The translations under genes and the position numbers were made by a program. A model generated the notes under the pieces. The model had not been told where the DNA came from and searched no databases. It worked only from the letters and a program-made list of their open reading frames with translations. Positions 1 to 40,322 of a DNA stretch of 40,322 nucleotides are shown here, one piece after another. This stretch comes from JAWOFN01 sp046497505 [NCBI: bacterium] (GTDB lineage Bacteria > Blakebacterota > Blakebacteria > Blakebacterales), in NCBI GenBank assembly GCA_046497505.1, contig JAWOFN010000030.1:1-40322 (forward strand), given 5' to 3'. Positions within the stretch are counted from its first letter, which is position 1; the number at the start of each line of letters is the position of its first letter.

Positions 1-2
1 GC

Positions 3-260
3 CTCACCGGGGATCCCCGCTACCTGGAGATGGGGGAGACCATGTTCCGGTCGATCCAGGAGGTCTGCCGGGTGGAGGCGGGCTACGCCGAGGTGGCGGA
101 CGTGCGCACCGGGGAGCTGCGGGACTACATGCAGAGTTTCTTCCTGGGAGAGACCCTGAAATACGCGTGGCTGCTCTTCACCCGGGACCCGCCCATCGAC
201 CTCGGCGAGGTGGTCTTCAACACCGAGGCGCATCCCATCCGGCCGGTCTGGAGGAGGTAG
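3..260 (+). CDS. Glycoside hydrolase family 47 alpha-mannosidase, C-terminal end (5' partial)
   Basis: The reading frame is open from the left edge, so only the last 85 or so residues are present. The segment SFFLGETLKYAWLLF followed by VFNTEAHP is the characteristic C-terminal signature of class I (GH47) alpha-mannosidases, where the Thr-Glu-Ala-His stretch carries the threonine that helps bind the catalytic calcium. Family members are (alpha/alpha)7 barrels that remove alpha-1,2-linked mannose without sugar transfer. They are best known from the eukaryotic secretory pathway but occur in some bacteria. The stop codon abuts the ATG of the next gene without a gap, so the two are probably co-transcribed. 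Catalytic acids and any signal peptide lie outside the window, so activity and location cannot be judged. Confidence 0.85.
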   Translation, partial: LTGDPRYLEMGETMFRSIQEVCRVEAGYAEVADVRTGELRDYMQSFFLGETLKYAWLLFTRDPPIDLGEVVFNTEAHPIRPVWRR

Positions 261-992
261 ATGGGTCACCGGGCAGCCAGGGCGGGGTCCCCTCCGGCAC
301 TCCTCTTCCTGATCGCAGCGGTCCTGTGCGGCCTCCCCGGCTGTTCCGGTCAGGAGGAGTCGCATCCCGGACGGATCGGTGGGGAGGGGGGTGCGGCCCC
401 TTCCTTCCAGCGCACCTGGCTCACCATGGGCACCACGGCAGGCCTCTCACTCTGGGGGGGGGACGGCGGGGAGGAAGCCTTTCTCGCGGTACGGTCCAGG
501 TTCGCCCGGGTGGACTCCCTCATGAGTACCTACCGGGAGACGAGCGACATCTCCCGGGTTAACCGGATGGCGGGCGAACCGGCCCTGGTCACCGTGGACA
601 CGGCCGTGGTCCATGTCATCCGGGCCTCCCTGCGGATCGCCGGACTCTCGGGCGGCCGGCTGGACCTCATCGTGGGGCCCCTGGTGGATCTCTGGGGCTT
701 CTACGACCCCTGGCGAGGGGAGGAGGGGAGCCTGCCCCCCGCGGCGGAGGTGGATTCGGCCCGGGGCATCCTCTCGGTGACCGTGTGGGCGGGATCCGGG
801 CTGGAGGCGGACGCCTGGTCCACCGCCCTGTTCCTGGCCGGCCCCGAGGAGGGTCGGCGACTGATCTCCTCCCGGGAAGGGCTGGGAGCGGTCTGGGTCG
901 AGGATCCCGGAGAAGAGCCTCTGGCAGGATCGCATTTCCTGGTGGGAGGTACCCTGCGCACACGGGTGGTCCCCCTCCCGGAGGCCCCATGA
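261..992 (+). CDS. ApbE-like lipoprotein lacking the central catalytic region
   Basis: The protein has 243 residues. The N-terminus is a lipoprotein signal with lipobox LPGC near residue 28. The following MGTT, the R-x-R-FARVDSLMSTYRETSDISRVN region and the VGPLVDLWGFYDP motif are typical of the N-terminal half of FAD:protein FMN transferase (ApbE), which attaches FMN to Rnf/Nqr and related redox proteins. The C-terminal part (SVTVWAGSGLEADAWSTALFLAGPEEG) matches the end of that family, including the metal-binding ADA-x-STA segment. In normal ApbE proteins (about 330-350 residues) these are separated by about 100 residues containing the D-L-G-G-I-A-K-G-Y motif and the H-I-x-D-P-x-T-G motif. 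Here both are absent and the halves are joined in frame after VDSARGI (about residue 172). I expect an inactive product or a deletion scar rather than a working enzyme. Confidence 0.75.
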   Translation: MGHRAARAGSPPALLFLIAAVLCGLPGCSGQEESHPGRIGGEGGAAPSFQRTWLTMGTTAGLSLWGGDGGEEAFLAVRSRFARVDSLMSTYRETSDISRVNRMAGEPALVTVDTAVVHVIRASLRIAGLSGGRLDLIVGPLVDLWGFYDPWRGEEGSLPPAAEVDSARGILSVTVWAGSGLEADAWSTALFLAGPEEGRRLISSREGLGAVWVEDPGEEPLAGSHFLVGGTLRTRVVPLPEAP

Positions 993-1029
993 CCCCGGAC
1001 CCTGCGGAGCAGGGTTCGAAGGAGATGAG

Positions 1030-3354
1030 ATGAACAGGTCCCCCCTCTTCTGCCTGATGACGGTACTGGTCCTCACCCTGCACGCGGCGGCGGGCTGCGC
1101 GGGGGGCGGGATGAGGCCGCCCCCGTCCGGGGAACGCCCGGAGACCGCAGCCGATGCGGGATTCCCGGCCCTTATCCCCCAGCCGGTGAGGATCCGCCGC
1201 GGGAGGGGCCCCTTCCCCCTGGACGGGAAGACGGTGATCCGGGTCGACCGGGACGCCCCCGGGCTGCTCACCACCGCACGCATCCTGGCGGAACGGCTCC
1301 AGCGGGGGGCCGGGCTGTCGGTGCGGGTAGAGGAGGCGGACCCGGCCCGGCCGGCGGAACGCGGAGAGATCCGGCTCACACTCCGGGGCGCTGATCCCGT
1401 GCTGGGGGAGGAAGGCTACACACTGCGGGTCTCGGAGGAGAGCGTGCTGATCCGGGCCCCCTGGCCCGCCGGGGTCTTCTACGGCACCCAGACCCTCCGG
1501 CAGCTCCTCCCCCCCTCGGTCGAGAACCCCGGTGGCCTCCCCGGACCGGGGGGGTGGACGATCCCCGCGGTGGAGATTTGGGACCGGCCCCGGTACGAGT
1601 GGCGGGGGATGCTGCTCGATTCCTGCCGGCACTTCATGACGGTGGATTTCGTGAAGCGCTACGTCGACCTGCTGGCCTCCCTGAAGATGAACCGCCTCCA
1701 CTGGCACCTCACCGAGGACCAGGGATGGCGGATCGAGATCCGAAGGTATCCCCGGCTCACGGAGGTGGGCGCGTGGCGGGGGGAGGGGGAGGAGCGATAC
1801 GGCGGGTTCTACACACAGGAACAGATCCGGGATGTGGTCCGCTACGCCGCGGAGCGCGGCATCACGGTGGTCCCCGAGATCGAGATGCCGGGACATTCCA
1901 CCGCTGCCCTGGCCGCCTATCCCCATCTCTCCTGCACGGGGGGACCTTTCGAGGTCGGGACCCGCTGGGGAGTGTACGACGACATCTACTGCGCCGGGAA
2001 GGACTCCACCTTCATCTTCCTCCAGGATGTGCTGACCGAGGTGCTGGGACTCTTCCCGTCCCCCTGGATCCATATCGGGGCGGACGAGGCCCCCAAGGTG
2101 CGCTGGCAGGCGCACGAGCTGGACCAGAAGCGGATCCGGGAGGAGGGGCTGGAGGAGGAGCACGGACTCCAGAGCTGGTTCGTGGAGCGGATCGCCCGCT
2201 GGCTGGGAGAGCGGGGCCGCCGCATCATCGGCTGGGACGAGGTCATGGAGGGGGGGACCTCCGCCGGGACCATCGTCCAGTACTGGCGGACCACCGCCGG
2301 GGACAGCACGGTTTTCCGGGCTGCCTCGGAGGGACATCAGGTCATCTCCTCCCCCACATCCCACTGCTATTTCGACTATCCGTACAGCACGACCCCGCTG
2401 GAGCAGGTCTACACCTTCGACCCTGCCCCGGGCTACCTGCGTCCCTCCCAGCGGGAACGGGTCCTGGGCGGGGAGTTCAACATGTGGACCGAACGGGCCC
2501 CGCAGCGGGCCGTCGACCGGCGCATGTTCCCCCGGCTCCTGGCCGGAGCCGAGGTGCTCTGGAGCCCGGAGGAGGGGCGCGACTACAGCCTCTTCCTCCG
2601 GCGCGTGAGCCGGTTCTACCCGCGGCTCCACGCCCTGGGTGTGGACGCCCTGGTCCCGCCCCCGCGCATCGAGGCCGCGGGGGTCCTGGAGGGGGGATCC
2701 GGCGGCTACCGGGTGCGGCTGCTGTCCACCGTGGAGGGAGCGGAGACCCGGTATACGACCGACGGGACGGGACCGGACGGCTCCTCCACTCTCTACAGGG
2801 GGTCCTTCCATCTCGAGGGGGGCGGCACGGTCCGGGCGGTCAGCTATCTCCCGGGATTCTCCGTCTCGGAGCCCGCCTCAGCGACCTTCCACGTGGGGGC
2901 GGCCCCGGCGGCCGATCCCGGAGACCTGGTCCCTGGTCTCTCCTACACGTATCTCGAAGCGCGCTTCCGCCGGACCGCGGACATGGACACGGAGGCCGTC
3001 TCGGGGGAGGGGAGCGTGCCGGTCTTCACCGACTCGCCCCGCAGGGCGGAGGACGGCTACGGTTTCCGGTACGAGGGGTTTATCCGGGTCCCCGAAGACG
3101 GCGCCTGGACCTTCAGCATCCGATCGGACGACGGCAGCGTGCTCCGGATAGGGGGGATCGAGGTGGTGGACAACGACGGGCTGCACGGGGTGGCTGAGGT
3201 GTCGGGTACGATCCTGCTCCGAGCGGGACTGCACCCGGTGGAGGCGCGTTTCTTCGAAGCGGGGGGAGCCGACCTCTTCGAGGTACGGTGGGAGGGTCCG
3301 GGGGTGCCGCGGCAGATCGTCCCCGAGGAGGCTCTCTTCCGGACCCCGCGATAG
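1030..3354 (+). CDS. GH20 beta-N-acetylhexosaminidase lipoprotein with chitobiase-C and PA14 modules
   Basis: The 774-residue product begins with a lipoprotein signal (lipobox AAGC, about residue 23). A GH20 N-terminal domain is followed by the catalytic TIM barrel: WRGMLLDSCRHFM, NRLHWHLTEDQGWRIEI, PEIEMPGH and HIGADEAPK, whose Asp-Glu pair (about residue 350) is the substrate-assisted catalytic pair. After the barrel, about residues 550-620 (TRYTTDGTGPDGSSTLY, then GTVRAVSYLPG) resemble the chitobiase C-terminal beta-sandwich. The last 130 residues (GFRYEGFIRVPEDGAWTFS, SDDGSVLRIGG) form a PA14 carbohydrate-binding module. It should sit on the outside of a membrane and release terminal GlcNAc or GalNAc from glycans or chitin oligomers. 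The start is fixed by a strong GAAGGAG upstream. It lies in the same direction as the GH47 and ApbE-like genes, consistent with a glycan-degradation set. Confidence 0.93.
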   Translation: MNRSPLFCLMTVLVLTLHAAAGCAGGGMRPPPSGERPETAADAGFPALIPQPVRIRRGRGPFPLDGKTVIRVDRDAPGLLTTARILAERLQRGAGLSVRVEEADPARPAERGEIRLTLRGADPVLGEEGYTLRVSEESVLIRAPWPAGVFYGTQTLRQLLPPSVENPGGLPGPGGWTIPAVEIWDRPRYEWRGMLLDSCRHFMTVDFVKRYVDLLASLKMNRLHWHLTEDQGWRIEIRRYPRLTEVGAWRGEGEERYGGFYTQEQIRDVVRYAAERGITVVPEIEMPGHSTAALAAYPHLSCTGGPFEVGTRWGVYDDIYCAGKDSTFIFLQDVLTEVLGLFPSPWIHIGADEAPKVRWQAHELDQKRIREEGLEEEHGLQSWFVERIARWLGERGRRIIGWDEVMEGGTSAGTIVQYWRTTAGDSTVFRAASEGHQVISSPTSHCYFDYPYSTTPLEQVYTFDPAPGYLRPSQRERVLGGEFNMWTERAPQRAVDRRMFPRLLAGAEVLWSPEEGRDYSLFLRRVSRFYPRLHALGVDALVPPPRIEAAGVLEGGSGGYRVRLLSTVEGAETRYTTDGTGPDGSSTLYRGSFHLEGGGTVRAVSYLPGFSVSEPASATFHVGAAPAADPGDLVPGLSYTYLEARFRRTADMDTEAVSGEGSVPVFTDSPRRAEDGYGFRYEGFIRVPEDGAWTFSIRSDDGSVLRIGGIEVVDNDGLHGVAEVSGTILLRAGLHPVEARFFEAGGADLFEVRWEGPGVPRQIVPEEALFRTPR

Positions 3355-3370
3355 GGAGCGTCTCGAAAGA

Positions 3371-3406
3371 AGAAGGCCCCGCCGGCAGTCGCCGGCGGGG
3401 CCTTCT
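3371..3406. terminator. Bidirectional intrinsic terminator between GH20 and cold-shock genes
   Basis: A perfect 16-bp inverted repeat (left arm 3371-3386, loop AGTC, right arm 3391-3406) lies between two convergent genes. The left flank is A-rich (GAAAGA), which gives a T-rich tail on the minus strand, so it should work best for the cold-shock gene while also stopping GH20 transcription. Confidence 0.88.
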
Positions 3407-3430
3407 CCTCATCGGACGCTGTGTCCGCAC

Positions 3431-3634
3431 TCAGATCCGGCGCACGTTCTCCGCGGCGGGACCCTTGGTGCCTTCGACGATGTCGAACTCGACCTCGTCG
3501 CCTTCGTTGAGAGAGCGGAAGCCCTCCTGGTTGATCGAACTGTGATGTACGAAGCAGTCCTTCGACCCGTCATCGGGTGTGATGAATCCGAAGCCCTTGG
3601 AGTCGTTGAACCACTTCACTTTGCCTGTAGCCAT
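3431..3634 (-). CDS. CspA-family cold-shock RNA-binding protein
   Basis: This 67-residue protein is a single cold-shock domain with intact RNP1 (KGFGFI) and a slightly variant RNP2 (CFVHHSSI where D-V-F-V-H-H is usual). It also has the N-terminal GKVKWFN strand and the acidic loop [14 protein letters not shown]. Such proteins bind single-stranded RNA and DNA, melt secondary structure and act as transcription antiterminators or translation helpers at low temperature or generally. The length is that of a normal family member and the product appears functional. It is a lone gene, transcribed towards the shared terminator, with a long leader upstream. An AGAAGGA ribosome site precedes the ATG. 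Confidence 0.96.
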
Positions 3635-3720
3635 GTTACGTTCGTTCCTTCTGTTGTGAGCCGCGCGGGCTCATGCTGTGCCGGCCTCTCGCCGGCGGTC
3701 CTTACAACGTTGCTTTGTAC
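3635..3720 (-). promoter_or_regulatory. Structured 5' leader of the cold-shock gene
   Basis: Read on the minus strand, the leader holds two short hairpins before the ribosome site: GCCGGC-GAGA-GGCCGGC and GAGCC-CGCGC-GGCTC. Long structured leaders are known to control cspA-type genes by temperature-dependent folding. That this one does so is inference, and I could not define a promoter with confidence. Confidence 0.35.
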
Positions 3721-3852
3721 ACCGGCATCCACAAAAAAAGGACACGGGCTGCGACTTGGCATCCCCTGTCCCTCATTTCGGGTACTGGATCGGGTACTGC
3801 CACTACGTCGTGCTTACAAGACCAACATAGAGGCTTCCTGGATGGATGAACA

Positions 3853-4491
3853 GTGAATAATCATATCCCCGCATGGGAACGGACACGCGATCTGGGCCCC
3901 CTGACCGGCTTCTTCGTCACCGTCCGGGAGACCCTCACCCGACCCCGGGACTTCTTCGAGGGATTGAGTGCGGAAGGTCCGTGGGAACGGGTGCTGGGTT
4001 TCTGGGCCCTGACCAGCCTCCCCCCGATGGCGGCCGCGGGGGTGAGCGCCCACCGGTTCGTGCAGCGCATCCCGGAACTGGCCCAGGTGGATCCCGCGTC
4101 GGTCCCCTTCCACGTCCCCTGGTGGGTGTTCACGATCGCCGGACCCCTCCTGCAGTTCCTGGGCCTGCTCTTCGGGCTGGCCCTGGTGCACCTCGTCCTG
4201 AGACTGCTGGGAGGGGGAGAGGAGGGGTGGACCGGTTCGCTGCGGGCGGCGGGCTACGCCTCATCCCCGGCGCTGCTCGGGTTCATCCCGGTGGCGGGAG
4301 GGCTCATCGGCGGACTCTGGGCGGCCCTGCTCCAGTACTACGCCCTGCTGAGGGTCCACCGGGAACATCCGGGGCGCCTGCTCCTGGCCTACCTGCTGCC
4401 GGTGCTCCTGTTCGCCGTCGTCGGCACGCTGGTGGCTGCCGCCTCCCTCCGCTTCCTCGCCCCCCGCATGGAGGGGATGCTCCCCTTCTGA
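3853..4491 (+). CDS. YIP1-family integral membrane protein
   Basis: The 212-residue product has a short soluble N-terminus (TRDLGPLTGFFVTVRETLTRPRDFFEGL) followed by about five hydrophobic helices. The opening pattern of an amphipathic 'P-x-x-F-F' stretch, then a proline-containing first helix and a loop rich in Pro, is that of bacterial YIP1-domain proteins, whose biochemical role is unknown. The GTG start at 3853 lacks an obvious ribosome site; no better in-frame start lies upstream. The gene stands alone between the cold-shock gene (divergent) and a block of broken genes. YIP1 assignment is from overall pattern, not from a catalytic motif. Confidence 0.7.
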   Translation: MNNHIPAWERTRDLGPLTGFFVTVRETLTRPRDFFEGLSAEGPWERVLGFWALTSLPPMAAAGVSAHRFVQRIPELAQVDPASVPFHVPWWVFTIAGPLLQFLGLLFGLALVHLVLRLLGGGEEGWTGSLRAAGYASSPALLGFIPVAGGLIGGLWAALLQYYALLRVHREHPGRLLLAYLLPVLLFAVVGTLVAAASLRFLAPRMEGMLPF

Positions 4492-4504
4492 GGTGCTGAT
4501 CGGG

Positions 4505-5201
4505 TCAGGGTTGCGGCTGGCTCATGTCGAGCACCTCCCCGCCGGGTCCCAGGAAGACCATGCGGCTCCGGCCGGCGGAGGGCGTGGGGATCGAAATAGG
4601 GGCTCTCCTCCGGGTCTGCGGGCGGGGGCATGAAGGCGTAGAAGGTGAAGATGACCGGGATCCCGTGGGAGCGGGCTGTCAGGTGATAGGCTTCCAGGGC
4701 CCGGAGCCAGGCCTCGTCCACCGCGCCCGAGGGATCGCGGATCCGGTCCCACCCGTACCACATCCCGGTGCGGACCAGGTTGATGTGAAGCGATGCCAGT
4801 TCCGCGAAGGTCGCGTCCCATTCTGCCGCGTTCGGTTCGAAGAGGAAGTCCCGCTGTACCGACCGGGACATGACCGTGGTGGCGATCACCGGCTCGGGTA
4901 CGTCCCCTTTCCTCAGGGTGTACCGGTCCAGTGAGAGGGTCTCGCCGGATGCGAAGAGTTCCGGGTCGAAGACCCAGAAACCGGTCCGGAAGGACTCCAG
5001 CCCGCTGGCCCGGACCTCCGCCTCGTAGAGACCGGGCGTCCATCCCGCCGGTCCCGGGGAGTCCAGGACGACCCGGGCGGTACCCAGGGTGTCCGCCTCC
5101 AGCCTCCCGGCTGTCCTCCAGGCGGGGGAGGGGCCGCGGTAATGGAGGGTCCCTCCCAACTTCTCCCTGCTCACGATCCCGGGACGCCGCGGTCCGCCCA
5201 C
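4505..5201 (-). pseudogene. Truncated glycoside-hydrolase-like gene with a foreign or frameshifted tail
   Basis: From about 5180 down to about 4575 the minus strand encodes a beta-sandwich-like segment followed by the start of a TIM-barrel glycosidase: ITTVMSR-type core (VIATTVMSRSVQRDFLF), then FAELASLHINLVRTGMWYGW, then GIPVIFTFYAFMPPP, ending at SPYFDPHALRR. In intact relatives this last motif lies early in the barrel and is followed by several hundred residues including the catalytic acids, all missing here. The frame then runs into sequence with no protein character, while another frame shows a credible C-terminus, MVFLGPGGEVLDMSQPQP, stopping at 4505-4507. There is therefore a frameshift and almost certainly a large deletion at about 4560-4580. 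No convincing own start exists; the candidate GTG at 5201 follows a stop codon in the same frame as the Gnd fragment upstream. Confidence 0.6.
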
Positions 5202-5213
5202 CGGATCGTCTCC

Positions 5214-5318
5214 TCACGGCCCTCCGGAGCCATCAGGTGCCTCGCGGTGTTCCCCCTCGATGAGACGCCTCGGCGTGTTCAGACCCATCCGTCCGAGGCC
5301 GATCATACCCAGTTCCAT
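5214..5318 (-). pseudogene. gnd: 5' remnant of a 6-phosphogluconate dehydrogenase gene
   Basis: A good ribosome site (GGAGGGGAG on the minus strand) and ATG start 35 codons that open with MELGMIGLGRMGLN, the NADP-binding glycine motif found at the extreme N-terminus of decarboxylating 6-phosphogluconate dehydrogenase, then RRLIEGEHRE where the family reads R-R-L-x-x-x-G-H-x-V. After that the similarity is lost and a TGA ends the frame. The roughly 270 or more remaining residues of Gnd are absent. The frame is the same as that of the glycosidase fragment downstream, so the region looks like a join between the first 25 or so codons of one gene and the interior of another. Confidence 0.65.
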
Positions 5319-5429
5319 GCTGGTCTCCCCTCCGCTGTCGGTCTAACCTGCTCCTGGTCCTTTAGCGGACCGTACCCTCATCTTATTGATTACAGGGATA
5401 CCCCGGACGGATCGACCAGGGAGCCGGAT

Positions 5430-6791
5430 GTGAGCCGAGAGGACTTCGAGACGCCTTACGGGGACGGGGGGCTGGACGAACAGCTCTCCCTCCACCTGGA
5501 TTTCATCGAACAGTGCGGCGCCGAGGACGCCGGGGGCCGGCAGGTGCTCCTGGCCACGCCGCCGGAGAACCGCTACCCGTACGTCTACCCGCGGGACTGT
5601 TCCTGCGCCGCCCAGCTGTTCCGGCGTCTGGCCGGTTCGAAGGCGGCCTACACAGCGGGTCCCAGGGCCTACCTGCTCCTGGAGGACATGGCCGCTTTCA
5701 TCCGGGAGGTCCAGGGACCGGACGGCTCATGGGGCCAGAGATACGGTCTCGACCGCACCTCCAAGGCGATCTACGTCCAGGAGGACAACGTCGCCCACGG
5801 CATCTCCATCCTCTGCAGCTACCTCCTCACAGCCCTCCGCCTGGATGAGGAGCCGGAGGACCTGGAAGGATGCCTCGATGCGGTCAACCGGGGTCTGGAG
5901 CACGCACTGGATCGTGTCTACGACCGCGAGATCGATCTCTTCCGGTCCACCACCTCGCTTCACGAATCCGCCCTCGAGTCGGGATACACCCTCTGGGTGA
6001 ACCTGAGCTTCCTCTTCGCCTTCAGCCTGGCGGACGAGGTGGACCGGAAGATGGATGCGGGCGACAGGATCGATCCCCGGCACCTTGAATTCCGGGAGCG
6101 TTTCCTCTACACGGTGAACGAGCTCTTCATGGACGGCGACCGGTACGTCCGCCGGATCGAACCCGACGGGCACACGGACGATCGTCCGGACGTGAGCCTG
6201 CTCAGTCCGTACTACTACGGCTTCCTGCACTATCCCGACGAGCTCCGGAAGAGCGTGGGCCGCATGACCAAGCAGCTGTGGGACCCGGAACTGGGCATGG
6301 TACAGCGCTACCTCCCTTTCAAGGACGACCCGGCGGTGCACATCCACGCGGGCAGCGGACCCTGGATGAACTACACTGCCATGCTGGCCCAGTTCTGCTA
6401 CTGGGACGAACAGCGGGAGCGGGGGGACGAGCTGCTCGAGACGATCGACCGGTACCGGGCCGAGGAGGGGGCCATACCGGAACACCTCTCGACCTGCGGG
6501 CGTTTCGAGAGCTTCATGGGGGAGGAATGGCAGACCGGTGTGGATTTCGAGAAGGAGTTCGACGAGGGGATCCTCATCCCCGGCATCCCCTTCGACCTGA
6601 TCCTCGAGGAGGCGGGGCACATGAGGGATTCCTACCACGCCATCGACGACGGGTTCCGGCACGAGGACCCCGAAGCGGCCGAGGGGGGGTACACCCAGTT
6701 CGCCGCCCCCCTGATGTGGTCCCACGCGGAATACGCCCGGGCCCTCATGACCCGGGCCGGGGACTGGTGGAAGCTCTGGGACAGGGAGTGA
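5430..6791 (+). CDS. GH15-like six-hairpin glycosidase
   Basis: The 453-residue product is a single soluble domain without signal peptide. The motif [15 protein letters not shown] (about residues 45-60) resembles the substrate-binding 'W/Y-x-x-R-D' segment of glucoamylase-type (alpha/alpha)6 barrels. Later [40 protein letters not shown] and a C-terminal [11 protein letters not shown] segment fit the regularly spaced helices and catalytic-face residues of GH15 and relatives. It probably hydrolyses an alpha-glucoside or related sugar in the cytoplasm, but the exact family and substrate are not fixed by what I can see. The GTG at 5430 is chosen because AGGGAG lies 6 bases upstream and similarity begins just after it; the frame is open further upstream through the broken-gene region. 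A YjbQ gene follows at 67 bases in the same direction. Confidence 0.68.
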
Positions 6792-6858
6792 CCATCCCCC
6801 GCGGCTCAGACATCCATGGTCAGCGGACCCTATCGAGGAAGGAACGGAGGAGGACGAG

Positions 6859-7278
6859 ATGAAGTCGCTCACCGAGCATCTGTGGTTCGAGACACCGCAC
6901 CGCAGGGACTACATCAACATCACCCGCAGGGTGGAGGAACTGGTCGCCCGGAGCGGTGTCCGGGAGGGACTCTGTCTGGTGAACGCCATGCACATCACGG
7001 CCAGCGTCTACATCAACGACGCGGAGGAAGGTCTCCTGCAGGACTACGACCGCTGGCTCGAGGAACTGGCGCCTCACGAGCCTACCGACCGCTATCTGCA
7101 CAACCGGACGGGGGAGGACAACGGCGATGCCCACCTGAAGCGCCAGGTCATGGGGCGGGAGGTGGTGGTGGCGATCACGGACGGTGAACTGGATTTCGGC
7201 CCGTGGGAACAGATCTATTACGGCGAGTTCGACGGGCGGCGCCGCAAGCGGGTGCTGGTGAAGATCATCGGGGAGTAG
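6859..7278 (+). CDS. YjbQ / UPF0047 family protein
   Basis: The 139-residue product carries all family landmarks: [13 protein letters not shown], a D-Y-D-x-W-L segment, [12 protein letters not shown] and the C-terminal [23 protein letters not shown]. Members form small trimers with a cluster of conserved histidines, and E. coli YjbQ can weakly supply thiamine-phosphate synthase activity; the physiological role is otherwise unsettled. Length is normal for the family and a GGAGGAGG ribosome site precedes the ATG. It follows the GH15-like gene and its last 14 bases overlap the 3' end of the convergent phosphatidyltransferase gene, leaving no room for a terminator between them. A larger YjbQ-like protein is encoded 5 kb further on. 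Confidence 0.9.
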
Positions 7279-7987
7279 GGGACTGCGGGGGGTCCAGTCG
7301 TCCCAGTTCGTCCAGACTCGCGACCACGCTCACCGCCAGGCTCACGACGAACCCCACGATGACCAGCCAGCCGAACACCTCGTAGATGGGGGCGCGGCCG
7401 AAGACCCACAGGGGTATATGGAGGCCGGGCCACAGCCAGCAGACCGTGTTGAAGAGGATGAGGATGACGCGGACCTCGGTGGGACCCACCCCTCCCGCGC
7501 CCAGTTTGAACTCCCCCCTCACGTTGGCGTAGACGTGGGTGTGGACCGACATCGCCAGATAGCCCGCCAGGATGAAGAGGGCGGTGGAGAGGCGCATATA
7601 GGGTGTGAGTCCCAGTCCCACCAGGATGGCCAGGCTGGTCACCACGTCCGCCATGTGGTCCACGTAGTAGCCGTAGTTGGGGCGCTCGATCCCGCGGACC
7701 CGGGCCAGGGTGCCGTCGGTGGAATCGAAGAACCAGTGCAGCACCAGGCAGAGGCTGGCGGCCCAGAGCCAATCGGGGTGATGGTGGGTGCTCAGGAGGT
7801 AGGCCCCCAGGATACCCAGGCTGGACACCAGGCCCGCGGCTGTGAGACCATCGGGGGTGACCCAGGCCGGCATCCGGGCCGCCGCCCTGGGAAGGAACCA
7901 GCGCTCGAAGGGTGCCGAGAGGGCAAGGAGCCTCCGGGTACTGTCCTCCTTGTGCACTTCCGGGTCGTCCGGCATGTTCACCGCCAT
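7265..7987 (-). CDS. CDP-alcohol phosphatidyltransferase family membrane enzyme
   Basis: The 240-residue product (from the ATG at 7987) has about six membrane helices and the family motif in the form DGTLARVRG...[11 protein letters not shown]-x2-A-R, then nine rather than eight residues before G-x3-D-x3-D (about residues 84-107). These aspartates bind the metal ions and the CDP-activated lipid. The family moves a phosphatidyl or phospho-alcohol group from a CDP-linked donor to an alcohol; the acceptor cannot be read from the sequence. The frame is open upstream to 8119, but that extension is low in hydrophobicity and without a ribosome site; a second candidate ATG is at 7975. The insertion sequence lies just upstream. 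Confidence 0.82.
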
Positions 7988-8087
7988 CCGCTGGAATGAC
8001 GCCTCCGGCGGGGTCCGGAGACGAGGGGAGCCATCCTGGATGGATAGGGAATGAATACAGGGGCCTGCCCCTCCGCACAAGAAGGAG

Positions 8088-8107
8088 CGGGAGGCGGCGG
8101 CCTCCCG
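8088..8107 (-). terminator. Hairpin downstream of the transposase gene
   Basis: A perfect 8-bp stem with GGCG loop sits between the insertion sequence and the phosphatidyltransferase gene. Read on the minus strand it is followed by a pyrimidine-rich CTCCTTCTTGTG. It could limit transcription from the insertion sequence into the next gene; there is no true T run. Confidence 0.35.
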
Positions 8108-8140
8108 ACCCGGGGGCACCTGCCGGCTTGTCAGTTCCCT

Positions 8141-8204
8141 ATTGCCTCATCTAGAAATCTACTCCAAGTGAGATACGTTGCCTCACGTAGAAATGTAGTC
8201 GAAA
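8141..8204. repeat. Left end of the insertion sequence: two tandem motif copies
   Basis: The outer copy starts TTGCCTCA at 8142 and runs to CTACTC at 8164; the inner copy starts at 8178 and runs to about 8204 (TAGAAATGTAGTCGAAA). The copies are 36 bp apart, in the same orientation, and inverted relative to the two right-end copies. Confidence 0.85.
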
Positions 8205-9439
8205 TCAGGGGCGTCCTCGGGCAGGCTAGCTCCTCTCTTCTTGAGGTTGATTTTCCAGATCTGGTCCTGCAAGCGGTTGATCTTTCTCTTCAGTTCAGCC
8301 GGGTTGAGAGATTCGTACTGCTCTCTCAGGGCAGCCTGATCCTTCGTTGAGAGAAATTCCAGGGTGCGACGATAGGGCGTCCTGGCCTGGTCGTATTTCT
8401 TCTGCACCCGGCTGCCGATCCTGGTCTTCTCGGTTAGCTTCATCACGGGCAGAAAGAAGTTGGTATAGAGCCTCAGGTGACTGTAGAGCTCGTTCAAGAG
8501 TTCGAGTTCCTCATCGGTTTCGTGCCGGCTGTATCCAACCGTCCGGCGCACGACCGAATAGTTCTTCTGCTCCACATAACATCCGTCATTCTTCTTGTAG
8601 GGTCTTCCCCGTGTAAAGGTGATCTTGTTGTCTTCACAGTATTTGACGAGATGATGATTGATGAACTCGCTCCCGTTATCTGAGTCAATTCCCAGCAGCT
8701 GGAACGGTAGCTTCTCCCGGATATCCAACAGAGCCTCGAACACCCAGACCCGAGCTTTGTTCTTCACCGCCTGGGTCTCGGTCCACTGAGTGCAGACGTC
8801 GGTAACGTCCAGGGTATGCATGAAATCTCCCCGTGGATCCCCGCCGTTATGCGCTACCAGGTCGATTTCGACAAAACCGGGTTGGGCCTCATCCCACTCA
8901 CTGAAGGTCTTGATTGGGATCTGATGCTTCAGCAGCGTGCCGGGTTTGGTATTGGAACGGGCCTTGAGCTGGTACTCCCGTTTGACCGGGGCCAGGAGAC
9001 GATCGATCGTCGCAGCGCTGATCTCGACCAGCTTCTTTCTGACTTCCGGCTCGAGCTCGATCTCATCAAACTTCTCCAGCACAGGGATGATCTCCGGCAG
9101 ATAGGGCGCCAGCCGTTTGCCGCAGATGCAGTCACAGACAATCCAGATCTTCTTCAGGGACCCCTGGACTGCCTTGTCATATTTTCGGGGCCTCTTGCGG
9201 CGTTTGAGGGGCTTCATTCGATGGTCTTCCTGCAGCGTGACTCGTTTTCGCCCTCGTCCCACCGTTTTCTTCTTTGTTCCTGCTGTTTCTCTCAAGACGG
9301 TAGCCGCGTAGGATCGATCATAGCCCGTCAGATCGACCAGATCGTCCAGGATCTTGCCTTTCTCCTTCTTCCTGGAAACCACGTACTTCTTGGCCAGTTC
9401 CCTGGTCACAGCTTTTCGCTGAGTCATGGTGAGCGCCAT
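8183..9439 (-). CDS. DDE transposase with integrase catalytic core
   Basis: The 418-residue product has an N-terminal basic helix-turn-helix region (KAVTRELAKKYVVSRKKEKGKILDDL split over residues 5-35, then GYDRSYAATVLR) and a basic linker. The rve-type catalytic core shows its three acidic residues at FVEIDLVAHNGG (first Asp), LLGIDSDNGSEFINHHL (second Asp) and YVEQKNYSVVRRTVGY (Glu, with the K/R seven residues on). All key residues are intact, so the enzyme may be active. The ATG at 9439 is preferred because AGGAGG lies 6 bases upstream; an in-frame TTG lies 8 codons earlier. The stop codon falls inside the inner terminal motif, showing how compact the element is. Confidence 0.9.
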   Translation of the reverse strand: MALTMTQRKAVTRELAKKYVVSRKKEKGKILDDLVDLTGYDRSYAATVLRETAGTKKKTVGRGRKRVTLQEDHRMKPLKRRKRPRKYDKAVQGSLKKIWIVCDCICGKRLAPYLPEIIPVLEKFDEIELEPEVRKKLVEISAATIDRLLAPVKREYQLKARSNTKPGTLLKHQIPIKTFSEWDEAQPGFVEIDLVAHNGGDPRGDFMHTLDVTDVCTQWTETQAVKNKARVWVFEALLDIREKLPFQLLGIDSDNGSEFINHHLVKYCEDNKITFTRGRPYKKNDGCYVEQKNYSVVRRTVGYSRHETDEELELLNELYSHLRLYTNFFLPVMKLTEKTRIGSRVQKKYDQARTPYRRTLEFLSTKDQAALREQYESLNPAELKRKINRLQDQIWKINLKKRGASLPEDAPDFDYIST

Positions 9440-9503
9440 CCGTGCCTCCTGGCTTGATGCCAACCCGAACCAGAAGACAAGCCCGATTTACCCGGAGATT
9501 TCG

Positions 9504-9562
9504 AGTAGATTTCTTAAATGAGGCAACGATAGGGTTTCGAGTAGATTTTAGGTGAGGCAATG
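9504..9562. repeat. Right end of the insertion sequence: two tandem motif copies
   Basis: The inner copy (GAGTAGATTTCTTAAATGAG then GCAA, 9504-9527) and the outer copy (9540-9561) are 34 bp apart. Read from outside, both match the left-end copies at TTGCCTCA and at AAATCTACTCGAAA. These are probably the transposase binding sites. Confidence 0.85.
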
Positions 9563-9600
9563 CGAGTTCCCCGGTTCCGTCATAGGTTGGAAGCAGACTG

Positions 9601-9612
9601 AACACGTGTTCG
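9601..9612. promoter_or_regulatory. Perfect 12-bp palindrome upstream of the glycosyltransferase gene
   Basis: GAACACGTGTTC is fully self-complementary and lies 32 bases before the ATG at 9644. It is also nested between GGTTGG (about 9586-9591) and CCAACC. A dimeric regulator could bind here, but no regulator gene is nearby and the assignment is inference. Confidence 0.35.
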
Positions 9613-9643
9613 ACTCCCATCCCAACCATATGCAGCGGGGCGC

Positions 9644-10891
9644 ATGAAGACGACCGTAGAGAATCCGGACAATGTGACGAGCGCGGATGTCATCGTGGGC
9701 ATCCCATCCTACAAGGAAGCGGACAACATCGCCTTCCCCACCGACGTGGCGAGCCGCGGGCTGACCGAGTTCTTCGGCGACGACTCCTCGGTCATCATCA
9801 ACGTGGACAACGACTCCCCCGACGGCACGAAGGACGCCTTCCTCTCCACGCCCACCGAGATCCCCAAGGCGTACATCTCGACACCGGAGGGCGTGAAGGG
9901 GAAGGGGAACAACTTCCGCAACCTCTTCAAGGCGTCGGTGGAGCTGGATGCCAAGATGATTATCGTGGTGGACGCCGACCTGAAGAGCATCACCCCGAAC
10001 TGGATCCGCTACCTGGGCGAGCCCCTCAAGGGCCGGTTCGACTACGTCACGCCCATCTACGTCCGTCACAAGTACGACGGGACCATCACGAACCACATCG
10101 CCTATCCCCTCCTGCGGAGCCTCTTCAGCCTGCGGGTCAGGCAGCCCATCGGGGGCGATTTCGCCTTCTCGGGCAAGCTGGCACGGGCCTTCCTGGTCGA
10201 GAAGCTGTGGAACGACAAGATCGCGAACTTCGGCATCGACATCTGGATGACCACCATCGCCATCGCCCGGGGCTTCAACGTCTGCCAGGCCTTCCTCGGC
10301 TCCCCGAAGGTCCACCGTGCCAAGGACCCGGCTGCGGACCTGAGCATGATGTTCACCCAGGTGGTATCCACCCTCTTCGACCTCGTCGTGGACTTCGAAT
10401 ACCTCTGGAAGGACCTGGGACCCAGCCGGCCCAGCAGCATCTACGGGTTCGGTCTCGGCGTGGACGAGACGCCGCCCGAGGTGGATGTGAGTACCGACAA
10501 GCTGTATGAGAGCTTCCAGGCGGGCTTCCAGAACTTCGGTGACGTGTGGGAAGAAGTGCTCCCCCTGCCCGAGTACGCGGAGGTCAAGAAGCACGCGGAC
10601 GCGGACGCGGATGCCTTCTACTACCCCAGCAACCTGTGGGCCCGGGTCCTCTTCAACTTCGCCGTGGCGTACAAGAACGAGGAGATCGACCGGGATGAGC
10701 TCCTGGACGCCCTCATCCCCTTCTACCACAGCCGGGTGCTTTCCTTCGTGAACAAGACCCTGGACTACGGGACCCGGGAGACCGAGGAATACCTGGAGAA
10801 CATCACCGGGGTGTTCGAGCGCGAGAAATACTACCTCATGAAGCGCTGGGACGCGCCGAACGGGGGCGACGTGGAGCGCTTCTTCACCTGA
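9644..10891 (+). CDS. Glycosyltransferase, GT-A fold, compatible-solute type
   Basis: The 415-residue product starts with ADVIVGIPSYKEADNI, the opening strand of family-2-like glycosyltransferases. It continues with VIINVDNDSPDGT, a glycine-lysine loop (VKGKGNNFRNLF) and the metal-binding IIVVDADLKSITPNWI. A later VRQPIGGDFAFS and an F-G-I-D-I-W-M-T segment are also found in synthases of glucosyl- and mannosyl-glycerate-type osmolytes. A helical C-terminal third of about 150 residues follows. There is no membrane segment, so it should act in the cytoplasm. A truncated glucosyl-3-phosphoglycerate-synthase-like gene lies just downstream, which supports an osmolyte role; donor and acceptor are not determinable. 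The ribosome site is weak (GCGGGGCG). The insertion sequence ends 82 bases upstream and may have altered its control. Confidence 0.78.
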   Translation: MKTTVENPDNVTSADVIVGIPSYKEADNIAFPTDVASRGLTEFFGDDSSVIINVDNDSPDGTKDAFLSTPTEIPKAYISTPEGVKGKGNNFRNLFKASVELDAKMIIVVDADLKSITPNWIRYLGEPLKGRFDYVTPIYVRHKYDGTITNHIAYPLLRSLFSLRVRQPIGGDFAFSGKLARAFLVEKLWNDKIANFGIDIWMTTIAIARGFNVCQAFLGSPKVHRAKDPAADLSMMFTQVVSTLFDLVVDFEYLWKDLGPSRPSSIYGFGLGVDETPPEVDVSTDKLYESFQAGFQNFGDVWEEVLPLPEYAEVKKHADADADAFYYPSNLWARVLFNFAVAYKNEEIDRDELLDALIPFYHSRVLSFVNKTLDYGTRETEEYLENITGVFEREKYYLMKRWDAPNGGDVERFFT

Positions 10892-10895
10892 CGCG

Positions 10896-10924
10896 GGGTT
10901 CCCGGCGCCTGAGGCCGGGATCCC
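10896..10924 (+). terminator. Hairpin after the glycosyltransferase gene
   Basis: Arms 10896-10906 and 10914-10924 pair over 11 bp with one mismatch. There is no T run, so it could be a weak terminator, an attenuator or an mRNA-stabilising hairpin in front of the next small gene. Confidence 0.45.
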
Positions 10925-10937
10925 GGAGCAGAGTCCC

Positions 10938-11144
10938 ATGGATGTACTGGAAGTCATGGAAGAGGAAGGACCCTTCGCCGCTCTGGATGCCTTCGCCGAT
11001 GTCGCGTGGAAGCTGGGAGACGAGCTGGACGCCTGGCTGAAGGAGAACCGGTCCTCCCTCTCCGCCCTCGACGCGGACCGGATCGTGAGCAGCATCGCCA
11101 GCCTCCGCGGCACGGCGGTGGCAATGGGTCGGGAAGAACCCTAG
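10938..11144 (+). CDS. Small acidic helical protein, unknown function
   Basis: The 68-residue product is acidic at the N-terminus (MDVLEVMEEEGPFAALDAF) and predicted from its spacing of Leu, Ala and charged residues to be largely alpha-helical, with no membrane segment or metal motif. I do not recognise it. It lies between two glycosyltransferase-type genes in the same direction, 46 bases after the first, so it may belong to their operon. The ribosome site is modest (CGGAGCAGAG). It may equally be a remnant of a larger gene, given the decay nearby. Confidence 0.5.
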   Translation: MDVLEVMEEEGPFAALDAFADVAWKLGDELDAWLKENRSSLSALDADRIVSSIASLRGTAVAMGREEP

Positions 11145-11232
11145 AATCTGAAGTCGGTCCTTCCTGCCGTACAGTCCGCCCCTCCCTCCCCGCGGCCGCC
11201 GCCCGCCGGCCCCGCGCTGAGAGGAGAGGTCC

Positions 11233-11682
11233 ATGGCGGACTTCTAGTTCAATGTGGTCCCGACCTTCCCCCTGCTCCCCGAGAACGACCCCGCCTTCAT
11301 GGAGGAGCGTATCCAGGAGGCCTCCGACCAGATTCCGGTGGGGGTCATCATCCCCGCCCTCTTCAGCGACCTGGCCTCCGATGCCATGGCCCGCATCATC
11401 GAGGTCCTCAGGGACGTGGATTTCGTCCAGAGAATCTACATCAGCCTGGACCGGGCGGTCCTCATCTGGAACGACTCCGAGGAGGTCCGCAGCGTCATCC
11501 ATACCATCGAGGAGAACCTCCCCCTGGGGCCCAGGGGGAAGGGGAGGGCGGTCTGGACCGCCCTGGGCTGCGCCCTGGCCTGCCAGGAATGCTCCGTGCT
11601 GGCTTTCCACGACGCGGACATCATCACCTACGACCGTGGCATCATGGAGCAGCTCCGGGCGGCGGCGGACACCTACCGTTGA
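11233..11682 (+). pseudogene. Truncated glucosyl-3-phosphoglycerate-synthase-like gene with in-frame amber codon
   Basis: A strong ribosome site (GAGGAGAGG) precedes ATG at 11233, which reads M-A-D-F then TAG (11245-11247) then FNVVPTFPLL. GpgS-type enzymes of GT family 81 begin with a similar M-A-D-F-(Y/H)-Q motif, so the TAG stands where an aromatic or His codon is expected. Beyond it the family pattern continues: PVGVIIPALFSDL, RIYISLDRA, GPRGKGRAVWTALGCALA and LAFHDADIITYDR, the last holding the metal-binding D-x-D. The protein then ends 14 residues later at LRAAADTYR. Intact family members run 300 or more residues and need the acceptor domain that follows. The segment after YDR looks like the family's C-terminus joined directly, implying an in-frame internal deletion. 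A GTG at 11254 could restart translation after the TAG, but the core is missing either way. Confidence 0.65.
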
Positions 11683-11745
11683 GTCGCGGCGGGGTGGGGG
11701 AGTATGTTGCAGGCGGGAACCACAACCCGCAGCGGAAGGACCGGC

Positions 11746-12522
11746 ATGGATCTCGGCCTCGAGGGAACGGCGGCACTCGTCACTGGAGCCAGCAGGGGCA
11801 TAGGCAGGGCCATCGCGGCCTCCCTCGCCTCGGAGGGGTGCCGTGTGGCCATATGTGCCAGGGGCGAGGAGGGACTGGAGCGGGCGGCAAGGGAACTCGG
11901 GGAGGGGGGCGCGGAGGTCTTCCCCTTCGCGGTGGACCTGACCGAGCCGGGGGGGCCCTCCCGTTTCGTGGAGGCCGCCGTATCGGAGTTCGGCGGCCTG
12001 GGGATCGTGGTGAACAACGTGGGCGGGAACCGAAGGATGCGTTTCGCCGAGACCGAGGACGAGGACTGGGCCGCCATCATCGACCTCAACGTGCAGACGC
12101 ATATCCGGACCTCCCGGGCCGCCGTCCCCTATCTGCGGGAAGCGGGGGGAGGCTCCATCGTGTTCATCAGCAGCATCTTCGGGCGGGAGGCGGGAGGGGA
12201 GGGGCTCTCGATCTACAACACGACCAAGTCGAGCCTCATCAGCCTGGCGAAGATCATGTCGCTGGAACTGGCCTCGGACGGTATCCGGGTGAACAGCGTG
12301 GCACCCGGAAGCATCCGTTTCCCCGGAGGGAGCTGGGACCGGCGGGTGGAGGAGGACCCGGAGGGGATGGCACGGTTCGTGGAGGATAACATCCCGCTGG
12401 GGCGCTTCGGGAGGGCGGATGAGATCGGAGACCTGGTGGCCTTCCTGGTCTCCGAACGGGGGAGCCTGATCACCGGCGCATGCCTCAACGCCGACGGGGG
12501 GCAGAGCCGCAGCCTCATCTGA
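11746..12522 (+). CDS. SDR-family NAD(P)-dependent oxidoreductase
   Basis: This 258-residue Rossmann protein has the classical short-chain dehydrogenase layout: cofactor motif TGASRGIG (about residues 13-20), VVNNVGG in place of N-N-A-G, a Ser at IVFISSIFG, and the catalytic YNTTK (Tyr about 157, Lys about 161). It ends with RVNSVAPGSI and a C-terminal GACLNADGGQ typical of 3-oxoacyl-ACP-reductase-like members. The arginine after the glycine motif and CARG at the end of the second strand suggest NADPH preference. The substrate is unknown. The ATG at 11746 is chosen for its GGAAGGA site. It is convergent with the large YjbQ-like gene, from which it is separated by only 6 bases. Confidence 0.9.
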   Translation: MDLGLEGTAALVTGASRGIGRAIAASLASEGCRVAICARGEEGLERAARELGEGGAEVFPFAVDLTEPGGPSRFVEAAVSEFGGLGIVVNNVGGNRRMRFAETEDEDWAAIIDLNVQTHIRTSRAAVPYLREAGGGSIVFISSIFGREAGGEGLSIYNTTKSSLISLAKIMSLELASDGIRVNSVAPGSIRFPGGSWDRRVEEDPEGMARFVEDNIPLGRFGRADEIGDLVAFLVSERGSLITGACLNADGGQSRSLI

Positions 12523-12528
12523 GGGATC

Positions 12529-13599
12529 CTACTTGAAGCGTACCAGGGAGAGGGTCACGCGGCGGCGCTGTGCCTCTGCGGCACCCCATTGTACCAGGAT
12601 GGGGCTCTGGTAGCGGCCCCGGACCAGCCGTCCCGGTCTGCCGGTATCCCCGTCGGAGACCAGGAAGCTCACGCTCCGCTTCATGCGGAGGAACCGCTCG
12701 GCTGGGAGAGCGAGGAAGCGGGCCAGGAGCCTCTCCAGCACGGAATCACTGATGTGCAGGGCCTCCAGGAGCTGGTTGAATACCTGGACGAAGTCGTATT
12801 TGGCGTAGTTCATCGTCTTCCCCGGGATGGCCAGGGGGTCCCGGATCATGTTGCGTCCCTTGATGGCGGCGTGGCGCAGGGGGTTGCGCAGCACATGGGG
12901 GAGGTCGTGGCGCATGAGCAGCGTCTCGTACTCGTTCACCGTCAGGGCCGCCCTGCTCTCGGCCGGATCCAGTGCCAGGTCGATGCGCCCCTTCTGGATC
13001 CCCTCCCGGGCGATGACCTCGTCGATCCGTTCCAGGAAGCCGTCCCGGGGGTCCGCCAGGTTGATGGAGTCGATGGGGTGGCGGCTCACCGGCACCTCGA
13101 GGGTGCGGCGGTCCACCACCTCCTCCTCCTGATAGCCCAGCACGCGGGTTCGGCGTTCCCGCTGCACCTTGCCGTTCACGCCGTCCAGATCGATGAAGTA
13201 CACCGGCTGACCGGGACGGTTGAGATAGGTCACGCAATTGCGCATCCCCGCGCCCATGAACGTGAGGTGGCTGTCCGCGTTCCGGGGTTCCACCCGCTTC
13301 TGTTCCTCGCTCAGTTCGTGCCTCAGATGCAGCTGGTCGTGGCGATAATCCTGCTCGGGGGGGAAGAGGGTCTGGAACGCTCCGATGAACTGGTCCACCC
13401 GCTCGGCGGAGTGGTCGAGGCGGCTGGAGAGGCTGCGGTCGAGGAATCCCGCTGTGGTATGGAGGGAGCAGTAGAGCCCCCTGGGATAGGCTTCGCAGAA
13501 CCCCTCGTACTCGTTCTCCACGTACCGGGCCACGTCGATGGTCGCGAAGCGGCTGGACGGGACGAGGGAGAGTGAGATCTCTGTCGGCTGGGCAGACAT
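12529..13599 (-). CDS. Enlarged YjbQ-like protein with an unknown C-terminal domain
   Basis: The 356-residue product has an N-terminal half that follows the YjbQ/UPF0047 pattern: EISLSLVPSSRFATIDV, then GLYCSLHTTAGFLDRSLS (the H-T-T-A motif), a downstream H-D pair (DYRHDQLHLR), RNADSHLTFMGAG (the N-A-x-x-H-L motif) and PVYFIDLDGV. The family's three conserved histidine regions are therefore all present, but with longer inserts. The remaining 190 or so residues (from about VNGKVQRERR) have no motif that I recognise; they contain an ERIDEVIAREGIQKGRIDLAL helix-strand region and a basic C-terminus. Normal YjbQ proteins are about 135 residues, so this is a derived or fused form. A candidate promoter lies upstream; the nearest purine-rich ribosome-site-like run (GAGGAGGAG) is 23 bases from the ATG, which is unusually far. 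Confidence 0.6.
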   Translation of the reverse strand: MSAQPTEISLSLVPSSRFATIDVARYVENEYEGFCEAYPRGLYCSLHTTAGFLDRSLSSRLDHSAERVDQFIGAFQTLFPPEQDYRHDQLHLRHELSEEQKRVEPRNADSHLTFMGAGMRNCVTYLNRPGQPVYFIDLDGVNGKVQRERRTRVLGYQEEEVVDRRTLEVPVSRHPIDSINLADPRDGFLERIDEVIAREGIQKGRIDLALDPAESRAALTVNEYETLLMRHDLPHVLRNPLRHAAIKGRNMIRDPLAIPGKTMNYAKYDFVQVFNQLLEALHISDSVLERLLARFLALPAERFLRMKRSVSFLVSDGDTGRPGRLVRGRYQSPILVQWGAAEAQRRRVTLSLVRFK

Positions 13600-13659
13600 G
13601 GTCGTCGGGTGCTGCGGGTCGACTCCTCCTCGCTCGAAGGATGGTTGAATGCAGGGAAC

Positions 13660-13688
13660 GATACAAAACTCCCCTCGGGGTCTGTCAA
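13660..13688 (-). promoter_or_regulatory. Candidate sigma-70 promoter for the enlarged YjbQ-like gene
   Basis: On the minus strand a perfect TTGACA (-35, 13683-13688) is followed after 17 bases by TGTATC (weak -10, 13660-13665). It lies between the stop of the nicotinate phosphoribosyltransferase gene and the start at 13599. Confidence 0.5.
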
Positions 13689-13711
13689 CCCCTAGAATCG
13701 TTCGGCCGCTC

Positions 13712-15262
13712 CTACTGCTCGACGTCCATCGATTCCACGAGTTCCCGCTTCATCTCGTAGAGTTCATCGCTGAGTGAGACGTGGTAGAGGTGGGGGTTGA
13801 TGATCCTGCGTACACCCGGGTCGAGTCGTCCCAGGTCCTCCTCCCGGACCTCACGGATGGTTTCCAGCCCGGGCGGGTCGTACACGGGTCTCCCGGACTC
13901 CAGCACCTCGACCAGGAGGGGCTCGATCCCGCTGATCTCCGCTGCCGAGAGGGTCCTGTGGGTGTCCGTCTCGGTGGGGTGCCGCAGGCGGACGCTCTCC
14001 CATCCCGTGGGGTCCTGCTCCGCGAGGGTGATGAGGTCCGCGCCCGCCTTGCCCCGTTCATCGTAGATGCGCCAGACCGCCTTGTGCCCCGGGTTGGGCA
14101 CCTTGGCGGGGGTCTCGCTCAGTTTGATGGCCGGCATCCACGATCCCTCCTCGCGCATGGCCACCAGCTTGTAGACCCCGTCCAGTGCGGCATCCCCTGC
14201 GCTGGTGATGAGCCGGGTGCCCACCCCGTAGACCAGGCGGTCGATGAGGTCCTCGGCGTCCACCCCGTAACGGGGCGCCTCCTCCCGGATCTGCTGGAGT
14301 ATCTGGGTGAGGACCACCTCGTCCAGCTGGTTGGAGAGGACGATGGAGACCCCCTCGAAGCCCGCTTCCCCCAGCATGCGGGCGGACCGGATGGCCAGAT
14401 AAGCCAGGTCGCCCGAGTCCAGGCGGATCCCCACCGGCTCGTGCCCCGCCTCCCGGAGTTCCTCGAAGACGGTGATAGCGTTGGGCACCCCGCTCTCCAG
14501 GGTGTCGACCGTGTCCACCAGGAGCAGGCAGTCGTCGGGATAGGCCCCGGCATAGCGTCGGAAGGCATCCAGTTCGCTCCCTTCCAGTGCCATGAAGGCC
14601 TGGACCATGCTGTGGGCATGGGTGCCCTTTGGGGGGAGTCCCAGGACCCTGCTGGCTCCGACGTTGGATGTGAAATCGGCCCCCCCGATGAGGGCGGCTC
14701 GTGCTCCGGCGGCAGCTCCCCGGTCGTGCGCCCTGCGCATCCCGAACTCCAGCAGCAGCTTCCGGTCCCCCGCCTGGTGGATCCTGGCGGCCTTGGTGGC
14801 GATGAGGGTCTGGTAGTTCAGGTGGTTCAGGAGGGGGCTCTCCAGGATCTGCGCCTCCGCGAGAGGCCCCTGGACCACCGTGATGGGGACGTTGGGATGT
14901 ACCACCCGCCCCTCGGGGATCGCCTGTACATCCAGGTTCTCGCCGATTCGCACTCCCTTGAGCCAGTCCAGGAAGTCATCTCCGAAGAGCCGATCACCGC
15001 TCTGGCCGGTCTGTCCCCGGAGGTAGGCGATCTCCTCCTGCCCGAAGCGGGCCTCCTCCATCCATTCCAGCAGCCAGGTCAGCCCCGCGTTGATGCAGTA
15101 GCCGGCCATGTGCTCGCCGTAGTCGGGATAGGAGCGGAAGAAGTGGTCGAACTGGGCTCCCTGCTCGTGGATCCCGGCCCGGAAATAGACCTGGGCCATG
15201 GTGAGCTGGTAGAGGTCGGTGAAGAGCGGGCCCTCGGCCTCGGCCCGTCGGGAAGCTCGCAT
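13712..15262 (-). CDS. pncB: Nicotinate phosphoribosyltransferase
   Basis: The 516-residue product opens with [15 protein letters not shown], the standard N-terminus of nicotinate phosphoribosyltransferases. It contains [30 protein letters not shown], split around residues 185-212, then [16 protein letters not shown] with the histidine that is phosphorylated by ATP (about residue 217), and [14 protein letters not shown] and [10 protein letters not shown], the PRPP-binding face. It converts nicotinic acid and PRPP to nicotinate mononucleotide, the entry step of the NAD salvage pathway. It belongs to the longer subgroup of about 480-520 residues. The ATG at 15262 has a good AAAGGAG site 9 bases upstream; the frame is open beyond but without similarity. 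It is divergent from the symporter operon, so the 150 bases between hold both promoters. Confidence 0.95.
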
Positions 15263-15412
15263 CGGATCACGCTCCTTTCGCCGCGCTGTCCGAAGGATGC
15301 ACGATCCTTCCCGCCGAGGAAACAACGCAACCTCGCCGGACGGGCCGGATTGCGCTAAGGTCTCACCGGGCCCGGGACCGGATGAACCGACAGACAGCCC
15401 ACGGAAGGACGC

Positions 15413-17230
15413 ATGCGACTCCAGGCCATCGATTGGACCGTCATCTCCCTCTTCTTCGTGGTGAGCCTGATCGTCGGGCTCTGGGTGACCCGCCGTGCCG
15501 GGAGGAACACCGCCGAGTTCTTCCTCTCGGGACGCAACATGCCGTGGTGGCTCCTGGGCATGTCCATGGTGGCCACCACCTTCAGCACCGACACCCCGAA
15601 CCTGGTCACCGACATCGTCCGGCAGAACGGGGTGGCGGGGAACTGGGTCTGGTGGGCCTTCCTCCTCACGGGCATGCTGACCGTCTTCGTCTACGCCAAG
15701 CTGTGGCGGCGTTCCGGCGTGCTCACCGACGTGGAGTTCTACGAGATCCGCTACAGCGGGGCCCCGGCAGCGTTCCTGAGGGGCTTCCGGGCACTCTACC
15801 TGGGCGTGTTCTTCAACGTCGTGATCATGGCCACCGTCACCCTGGCGGCGATCAAGATCGGGGGCGTCCTCCTGAACCTCTCCCCCCTGGAGGTCATCGG
15901 CATCGCCGGCGGGACCACAGTGCTCTTCAGCATGCTGGGAGGATTGACCGGGGTGCTCCTCACCGACTTCCTCCTCTTCATCACGGCCATGGTCGGATCG
16001 GTGGCCGCGGCGGTGGTGGCGGTGGGACATCCGGACGTGGGGGGCCTATCGGGCCTCTTCGCCCACCCGGAGCTGGCGGGACGGCTCTCCATCCTCCCCG
16101 ACTTCGGCGACCCGCGGCAGCTGGTCCCCCTCCTCGTCATCCCTCTGGCGGTGCAGTGGTGGAGCGTGTGGTATCCCGGGGCGGAACCCGGGGGCGGGGG
16201 CTACATCGCCCAGCGGATGCTGTCAGCCCGGGACGAGTCCCATGCCACAGGCGCCACCCTCTTCTTCAACGCCGCCCACTACGCCCTCCGTCCCTGGCCG
16301 TGGATCCTGGTGGCCCTGGCCTCCCTGGTGGTCTTCCCCACTGTGGAGTCGCTCCAGACCGCCTTCCCCGGTGTCTCTGAGGGCATCCTGGGACACGACC
16401 TCGCCTATTCCGCCATGCTCACCTTCCTTCCCCCCGGTCTCCTGGGACTGGTGGTGGGCTCCCTGGCGGCGGCCTATATGTCGACCATCTCCACCCATCT
16501 GAACTGGGGCTCCTCCTATGTGGTGAACGACTTCTGGAAGCGGTTCGTGGAACCGGATGCGGATGAGCGGAGGCTGGTCCTGGTGGGTCGGGTCACCACG
16601 CTCCTCATCATGTTCCTGGCCTGTGCCCTGGCCCTCTGGCTGCGCAGCGCCCTCCAGGCCTTCCAGATCCTGCTCCAGATCGGAGCGGGGACGGGTCTGC
16701 TCTTCATCCTCCGGTGGTTCTGGTGGCGTATCAACGCCTACGCGGAGCTGGCGGCCATGGTCGTCAGCTTCGTGGTGGCCCTCTACGTGGAGCTCCTCCA
16801 CCCCCGTCTCTTCCCCTTCGTGGTCCTGGAGGCCTGGTTCAAGCTGGTGGCGGGGGTGGGCATCACCACGGCCTCCTGGATGGCGGTGGCGCTGCTGACC
16901 CGTCCCGCCGAGACCGAAACGCTGCGCTCCTTCTATCGCCTGGTACGTCCCGGCGGTCCCGGGTGGCGTCGGGTGGTGCAGCGTGCGAAGGAGGAGGGGG
17001 AGCTGCTGGAGGCCTCACCGGGAGACTGGACCGTACCCCAGGGGATCCTCGCCATGCTGGCCGGGACCCTCTCCGTCTACACCGCCCTCTTCGCCATCGG
17101 CAACTGGATCTACGGTGTGGGGTGGATGGCCCTCCTCATGACCGCGGTATCGGTGACCGCGGGATGGTTCGTGGTCGGGGCATGGGGCAGGGTGGCGGGA
17201 GCGGGGGGCGGCGGCGGGGATGCCTCGTGA
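15413..17230 (+). CDS. Sodium:solute symporter family transporter
   Basis: The 605-residue product has about 13-14 hydrophobic helices. It begins [19 protein letters not shown] and shows the SSS-family features [41 protein letters not shown] and [25 protein letters not shown], which include sodium-site residues in helices 1 and 8. It closes with a short Gly-rich tail. Members drive uptake of sugars, sialic acid, amino acids or vitamins with sodium. The next three genes handle a sugar, so a monosaccharide or amino sugar is the likely cargo (inference). GGAAGGA precedes the ATG. The stop overlaps the next start by 4 bases (GTGA). Confidence 0.92.
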
Positions 17231-18042
17231 CCCGGCTGGCCGTGGTCCTGGCCGCGGGGCGGGGGACCCGCATGCGGGAAACGGTGGGCAAGGTGGACCT
17301 CACCCCCCGCCAGAGGGAGGCCGCCGACCTGGGGCTGAAGGGTCTCGTCCCGGTCGCGGGTCGTCCCTTCCTGGACCACGTACTCTCGGCCGTGGCCGAC
17401 GCGGGGGTCGGGGAGGTGTGCCTGGTCACCGGTCCGGGTGACCATCCCGTGAGGATGCGCTACGAGAAGATGCATCCCCGGCGACTGGATTTCCGGTTCG
17501 CCGTACAGGAAGAGGCCCTGGGGACCGCCCACGCTCTTCTCCAGGCGGAAGAGGTGACCGGTGATCATTCGTTCCTCCTGATGAACGCGGACAACTGGTA
17601 TCCTCCCGGAGCGGTGGAGCGGGTGGGCCGGGTCAGGGGGAGTGCCCTGGCCGGGTTCAGACGAGGAGGTCTCGTGCGCCATGGCAACATGCCTTCGGGG
17701 AGAGTACGGTCGTATGCGCTGGTGGATGCGGACGGTGAGGGGCGGGTGAGGAGGGTGGTGGAGAAGCCGGTTCCCGAGGAGGAGACGAGCCTGGGACCGG
17801 GGGCATGGGTGAGCATGACGCTCTGGAGGTTCCGACCGGTGATCTATGAGGCGTGCCGGATGACAGCACCGTCCGAGCGGGGTGAGCGTGAGCTGCCCGA
17901 CGCGGTACAGATCGCCATCGAGCAGCTCGGCGAGACCTTCCTCGTGGTCCCCTGTCCGGACCTGGGCGTCCTCGATCTCTCCCGGCGGGAGGACATCTCC
18001 TCGGCAGCCGGTCATCTGGAGGGGGGTGAGGTGCTGCTGTGA
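17227..18042 (+). CDS. Sugar-phosphate nucleotidyltransferase
   Basis: The 271-residue product starts with LAVVLAAGRGTRM, the nucleotide-binding loop of the NTP-transferase family, has a lysine in LKGLVPVAGRPFLDHVL, and the metal-binding LMNADNWYP in place of the usual N-G-D. VQEEALGTAHAL corresponds to the base-recognition Q-x-x-x-L-G-T-A motif, and VEKP closes the sugar pocket. It should couple a sugar 1-phosphate to NTP. No left-handed beta-helix follows, so it lacks an acetyltransferase half. GTG at 17227 overlaps the transporter stop and its own stop overlaps the kinase start, strong signs of translational coupling. Which sugar and nucleotide are used is not readable, though the adjacent galactokinase-like enzyme suggests a galactose-type sugar. 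Confidence 0.88.
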   Translation: MTRLAVVLAAGRGTRMRETVGKVDLTPRQREAADLGLKGLVPVAGRPFLDHVLSAVADAGVGEVCLVTGPGDHPVRMRYEKMHPRRLDFRFAVQEEALGTAHALLQAEEVTGDHSFLLMNADNWYPPGAVERVGRVRGSALAGFRRGGLVRHGNMPSGRVRSYALVDADGEGRVRRVVEKPVPEEETSLGPGAWVSMTLWRFRPVIYEACRMTAPSERGERELPDAVQIAIEQLGETFLVVPCPDLGVLDLSRREDISSAAGHLEGGEVLL

Positions 18043-19442
18043 GAGGGGTCCCCCTGGAGCGGTACACTTCGGCCCGGCGCCTGCGTTCCGACCTGACGGG
18101 GAGAGGGCTGGGGAGCGAGTCGGCCCGTGCGCTCTCCGAGCTCTTCGCTCAGTGTGCCGCCCGTGCGCGGGACATGGGGATGGCGGGGGGGCGGAGAGTC
18201 CACGGATGGTATGTCCCGGGCCGCATCGAGGTGCTGGGCAAGCATACCGACTATGCCGGGGGGAGCAGCGTGCTGGCCGCCACCGAGCGGGGCTTCTGCT
18301 TCCTGCTGGCCCCCGGGGGGGGGCCCGCACTCTCCATCCTGGACGCGGGCCGGGAGGAGGCGATCTCGTTCCCCGTCGCACCGGACCTCGAACCGGAGAC
18401 CGAGAACTGGGCCAGCTACCCCATGACCGCGGCCCGGCGGCTCGCCCGGGACTTCGGGCCCGACCTGAGGGGAGGACGCCTGGTGTTCGCCAGCAACCTC
18501 CCCCCCGCGTCGGGCATGAGCAGCTCGAGCGCCTTCATCACCGGCACCGTCCTCACCCTGGCGGACCGGAACGGTCTCACCACCGGTGAGCGGTGGCGGC
18601 GGGTGTTCCCCGACCGGGAGACCGTCGCTGACTATCTGGGAGCCGTGGAGAACGGACGCTCCTTCGGACCGCTGGGCGGCGATACCGGGGTCGGAACCCG
18701 GGGCGGGAGCGAGGATCACACGGCCATGATGTGCGCGGTCCCCGGACGTCTGGTGCGCTATGCCTACGCTCCCGTCCGCCTTGAGGACCGGTTGCCCATG
18801 CCGCCGAAGACCGTGTTCGCCGTGGCTTCCAGCGGAGTGCCCGCCCGGAAGACCGGATCTGCCAGGGAACGCTACAACGAGGCCGCGGACCGCATGGAGA
18901 TGCTGCTGGAGGTCTGGAACCGCTCGGTCGAGGTGGCCGCGCCCCACATCGGAACGGTGCTGGAAGGGGGGTCCCGGTCGGAGGAGCGTCTCCAGGAGGC
19001 CATCACCGACCACGCCCCGGCGGGCATGCAGGCGGTTCTCCGCGATCGGCTGGAGCATTTCCGGGCCGAGCAGACGGAGATCCTGCCCACCGCCTCCACG
19101 GCCCTGCGCGAGGGGGACATGGAGACCTTCGGAAGGACCGTGGAGCGCTCCATGGGCCTGGCGGAGGACCTGCTGGGCAACCAGGTGCCCGAGACGGTCT
19201 GCCTCGCCGAGGAGGCCTATCGGCTGGGTGCCGCCGCCGCTTCCGCCTTCGGTGCGGGATACGGCGGCAGCGTCTGGGCACTGGTGGGAACCGGAGAGGC
19301 CGCCTCGTTCCTGCAGCGGTGGCGTTCCTCCTACGCCGACCGCTTTCCGGAGCGGCTGGCCGGAGCCCGCTTCTTCATCACGGGAGCCGGGCCTCCGGCC
19401 CTGCGTCCGCTCATCGAGGATAGAGAGGGAGCCGTCCCATGA
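18039..19442 (+). CDS. GHMP-family sugar kinase, galactokinase-like
   Basis: The 467-residue product has VPGRIEVLGKHTDYAGG (about residues 57-75), the galactokinase signature that contacts the sugar. The GHMP ATP loop is LPPASGMSSSSAF (about 154-167), and the C-terminal motif is GAGYGGS (about 405). Between them the region GGDTGVGTRGGSEDHTAMM replaces the G-G-G-M-D-Q motif of galactokinases, with the Asp of SEDH as the probable catalytic base. This variant, and a length some 80 residues above galactokinase, suggest another galactose-like substrate such as GalNAc or galacturonate. It would make the sugar 1-phosphate for the preceding nucleotidyltransferase. Start GTG overlaps the upstream stop and the ATGA junction couples it to the next gene. 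Confidence 0.88.
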   Translation: MRGVPLERYTSARRLRSDLTGRGLGSESARALSELFAQCAARARDMGMAGGRRVHGWYVPGRIEVLGKHTDYAGGSSVLAATERGFCFLLAPGGGPALSILDAGREEAISFPVAPDLEPETENWASYPMTAARRLARDFGPDLRGGRLVFASNLPPASGMSSSSAFITGTVLTLADRNGLTTGERWRRVFPDRETVADYLGAVENGRSFGPLGGDTGVGTRGGSEDHTAMMCAVPGRLVRYAYAPVRLEDRLPMPPKTVFAVASSGVPARKTGSARERYNEAADRMEMLLEVWNRSVEVAAPHIGTVLEGGSRSEERLQEAITDHAPAGMQAVLRDRLEHFRAEQTEILPTASTALREGDMETFGRTVERSMGLAEDLLGNQVPETVCLAEEAYRLGAAAASAFGAGYGGSVWALVGTGEAASFLQRWRSSYADRFPERLAGARFFITGAGPPALRPLIEDREGAVP

Positions 19443-20785
19443 AGGAAGGACTCGATCGCCGCTCGTTCATCCGTACCACCGCCGCCGCCGGGCTCGGCCT
19501 GGGGCTCGGCGGGACCCTGGCCGGCTGCTCCGATAGGCCGCTCCCGCCGCCGGAGGGTTTCCAGCCCGACCCCATCGATACGGTGCGGATGGGGTTCGTC
19601 GGGGTGGGACACCAGGGGGCGAGCCACGTCCGGAACTTCCTCGGGATCCCGGGTGTTGAGATCCGTGCCGTCTGCGACATCGTCCAGGAGAAGGCGGAAC
19701 GGATCGCGGAACGGGTGGTGGAGGGGGGACAGCCCCGGCCCGTCCTCTATACCGGGGGGCATGAGGACTTCCGGCGGATGTGCGGTGAGGAAGAACTGGA
19801 CCTGGTCTTCAACGCCACCCCCTGGAAGTGGCATCATCCGGTCTGCAGGGAGGCGATGGAGCAGGGGAAGCACGCGGCCACCGAGATCCCCATGGCCATC
19901 AGCCTCGAGGAGTGCTGGGACTTGGTGGAGACCTCCGAGCGGACCCGCAGGCACTGCGTGCCCATGGAGAACTGCTGCTACGACCGCACCGAACTGATGA
20001 TCCTGAACATGGTGCGGCAGGGACTCTTCGGGGACCTCCTCCACGCCGAGTGCGGATATCTCCACGACCTGAGGGAACTCAAACTCAGCGAATTCTACGA
20101 GGAGGAGTGGAGGATCGAGCACTCAGCGCGCCGCAATGCCGACCTCTATCCCACCCACGGTGTGGGGCCCGTCTCCCAGTGGCTCGACATCAACCGGGGC
20201 AACCGCTACGAACACCTCGTGTCCATGGCCAGTCCCGGGATCGGGCTGAACCGCTACGCCGCCGGGGAATACGGGTCCGGGAGCCCCCGGGCTCAGCGGC
20301 GATACGCCCTGGGTGACGTGGTGAACACGCTCATCAAGACCCATCGCGGCGAGAGCATCCTCCTCACCCACGACACCAACTCACCCCGTCCCTACAGCCG
20401 CAGGATCCTGCTCCAGGGCAGCCGGGGACTCATCCGGAAATACCCTGACCAGCGCATCCACATCGAGGGCAGAAGCCCCGCCCACCGGTGGGAGGAGGCG
20501 GAAGCGTACGTCGAGGAGTTCGAGCATCCCCTGTGGTCGGAGATGAGGGAGCGCAGCAGGGGGGCGGGGCACGGCGGCATGGACTACATCGAGGACTGGC
20601 GTCTCATCAAGTGTCTCAGGGAGGGGCTCCCGATGGACATGGACGTATACGACGGGGCGGCATGGAGTTCCCTCATCGAACTGAGCGAGCGTTCCATCGC
20701 CCGGAGGAGCGCCTCGATGGCGTGTCCCGACTTCACCCGGGGTGCTTGGAGGTCCCGACCGCCCCTGGGTATCGTCCATGCGTGA
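19439..20785 (+). CDS. Gfo/Idh/MocA-family protein, GH109-like (NAD-dependent N-acetylgalactosaminidase type)
   Basis: The 448-residue product has a Tat-like N-terminus (RRSFIRTTAAAGLGLGLGGTLAGC) that also contains a lipobox, so export of a folded, cofactor-loaded protein is expected. The Rossmann motif GFVGVGHQGASHV is followed by VFNATPWKWHHPV, MENCCYDRTELMILNMVRQG, AECGYLHDLRELK and NADLYPTHGVGPVSQWLDINRG. These segments track closely with glycoside hydrolase family 109, in which NAD-assisted oxidation at C3 allows cleavage of alpha-N-acetylgalactosaminides; the Tyr of CCYDRTE and the His of YPTHG correspond to family catalytic-site residues. Other oxidoreductase activities are possible within the fold. 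It is the last gene of the coupled operon, starting in an ATGA overlap. Confidence 0.87.
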   Translation: MKEGLDRRSFIRTTAAAGLGLGLGGTLAGCSDRPLPPPEGFQPDPIDTVRMGFVGVGHQGASHVRNFLGIPGVEIRAVCDIVQEKAERIAERVVEGGQPRPVLYTGGHEDFRRMCGEEELDLVFNATPWKWHHPVCREAMEQGKHAATEIPMAISLEECWDLVETSERTRRHCVPMENCCYDRTELMILNMVRQGLFGDLLHAECGYLHDLRELKLSEFYEEEWRIEHSARRNADLYPTHGVGPVSQWLDINRGNRYEHLVSMASPGIGLNRYAAGEYGSGSPRAQRRYALGDVVNTLIKTHRGESILLTHDTNSPRPYSRRILLQGSRGLIRKYPDQRIHIEGRSPAHRWEEAEAYVEEFEHPLWSEMRERSRGAGHGGMDYIEDWRLIKCLREGLPMDMDVYDGAAWSSLIELSERSIARRSASMACPDFTRGAWRSRPPLGIVHA

Positions 20786-20806
20786 GGACCCGGTTCCTTC
20801 CCGCAT

Positions 20807-20832
20807 ACCCCCCTATGCAGCACCATGGGGGT
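20807..20832 (+). terminator. Bulged hairpin after the sugar operon
   Basis: ACCCCC pairs with GGGGGT and ATG with CAT around a CAGCAC loop, leaving a two-base bulge. It starts 22 bases after the operon's stop codon. There is no T run, so termination is only possible, not shown. Confidence 0.3.
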
Positions 20833-20900
20833 TCCAGGGGAATAAATACGACCTGGATATCGCAAATACAGTTTCGGAGGTGCATCTAGACGTTTTTGGC

Positions 20901-20928
20901 TTGATGTGACTTCGCTTGAGTCTATATT
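20901..20928 (+). promoter_or_regulatory. Sigma-70-type promoter for the small charged protein gene
   Basis: TTGATG (-35, 20901-20906) and TATATT (-10, 20923-20928) are 16 bases apart in a conspicuously AT-rich stretch. The ATG at 20993 lies 65 bases downstream, preceded by AAAGGTGG. Confidence 0.55.
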
Positions 20929-20992
20929 GGGTTCCTGCAGAAGGCCGAAGTGCTTGGAAGCTTACCTGAGTCCATGAAAGGTGGTGTGATGC

Positions 20993-21190
20993 ATGTCCGT
21001 TGATGCGGCAGGCACACCTGAGATCCTGGAGGACGGTTACGGAAGCGCGAAGTACGATTGGCATAAGCCGGAGTGGGCGGACAGGTCACTGGAAGAGAAA
21101 CTGGAAGCGGACCGGCAGCGCGAGGAGGACCTGATGCGCGGCTCCCGCTACCAGCGGATCCGGCGGCTCGTCCTGGAAGAAGGGGTCTGA
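20993..21190 (+). CDS. Small highly charged protein, unknown function
   Basis: The 65-residue product is hydrophilic. It has an N-terminal half ending in GYGSAKYDWHKPEWADRS, then a charged helix (LEEKLEADRQREEDLM) and a basic RGSRYQRIRRLVLEEG tail. No signal peptide, cysteine pair or known fold is visible. I do not recognise the family, but the clear AAAGGTGG ribosome site, the dedicated promoter and the AT-rich leader argue that it is a real gene rather than chance. A second ATG out of frame lies 4 bases upstream. It faces the convergent ZIP transporter gene with only 18 bases between stops. Confidence 0.65.
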   Translation: MSVDAAGTPEILEDGYGSAKYDWHKPEWADRSLEEKLEADRQREEDLMRGSRYQRIRRLVLEEGV

Positions 21191-21208
21191 TCCCCACCCA
21201 TCACGCCC

Positions 21209-22030
21209 TCAGCCGAGGGCGACGTCCAGCAGCATCATGACGGCGAACCCCCCCATGGTCCCCAGCGTCGCGATGTCCGTGCTCCCCTCGGACTGCGAAG
21301 CCGGGATGAGTTCCTCAACCACCACGAAGATCATGGCGCCGGCGGCGAAGGCGAGGGCCCAGGGCAGCATCGTCTGCATCTGGGTTACCGCCAGCGCCCC
21401 GACCACCGCGGCGATCGGCTCCACCACCGCACTCAGCTGGCCGTACCAGAAGCAGCGTCCCACCCCCACACCCTCCCTGCGAAGGGGCAGGGCCACCGCC
21501 ACCCCCTCGGGGAAGTTCTGCAGCCCGATCCCGATGGTCAGGGCGACCGCCCCCGCCAGGGTGGCCCCGCCGGGAAGCCCGAGCTGGGCGGCCGCCGCCG
21601 CGAAGGCGACACCGATGGCCAGTCCCTCCGGGATGTTGTGGAGGGTGATGGCAAGCACCAGCAGGGTGGAGCGTCGCCAGGTGGTCGAGATCCCCTCGGC
21701 CGCGTCGATGGGCGTGAAGGGGTGGAGGTGCGGGAGCAGGGCGTCCGCCAGGCGCAGGAAGACCCCTCCCAGGAGGAAGCCTCCCACCGCCGGGAGCCAT
21801 GCGGGGAAACCGAGGAACTCGGCGTACTCGATGGAGGGGAGGAGGAGTGAGAAGAAGCTGGCCGCGATCATCACCCCCGCGGCGAACCCCAGCATGGCGT
21901 TGAGCAGTCCCTGGGACACGGACCGGGTCGTGAAGACCAGGCCGGCGCCCAGGGCGGTCACGGCCCAGGTGAAGCAGCCGCCCAGCAGCGACTGATACAC
22001 GGGGGTGAGATTGCTGAACCATTCGATCAT
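21209..22030 (-). CDS. ZIP-family divalent metal transporter
   Basis: The 273-residue product has eight hydrophobic helices and the two metal-pathway motifs of the family: [15 protein letters not shown] in helix 4 and [17 protein letters not shown] in helix 5. An acidic VVEELIP follows in helix 6. It resembles bacterial ZupT-type importers of zinc, iron and other divalent ions. The loop between helices 3 and 4 is short with only two histidines (PHLHPF), so a regulatory His-rich loop is reduced. The protein sits in the inner membrane. It is a single gene with the ATG at 22030; no regulator is adjacent. Confidence 0.92.
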
Positions 22031-22043
22031 GGCAACAGATTAT

Positions 22044-22285
22044 TAGGTCCACCTCATCCCCGCAACGGTCGATCCTGCCGGGCTCACCCCCGACCCGGAG
22101 ATCGACGGCATCCCCCATGTGATGAATCCGGGCGATCCGCTCCGGCCCGCCATGGAGGTGACCCTGGACGAGGTCATCCAGGACGACCACATCCGGGTCT
22201 TCGACCACGCCGGCACCTTCGTCCGGACCATAGGCGGACACGGTCAGGGGCCCGGGGAGCTCAACGGCGCCGCCACCGTCGCGGT
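22044..22285 (+). pseudogene. Fragment of a six-bladed beta-propeller protein
   Basis: An open frame without its own start encodes DGIPHVMNPGDPLRP and then HIRVFDHAGTFVRTIGGHGQGPGEL (split at 20 residues: HIRVFDHAGTFVRTIGG, HGQGPGEL). The latter is the characteristic repeat of 6-bladed propeller/NHL-type lipoproteins, in which such a blade recurs six times. Only one blade and part of a linker survive here. The fragment is squeezed between the ZIP gene and the 3' end of the nitroreductase gene; the 5' end and at least four blades are gone. It is non-functional by itself and joins the other gene fragments of this window. Confidence 0.55.
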
Positions 22286-22303
22286 CGGTCCCGGAAGGGA
22301 CCG
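22286..22303 (-). terminator. Hairpin directly after the nitroreductase stop codon
   Basis: CGGTCCC-GGAA-GGGACCG is a perfect 7-bp stem with a tetraloop, immediately adjoining the TGA of the nitroreductase gene. There is no T run on the minus strand, so efficiency is doubtful. Confidence 0.45.
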
Positions 22304-22891
22304 TCACTCCCCGTACGTCTTCAGGACCAGTTCCTCCAGGGGACGCTTGGGCACGTGGTGCACCCCCTCCCGGTCCCTCCAGTACCGGATATCCCCTCCC
22401 GGGGCCTGGAGGTCCTCCAGGCGTATCTCCTCGGCCGGTTCTCCCATGCCCAGCGCCAGCAGGATACGCAGATGGCCCGGGATCTCCAGGGCCTCCCGCA
22501 GTCCCGCGACCTCCAGCGATCCGATGATGCAGGTGCCCAGTCCCTTCTCGGCGGCGCCCAGTGCCATGGACCACGCCGCGATCCCGTGATCGCAGCCGAA
22601 GGTGTCCCGGAGCGTGGTGTCTCCCAGGATGATGACCCAGGCGGCCGGACGTTCCCCCTCGGGAGGTCCCTCCCACTCCTCCAGGTAGCCGGCCCAGGCG
22701 GTATGGGGGAAGATGGCGGCGTTGGTGGAGGGATCGGTGCTCAGGATGAACTTCAGCGGCTGGAGGTTCGAGGCGGAGGCGGAGATCCTGGCCAGGTCCG
22801 CGATCTCACGGAGCGCGGCGAGGGTCACCTCCCGGTCCTGGCGGAACCTCCGGGTGGATCGGGTCTTGAGGATGAGTTCACGAAGCGTCAC
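22304..22891 (-). CDS. Nitroreductase-family FMN oxidoreductase
   Basis: The 195-residue product opens TLRELILKTRSTRRFRQD, the FMN-phosphate-binding R-S-x-R-x-F segment. It continues with SASNLQPLKFIL, the S-x-x-N-x-Q-P flavin motif, and AAEKGLGTCIIGSLE with the later G-x-P-A-E. This is the ordinary layout of small dimeric flavoenzymes that use NAD(P)H to reduce nitro groups, quinones or other electron acceptors; the substrate is not predictable. GTG at 22891 is preferred because GAGGAG lies 9 bases before it; a GTG three codons upstream overlaps that site. It is divergent from the cysteine-desulfurase-like gene. Confidence 0.85.
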   Translation of the reverse strand: MTLRELILKTRSTRRFRQDREVTLAALREIADLARISASASNLQPLKFILSTDPSTNAAIFPHTAWAGYLEEWEGPPEGERPAAWVIILGDTTLRDTFGCDHGIAAWSMALGAAEKGLGTCIIGSLEVAGLREALEIPGHLRILLALGMGEPAEEIRLEDLQAPGGDIRYWRDREGVHHVPKRPLEELVLKTYGE

Positions 22892-23047
22892 GCGGGGCAC
22901 TCCTCGGTAGGGTCCAGGGCGGACTGGCGAGCCACATCCTGCGCTCCTACATTACACGTCCCCATCGCGGACGGCCCGTGTTTTCCCGGCGGCATCCGCC
23001 GGGGGGCGGCCGCCGCGGGACCGTACACCCCGGAAGGAGTTCCCATC

Positions 23048-24286
23048 GTGACCGCATCCGAGGACCTCGACGTCCAGGCGATCAGAGACCGATTCCCCTC
23101 CCTTGCCCGGCTGCACGGGGGGCGACCCGTCGCCTACTTCGACGGGCCCGGCGGCACCCAGGTCCCGCTGGAGGTGGTGGAGGCGGTGACCGACTACCTC
23201 GTCCACCACAACGCCAACGCCCACTGGCCCTTCCCCACGAGCCGGGAGACCGATGAGGTCGTAGCGTCGGGGCGGGGGGCTGTGGCCGACCTCCTCGGTG
23301 CCGCCTCCGAGGAGGTGGTCTTCGGGCCGAACATGACGACCCTCGCCTTCCATCTGGCACGGGCATTGGGGCGCACCATGGACCCCGGGGACGAGATCCT
23401 CGTCACCGAACTCGACCACCACGCCAACGTGGATCCCTGGAGGGACCTGGCGGTAGAGCGGGGGGTGGAGGTCCGGGCCGTACGGATGGACCCGGAAGGA
23501 TGCACCCTGGACTGGGAGGACCTGGAGGCGAAGCTGGGTCCGAAGACCCGGCTGCTGGCCATCGGGGCGGCGAGCAACGCGGTGGGTACCGTCACCGACG
23601 TCGCGAGGGCGGCGGGGATGGCCCACACAGCCGGCGCCCTGGTCTTCGTGGACGCGGTCCACTACACCCCCCACCGGAAGGTGGAGGTGGAGGACCTGGG
23701 ATGCGACTTCCTGGCCTGTTCCCCCTACAAGTTCTACGGGCCCCACCTGGGGGTGCTCTGGGGACGGAGGGAACGGTTCGAGGAGCTCCATGTCTCGAAG
23801 CTGCAGCCGGCCCCGGACAGAGTTCCCGAACGCCTGGAGACCGGCACCGCCCTTCATGAGGGGATCGCAGGGGCGGCGGCGACCGTGGATTTCATCGCCT
23901 CACTGGGGCGGGGCGAGAACAGGGTCGACCGCCTGGAGGACGCATACGGCAGGCTCCACACCCGGGGAGAACGGCTCATCGTGCGGCTCGTAGGCGGCCT
24001 GGAGCAGATCGACGGGGTCACTGTCCACGGTCCCGGGACCGATCACCCGAGGACCCCCACCGCGGCCTTCGCCGTGGGAGCGTGGCCTTCGGAGGAGGTG
24101 AGCGCCCGTCTGGCGGAGGGCGGGGTGTTCACCACCTGCGGTGACTTCTATGCCAGCACGCTGGTGGAGAGGCTGGGCCGCGCGGACAGCGGACTGGTCC
24201 GGGCGGGCTGTGCCTGCTACACGACCGAGGAAGAGGTGGACCGCCTCCTCGAGGGGGTGGCGGACCTGGCGCGTCAGACGGTTTGA
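23048..24286 (+). CDS. Cysteine desulfurase-like class V aminotransferase
   Basis: The 412-residue product has the class V PLP fold: YFDGPGGTQVPLEVVEAV at the N-terminus, TELDHHANVDPW, a cofactor Asp in LVFVDAVHYTPH, and the PLP lysine in ACSPYKFYGPHLGVLWG. GTALHEGIAGAAATVDFI follows, then GVFTTCGDFYA, where a Cys stands near the position of the catalytic cysteine of SufS/IscS-type enzymes. The overall arrangement fits the 'cysteine desulfurase family' subgroup that occurs singly, apart from suf or isc genes. It may mobilise sulfur or cleave another amino-acid substrate. The GTG at 23048 has GGAAGGAG upstream. The last 13 bases overlap the convergent tautomerase gene. Confidence 0.85.
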   Translation: MTASEDLDVQAIRDRFPSLARLHGGRPVAYFDGPGGTQVPLEVVEAVTDYLVHHNANAHWPFPTSRETDEVVASGRGAVADLLGAASEEVVFGPNMTTLAFHLARALGRTMDPGDEILVTELDHHANVDPWRDLAVERGVEVRAVRMDPEGCTLDWEDLEAKLGPKTRLLAIGAASNAVGTVTDVARAAGMAHTAGALVFVDAVHYTPHRKVEVEDLGCDFLACSPYKFYGPHLGVLWGRRERFEELHVSKLQPAPDRVPERLETGTALHEGIAGAAATVDFIASLGRGENRVDRLEDAYGRLHTRGERLIVRLVGGLEQIDGVTVHGPGTDHPRTPTAAFAVGAWPSEEVSARLAEGGVFTTCGDFYASTLVERLGRADSGLVRAGCACYTTEEEVDRLLEGVADLARQTV

Positions 24287-24486
24287 GGAGGCAGGGGCCC
24301 CTCCGAGGAGGCCTTGCTCCTCCCCCCAACGTACCAGGCCCCGGTCGGGACCTCCCGGATCAGGACCCGGACGGTCTCGGCCGGCACTTCCAGCTCGCGC
24401 ATGACCACCTCGCTGATGGCCATGGCCAGACGGTCACGGGTCTGCTCGGTCCGGCCTTCCAGCATGTTCACCTCGATGACGGGCAC
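24274..24486 (-). CDS. 4-oxalocrotonate tautomerase family protein
   Basis: The 70-residue product has Pro at position 2 directly after the initiator Met (MPVIEVNMLEGRT), which becomes the N-terminal catalytic base, and the pattern EQTRDRLAMAISEVVMRELEVP followed by VRVLIREVPTGAWYVGG (split at 20 residues). This is the beta-alpha-beta subunit of hexameric tautomerases, slightly longer than 4-OT (62) because of a C-terminal extension KASSEGPLPPQTV. It would interconvert keto and enol forms of a small acid; no catabolic genes lie nearby to suggest which. The 3' end overlaps the end of the class V aminotransferase gene by 13 bases. Confidence 0.88.
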   Translation of the reverse strand: MPVIEVNMLEGRTEQTRDRLAMAISEVVMRELEVPAETVRVLIREVPTGAWYVGGRSKASSEGPLPPQTV

Positions 24487-24510
24487 GGCCGTCCTCCCCT
24501 CTGTTCTGAT

Positions 24511-26790
24511 TCAATCCGGCAGGACCGGTCCCAGGTCGGGACCTCCCGGGTGGTATCTCCTCAGCGTCCCCTCCCGCACCGAGGTCTCCTCGAACAGCAC
24601 CCGCTTCATCTCCCCCCGGGCGAAGAGGGAGGCCTGGTCGTCGAAATGGGGTGAGTCGGGGCGGCTGCTCTGTCCGTAGGCCAGGATGGAGAAGGCCCTG
24701 GGCGGGTCGGTGAACTCCACGGCGAGCACCCATCCATCCCCCCGGTCCGCGGCCCTCCGACCATCCGGGTCGGTCCGGTAGCTCAGCACCCGGAAACATC
24801 CCAGATCCCCGCCTCCTCCACCCGCCGGGAGGTCGACCTCTCCGCGGCGGACCCGGTGCACCTCGCCCCAGGCCACATCCAGACCGCCCCATCTCCGGGT
24901 CACCTCCGCGGAGGCCTCCCGGAGTGCGTCGGCTGCCAGGTCGTGATGAGCCAGCCCCCGGGGGGACCGCATCGGTTCCTCGGGGTCCCACGGTACCGCG
25001 AACCCTTGCGGGTCCATGGCTCGGGATGTCTCATCGGGCATCGATCGCCGCAGATCCCGGACCCGGTCGGTATAGAGGTCCCACCAGCGTTCGAACAGCA
25101 CCGCCCCGGTGCTCCCCGGGGCCACCCTGTCGTCCCACCCCTCCAGGACAGCGGCCTCCGCTTCCAGGCCCCGTTCCTCTGCGAGGCGGACCAGCTCTCC
25201 CTTCACCCGCTCGGCCAAAAGTACCCTCATACTGTGCTTGCGTTCCACCACCTCCTCCAGGCTCCAGCGGGTGGAGTCCCCGGGGGGGGCGTGTACGAGC
25301 ATCAGGCTGTGCTGGCTTCGGAGCCTGAGCCTCGGTTCGGGCAGGTTGGGAGGGAGGGAACCACGGTCGAGGTCCACGTTGAGGTTGGTGAAGTCGGGAG
25401 GGTCGTTGGCATTCTGGAGATAGCCTCCCGGCGGGTTGACCAGGCGGGGAAGGCGCTCCAGGGGTTCGATGCCTGTCCATATGTCGTCGCTGCCCCGTGC
25501 GGGGAGTGCTTCGCGGTCCGATCCAGGGACGGGGTGGGGGAGGGAGGGCAGCCGGGCGTTCCAAAGGTAGACGATGTTCCCGTCCGCGTCGGCATAGGTG
25601 TAGTTGGAGCTCTGGATCGCCTGGATCCTCATGGCGGCGAACCATTCCTCGAGGTCGGAGGCCTGCATCATGCGCAGGTACTGCTCTCCCCGGCGGAACT
25701 GACCGTCGGCGGCGTCGCGGAGCACGTAGAAGTGAGCGGCGTCCTGGTGGATGATGGGGCCCACCGGTGACCCGGGGAAGCTCACCTGCGTCCATCCCTC
25801 CCTCCCATCGTCCGTCCTCCAGGGGACCCTTACCGCCCGCGCGGTCACGGGGAGGGAGGCCCCGTCGAAGAGGACCCGCTCCGGCCGGTCGTCGTCCCGC
25901 TCCAGGGCGTAGACCATGTCCAGGTCGGGTCCGTTGTTTGTGGTGGACCACCCGAGGCGGCGGTTGAAACCGCCGATGATGCCGAAGGCCCCTCCGATAC
26001 GGATGTCACCGTAGAAGTCGACGACCCCGGGCACGGTGAGGTGGGCCTCGTAGTAGCCGGCGGACCAGGAGAGGTGAGGATTGCGGAGGAGGATGGGACG
26101 TCGGGAGGCGGTGCGGGAACCGTCCAGGGCCCAGACGTTGCTCCCGTCGTCCGGGTGGGGGTCGGGGTGCGGCGGGGCGGAGGTCCCCTCCGGAGGACCT
26201 CCCCCGGCTGCGGTCCGACCCTGCATGTACCGTGCGAAGCGCCGTGCCGAGGAGAGGCTCCAGCTCCCCACCGTGAGGGCGGAGACGTCATGCCCGGTGA
26301 AGCGGATCCTCCGCCATGCCTCGAACTCGCCGGGATGGCGGTCCATGTAATGGTTCATGCCGGCGGCGAAGCCTTCCATGAGAGAACGGACATCGGAGGG
26401 GAGGAGATGGTAGGTGTCCACCGCCCCTTCCCACCGGAGCCGGGCGAAGGCGTCCCCTCCCGTCCGCGAGGAATCACCGAAGACCCATGCGGCCCGTCCC
26501 CGGGCCTCCACCAGGTCCTCCACCGCCCGAGGTCCGTAATCCTCGGCCTGGCACCAGGCGATGCCGAAACCGAGGGCCTGCAGGTCCTCTGCCAGGATGT
26601 GGGGCACGCCGTAGTCGGTGCGGCGGACCTCCACCCGGGCGGCGATCCCCCGATAGTCATCCTCCGACCACGACACCCGATGGACGGGGGGTGCCTCCGG
26701 CGCGGTGATCGGTGTCCGGGCAGGGATATGGTACGAGCAGCCTGCGGCCGCCAGGGCCGCGAGAAAGCACAGCAGGGTACGGAGAGACAT
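24511..26790 (-). CDS. Penicillin acylase (S45) family lipoprotein
   Basis: The 759-residue product begins with a lipoprotein signal (LAALAAAGC, Cys about 18). An alpha-chain-like part (RRTDYGVPHILAEDLQALGFGIAWCQAED) is followed by a linker with PPHPDPHPDDG. Then comes GSNVWALDGSRTASRRPIL, in which the Ser (about residue 220) should become the N-terminal nucleophile of the beta chain after autocleavage. HLSWSAGYYEAHL, GGFNRRLGWSTTNNGPD (oxyanion Asn region) and PGGYLQNANDPP complete the active-site set. Family members hydrolyse amide bonds of penicillins, acyl-homoserine lactones, cyclic lipopeptides or N-acyl amino acids; the acyl group is unknown. ATG at 26790 has GGGAG 8 bases ahead; an in-frame extension upstream lacks support. 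Confidence 0.9.
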   Translation of the reverse strand: MSLRTLLCFLAALAAAGCSYHIPARTPITAPEAPPVHRVSWSEDDYRGIAARVEVRRTDYGVPHILAEDLQALGFGIAWCQAEDYGPRAVEDLVEARGRAAWVFGDSSRTGGDAFARLRWEGAVDTYHLLPSDVRSLMEGFAAGMNHYMDRHPGEFEAWRRIRFTGHDVSALTVGSWSLSSARRFARYMQGRTAAGGGPPEGTSAPPHPDPHPDDGSNVWALDGSRTASRRPILLRNPHLSWSAGYYEAHLTVPGVVDFYGDIRIGGAFGIIGGFNRRLGWSTTNNGPDLDMVYALERDDDRPERVLFDGASLPVTARAVRVPWRTDDGREGWTQVSFPGSPVGPIIHQDAAHFYVLRDAADGQFRRGEQYLRMMQASDLEEWFAAMRIQAIQSSNYTYADADGNIVYLWNARLPSLPHPVPGSDREALPARGSDDIWTGIEPLERLPRLVNPPGGYLQNANDPPDFTNLNVDLDRGSLPPNLPEPRLRLRSQHSLMLVHAPPGDSTRWSLEEVVERKHSMRVLLAERVKGELVRLAEERGLEAEAAVLEGWDDRVAPGSTGAVLFERWWDLYTDRVRDLRRSMPDETSRAMDPQGFAVPWDPEEPMRSPRGLAHHDLAADALREASAEVTRRWGGLDVAWGEVHRVRRGEVDLPAGGGGGDLGCFRVLSYRTDPDGRRAADRGDGWVLAVEFTDPPRAFSILAYGQSSRPDSPHFDDQASLFARGEMKRVLFEETSVREGTLRRYHPGGPDLGPVLPD

Positions 26791-26883
26791 GGTCTTCGCT
26801 CCCGTGAGGTGACGGCGGTCGGGGACGCGGGACCAGTCTAGCCGGGTCCGCCGAGGGGACCAAGGGGTGAACCCGCGGATAAG

Positions 26884-26918
26884 GGGACGCCCCGGCACCG
26901 GAGATGCCGGGGCGTCCC
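26884..26918 (-). terminator. Strong hairpin terminator after the S9 peptidase gene
   Basis: A perfect 14-bp GC-rich stem (26884-26897 with 26905-26918) around a 7-base loop lies 33 bases beyond the stop of the peptidase gene read on the minus strand. It separates that transcript from the penicillin-acylase gene. The trailing minus-strand bases begin CCTTAT. Confidence 0.75.
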
Positions 26919-26950
26919 TTACGCTCCACCGTTGGGGGTGTGAGGCGCGA

Positions 26951-29524
26951 TCAGCGGCGTCGGCCGCCGCTCTTCGCCTCATCACGCTGCAGGCACATCA
27001 TATCCGCTGCGCCGCGCGCGTCGCCGAGCAGGTGCTGGCAGAAATACTCCGCCCGCAGCCACGCCCAGTAGTCGCTCATGTTGCCGTAGCCGTGACGCTG
27101 CCCGGGGAAGAGGAAGAAATCGAACCGCTTGCCGGCCTTGATGAGCGCGTTGGCCATGCGGATCGTCCCGGCCGGGTGGACGTTGTTGTCTATACCCCCG
27201 GTGGTGAGGAGCAGGTGTCCCTTCAGGTTCTCCGCCAGCTCGGAGTTCTTCTCGATGCTGTACTCGAAGGAGACGTTCCCCTCCTCGTCGGTGACCTCTT
27301 TCACCCCGTGGTGCTTCTCGCTCCACCACTTGTTATAGATATTGTTCTCATGGTTGCCGGAGGAGGAGACGGCCACCTTGAAGAAGTCGGGGTAGACCAG
27401 CATGGCCGCGGTGGACATGAAGCCGCCGCCGGAGTGGCCGAAGATGCCCACCCGGTCGATGTCGATGTAATCGTGACGCATGGCGAGCTGTTCGATGGCG
27501 GTCTTCTTGTCAGCCAGACCGTAGTCCCGCAGGTCGCCGTAGCCGTAGTTGTGATACCACTTGGAGCGGTTCGGGTGTCCCCCCCGGTTCCCCACGGTGA
27601 TCACCACGAAGTTGAACTGGGCCAGCATGGTGTTCTGGGAGGATGAGGACCACGCTTTGGCCACACTCTCGGTCTGGGGACCGGGGTAGACGTAGGCGAT
27701 GATCGGGTACTTCTTCTCCGGGTCGAAGTCGAACGGTCGGTACATCACCCCGTAGAGGTCGGTGACCCCGTCGTCCGCCTTCACCTTGAAGGTCTCGGGA
27801 AACCGGTAGCCGGAGTCCCTGAGCACGCTCAGGTCGGCGGTCTCCAGCTCCAGGAGCTGCTCGCCCCGGTTGTCGTGGAGGATCGACTGCGGGACCGTGT
27901 CCACCCGGCTGAAGTTGTCCACGAAGTACCGCCCGTCGGGATCCATGCTCACCGAGTGGTCGAAATCCCCGGGGTTGAGGAGCTGCAGGCCCGAGCCGTC
28001 CAGCCCGATGCGGTAGAAGTGGTTGTAGTAGGGGTCCTCGCCCGGCTCGCGGCCGTTGGCCGCGAAGTAGATCACCCGGTCATCCTCGTCCACCTCGTAG
28101 ATGCCGCGACAGGAGAAGGGGCCGGAGGTGATCTGCCGCTTCACCGTCCCGTCCAGGCCGTAGAGGTAGTAGTGCCCCCAGCCGTCCCGCTCCGACCACC
28201 AGATCAGCTCGCCGCTTCCCGTCAGCAGTTCCGGTCGCTGGTTCTCCACGTAGGTGTTCATCCGCTCCTCCACCACCGCGCGGACCTCGCCGGTGGCCAC
28301 GTCGGCTACGCAGAGGTCCATCCGGTGCAGGTCACGGCTCGTCCGGGTGAACCAGATCTCCTCGCTGCTGTCGGAGAACCAGGTCCGGGGCTGGGGCCGG
28401 TCCTCGTCCCAGTAGTCCTCCCGGTCGCCGCTCAGCAGGCTCACGGACTGGTCGGTGAAGCGGTCGTCGTCGATCTTCACCTTCTCCCGCGTGGCCACCT
28501 CGAAGACGTAGATGTCGGTCTGGGTGACGTGCTCCTCACCGGGCATGTCGTACTTGTAGGTCTCCAGGGTGGGACGGGGCTGGGCGATGGCGTTGATCAC
28601 CCAGAGGTCCTTCACCTTGCGCTGGTCGGTGCGCTCGACGGCGAACCTGCTGGAGTCCTTCGACCAGACCGCACCGACGGACTTGCGGTCGTCCTTGTTC
28701 TTCTCCCTCTCGACATTGGTCTCACCGCGCCCTTCCCGGGTCCAGCTGTAATGCTCCTCACCGTCATCGGTGAGCTGGTACTCGGTGATCTCGGCTTCCT
28801 CGTCCTCCAGCAGCTTCAGGTATTCCTCGTACTCGGTTAGGAAGAGGTTGTAGTGGCGGCCGTAGACAACCCACTCCCCGTCCGGGCTGACGCTGGCCCA
28901 GCGCTCGTGGTCGGTATCCTCCTCCCACTCCTCCAGTTCCCGGAGCTCCCCGGTGGCGAGGGTGTACTCCAGGTGGTAGATTTTCTTCTTCTCCTTCGTC
29001 TCCTTCTTCTCCTCGCCCCGCTTCTCACCCTCTTCCTGCTCTTTGCCGCGGCTGGTCTCGGCGGTGTCGGGGACCGTCTCGATGGAACTCTCCACGTCGA
29101 ACCGGAAAGCGCGGTCCTGGTCCACCCACTCGATGGAGCGGATGGGGAGGTGCTTGGCGTCGTAGGGGTCCTTCGTGATCCGGGTGATGTCGGCCGCCAT
29201 CCGGTCCCGGTCGAAGAGGGGGTGCTTCGTGCTCCGCGCCGGGTCCACGATGTACCAGAACCGCCCCGCGGCTGTCTCATACTCGTACCAGAAACGGTCG
29301 CTGTGCTCCAGCCACCGGGGCCTCACCCGGGTGCTGAACACCATCTTGCCCATCTTGTCGCCGGTGAAGCGTGAGGCCATCTCATAGTCGGCGGTACGCA
29401 CCCGGTGGTCCTCCGCCTCCTGGGCGATGGCCGATCGGGGGGCTGCCTGCACGACGAGGACGGCAGCGAGTACCCAGCCGACCGCCCGCAGCGTGCGGAC
29501 GTGGGCGAGGTTGACTGGTCGCAT
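26951..29524 (-). CDS. Dipeptidyl-peptidase-IV-like S9 family peptidase, exported
   Basis: The 857-residue product has a signal peptide ending AIAQ (about residue 34) and a long beta-propeller domain. The C-terminal alpha/beta-hydrolase carries the catalytic Ser in GIFGHSGGGFMS (about 695), the Asp in TTGGIDNNVHP (about 778) and the His in GQRHGYG (about 810). VMYRPFDFDPEKKYPIIAYVYPGPQ introduces the hydrolase domain as in DPP-IV. The propeller has a very charged stretch at about residues 156-182 rich in Lys and Glu (EEGEKRGEEKKETKEKKK). It should trim dipeptides or short peptides in the periplasm. ATG at 29524 with AAGGAG 7 bases upstream is clear. The enzyme type is sure; Pro specificity at P1 is inferred from the family only. 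Confidence 0.93.
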   Translation of the reverse strand: MRPVNLAHVRTLRAVGWVLAAVLVVQAAPRSAIAQEAEDHRVRTADYEMASRFTGDKMGKMVFSTRVRPRWLEHSDRFWYEYETAAGRFWYIVDPARSTKHPLFDRDRMAADITRITKDPYDAKHLPIRSIEWVDQDRAFRFDVESSIETVPDTAETSRGKEQEEGEKRGEEKKETKEKKKIYHLEYTLATGELRELEEWEEDTDHERWASVSPDGEWVVYGRHYNLFLTEYEEYLKLLEDEEAEITEYQLTDDGEEHYSWTREGRGETNVEREKNKDDRKSVGAVWSKDSSRFAVERTDQRKVKDLWVINAIAQPRPTLETYKYDMPGEEHVTQTDIYVFEVATREKVKIDDDRFTDQSVSLLSGDREDYWDEDRPQPRTWFSDSSEEIWFTRTSRDLHRMDLCVADVATGEVRAVVEERMNTYVENQRPELLTGSGELIWWSERDGWGHYYLYGLDGTVKRQITSGPFSCRGIYEVDEDDRVIYFAANGREPGEDPYYNHFYRIGLDGSGLQLLNPGDFDHSVSMDPDGRYFVDNFSRVDTVPQSILHDNRGEQLLELETADLSVLRDSGYRFPETFKVKADDGVTDLYGVMYRPFDFDPEKKYPIIAYVYPGPQTESVAKAWSSSSQNTMLAQFNFVVITVGNRGGHPNRSKWYHNYGYGDLRDYGLADKKTAIEQLAMRHDYIDIDRVGIFGHSGGGFMSTAAMLVYPDFFKVAVSSSGNHENNIYNKWWSEKHHGVKEVTDEEGNVSFEYSIEKNSELAENLKGHLLLTTGGIDNNVHPAGTIRMANALIKAGKRFDFFLFPGQRHGYGNMSDYWAWLRAEYFCQHLLGDARGAADMMCLQRDEAKSGGRRR

Positions 29525-29629
29525 GGGGTTCTCCTTACTGGTGCTTCGGGTTGTCCCTTGTCTCATCGAATTCGAGGAGGAACTGCCGGGCGGCCGTGAT
29601 GGACGGCCTGTGGGTCATACACCCGGGGG

Positions 29630-29651
29630 GGTGAGATCCTTGGGTCTCACC
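29630..29651 (-). terminator. Hairpin after the lipase-like gene
   Basis: GGTGAGA pairs with TCTCACC over 7 bp, extendable inward with a G-T pair. It starts 20 bases beyond the stop of the lipase-like gene on the minus strand and is followed by a C run rather than a T run. Confidence 0.45.
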
Positions 29652-29670
29652 GACCTCCCCGACGGCGTCC

Positions 29671-30639
29671 TCACCTCAGGAAGACCCGGCTGATCCGCTC
29701 GTTGAGCCAGAGGGTGACCGGATGGGTGTCCCGGCTCATGAACTCGCATACGATGTCGGCCATTTCGGGGGTGCGCAGGTAGCCGTACACCTTGTGGGGG
29801 TTGGCCCTGCCTCCCACCTCGTAGTCGTTCTCGACGACCCGGTCCATTACGGTCACCCGCCGGCCACTGGCCGCGAAGTCGTCGGCGATGTTGTAGTTGA
29901 AGGACACCCTGTCCTCCAGGTCGGACAGGTTGAACCAGGCGGTTCGGATGTTGTCCGGCACCCGGAGTTTCCCCCTCGAAAACGCGCTCCGAGGCATCTC
30001 GGCGGCGATCCTGCTCATGACCACCGGGAGTCCCAGCGGGGAGCCGAGGGTGACGAGGGTGTCCACCGTGACGTCCGGGACGAGCTGAGTCAGCACGTCG
30101 TAGCAGATGATCGAGCCCATGGAATGACCGATCAGCAGGATGTCATGCCCCGCCCACCGCCGGATGAGGAGTGCCGTGTCCTCACGGATCCGGTCCCGCA
30201 TGAGACGCCTTCCGCTCCCCTCTTCCCCCGCATCCTCCCTGTAGTACGCCTCCAGGTCCTTGAAATAGCGGCGGATCACCCAGTCGCTGATGAACTCGTA
30301 GTTCAGGGTGAGGTCCTCGGTGAGGAAGAGCCTGTCGAACTGGCGTTCCAGGTAGTCCAGGAACCTGCGTCGGAAGAAGGGGGGTCTGTCCTCCCTCGGT
30401 CCCGGGGAGGGGCGATAGGGCTCACGGAGGTAGAGGGGGTGGTCGGGATCCTCGAGCCGGGGGTCGCGCGGTTCCGGGTGGAGGTGATGTGCCCAGTAGG
30501 CGAGACGGAAGCGGAAGATGTGGCGCCAGCACGCGGTCGCCGTGAGACCCTCGCGCAGAGAACGCTTCCACCAGGAGGCCAGCAGGTCCTCGGGAGGCTT
30601 GTTGCCCAGGCCGTGCACGCCGATGATGACCTTGCTCAC
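29671..30639 (-). CDS. Alpha/beta-hydrolase, lipase-like
   Basis: The 322-residue product begins KVIIGVHGLGNKP, the oxyanion-region H-G of lipase-type hydrolases. It has the nucleophile elbow ILLIGHSMGSIICYDVL (Ser about 172) and LVTLGSPLGLPVV. A candidate Asp follows in NLSDLEDRVSFNYN and a C-terminal His in GRANPHKVYGYLRTP. There is no signal peptide, so it should be cytosolic. The long, Arg- and Pro-rich region between the first strand and the elbow (about residues 50-140) is probably a lid. GTG at 30639 overlaps the stop of the upstream glycerophosphodiesterase gene by 4 bases, so the two are translated together and a role in lipid or phospholipid turnover is a fair inference. Confidence 0.82.
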   Translation of the reverse strand: MSKVIIGVHGLGNKPPEDLLASWWKRSLREGLTATACWRHIFRFRLAYWAHHLHPEPRDPRLEDPDHPLYLREPYRPSPGPREDRPPFFRRRFLDYLERQFDRLFLTEDLTLNYEFISDWVIRRYFKDLEAYYREDAGEEGSGRRLMRDRIREDTALLIRRWAGHDILLIGHSMGSIICYDVLTQLVPDVTVDTLVTLGSPLGLPVVMSRIAAEMPRSAFSRGKLRVPDNIRTAWFNLSDLEDRVSFNYNIADDFAASGRRVTVMDRVVENDYEVGGRANPHKVYGYLRTPEMADIVCEFMSRDTHPVTLWLNERISRVFLR

Positions 30640-31412
30640 CGAGCCTCCTCCAGTGCGGTGCGGATCCTCCCCGGATAGTCGGTGATGATCCCCTCCACGC
30701 CCAGTCCGGCCAGGTGCAGGGCGTGATCGGGTTCGTTCACCGTCCAGACATGCACGTCCAGCCCCGCGTCATGGGCGGTCAGGACGAGATCTCGATCCAC
30801 CGCATCACACACCATCAGGTTGAGGCCCCTCACCCCCAGGTCCCTGGCCGCGGGTACCAGGGTCCGAGGCTCGGGACTCCAGGCGCCTCCCCTGCCGGGC
30901 TGTTCGAAGGCCACGTTCCACATCAGGCACTCGGCCGGGAAGATCTCGCGGGCCGCCTCAAGCATCCACGGCCGGAAATCCAGGAGGTAGAGGGATCCCC
31001 GGCGCTCCGGCATCCCGTCCAGGAGTTCCTTCAGGGGGACGAGCAGTTCCTCGCCCGCCTTCATCTCCAGCATGAGCGGGGCATCCGGCGGGAGCGTCTC
31101 GAGGACCTGGTCGAGGGTGGGGATCCGTTCTCTCATCAGGCGGTACTTCCTACCCCTGCCCACCTTCAGCCCGCGCAGGCGTTCCAGGCTGTCCCGACCC
31201 ACGCGGTGATATCTCCCGGTGGACCGGAAGGTGTTGGCGTCGTGCATGAGGACGATGCGCCCGTCTCGGGTGAGCCGCAGGTCCACCTCCACGCCGTCTG
31301 CGCCCTGCTCCATGGCCAGGCGCACCGCGGCCAGGGTGTTCTCGGGTGCGTTCCCCGAGGAACCTCGATGACCGATGACCAGGGGTCCCTCTCCGCCTGA
31401 TGCGTTCCCCAT
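30636..31412 (-). CDS. Glycerophosphodiester phosphodiesterase
   Basis: The 258-residue product shows the GDPD fold: VIGHRGSSGNAPENTLAAV with the catalytic His-Arg and metal Glu, GVEVDLRLTRDGRIVLMHDAN with the second metal pair and catalytic His, then LMLEMKAGEE and a final HVWTVNEPDHALHLAGLGVEGIITDYP. It releases sn-glycerol 3-phosphate from deacylated phospholipids. No signal peptide is present, as in cytosolic UgpQ. I chose ATG at 31412, with GGGAG upstream, over the in-frame GTG three codons earlier. It heads a two-gene unit with the lipase-like hydrolase: one enzyme could remove acyl chains and the other the head group. Confidence 0.92.
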   Translation of the reverse strand: MGNASGGEGPLVIGHRGSSGNAPENTLAAVRLAMEQGADGVEVDLRLTRDGRIVLMHDANTFRSTGRYHRVGRDSLERLRGLKVGRGRKYRLMRERIPTLDQVLETLPPDAPLMLEMKAGEELLVPLKELLDGMPERRGSLYLLDFRPWMLEAAREIFPAECLMWNVAFEQPGRGGAWSPEPRTLVPAARDLGVRGLNLMVCDAVDRDLVLTAHDAGLDVHVWTVNEPDHALHLAGLGVEGIITDYPGRIRTALEEAR

Positions 31413-31616
31413 CAGCTCCACTCCCGGATTCGACCGCGATCCTCAGCAGGCAGCTCCATGCCGGCCCGAAGCAGACAGGAGAGATGATACGGAGGGGAGG
31501 GGCCAGGGGGAAAGGGGCCTCTCATCTGAAGGGTGGATGCAGGGGGGAAATGGAGTATCTTGGCGGAGTCGGGCGCGGCGCCGGGAGGCGGGAACTGAAG
31601 AAGGAAGTTGGGGGAG

Positions 31617-33158
31617 ATGTCGATCCTCGATCGGATCAACGAACTCTTCTCCCGGATCCGGGGTCTCACCCGGGGCGGGGGCGAGGAAGCGCAGGAACGA
31701 CAGCGGCGGAAGGGGAAGCTGACGGCCCGGGAGCGGATCGACACCCTCCTGGACGATGCCAGTTTCCTGGAGACCGACCTCTTCGTGGAACATACCGCCA
31801 GCGACTTCGGGATGGACAAGAAGAAGCTGGCGGGGGACGGTGTGATCACCGGTTTCGGCCGGATCGAGGACCGTCCCGTCGCCGTGTACGCCCAGGATTT
31901 CACCGTGGCAGGCGGGAGCCTGGGCATGATGCACGCGGGGAAGATCGTGAAGGTGATGGACGGAGCCCGCGACAGGCTCTGTCCTCTCATCGGGATCAAC
32001 GACTCCGGCGGCGCACGCATCCAGGAGGGGATCGACTCCCTGCGGGGCTACGGGGACATCTTCTTCCGCAATACCCTCCTCAGCGGCGTGGTCCCCCAGG
32101 TCTCCCTGGTCCTCGGGCCGTGCGCCGGCGGGGCCGTGTACTCCCCGGCCCTCACGGACTTCGTGGTGGTGGTCGAGGGGATCTCCAACATGTTCATCAC
32201 CGGTCCCCAGGTCATCAAGACCGTGCTGGGTGAGGACGTGAGCCCGGACGAGCTGGGGGGGGCCCGGGTGCAGTCGTCGGTGACCGGGAACGCCCATTTC
32301 TACGCCGAGTCCGAGCAGGAGGCCTTCGACCAGATCCGCCGTCTCCTCTCCTACCTCCCCTCCAGCAGCCGTGAGGACCCGCCGGCCGTCCCCACCGTCC
32401 CCCCGGTGCGGCCGCTGCGGCATGACATCATCCCCGCTCAGCGGCGGGAGGCGTTCGACGTGAAGGACGTGATCCGGGGGATCGTGGATGACTCCGAGTT
32501 CCTCGAGATCCAGGAACGGTGGGCCCGGAACATCGTCATCGGGCTGGCCCGCCTGAAAGGGAGGGTGGTGGGGGTCGTGGCCAATCAGCCCCGGGTGCTG
32601 GCCGGGGTGCTGGATGTGGACTCCTCCGACAAGGCCGCCCGTTTCATCCGGTTCTGCGACGCCTTCAACATCCCCATCATCACCCTCGTGGATACCCCTG
32701 GATACCTCCCCGGGGTAGACCAGGAGCACGCCGGTGTCATCCGCCACGGCGCGAAGATCCTCTACGCCTACAGCGAGGCCACCGTCCCGAAGATCACCCT
32801 CATCATGCGCAAGGCGTACGGCGGCGCTTACATTGCCATGTGCAGCCGTCACCTGGGGGCCGATTTCCTCTTCGCCTGGCCTACCGCCGAGATCGCCGTG
32901 ATGGGGCCCGAGGGAGCGGCCAACATCATCTTCCGGAAGGAGATCGAGGAGAGCGACGACCCCGAGGCAACCCGGCAGGAGAAGGTGAAGGAATACGAGG
33001 AGAAGTTCGCCAACCCGTACGTGGGGGCCTCACGGGGTTATGTGGATGCGGTCATCGAACCGGTCCGCACCCGGCGCTTCCTGGTCGACGCTCTGGACGG
33101 TGCGAAGCGGCGGGAGTACGGACGCCTCGACCGTCATCACGGCAACATGCCCCTCTGA
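31617..33158 (+). CDS. Acyl-CoA carboxylase carboxyltransferase (beta) subunit, propionyl-CoA type
   Basis: The 513-residue product has both crotonase-fold halves of a biotin-dependent carboxyltransferase. The N-terminal half has KGKLTARERIDTLLD, INDSGGARIQEGIDSLRGYG and GPCAGGAVYSPALTDF; the C-terminal half has NQPRVLAGVLDVDSSDKAARFIRFCD, LVDTPGYLPGVDQEHAGVIRHGAK, RKAYGGAYIAMCS and MGPEGAANIIFRKEI. The glycine pairs form the oxyanion holes that polarise biotin and the acyl-CoA thioester. Length and motifs match propionyl-CoA carboxylase beta chains, but methylmalonyl-CoA or other acyl-CoA decarboxylases share them. GGGGGAG lies just before ATG 31617. The biotin carrier gene follows 4 bases after the stop; no biotin carboxylase is in the window. 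Confidence 0.93.
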   Translation: MSILDRINELFSRIRGLTRGGGEEAQERQRRKGKLTARERIDTLLDDASFLETDLFVEHTASDFGMDKKKLAGDGVITGFGRIEDRPVAVYAQDFTVAGGSLGMMHAGKIVKVMDGARDRLCPLIGINDSGGARIQEGIDSLRGYGDIFFRNTLLSGVVPQVSLVLGPCAGGAVYSPALTDFVVVVEGISNMFITGPQVIKTVLGEDVSPDELGGARVQSSVTGNAHFYAESEQEAFDQIRRLLSYLPSSSREDPPAVPTVPPVRPLRHDIIPAQRREAFDVKDVIRGIVDDSEFLEIQERWARNIVIGLARLKGRVVGVVANQPRVLAGVLDVDSSDKAARFIRFCDAFNIPIITLVDTPGYLPGVDQEHAGVIRHGAKILYAYSEATVPKITLIMRKAYGGAYIAMCSRHLGADFLFAWPTAEIAVMGPEGAANIIFRKEIEESDDPEATRQEKVKEYEEKFANPYVGASRGYVDAVIEPVRTRRFLVDALDGAKRREYGRLDRHHGNMPL

Positions 33159-33162
33159 TCCC

Positions 33163-33468
33163 ATGGCCGACGAGCATACCCTGAACATAGACGGGACACG
33201 CTACGAGACCGAGGTGCCCGAGGGGAGTCTGAAGCCTCGCCGATCCCCCCCCGACCCTCGGATCGTGAGGGCCTTCATCCCCGGCCTCATCCAGGAGGTG
33301 CGGGTGCGGGAAGGGGACCGGGTCGAGCCGGGTGAGGTGCTCCTGCTCCTGGACGCCATGAAGATGTACAACGAGGTGGTGGCACGGGTCCCGGCCCGGG
33401 TGAAGGATGTCCAGGTCGAGGAGGGGGAGGTGGTGGAGAAGGACCAGCTCCTGGTCGAGCTGGCGTGA
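33163..33468 (+). CDS. Biotin carboxyl carrier protein
   Basis: The 101-residue product has a short N-terminal arm and a Pro-containing linker (LKPRRSPPDPR), then a complete biotinyl domain: VRAFIPGLIQEVRVREGDRV and LLLLDAMKMYNEVVARVPAR, with the lysine of AMKM as the biotin attachment site, closing with VVEKDQLLVELA. It should shuttle carboxy-biotin to the carboxyltransferase encoded just upstream. Only 4 bases separate the genes and no separate ribosome site is visible, so translation is probably coupled. The start ATG at 33163 is the only sensible choice. Confidence 0.92.
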   Translation: MADEHTLNIDGTRYETEVPEGSLKPRRSPPDPRIVRAFIPGLIQEVRVREGDRVEPGEVLLLLDAMKMYNEVVARVPARVKDVQVEEGEVVEKDQLLVELA

Positions 33469-33722
33469 CACGCCCCGGCGGATTCGAGGAGAGGAGGGAG
33501 CGGATCGTGGTGGACGCCGGGGAGATGCACGCCCGCTCGGAGGCCCTCTTCGACCCGGACAGCCCCCACTACGCCGACTTCGGGATGACCGCCCTCTCCC
33601 GGGTCACGAACACCTGGACCCTCCGGGTGACCGGGACTCTCCGGTTCCTCCTGGCAGGCTGGGTGGTGGTGTCCCGGTTCCGCCGGGTATGGGATTCAAG
33701 GAACCGGGGCGGCCGGCGGTAA
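33465..33722 (+). CDS. Small protein with one hydrophobic segment, unknown function
   Basis: The 85-residue product starts at a GTG overlapping the stop of the biotin-carrier gene (GTGA) and is therefore probably part of the same operon. It has a hydrophilic N-terminus with DPDSPHYADFGMTALSRV, one hydrophobic segment (LRFLLAGWVVVSRF) that could be a membrane helix or amphipathic anchor, and a basic tail (RNRGGRR). I do not recognise it. Small membrane subunits accompany sodium-pumping biotin decarboxylases, but nothing in this sequence specifically shows that relation. Confidence 0.5.
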   Translation: MTRPGGFEERRERIVVDAGEMHARSEALFDPDSPHYADFGMTALSRVTNTWTLRVTGTLRFLLAGWVVVSRFRRVWDSRNRGGRR

Positions 33723-33733
33723 TCTTCTCATCG

Positions 33734-33757
33734 GCCTCCCGCGCCCCACCGGGAGGC
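33734..33757 (+). terminator. Hairpin between the carboxylase genes and the BNR gene
   Basis: GCCTCCC pairs with GGGAGGC across a 10-base loop, 12 bases after the small-protein stop. It has no T run, but it separates two differently organised units. The BNR gene has its own ribosome site (TAGGAG). Confidence 0.4.
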
Positions 33758-33780
33758 GCCACATCCTACATAGGAGTCCG

Positions 33781-36657
33781 ATGATGCGTCGAGCGAGCCT
33801 TCTTTCCCTGTGCCTGGGTGCCCTGGTCCTGCTGAGTGCCGCCTCCGCCGGAGCCCAGGTCCCACCCTCCGACCTCACAGGCGGCCTGCAGTGGCGGAAC
33901 ATCGGTCCCGCCAACATGTCGGGCCGCATCACCGACATCGAGGCGCTCGATGCCGATTGGCGGCACGTGGTGGTGGCCTCCGCTTCCGGGGGCGTCTGGA
34001 AGTCGGTGAACGGGGGGACGACCTGGGAGCCGATCTTCGACGATTACGGCGCCGCGAGCATCGGAGCCGTGGCCCTCTTCCAGCCCGACCCGGACATCAT
34101 CTGGGTGGGAACCGGCGAGCCGAACAACCGGAACAGTGTAGCTTGGGGGGACGGGGTCTACCGCTCCGACGACGGGGGCCAGACCTTCCGGCACGCGGGG
34201 CTCGAGGAGACCCACCAGATCGCCCGGGTCCTCACCCATCCCACCGACCCGGACATCGCCTGGGTCGCGGCCATCGGACATCTCTGGGGCTACTCGGGGG
34301 ACCGGGGGGTCTTCAAGACCATCGACGGCGGCCGCACCTGGGAGCGGGTGCTCCACGTGGATGAGAAGACGGGGTGCAGCGCCCTGGAGATGGACCCCAC
34401 CGACCCGGACGTGCTGTATGCCGGCATGTACCAGCGGATCCGCCGCCCGTGGCGTTTCGACTCGGGCGGTCCCAACGGGGGGATCTTCAAGTCCACCGAC
34501 GGCGGGCGGACCTGGACGAAGCTGACGCGGGGTCTCCCGACCGGGGACACCGGGAAGATCGGTCTGGCGGTGGCCCGCTCCGCCCCCCGGGTCGTCATGG
34601 CCTTCGTGGAGGCGGAGCAGGCCGAGGAGGAGGGGGACCTCAGCGAACCCCGCTCGGGGATCTATCGATCGGAGGACGCCGGGGCGAACTGGGAATACGT
34701 GAACACCTTCAACAACCGGCCCTTCTACTACAGCCACCTATGGCTCAATCCCGTGGATGAGGAGATCGTCTACGTCCTCACCACCCGGATGTACATCTCT
34801 TATGACGGGGGGCGCACCCTGGAACGCGCCGGAGGCGGCCTCCACAGCGACTATCATGCCCTCTGGGCGGACCCGGCCGAGCGGGACAGGCTCTACGTGG
34901 GTACCGACGGCGGGGTGGGCCTCACCCACGACCACGACCGCAGCTACATCTTCTTCGACACCCTCCCGGTGAGTCAGTTCTACGCGGTGGGCGCCGACAT
35001 GCGCGACCCCTACTACGTCTACGGCGGCCTCCAGGACAACGGCACCTGGGGCGGTCCCTCCAACAGCCGGGACGGCCGGGGCATCCTCACCGACCACTGG
35101 GCGAGCGTGGGGGGCGGGGACGGCTTCCACGTGCAGGTCGATCCAACCGACTGGCGTACCGTCTACCTGGAGAGCCAGAGGGGCTCCATCAGCCGGCTCG
35201 ACGCCCTCACCCGTCGGCGCACCTCCATCCGGCCCAGAGAGCAGAACATCCTGAACTACGACGAGGCGGTGAGCGCGGAGGACATCGAGCGGAACGAGGC
35301 GGCGGGCTGGCGCGGCCCCTTCCGATTCAACTGGTCCTCCCCCATCGTGCTCTCCCCCCACAACCCTCACACCGTCCTCTTCGGGGGCAACCACCTCTTC
35401 CGTTCGGTGGACCGGGGAGAGCACTGGAAGATCATCAGCCCCGACCTCTCCACCCGCGACCCGGTCAAGATGGACCGCGAGTCGGGCGGCCTGACCCGGG
35501 ATGTGACCGGGGCGGAGACGCACTGTACCATCATCAGCATCTCCGAATCCCCCCTGCGGCCCGGTCTCATCTGGGTGGGTACCGACGACGGCAACGTGCA
35601 GCTCACCCGGAACGACGGGGCGGACTGGGACAACGTCCGGCCGAACGTCCCGGATGTGCCGAACGGTATCTGGGTCAGCCGGGTGGAAGCCTCCCGGTTC
35701 GACCCGGGGACGGCCTACGTGACCTTCGACGGGCACCGGAGTGACCATTTCGAGCCGTACATCTTCAAGACCGCCGACTTCGGTGCCTCCTGGACCCGGA
35801 TCACCTCCGGCATCCCTGCCGGTCACAGCGTGTATGTGATCGAAGAGGACCGGCACAACCCGGACCTGCTCTTCGCGGGGACCGAGTTCGGTGCCTTCTT
35901 CACCATCGACGGGGGTGGGCGGTGGGTACCCCTGATGAATGGGCTCCCCACCGTGGCGGTCCACGACCTGCTGATCCACCCCCGCGAGAACGACCTCATC
36001 GCGGGTACCCATGGCCGCGGTATCTGGATCCTCGACGACATCTCAGCCCTGCAGCAGCTCACGGCGGAGGTGAGAGCGCAGGAGGTGGTCCTCTTCCAGC
36101 CGCGCCGGGCCACCGACTGGCGCGGTGTGAGCCGTGGGGGGAGTCGGGGCCACATGTACTACCGCGGCCAGAACCCCCCGGAGGGGACCGCCATCTCCTT
36201 CTGGATCGACTCGGCGCCCGCCGCCCCCGCGGTCCTGAAGATCACCGACGTCACCGGTACCCGGAGCCGTACCGTCCGAATGTCCGCGGAGACCGGTATG
36301 AACACCTTCCGGTGGGACCTGGGCATGGATCCCTCACCGGAGATGGTGCGGCGCTTCGCGGACCGGATCCGGATGCAGGTGGAGCGGGTCCTGGAGGAGG
36401 GGGGGGTCGAACTCTCCAGGTCCGACCGCCGGGAGGTGGAAGAGATGCTGGAGCGGATGGCCCCGGAGAGCGATGCGTCGACGGTCAACCTGCTCGCAGC
36501 CAGGGTCTTCGAGAAGATGGGCATCGGAAGACTCCGGCGGGGACTCAGGGGAGAGCAGGCCGAGGCCGGTCTCTACCGGGTGAGCCTGAGGGTGGGGAAT
36601 CTCACCCGCACCACCACCGTGGAGGTGCGTGAGGACCCGCTGGTGAAGGGCGGCTAA
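33781..36657 (+). CDS. Exported BNR/sortilin-type beta-propeller protein
   Basis: The 958-residue product has a signal peptide ending SAGAQ (about residue 26) and then two tandem propellers built from Asp-box repeats. Examples are GGVWKSVNGGTTWEPI, DGVYRSDDGGQTFRHAG, GVFKTIDGGRTWERV, GIFKSTDGGRTWTKL, GIYRSEDAGANWEYV and FKTADFGASWTRI. This is the WD40/YVTN/BNR-like or VPS10/sortilin-like layout also seen in GH74 xyloglucanases. The C-terminal 200 residues form a beta-sandwich (FRWDLGMDPSP) plus a helical stretch and end in TTTVEVREDP. Many Gemmatimonadota and Bacteroidota encode such proteins; the ligand is unknown and no catalytic pair is evident. Its stop overlaps that of the convergent M14 gene by 4 bases, leaving no terminator. 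Confidence 0.85.
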   Translation: MMRRASLLSLCLGALVLLSAASAGAQVPPSDLTGGLQWRNIGPANMSGRITDIEALDADWRHVVVASASGGVWKSVNGGTTWEPIFDDYGAASIGAVALFQPDPDIIWVGTGEPNNRNSVAWGDGVYRSDDGGQTFRHAGLEETHQIARVLTHPTDPDIAWVAAIGHLWGYSGDRGVFKTIDGGRTWERVLHVDEKTGCSALEMDPTDPDVLYAGMYQRIRRPWRFDSGGPNGGIFKSTDGGRTWTKLTRGLPTGDTGKIGLAVARSAPRVVMAFVEAEQAEEEGDLSEPRSGIYRSEDAGANWEYVNTFNNRPFYYSHLWLNPVDEEIVYVLTTRMYISYDGGRTLERAGGGLHSDYHALWADPAERDRLYVGTDGGVGLTHDHDRSYIFFDTLPVSQFYAVGADMRDPYYVYGGLQDNGTWGGPSNSRDGRGILTDHWASVGGGDGFHVQVDPTDWRTVYLESQRGSISRLDALTRRRTSIRPREQNILNYDEAVSAEDIERNEAAGWRGPFRFNWSSPIVLSPHNPHTVLFGGNHLFRSVDRGEHWKIISPDLSTRDPVKMDRESGGLTRDVTGAETHCTIISISESPLRPGLIWVGTDDGNVQLTRNDGADWDNVRPNVPDVPNGIWVSRVEASRFDPGTAYVTFDGHRSDHFEPYIFKTADFGASWTRITSGIPAGHSVYVIEEDRHNPDLLFAGTEFGAFFTIDGGGRWVPLMNGLPTVAVHDLLIHPRENDLIAGTHGRGIWILDDISALQQLTAEVRAQEVVLFQPRRATDWRGVSRGGSRGHMYYRGQNPPEGTAISFWIDSAPAAPAVLKITDVTGTRSRTVRMSAETGMNTFRWDLGMDPSPEMVRRFADRIRMQVERVLEEGGVELSRSDRREVEEMLERMAPESDASTVNLLAARVFEKMGIGRLRRGLRGEQAEAGLYRVSLRVGNLTRTTTVEVREDPLVKGG

Positions 36658-39600
36658 GGCCTCGGCGGCAGTACCGGGCGCTTCCTGAATACCCTCCGGT
36701 CCACTCTGCCCGCGGATTCCTCCGCTTCCCGTTGCACCCGGGCAGGACCTTCGGCCAGGTAGCGCAGCACCGCCGAGGTGTGGGCCAGACCGGCGGTACA
36801 AACCAGCTGGAGCCATTCCCCCCGGGCGGTCTCGTCCGGGGCCTCGGTGGTGGCGCGGAACCACTGGATGGCCGGGTTGGAGGGACCGGACCCCCGAACC
36901 TCCCGGCCGGTGAGGCTGAGATAGACCAGCATCCCCTCGTGGAAGTGTTCCCTGAATCCCTCGGTGTCCTGCTTTCCGTACTTGCGGTAGCGCTGATAGA
37001 GGCGCTGGTTCATGTTCTCCACTTCCGGCTGCCCCGTCACCGCGGAGGCGATGGAATCCAGCAGGGCGAACTGCGCCTCCTTGATCTCGGGATGGTCCTC
37101 ATCGTCCACCCAGGAGAAGCCCGGGATGAACCATCCCCTGGGGGCCCACCACGACCGCTGCCCCCCGCGCCGGTTCCGTACCCAGGCACTGTAGCCGGCG
37201 AAGTACTGGACCCACTCGTGGGAGGGATACCCGTGGAGGTTGAGGTAGACGTCCGGGAGCCACATCCGCTGGAGGAGGGGACGGACTCGGGATTCGGGGT
37301 ACAGAGGGTCGGCGCTGGAGGAGCCGGCAGTGGGGTCCACCCCCAGGGCCCCCAGGTACCCGGCGTGCAGCATGAAGTCGGGGTTCTCCTCCTGCATGGC
37401 CATGGCCACCGTCACCCCGTCCGGGTTGGTAATGGGATGGATCACCACGTTCACCCTCTCCAGGAGCTTCCCGTATGCCGGGTCGGTGACCAGGAGCTCG
37501 CCGAGCCGAAGGAGGTGGCTGGTGCTGGAGACCTCGTTGGCGTGCTGGCGTCCCGAGAGGAAGAGCACCGGCTTGGTGGCGACGAGCTTGGGGCGTGAGA
37601 CCATGGAAGCCCGGTAGGGCACCGTGAAGTCCGCGGCGAAGATGTCATTGCCCAGGAAGGAGGAACCGGCGTAGTAGGTCCGTACCCCCTCGAAGGCGGA
37701 GAGCCGACGGAGGATCTCCCGGTTCTCTTCCAGGCCGATGGGCTCCTTCCACCCCACGATGCGCTCCCCCTCCCAATCCCGGTCCTCCGGTTCGAGGACC
37801 GGCCGCCGCGTGGTCCGGGGACGATCGGGACGGGGGAGGCCGGCGGTGCGGGCGAAGTCGAGACTGTCCTCCAGGGTGAACCGGAAGAGGAGCGAGGCCA
37901 CCCGGTCGAGGCCGAGTTCCTCCTGGTAGAGCCCCGCCCGGTGGAGTCCCCGGAGCCTCTCCACCATGTCGGAGAGGCGTTCCACGCTGAGGAAGGTCCG
38001 GTCGATGGTCTCCTCCGAACCGCGGAAGCGGTACTCCTCCCATCGGTCCAGGGAGTCGGAGGCGGTCACCTCGAAAAGGAGTGTCCGCAGCCCCTCGTCG
38101 CCGGAACGGATCGACGCGCCCCTGAGGACCGGGTCCTCCAGGCGGAGGGGGCTCAGTTCGTACGACCAGCGCTCCGGTTCCGCCCCCTCGGCGGTGAAGG
38201 TCAGGCGCAGGGAGGGCTCCGCGCGCTCCTTGCCCGTGAAGGTGATCCGCGCCCGGGCCCCTCCCCCCTCCCGGTCGACGTGGATCCAGGGGAGCACCCG
38301 TCCTGGATAGTCGAGGCCTCCCGTCTGGTAGCGGGCACCGATGAGGTCGAAGAGGGTGAGGGTCTCGAAGTAGATGTCTTCGTGCAGGGCCTCGGCGCTG
38401 GAGACAACCTCCTCGTCCACACCCACCCGGAAGTCCGGCTCGCTCAGGGTGAGATCCACCTCGAAGCGGTCGAAGAAGGGGGCGTTGGAGGGGGAGGGGT
38501 CCCCCTCCTGGATGTCCATGACGTACTCCGCGATCCGCAGGTAGGTGTCGGTCTGGAGGATCTCCCAGAATCGTTCCGGGTCGGTGACGACCCGCTCGTC
38601 CAGGAGGATCCGGCCGTCCACCTCGGCCCGGATCCAGCCGGTGGTCACCCGCACCTGCTCGTACTCGGGGAAGAGGTCGAAGAAGGGGCGGACCACGTAT
38701 TCCGGTGTGAAGGACTCCTCCAGCACCATCCCGCCTTCGGCATCGAAGGCCGTGAGCGTGTAGATGGGATCCCCCCTGAGCGTGGGACGGAACGTGATGA
38801 CCGAGTCGGAGATCCCCAGTCCCCTGGCCAGGACCGCGTCCGCCGGGTAGATCTCCTGCAGCCAGCGGGTGTCGGCGGCGATGGTCTGCCACCGGATCTC
38901 GTCCGAGTCCTTCAGGGTGTGATAGCTGATCTCGATCCGCTCGACCGGCAGCGGCTTCAGGCGGGGGAGAAGACGGTCGACCAGCCAGGAATATCCCTGC
39001 TTGTAGGCGCTGAGGACCTCCACCTCGAACCGGTTCGTATCAGCACCCGCCGCGGCCAGCAGGTCCCGGACCTCTCCGGCCAGACGGGACCTGATCTCTG
39101 GCGACTCGCTCAGCCGCATGCGGATGCTCCCGGAACTTCCGGGACCCAGCCGGGGCAGCACCTCCTCATGGAGCCGGCGCCGGGCATCCTCCACCTCCCA
39201 GGGGATCTCCAGGTCCTGCTCGAATATCAGCATCTCGCTGCCGAAGCCGGTGGCATGGAGCTCCACCCGACCCTCCGCACGCGGGAAGCGCTCTGCGAGC
39301 ATCCTGCGCACCAGGGGGCCCAGACCTTCGGGCACCTCCTCCACGGCCAGCTCCACTTCCAGGTCCTCGATCTCCGTGTCCTCCAGCCTGTCGAGCCAGT
39401 CTCCAAGCTTGCTCAGCGCGAGGGCGGCCTGGCCGGCCCCTCCCCGGGCCTGGAAGAAGCGCCGGACCTCATCTTCCACATCCTCCAGCCGGAAAGTCCC
39501 CGGTCCGGGTTCCCACAGGGCGGGGAGGGTGCCGGCGGCCCAGCGGGTGATGGCTTCCAGACCCTCCTCGTCCCCGCCCATCACCACGGCGTCCTTCTCG

Positions 39601-40190
39601 CCGAAGGCCCGGGGCACGTACTCCATCCAACCGCTGCCGGCCTCTTCCTCGGCCAGCAGGACACGGTCCTCCCTGAGCAGGGGGGCAGCGGGTCCGGGGT
39701 CGGTCCCCCACAGGATGGGCAGCCCCCGTTCCGGAACAGGATCCGCCGCACCCACGGGGTAGGCGAGGGGGAGCCGGATCCCGGTGCCTTCCAGGCCGAT
39801 GCGGGAGGCCAGATCCACGACCCCGGATCCGCCCCCCCCGGTGAGAGCCAGGTAGGCGGTGGTGCGGTCGGCCAGGAGGTCACGGTCGGAGTCGGCATAG
39901 ATGCCGCCCACGCGGTAGAGGTCGGCCAGGCTGAAATCGGGACTCCCCGGCGAGGTCTCCCGGCGGGGCAGGTCGGCTGAGGGCGGATCCTCCGGCTCCA
40001 GGAGGTGGACCCGCTCCCCTGCCGGGGAATCGATGCGCAGATCGATGCGATGGAGCCCCCCCGCGAAGATCTTCGCCCGGAGTCGTTCGGCGGAGGCGAG
40101 GGCGGAGTCCCCTCCGGCGGTGCCCCGCGCGAGCAGCGAGGATGAAGCGGCAACGCGAGAGGCCGGCCAGCGGGCCGTGCCAGAACGCCC
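36654..40190 (-). CDS. Very large M14 zinc-carboxypeptidase homologue (5' incomplete)
   Basis: The frame is open from 36654 to the composition break at about 40190, at least 1179 codons. Near the C-terminus, VLFLSGRQHANEVSSTSHLLRL carries the H-x-x-E zinc pair and VYLNLHGYPSHEW the third zinc His. HPITNPDGV and the later EHFHEGMLVYLSL complete an M14 peptidase domain of about 400 residues. The preceding 700 residues are beta-rich with repeated acidic motifs and no recognised domain. From 39912 up to the break the same frame still looks coding (AERLRAKIFAGGLHRIDLRI, VHLLEPEDPP) but contains no ATG or GTG and no signal peptide. A GTG at 39911 exists but lies inside similar sequence. The true start is therefore probably lost at the junction. 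Confidence 0.8.
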   Translation of the reverse strand, partial: GRSGTARWPASRVAASSSLLARGTAGGDSALASAERLRAKIFAGGLHRIDLRIDSPAGERVHLLEPEDPPSADLPRRETSPGSPDFSLADLYRVGGIYADSDRDLLADRTTAYLALTGGGGSGVVDLASRIGLEGTGIRLPLAYPVGAADPVPERGLPILWGTDPGPAAPLLREDRVLLAEEEAGSGWMEYVPRAFGEKDAVVMGGDEEGLEAITRWAAGTLPALWEPGPGTFRLEDVEDEVRRFFQARGGAGQAALALSKLGDWLDRLEDTEIEDLEVELAVEEVPEGLGPLVRRMLAERFPRAEGRVELHATGFGSEMLIFEQDLEIPWEVEDARRRLHEEVLPRLGPGSSGSIRMRLSESPEIRSRLAGEVRDLLAAAGADTNRFEVEVLSAYKQGYSWLVDRLLPRLKPLPVERIEISYHTLKDSDEIRWQTIAADTRWLQEIYPADAVLARGLGISDSVITFRPTLRGDPIYTLTAFDAEGGMVLEESFTPEYVVRPFFDLFPEYEQVRVTTGWIRAEVDGRILLDERVVTDPERFWEILQTDTYLRIAEYVMDIQEGDPSPSNAPFFDRFEVDLTLSEPDFRVGVDEEVVSSAEALHEDIYFETLTLFDLIGARYQTGGLDYPGRVLPWIHVDREGGGARARITFTGKERAEPSLRLTFTAEGAEPERWSYELSPLRLEDPVLRGASIRSGDEGLRTLLFEVTASDSLDRWEEYRFRGSEETIDRTFLSVERLSDMVERLRGLHRAGLYQEELGLDRVASLLFRFTLEDSLDFARTAGLPRPDRPRTTRRPVLEPEDRDWEGERIVGWKEPIGLEENREILRRLSAFEGVRTYYAGSSFLGNDIFAADFTVPYRASMVSRPKLVATKPVLFLSGRQHANEVSSTSHLLRLGELLVTDPAYGKLLERVNVVIHPITNPDGVTVAMAMQEENPDFMLHAGYLGALGVDPTAGSSSADPLYPESRVRPLLQRMWLPDVYLNLHGYPSHEWVQYFAGYSAWVRNRRGGQRSWWAPRGWFIPGFSWVDDEDHPEIKEAQFALLDSIASAVTGQPEVENMNQRLYQRYRKYGKQDTEGFREHFHEGMLVYLSLTGREVRGSGPSNPAIQWFRATTEAPDETARGEWLQLVCTAGLAHTSAVLRYLAEGPARVQREAEESAGRVDRRVFRKRPVLPPRP

Positions 40191-40322
40191 AAAAATCGTG
40201 TTTGTGTTGCAGACACTCCAGCCCTATGGTGGCACGCTATCGGTGGTGATGCTGGCTAACAGCTGGATAATGCAGGGGGTAGACGTCAAGGTGGTAGTGC
40301 TCAGTGGGAAAGGCTATCAGCC
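40177..40322 (+). CDS. Glycosyltransferase family 4-type protein, N-terminal end (3' partial)
   Basis: The frame KIVFVLQTLQPYGGTLSVV, followed by an A-N-x-W segment and VDVKVVVLSGKGYQP, is the first Rossmann strand, the glycine loop and the second strand of GT-B (GT4-type) glycosyltransferases. The product would transfer a sugar from a nucleotide donor in cell-surface polysaccharide or glycolipid synthesis. GTG at 40177 is the likeliest start but has no ribosome site. The gene may instead be cut at its 5' end by the junction with the M14 gene. Its G+C content, about 53% counted over 40191-40322, is well below the rest of the window. Confidence 0.75.
   Translation, partial: MPERPKIVFVLQTLQPYGGTLSVVMLANSWIMQGVDVKVVVLSGKGYQ

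Follow-up and report, generated by a model that had tools for sequence, protein, structure and literature searches.

The human GalNAc kinase GALK2 (2a2c, 2a2d) serves salvage to UDP-GalNAc, and the bifidobacterial lacto-N-biose/galacto-N-biose route goes on by GalT-type transfer. In this bifidobacterial pathway, according to parts of PMC11992087, the N-acetylhexosamine 1-kinase BL1642 phosphorylates GalNAc and GlcNAc at C1; it is not a GHMP protein, the APH-motif protein BT4240 being 39% identical to it. The same parts of that source describe the Bacteroides thetaiotaomicron PUL BT4240-BT4243, in which a GalNAc kinase of APH fold, a GH2 enzyme, a putative sugar transporter of MFS type and a GH109 enzyme are encoded in one operon. 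C1 phosphorylation by the B. thetaiotaomicron kinase is demonstrated there on GlcNAc and inferred for GalNAc, and the words 'UDP' and 'pyrophosphorylase' are absent from the main text of PMC11992087. Units made of a GHMP anomeric kinase and a nucleotidyltransferase are described in parts of PMC11982464 (FKP, fucokinase/GDP-fucose pyrophosphorylase) and PMC3938481 (a zebrafish glucuronokinase/putative pyrophosphorylase).

The locus described here resembles these systems and departs from each. Where the B. thetaiotaomicron PUL has an APH-fold kinase and an MFS transporter, it has a GHMP kinase, an SSF symporter and, within the operon, a nucleotidyltransferase. FKP and the zebrafish protein are fused and act on fucose or glucuronate, whereas here the kinase, which belongs to another clade, and the nucleotidyltransferase are two genes overlapping by four bases.

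Layout of the operon

The window, that is, the whole stretch of 40,322 nucleotides that was analysed, carries four consecutive genes on its plus strand. They encode an SGLT-like Na+/solute symporter of the SSF family (605 aa, 15413..17230), a sugar-1-phosphate nucleotidyltransferase (271 aa, 17227..18042), a GHMP sugar kinase with the galactokinase fold (467 aa, 18039..19442) and a GH109 NAD-dependent glycosidase (448 aa, 19439..20785). Successive genes share GTGA at 17227-17230, GTGA at 18039-18042 and ATGA at 19439-19442. Both the nucleotidyltransferase and the kinase begin with GTG; for the former we took the start at 17227, and the mechanical ORF list holds a longer ORF from 16714. Third-position GC content is 0.81-0.90 across all four genes, and a GGAAGGA lies upstream of the symporter gene. 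The genes on either side run on the opposite, minus strand: a nicotinate phosphoribosyltransferase on the left (13712-15262) and an ORF on the right (21209-22030), with only a weak 65-aa plus-strand ORF (20993-21190, gene-caller score 19) between the latter and the GH109 gene. The overlaps and the isolated position support a single self-contained operon, as the earlier note had proposed from the same four ORFs and their junctions. A promoter and terminator scan of the region was uninformative. The window also contains a GH20 gene, 12 kb from the operon.

The glycosidase and the symporter

The family assignments of the earlier note are borne out by Pfam for all four proteins. The glycosidase matches PF21252 (Glyco_hydro_109_C) with 208.6 bits (cut-off 27), behind a PF01408 (GFO_IDH_MocA) domain with 51 bits (cut-off 24), and its closest structures among GH109 enzymes are 6t2b (E 7.5e-104) and 2ixa (E 3.2e-97). 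In a hand-read alignment, its Y207, H240 and H378 correspond to Y226, H259 and H404 of AmGH109A from Akkermansia; Tyr226, His259 and His404, the last in a GGHGG loop, are given as catalytic residues in parts of PMC10755693. The retention of these three residues favours GalNAc as the likely substrate. The protein has a twin-arginine signal (TAT_signal_seq, 20.6 bits; cut-off 16.7) and a lipobox, LAGC, at residues 27-30.

We also considered the GH188 sulfoquinovosidases, which share a related NAD-dependent redox chemistry. According to parts of PMC10755693, these enzymes carry Glu163 where GH109 has Tyr226, together with a sulfonate-binding loop of their own. The window protein keeps the tyrosine (Y207) and aligns with GH109 structures over most of its length, so this identity was ruled out.

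The symporter matches PF00474 (SSF) with 88.8 bits, and its nearest solved structures are vSGLT (2xq2, E 1.4e-29) followed by human SGLT1/2. Galactose in vSGLT is contacted by what we take to be Q69, E88, S91, N260, K294 and Q428; none of these six is identical in the window symporter, in an alignment read by hand at low identity. Their absence would speak against plain galactose or GalNAc as the cargo.

The kinase and the nucleotidyltransferase

The kinase matches GHMP_N (32.4 bits), GalKase_gal_bdg (30.8) and GHMP_C (29.5). Its predicted model (pLDDT 89.5) is closest, by Foldseek and VIA alike, to galactokinases and GalNAc kinase, with Z scores of 42.6 to 2dei and 38.4 to 2a2c; the kinase part of FKP (9iip) follows at 25.4. 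The family profile also finds GALK2, with E 4.4e-31 at about 21% identity. R62, D71 and D226 are retained, and R62 and D226 align with an Arg and an Asp of the solved kinases that we take to be catalytic. No literature was found under the name AbGHMP (9ulx).

One position sets the family apart. The window kinase and all 16 relatives that cover the site read PGR(I/V)E(V/I)LGKHTDY, whereas six solved kinases (human GALK1, human GalNAc kinase, the Lactococcus and Bifidobacterium galactokinases and two from Pyrococcus) read GEH.DY. Lys68 thus stands where galactokinases, and GALK2, have a Glu before His-x-Asp, a residue that presumably contacts the C6 hydroxyl. The plant galacturonate kinase, too, differs from galactokinases at this Glu position. 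The highest-scoring NCBIfam models are all galactokinases and all fall below their cut-offs (PRK03817, 69.5 versus 443; PRK05322, 65.8 versus 385; TIGR00131, 56.3 versus 226.65). On these scores and Lys68, a plain Leloir galactokinase was ruled out.

Lys68 also appears to speak against plain galactose or GalNAc as the kinase substrate. The lysine might instead pair with a charge at C6, as in galacturonate, glucuronate, N-acetylgalactosaminuronate or a 6-sulfo sugar, and the nucleotidyltransferase would then yield an NDP-sugar acid. Its constancy in the window protein and 16/16 relatives, against Glu in the six solved kinases, fits such a substrate, as do the plant uronate 1-kinases acting ahead of a UDP-sugar pyrophosphorylase and the zebrafish glucuronokinase fusion, both described in parts of PMC3938481. 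However, the catalytic residues of the GH109 enzyme indicate GalNAc, the operon holds no uronate or sulfosugar gene, the partner of Lys68 could be a co-varying Glu64 and not the substrate, and other galactokinase-like proteins are not constant at this site, a paralogue in L005 having Asn; we regard an acidic substrate as unlikely, if worth keeping in mind. It seems a rather unlikely proposition, too, that the kinase founds a new clade of anomeric kinases, made selective by the invariant lysine for an acidic sugar such as N-acetylgalactosaminuronate or a uronate. With an obligate nucleotidyltransferase, such a kinase would form a bacterial salvage route to UDP-sugar acids, to which the window operon would add a Na+ symporter along with the NAD-dependent glycosidase.

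Were the substrate neutral (galactose or L-arabinose), the protein would be a divergent galactokinase and the pair a GalT-free route to a UDP-sugar, with GH109 as an incidental partner. The galactokinases among the top models and structural matches, and the occurrence of the pair elsewhere without GH109, argue for this reading; the 69.5 bits against a galactokinase cut-off of 443, the change of Glu to Lys in the pocket and a symporter devoid of the vSGLT galactose contacts argue against it, and we judge it improbable.

The nucleotidyltransferase matches PF00483 (NTP_transferase) with 67.7 bits, and its model (pLDDT 93.7) has GalU and RmlA as best Foldseek matches, a likeness to uridylyl- and thymidylyltransferases. 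Its nearest named model is the haloarchaeal UTP-glucose-1-P uridylyltransferase AglF (107.6 bits, cut-off 400); each of the 24 models listed scores below its cut-off, so that no equivalog threshold which would fix sugar and nucleotide is reached. A MurNAc recycling role of the AmgK/MurU type had only low-scoring MurU models, at 36.1 and 21.9 bits. G11, G13, R15, M16, K38, Q94, D122 and K180 are invariant in the window protein and its 13 relatives, and the GxGxRM, Lys, Asp and EKP motifs of the GalU/RmlA/AglF type are present, presumably in the roles assigned to them. Plasmid matches comprise 131 records, all below 60% identity and most commonly from Streptomyces plasmids (49); the ten matches listed are all haloarchaeal, seven of them annotated as AglF.

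Recurrence of the pair and a possible salvage route

Neighbourhoods were compared in 64 genomes of one phylum, probably not that of the window, whose carboxyltransferase matches just one of the 64 at E 1e-100 or better, with 51% identity. The nucleotidyltransferase occurs in 13, all of which also have the kinase, and the two genes are adjacent in 12; with gene starts as picked by our gene caller, 11 of these 12 pairs overlap by four bases and the twelfth has a 9-base gap. The kinase is found without the nucleotidyltransferase in four further genomes, giving 17 kinase loci. Because the overlap is conserved in other genomes, this junction lies beyond chance and the pair, on sequence evidence, is a real module; it is the only one of the three junctions with comparative support. 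None of the 17 kinase loci elsewhere has an SSF or full-length GH109 match beside it, a single partial Gfo/Idh-type match (32%) lying near the kinase in L023. The four-gene set has therefore been seen in the window alone: the 64 genomes gave no second instance, surroundings having been read there for 13 of the 42 listed SSF and GH109 matches. GH109 may thus be a late local partner of the kinase, and co-occurrence of the two by genome is weak (7/17 versus 7/47, p 0.039, uncorrected for kinship). Kinase relatives were absent from viral contigs and phage records, and plasmid records gave only eight remote matches, none spanning 80% of the query. Fourteen genomes of a second phylum, reached via L002, gave no match, which by itself says nothing.

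Other genes accompany the pair elsewhere. A GlcNAc 2-epimerase-like gene follows it in 4 of the 12 loci (Pfam and the nearest structures, 6f04 and 2gz6, checked on one), and by genome the epimerase is present in 10/13 with the pair versus 8/51 without (p 5e-5, at an identity cut of about 50% chosen post hoc and uncorrected for kinship). Since four genomes (L126-L129) have the same gene block with the epimerase and without the pair, the linkage may be inherited synteny. One locus (L028) has a GH20-like gene about 6 kb from the pair. A GGDEF-domain gene lies 3' of the kinase in all 12 (part of a chimeric ORF in L032; Pfam checked on one), and its absence from the window operon speaks against the salvage reading given below. 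Close to the pair, 8 of the 12 loci also carry a gene for an exporter of ABC-2 type (cluster C4; Pfam checked on one member). This exporter, and a product that would be an activated sugar and not a glycolytic intermediate, could point to envelope glycan building from recycled sugar, GH109 trimming the cell's own glycans and the symporter recovering them; but the exporter block also occurs without the pair and the operon has no glycosyltransferase, which makes recycling quite improbable.

We tentatively prefer, at somewhat less than an even chance, salvage of an N-acetylhexosamine, most likely GalNAc, to an NDP-sugar. A Tat-exported GH109 lipoprotein would use its NAD-dependent redox chemistry to free the sugar from a glycoside outside the cell, and the symporter would bring it into the cytoplasm with Na+. 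The kinase would then phosphorylate C1, and the nucleotidyltransferase would form the NDP-sugar, by family resemblance with UDP, for cell-envelope glycan synthesis or, once 4-epimerised, amino-sugar metabolism. This succession of release, uptake, phosphorylation and activation, like the families and the gene order, is as the earlier note had it and finds support here. Its galactose-type amino sugar gains from the GH109 catalytic residues and, circumstantially, from the HexNAc-type neighbours at other loci (epimerase-like and GH20-like), and loses from Lys68 and the six missing vSGLT contacts.

If the GalNAc reading is true, scavenged GalNAc would reach an NDP-sugar directly, without 6-phosphate and deacetylation steps, and a GHMP kinase would replace the APH-type kinase of Bifidobacterium and Bacteroides. 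If the lysine does select a charged sugar, the pair would be a bacterial counterpart to the uronate salvage of plants and animals. Either way, it would be a compact two-protein unit of possible use in enzymatic activated-sugar synthesis. To call the route unusual, as had been done, was an overstatement: the parts of PMC11992087 used here contain both the B. thetaiotaomicron operon, which by analogy supports the GalNAc reading as a precedent, and the bifidobacterial 1-kinase. The combination of a GalNAc kinase with GH109 and a transporter has thus been published before; what is novel against published systems is a GHMP kinase with a dedicated nucleotidyltransferase in the operon.

Layout and surroundings of the operon

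The four plus-strand ORFs that the earlier note assigned to one operon are all present: an SSF symporter (15413–17230), a nucleotidyltransferase (17227–18042), a GHMP kinase (18039–19442) and a GH109 enzyme (19439–20785). The 4-base overlaps claimed between them read GTGA, GTGA and ATGA in the window sequence, and third-position GC is 0.81–0.90 across all four genes. The upstream flank, a nicotinate phosphoribosyltransferase gene (13712–15262), and the downstream flanking ORF (21209–22030) both lie on the opposite strand, and the sole plus-strand ORF in the downstream gap is a weak one of 65 aa; the four genes therefore most likely form a closed unit. Their Pfam families are SSF, NTP_transferase, GHMP kinase with a galactose-binding signature, and GH109 C-terminal with a Gfo/Idh/MocA domain. 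None of the four proteins reached an NCBIfam equivalog cut-off.

Elsewhere in the window, a plus-strand gene (1030–3354) lying 12 kb from the operon encodes a GH20 beta-hexosaminidase that also carries PA14 and CHB_HEX_C_1 domains. Locus L028 has a GH20 relative (46%) at 1131–2567, about 6 kb from the kinase–nucleotidyltransferase pair there. A nitroreductase ORF (22304–22900, minus strand) overlaps a cysteine desulfurase-like ORF (22355–24286, plus strand), whose real start is probably near 23048 because the family match begins only at residue 238. An integrase-core (rve) protein (8183–9409, minus strand) possibly marks an insertion element. Two sizeable minus-strand ORFs gave no family match, 12529–13599 in Pfam or NCBIfam and 36654–39911 in NCBIfam, the only database searched for it.

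Recurrence of the kinase–nucleotidyltransferase pair

A genome scan matched two loci, L001 at 44% identity and L002 only remotely. Within the phylum of L001's genome, the kinase occurs in 17 of 64 genomes (E 1e-15 or better) and the nucleotidyltransferase in 13 (E 1e-25 or better), all of which fall among the 17. The two genes are adjacent in 12 of these 13, with a 4-base overlap in 11; in the thirteenth, G025, they lie on separate short contigs. The four genomes with the kinase and no nucleotidyltransferase (G001, G026, G027 and G028) have a different neighbourhood from the pair loci, with HPr kinase-like and aspartokinase-like clusters in all four and a phosphofructokinase-like cluster in three. 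At both kinds of locus, neighbour families were assigned by Pfam on one member per cluster.

Directly after the kinase, all 12 pair loci (range L022–L034) carry a small GGDEF-domain gene, a partner absent from the window's operon. Also near the pair are C3, a small protein without a Pfam match (10/12), an ABC-2 type exporter gene (8/12) and a GlcNAc 2-epimerase-like gene (4/12). At one locus the GGDEF gene is part of a chimeric ORF (L032:11106–11525) with a GGDEF-like start and an epimerase-like end, as though a deletion or the assembly had joined neighbouring genes. A similar block (ABC-2 exporter, further proteins and GlcNAc 2-epimerase) occurs without the pair at L126–L129 (genomes G042, G049, G048 and G047), as if these genomes had gained or lost the pair and its GGDEF gene as one cassette. 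GlcNAc 2-epimerase-like genes also form runs on contig G010:C250 and on contigs of G008 and G009, with at least seven on G010:C250 and at least ten in genome G010.

SSF relatives (40% identity or more) were found in at least 5 of 64 genomes, with 20 of 30–35 candidates scored in two genomes, and GH109 relatives (E 1e-40 or better) in at least 14 of 64, with up to 26 candidates scored per genome, often out of more. No two different operon families stood side by side in 13 stretches around these matches (6 of 25 listed for SSF and 7 of 17 for GH109; two stretches were under 4 kb), and none of the 17 kinase loci held an SSF or full-length GH109 match. Thus, when the four-family neighbourhood proposed in the earlier note was sought in the 64 genomes, the pair recurred and its association with SSF or GH109 was not found in the loci examined; that link is seen in this window alone.

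Features of the four proteins

The AlphaFold model of the kinase, built with 17 sequences (the window's and 16 relatives), has a mean pLDDT of 89.5. Its top Foldseek and VIA-align hits are galactokinases and human GalNAc kinase, the same relatives found by the family profile. Arg62 and Asp226 align with an Arg and an Asp of solved kinases that we take to be catalytic. The clade is distinguished by the motif PGR-[IV]-E-[VI]-LG-K-HTDY, whose Lys is present in 16 of 17 kinase relatives (the other, L038, ends at a contig edge). This position is Glu in the six solved galactokinases/GalNAc kinase with alignments shown, and Asn in a galactokinase-like paralogue in L005. Presumably the galactokinase Glu contacts the sugar C6 hydroxyl, and we hypothesize that the Lys points to a sugar with an acidic C6. 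For glucuronate, a zebrafish kinase coupled to a pyrophosphorylase, the latter termed putative, has been described (passages of PMC3938481). Overall, we regard an acidic-C6 substrate as unlikely.

The nucleotidyltransferase model (pLDDT 93.7) has GalU and RmlA as its nearest folds, and its motif residues are invariant across 14 sequences. Its nearest named model, AglF, scored far under the cut-off, a resemblance that suggests UTP as a candidate substrate. That the pair comprises a sugar-1-kinase and a nucleotidyltransferase producing an NDP-sugar seems to us quite probable. The symporter's nearest solved relative is vSGLT (E 1.4e-29). None of the six galactose contacts of vSGLT is identical in the alignment, so a substrate or pose other than vSGLT's is likely, a weak reading at such low identity.

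The GH109 protein begins with a twin-arginine signal followed by a lipobox, and should therefore, from these predicted signals, act outside the cytoplasm. It aligns with 6t2b and 2ixa over about residues 39–446. Y207, H240 and H378 are the counterparts of the three catalytic residues named for the Akkermansia enzyme AmGH109A in passages of PMC10755693; the correspondence was read by hand from the alignment, and the residue letters were verified in the protein sequence.

Substrate and precedents

Our tentative reading of the substrate is a HexNAc, GalNAc foremost. The earlier note had considered a kinase plus nucleotidyltransferase route straight to NDP-GalNAc unusual for host-glycan scavenging, a view challenged by a published GalNAc 1-phosphate route with GH109 alongside: in B. 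theta, operon BT4240-43 encodes a GalNAc kinase together with a putative transporter and an alpha-GalNAc'ase of family GH109, with C1 phosphorylation demonstrated on GlcNAc and inferred for GalNAc (passages of PMC11992087). The terms 'UDP' and 'pyrophosphorylase' have zero occurrences in the main text of that paper. A literature search at the level of titles and abstract openings, which does not prove absence, returned no description of the combination in our operon. Compared with BT4240-43, the window's operon has a different kinase fold and an added nucleotidyltransferase gene, and we regard it as a testable variant rather than a new kind of system.
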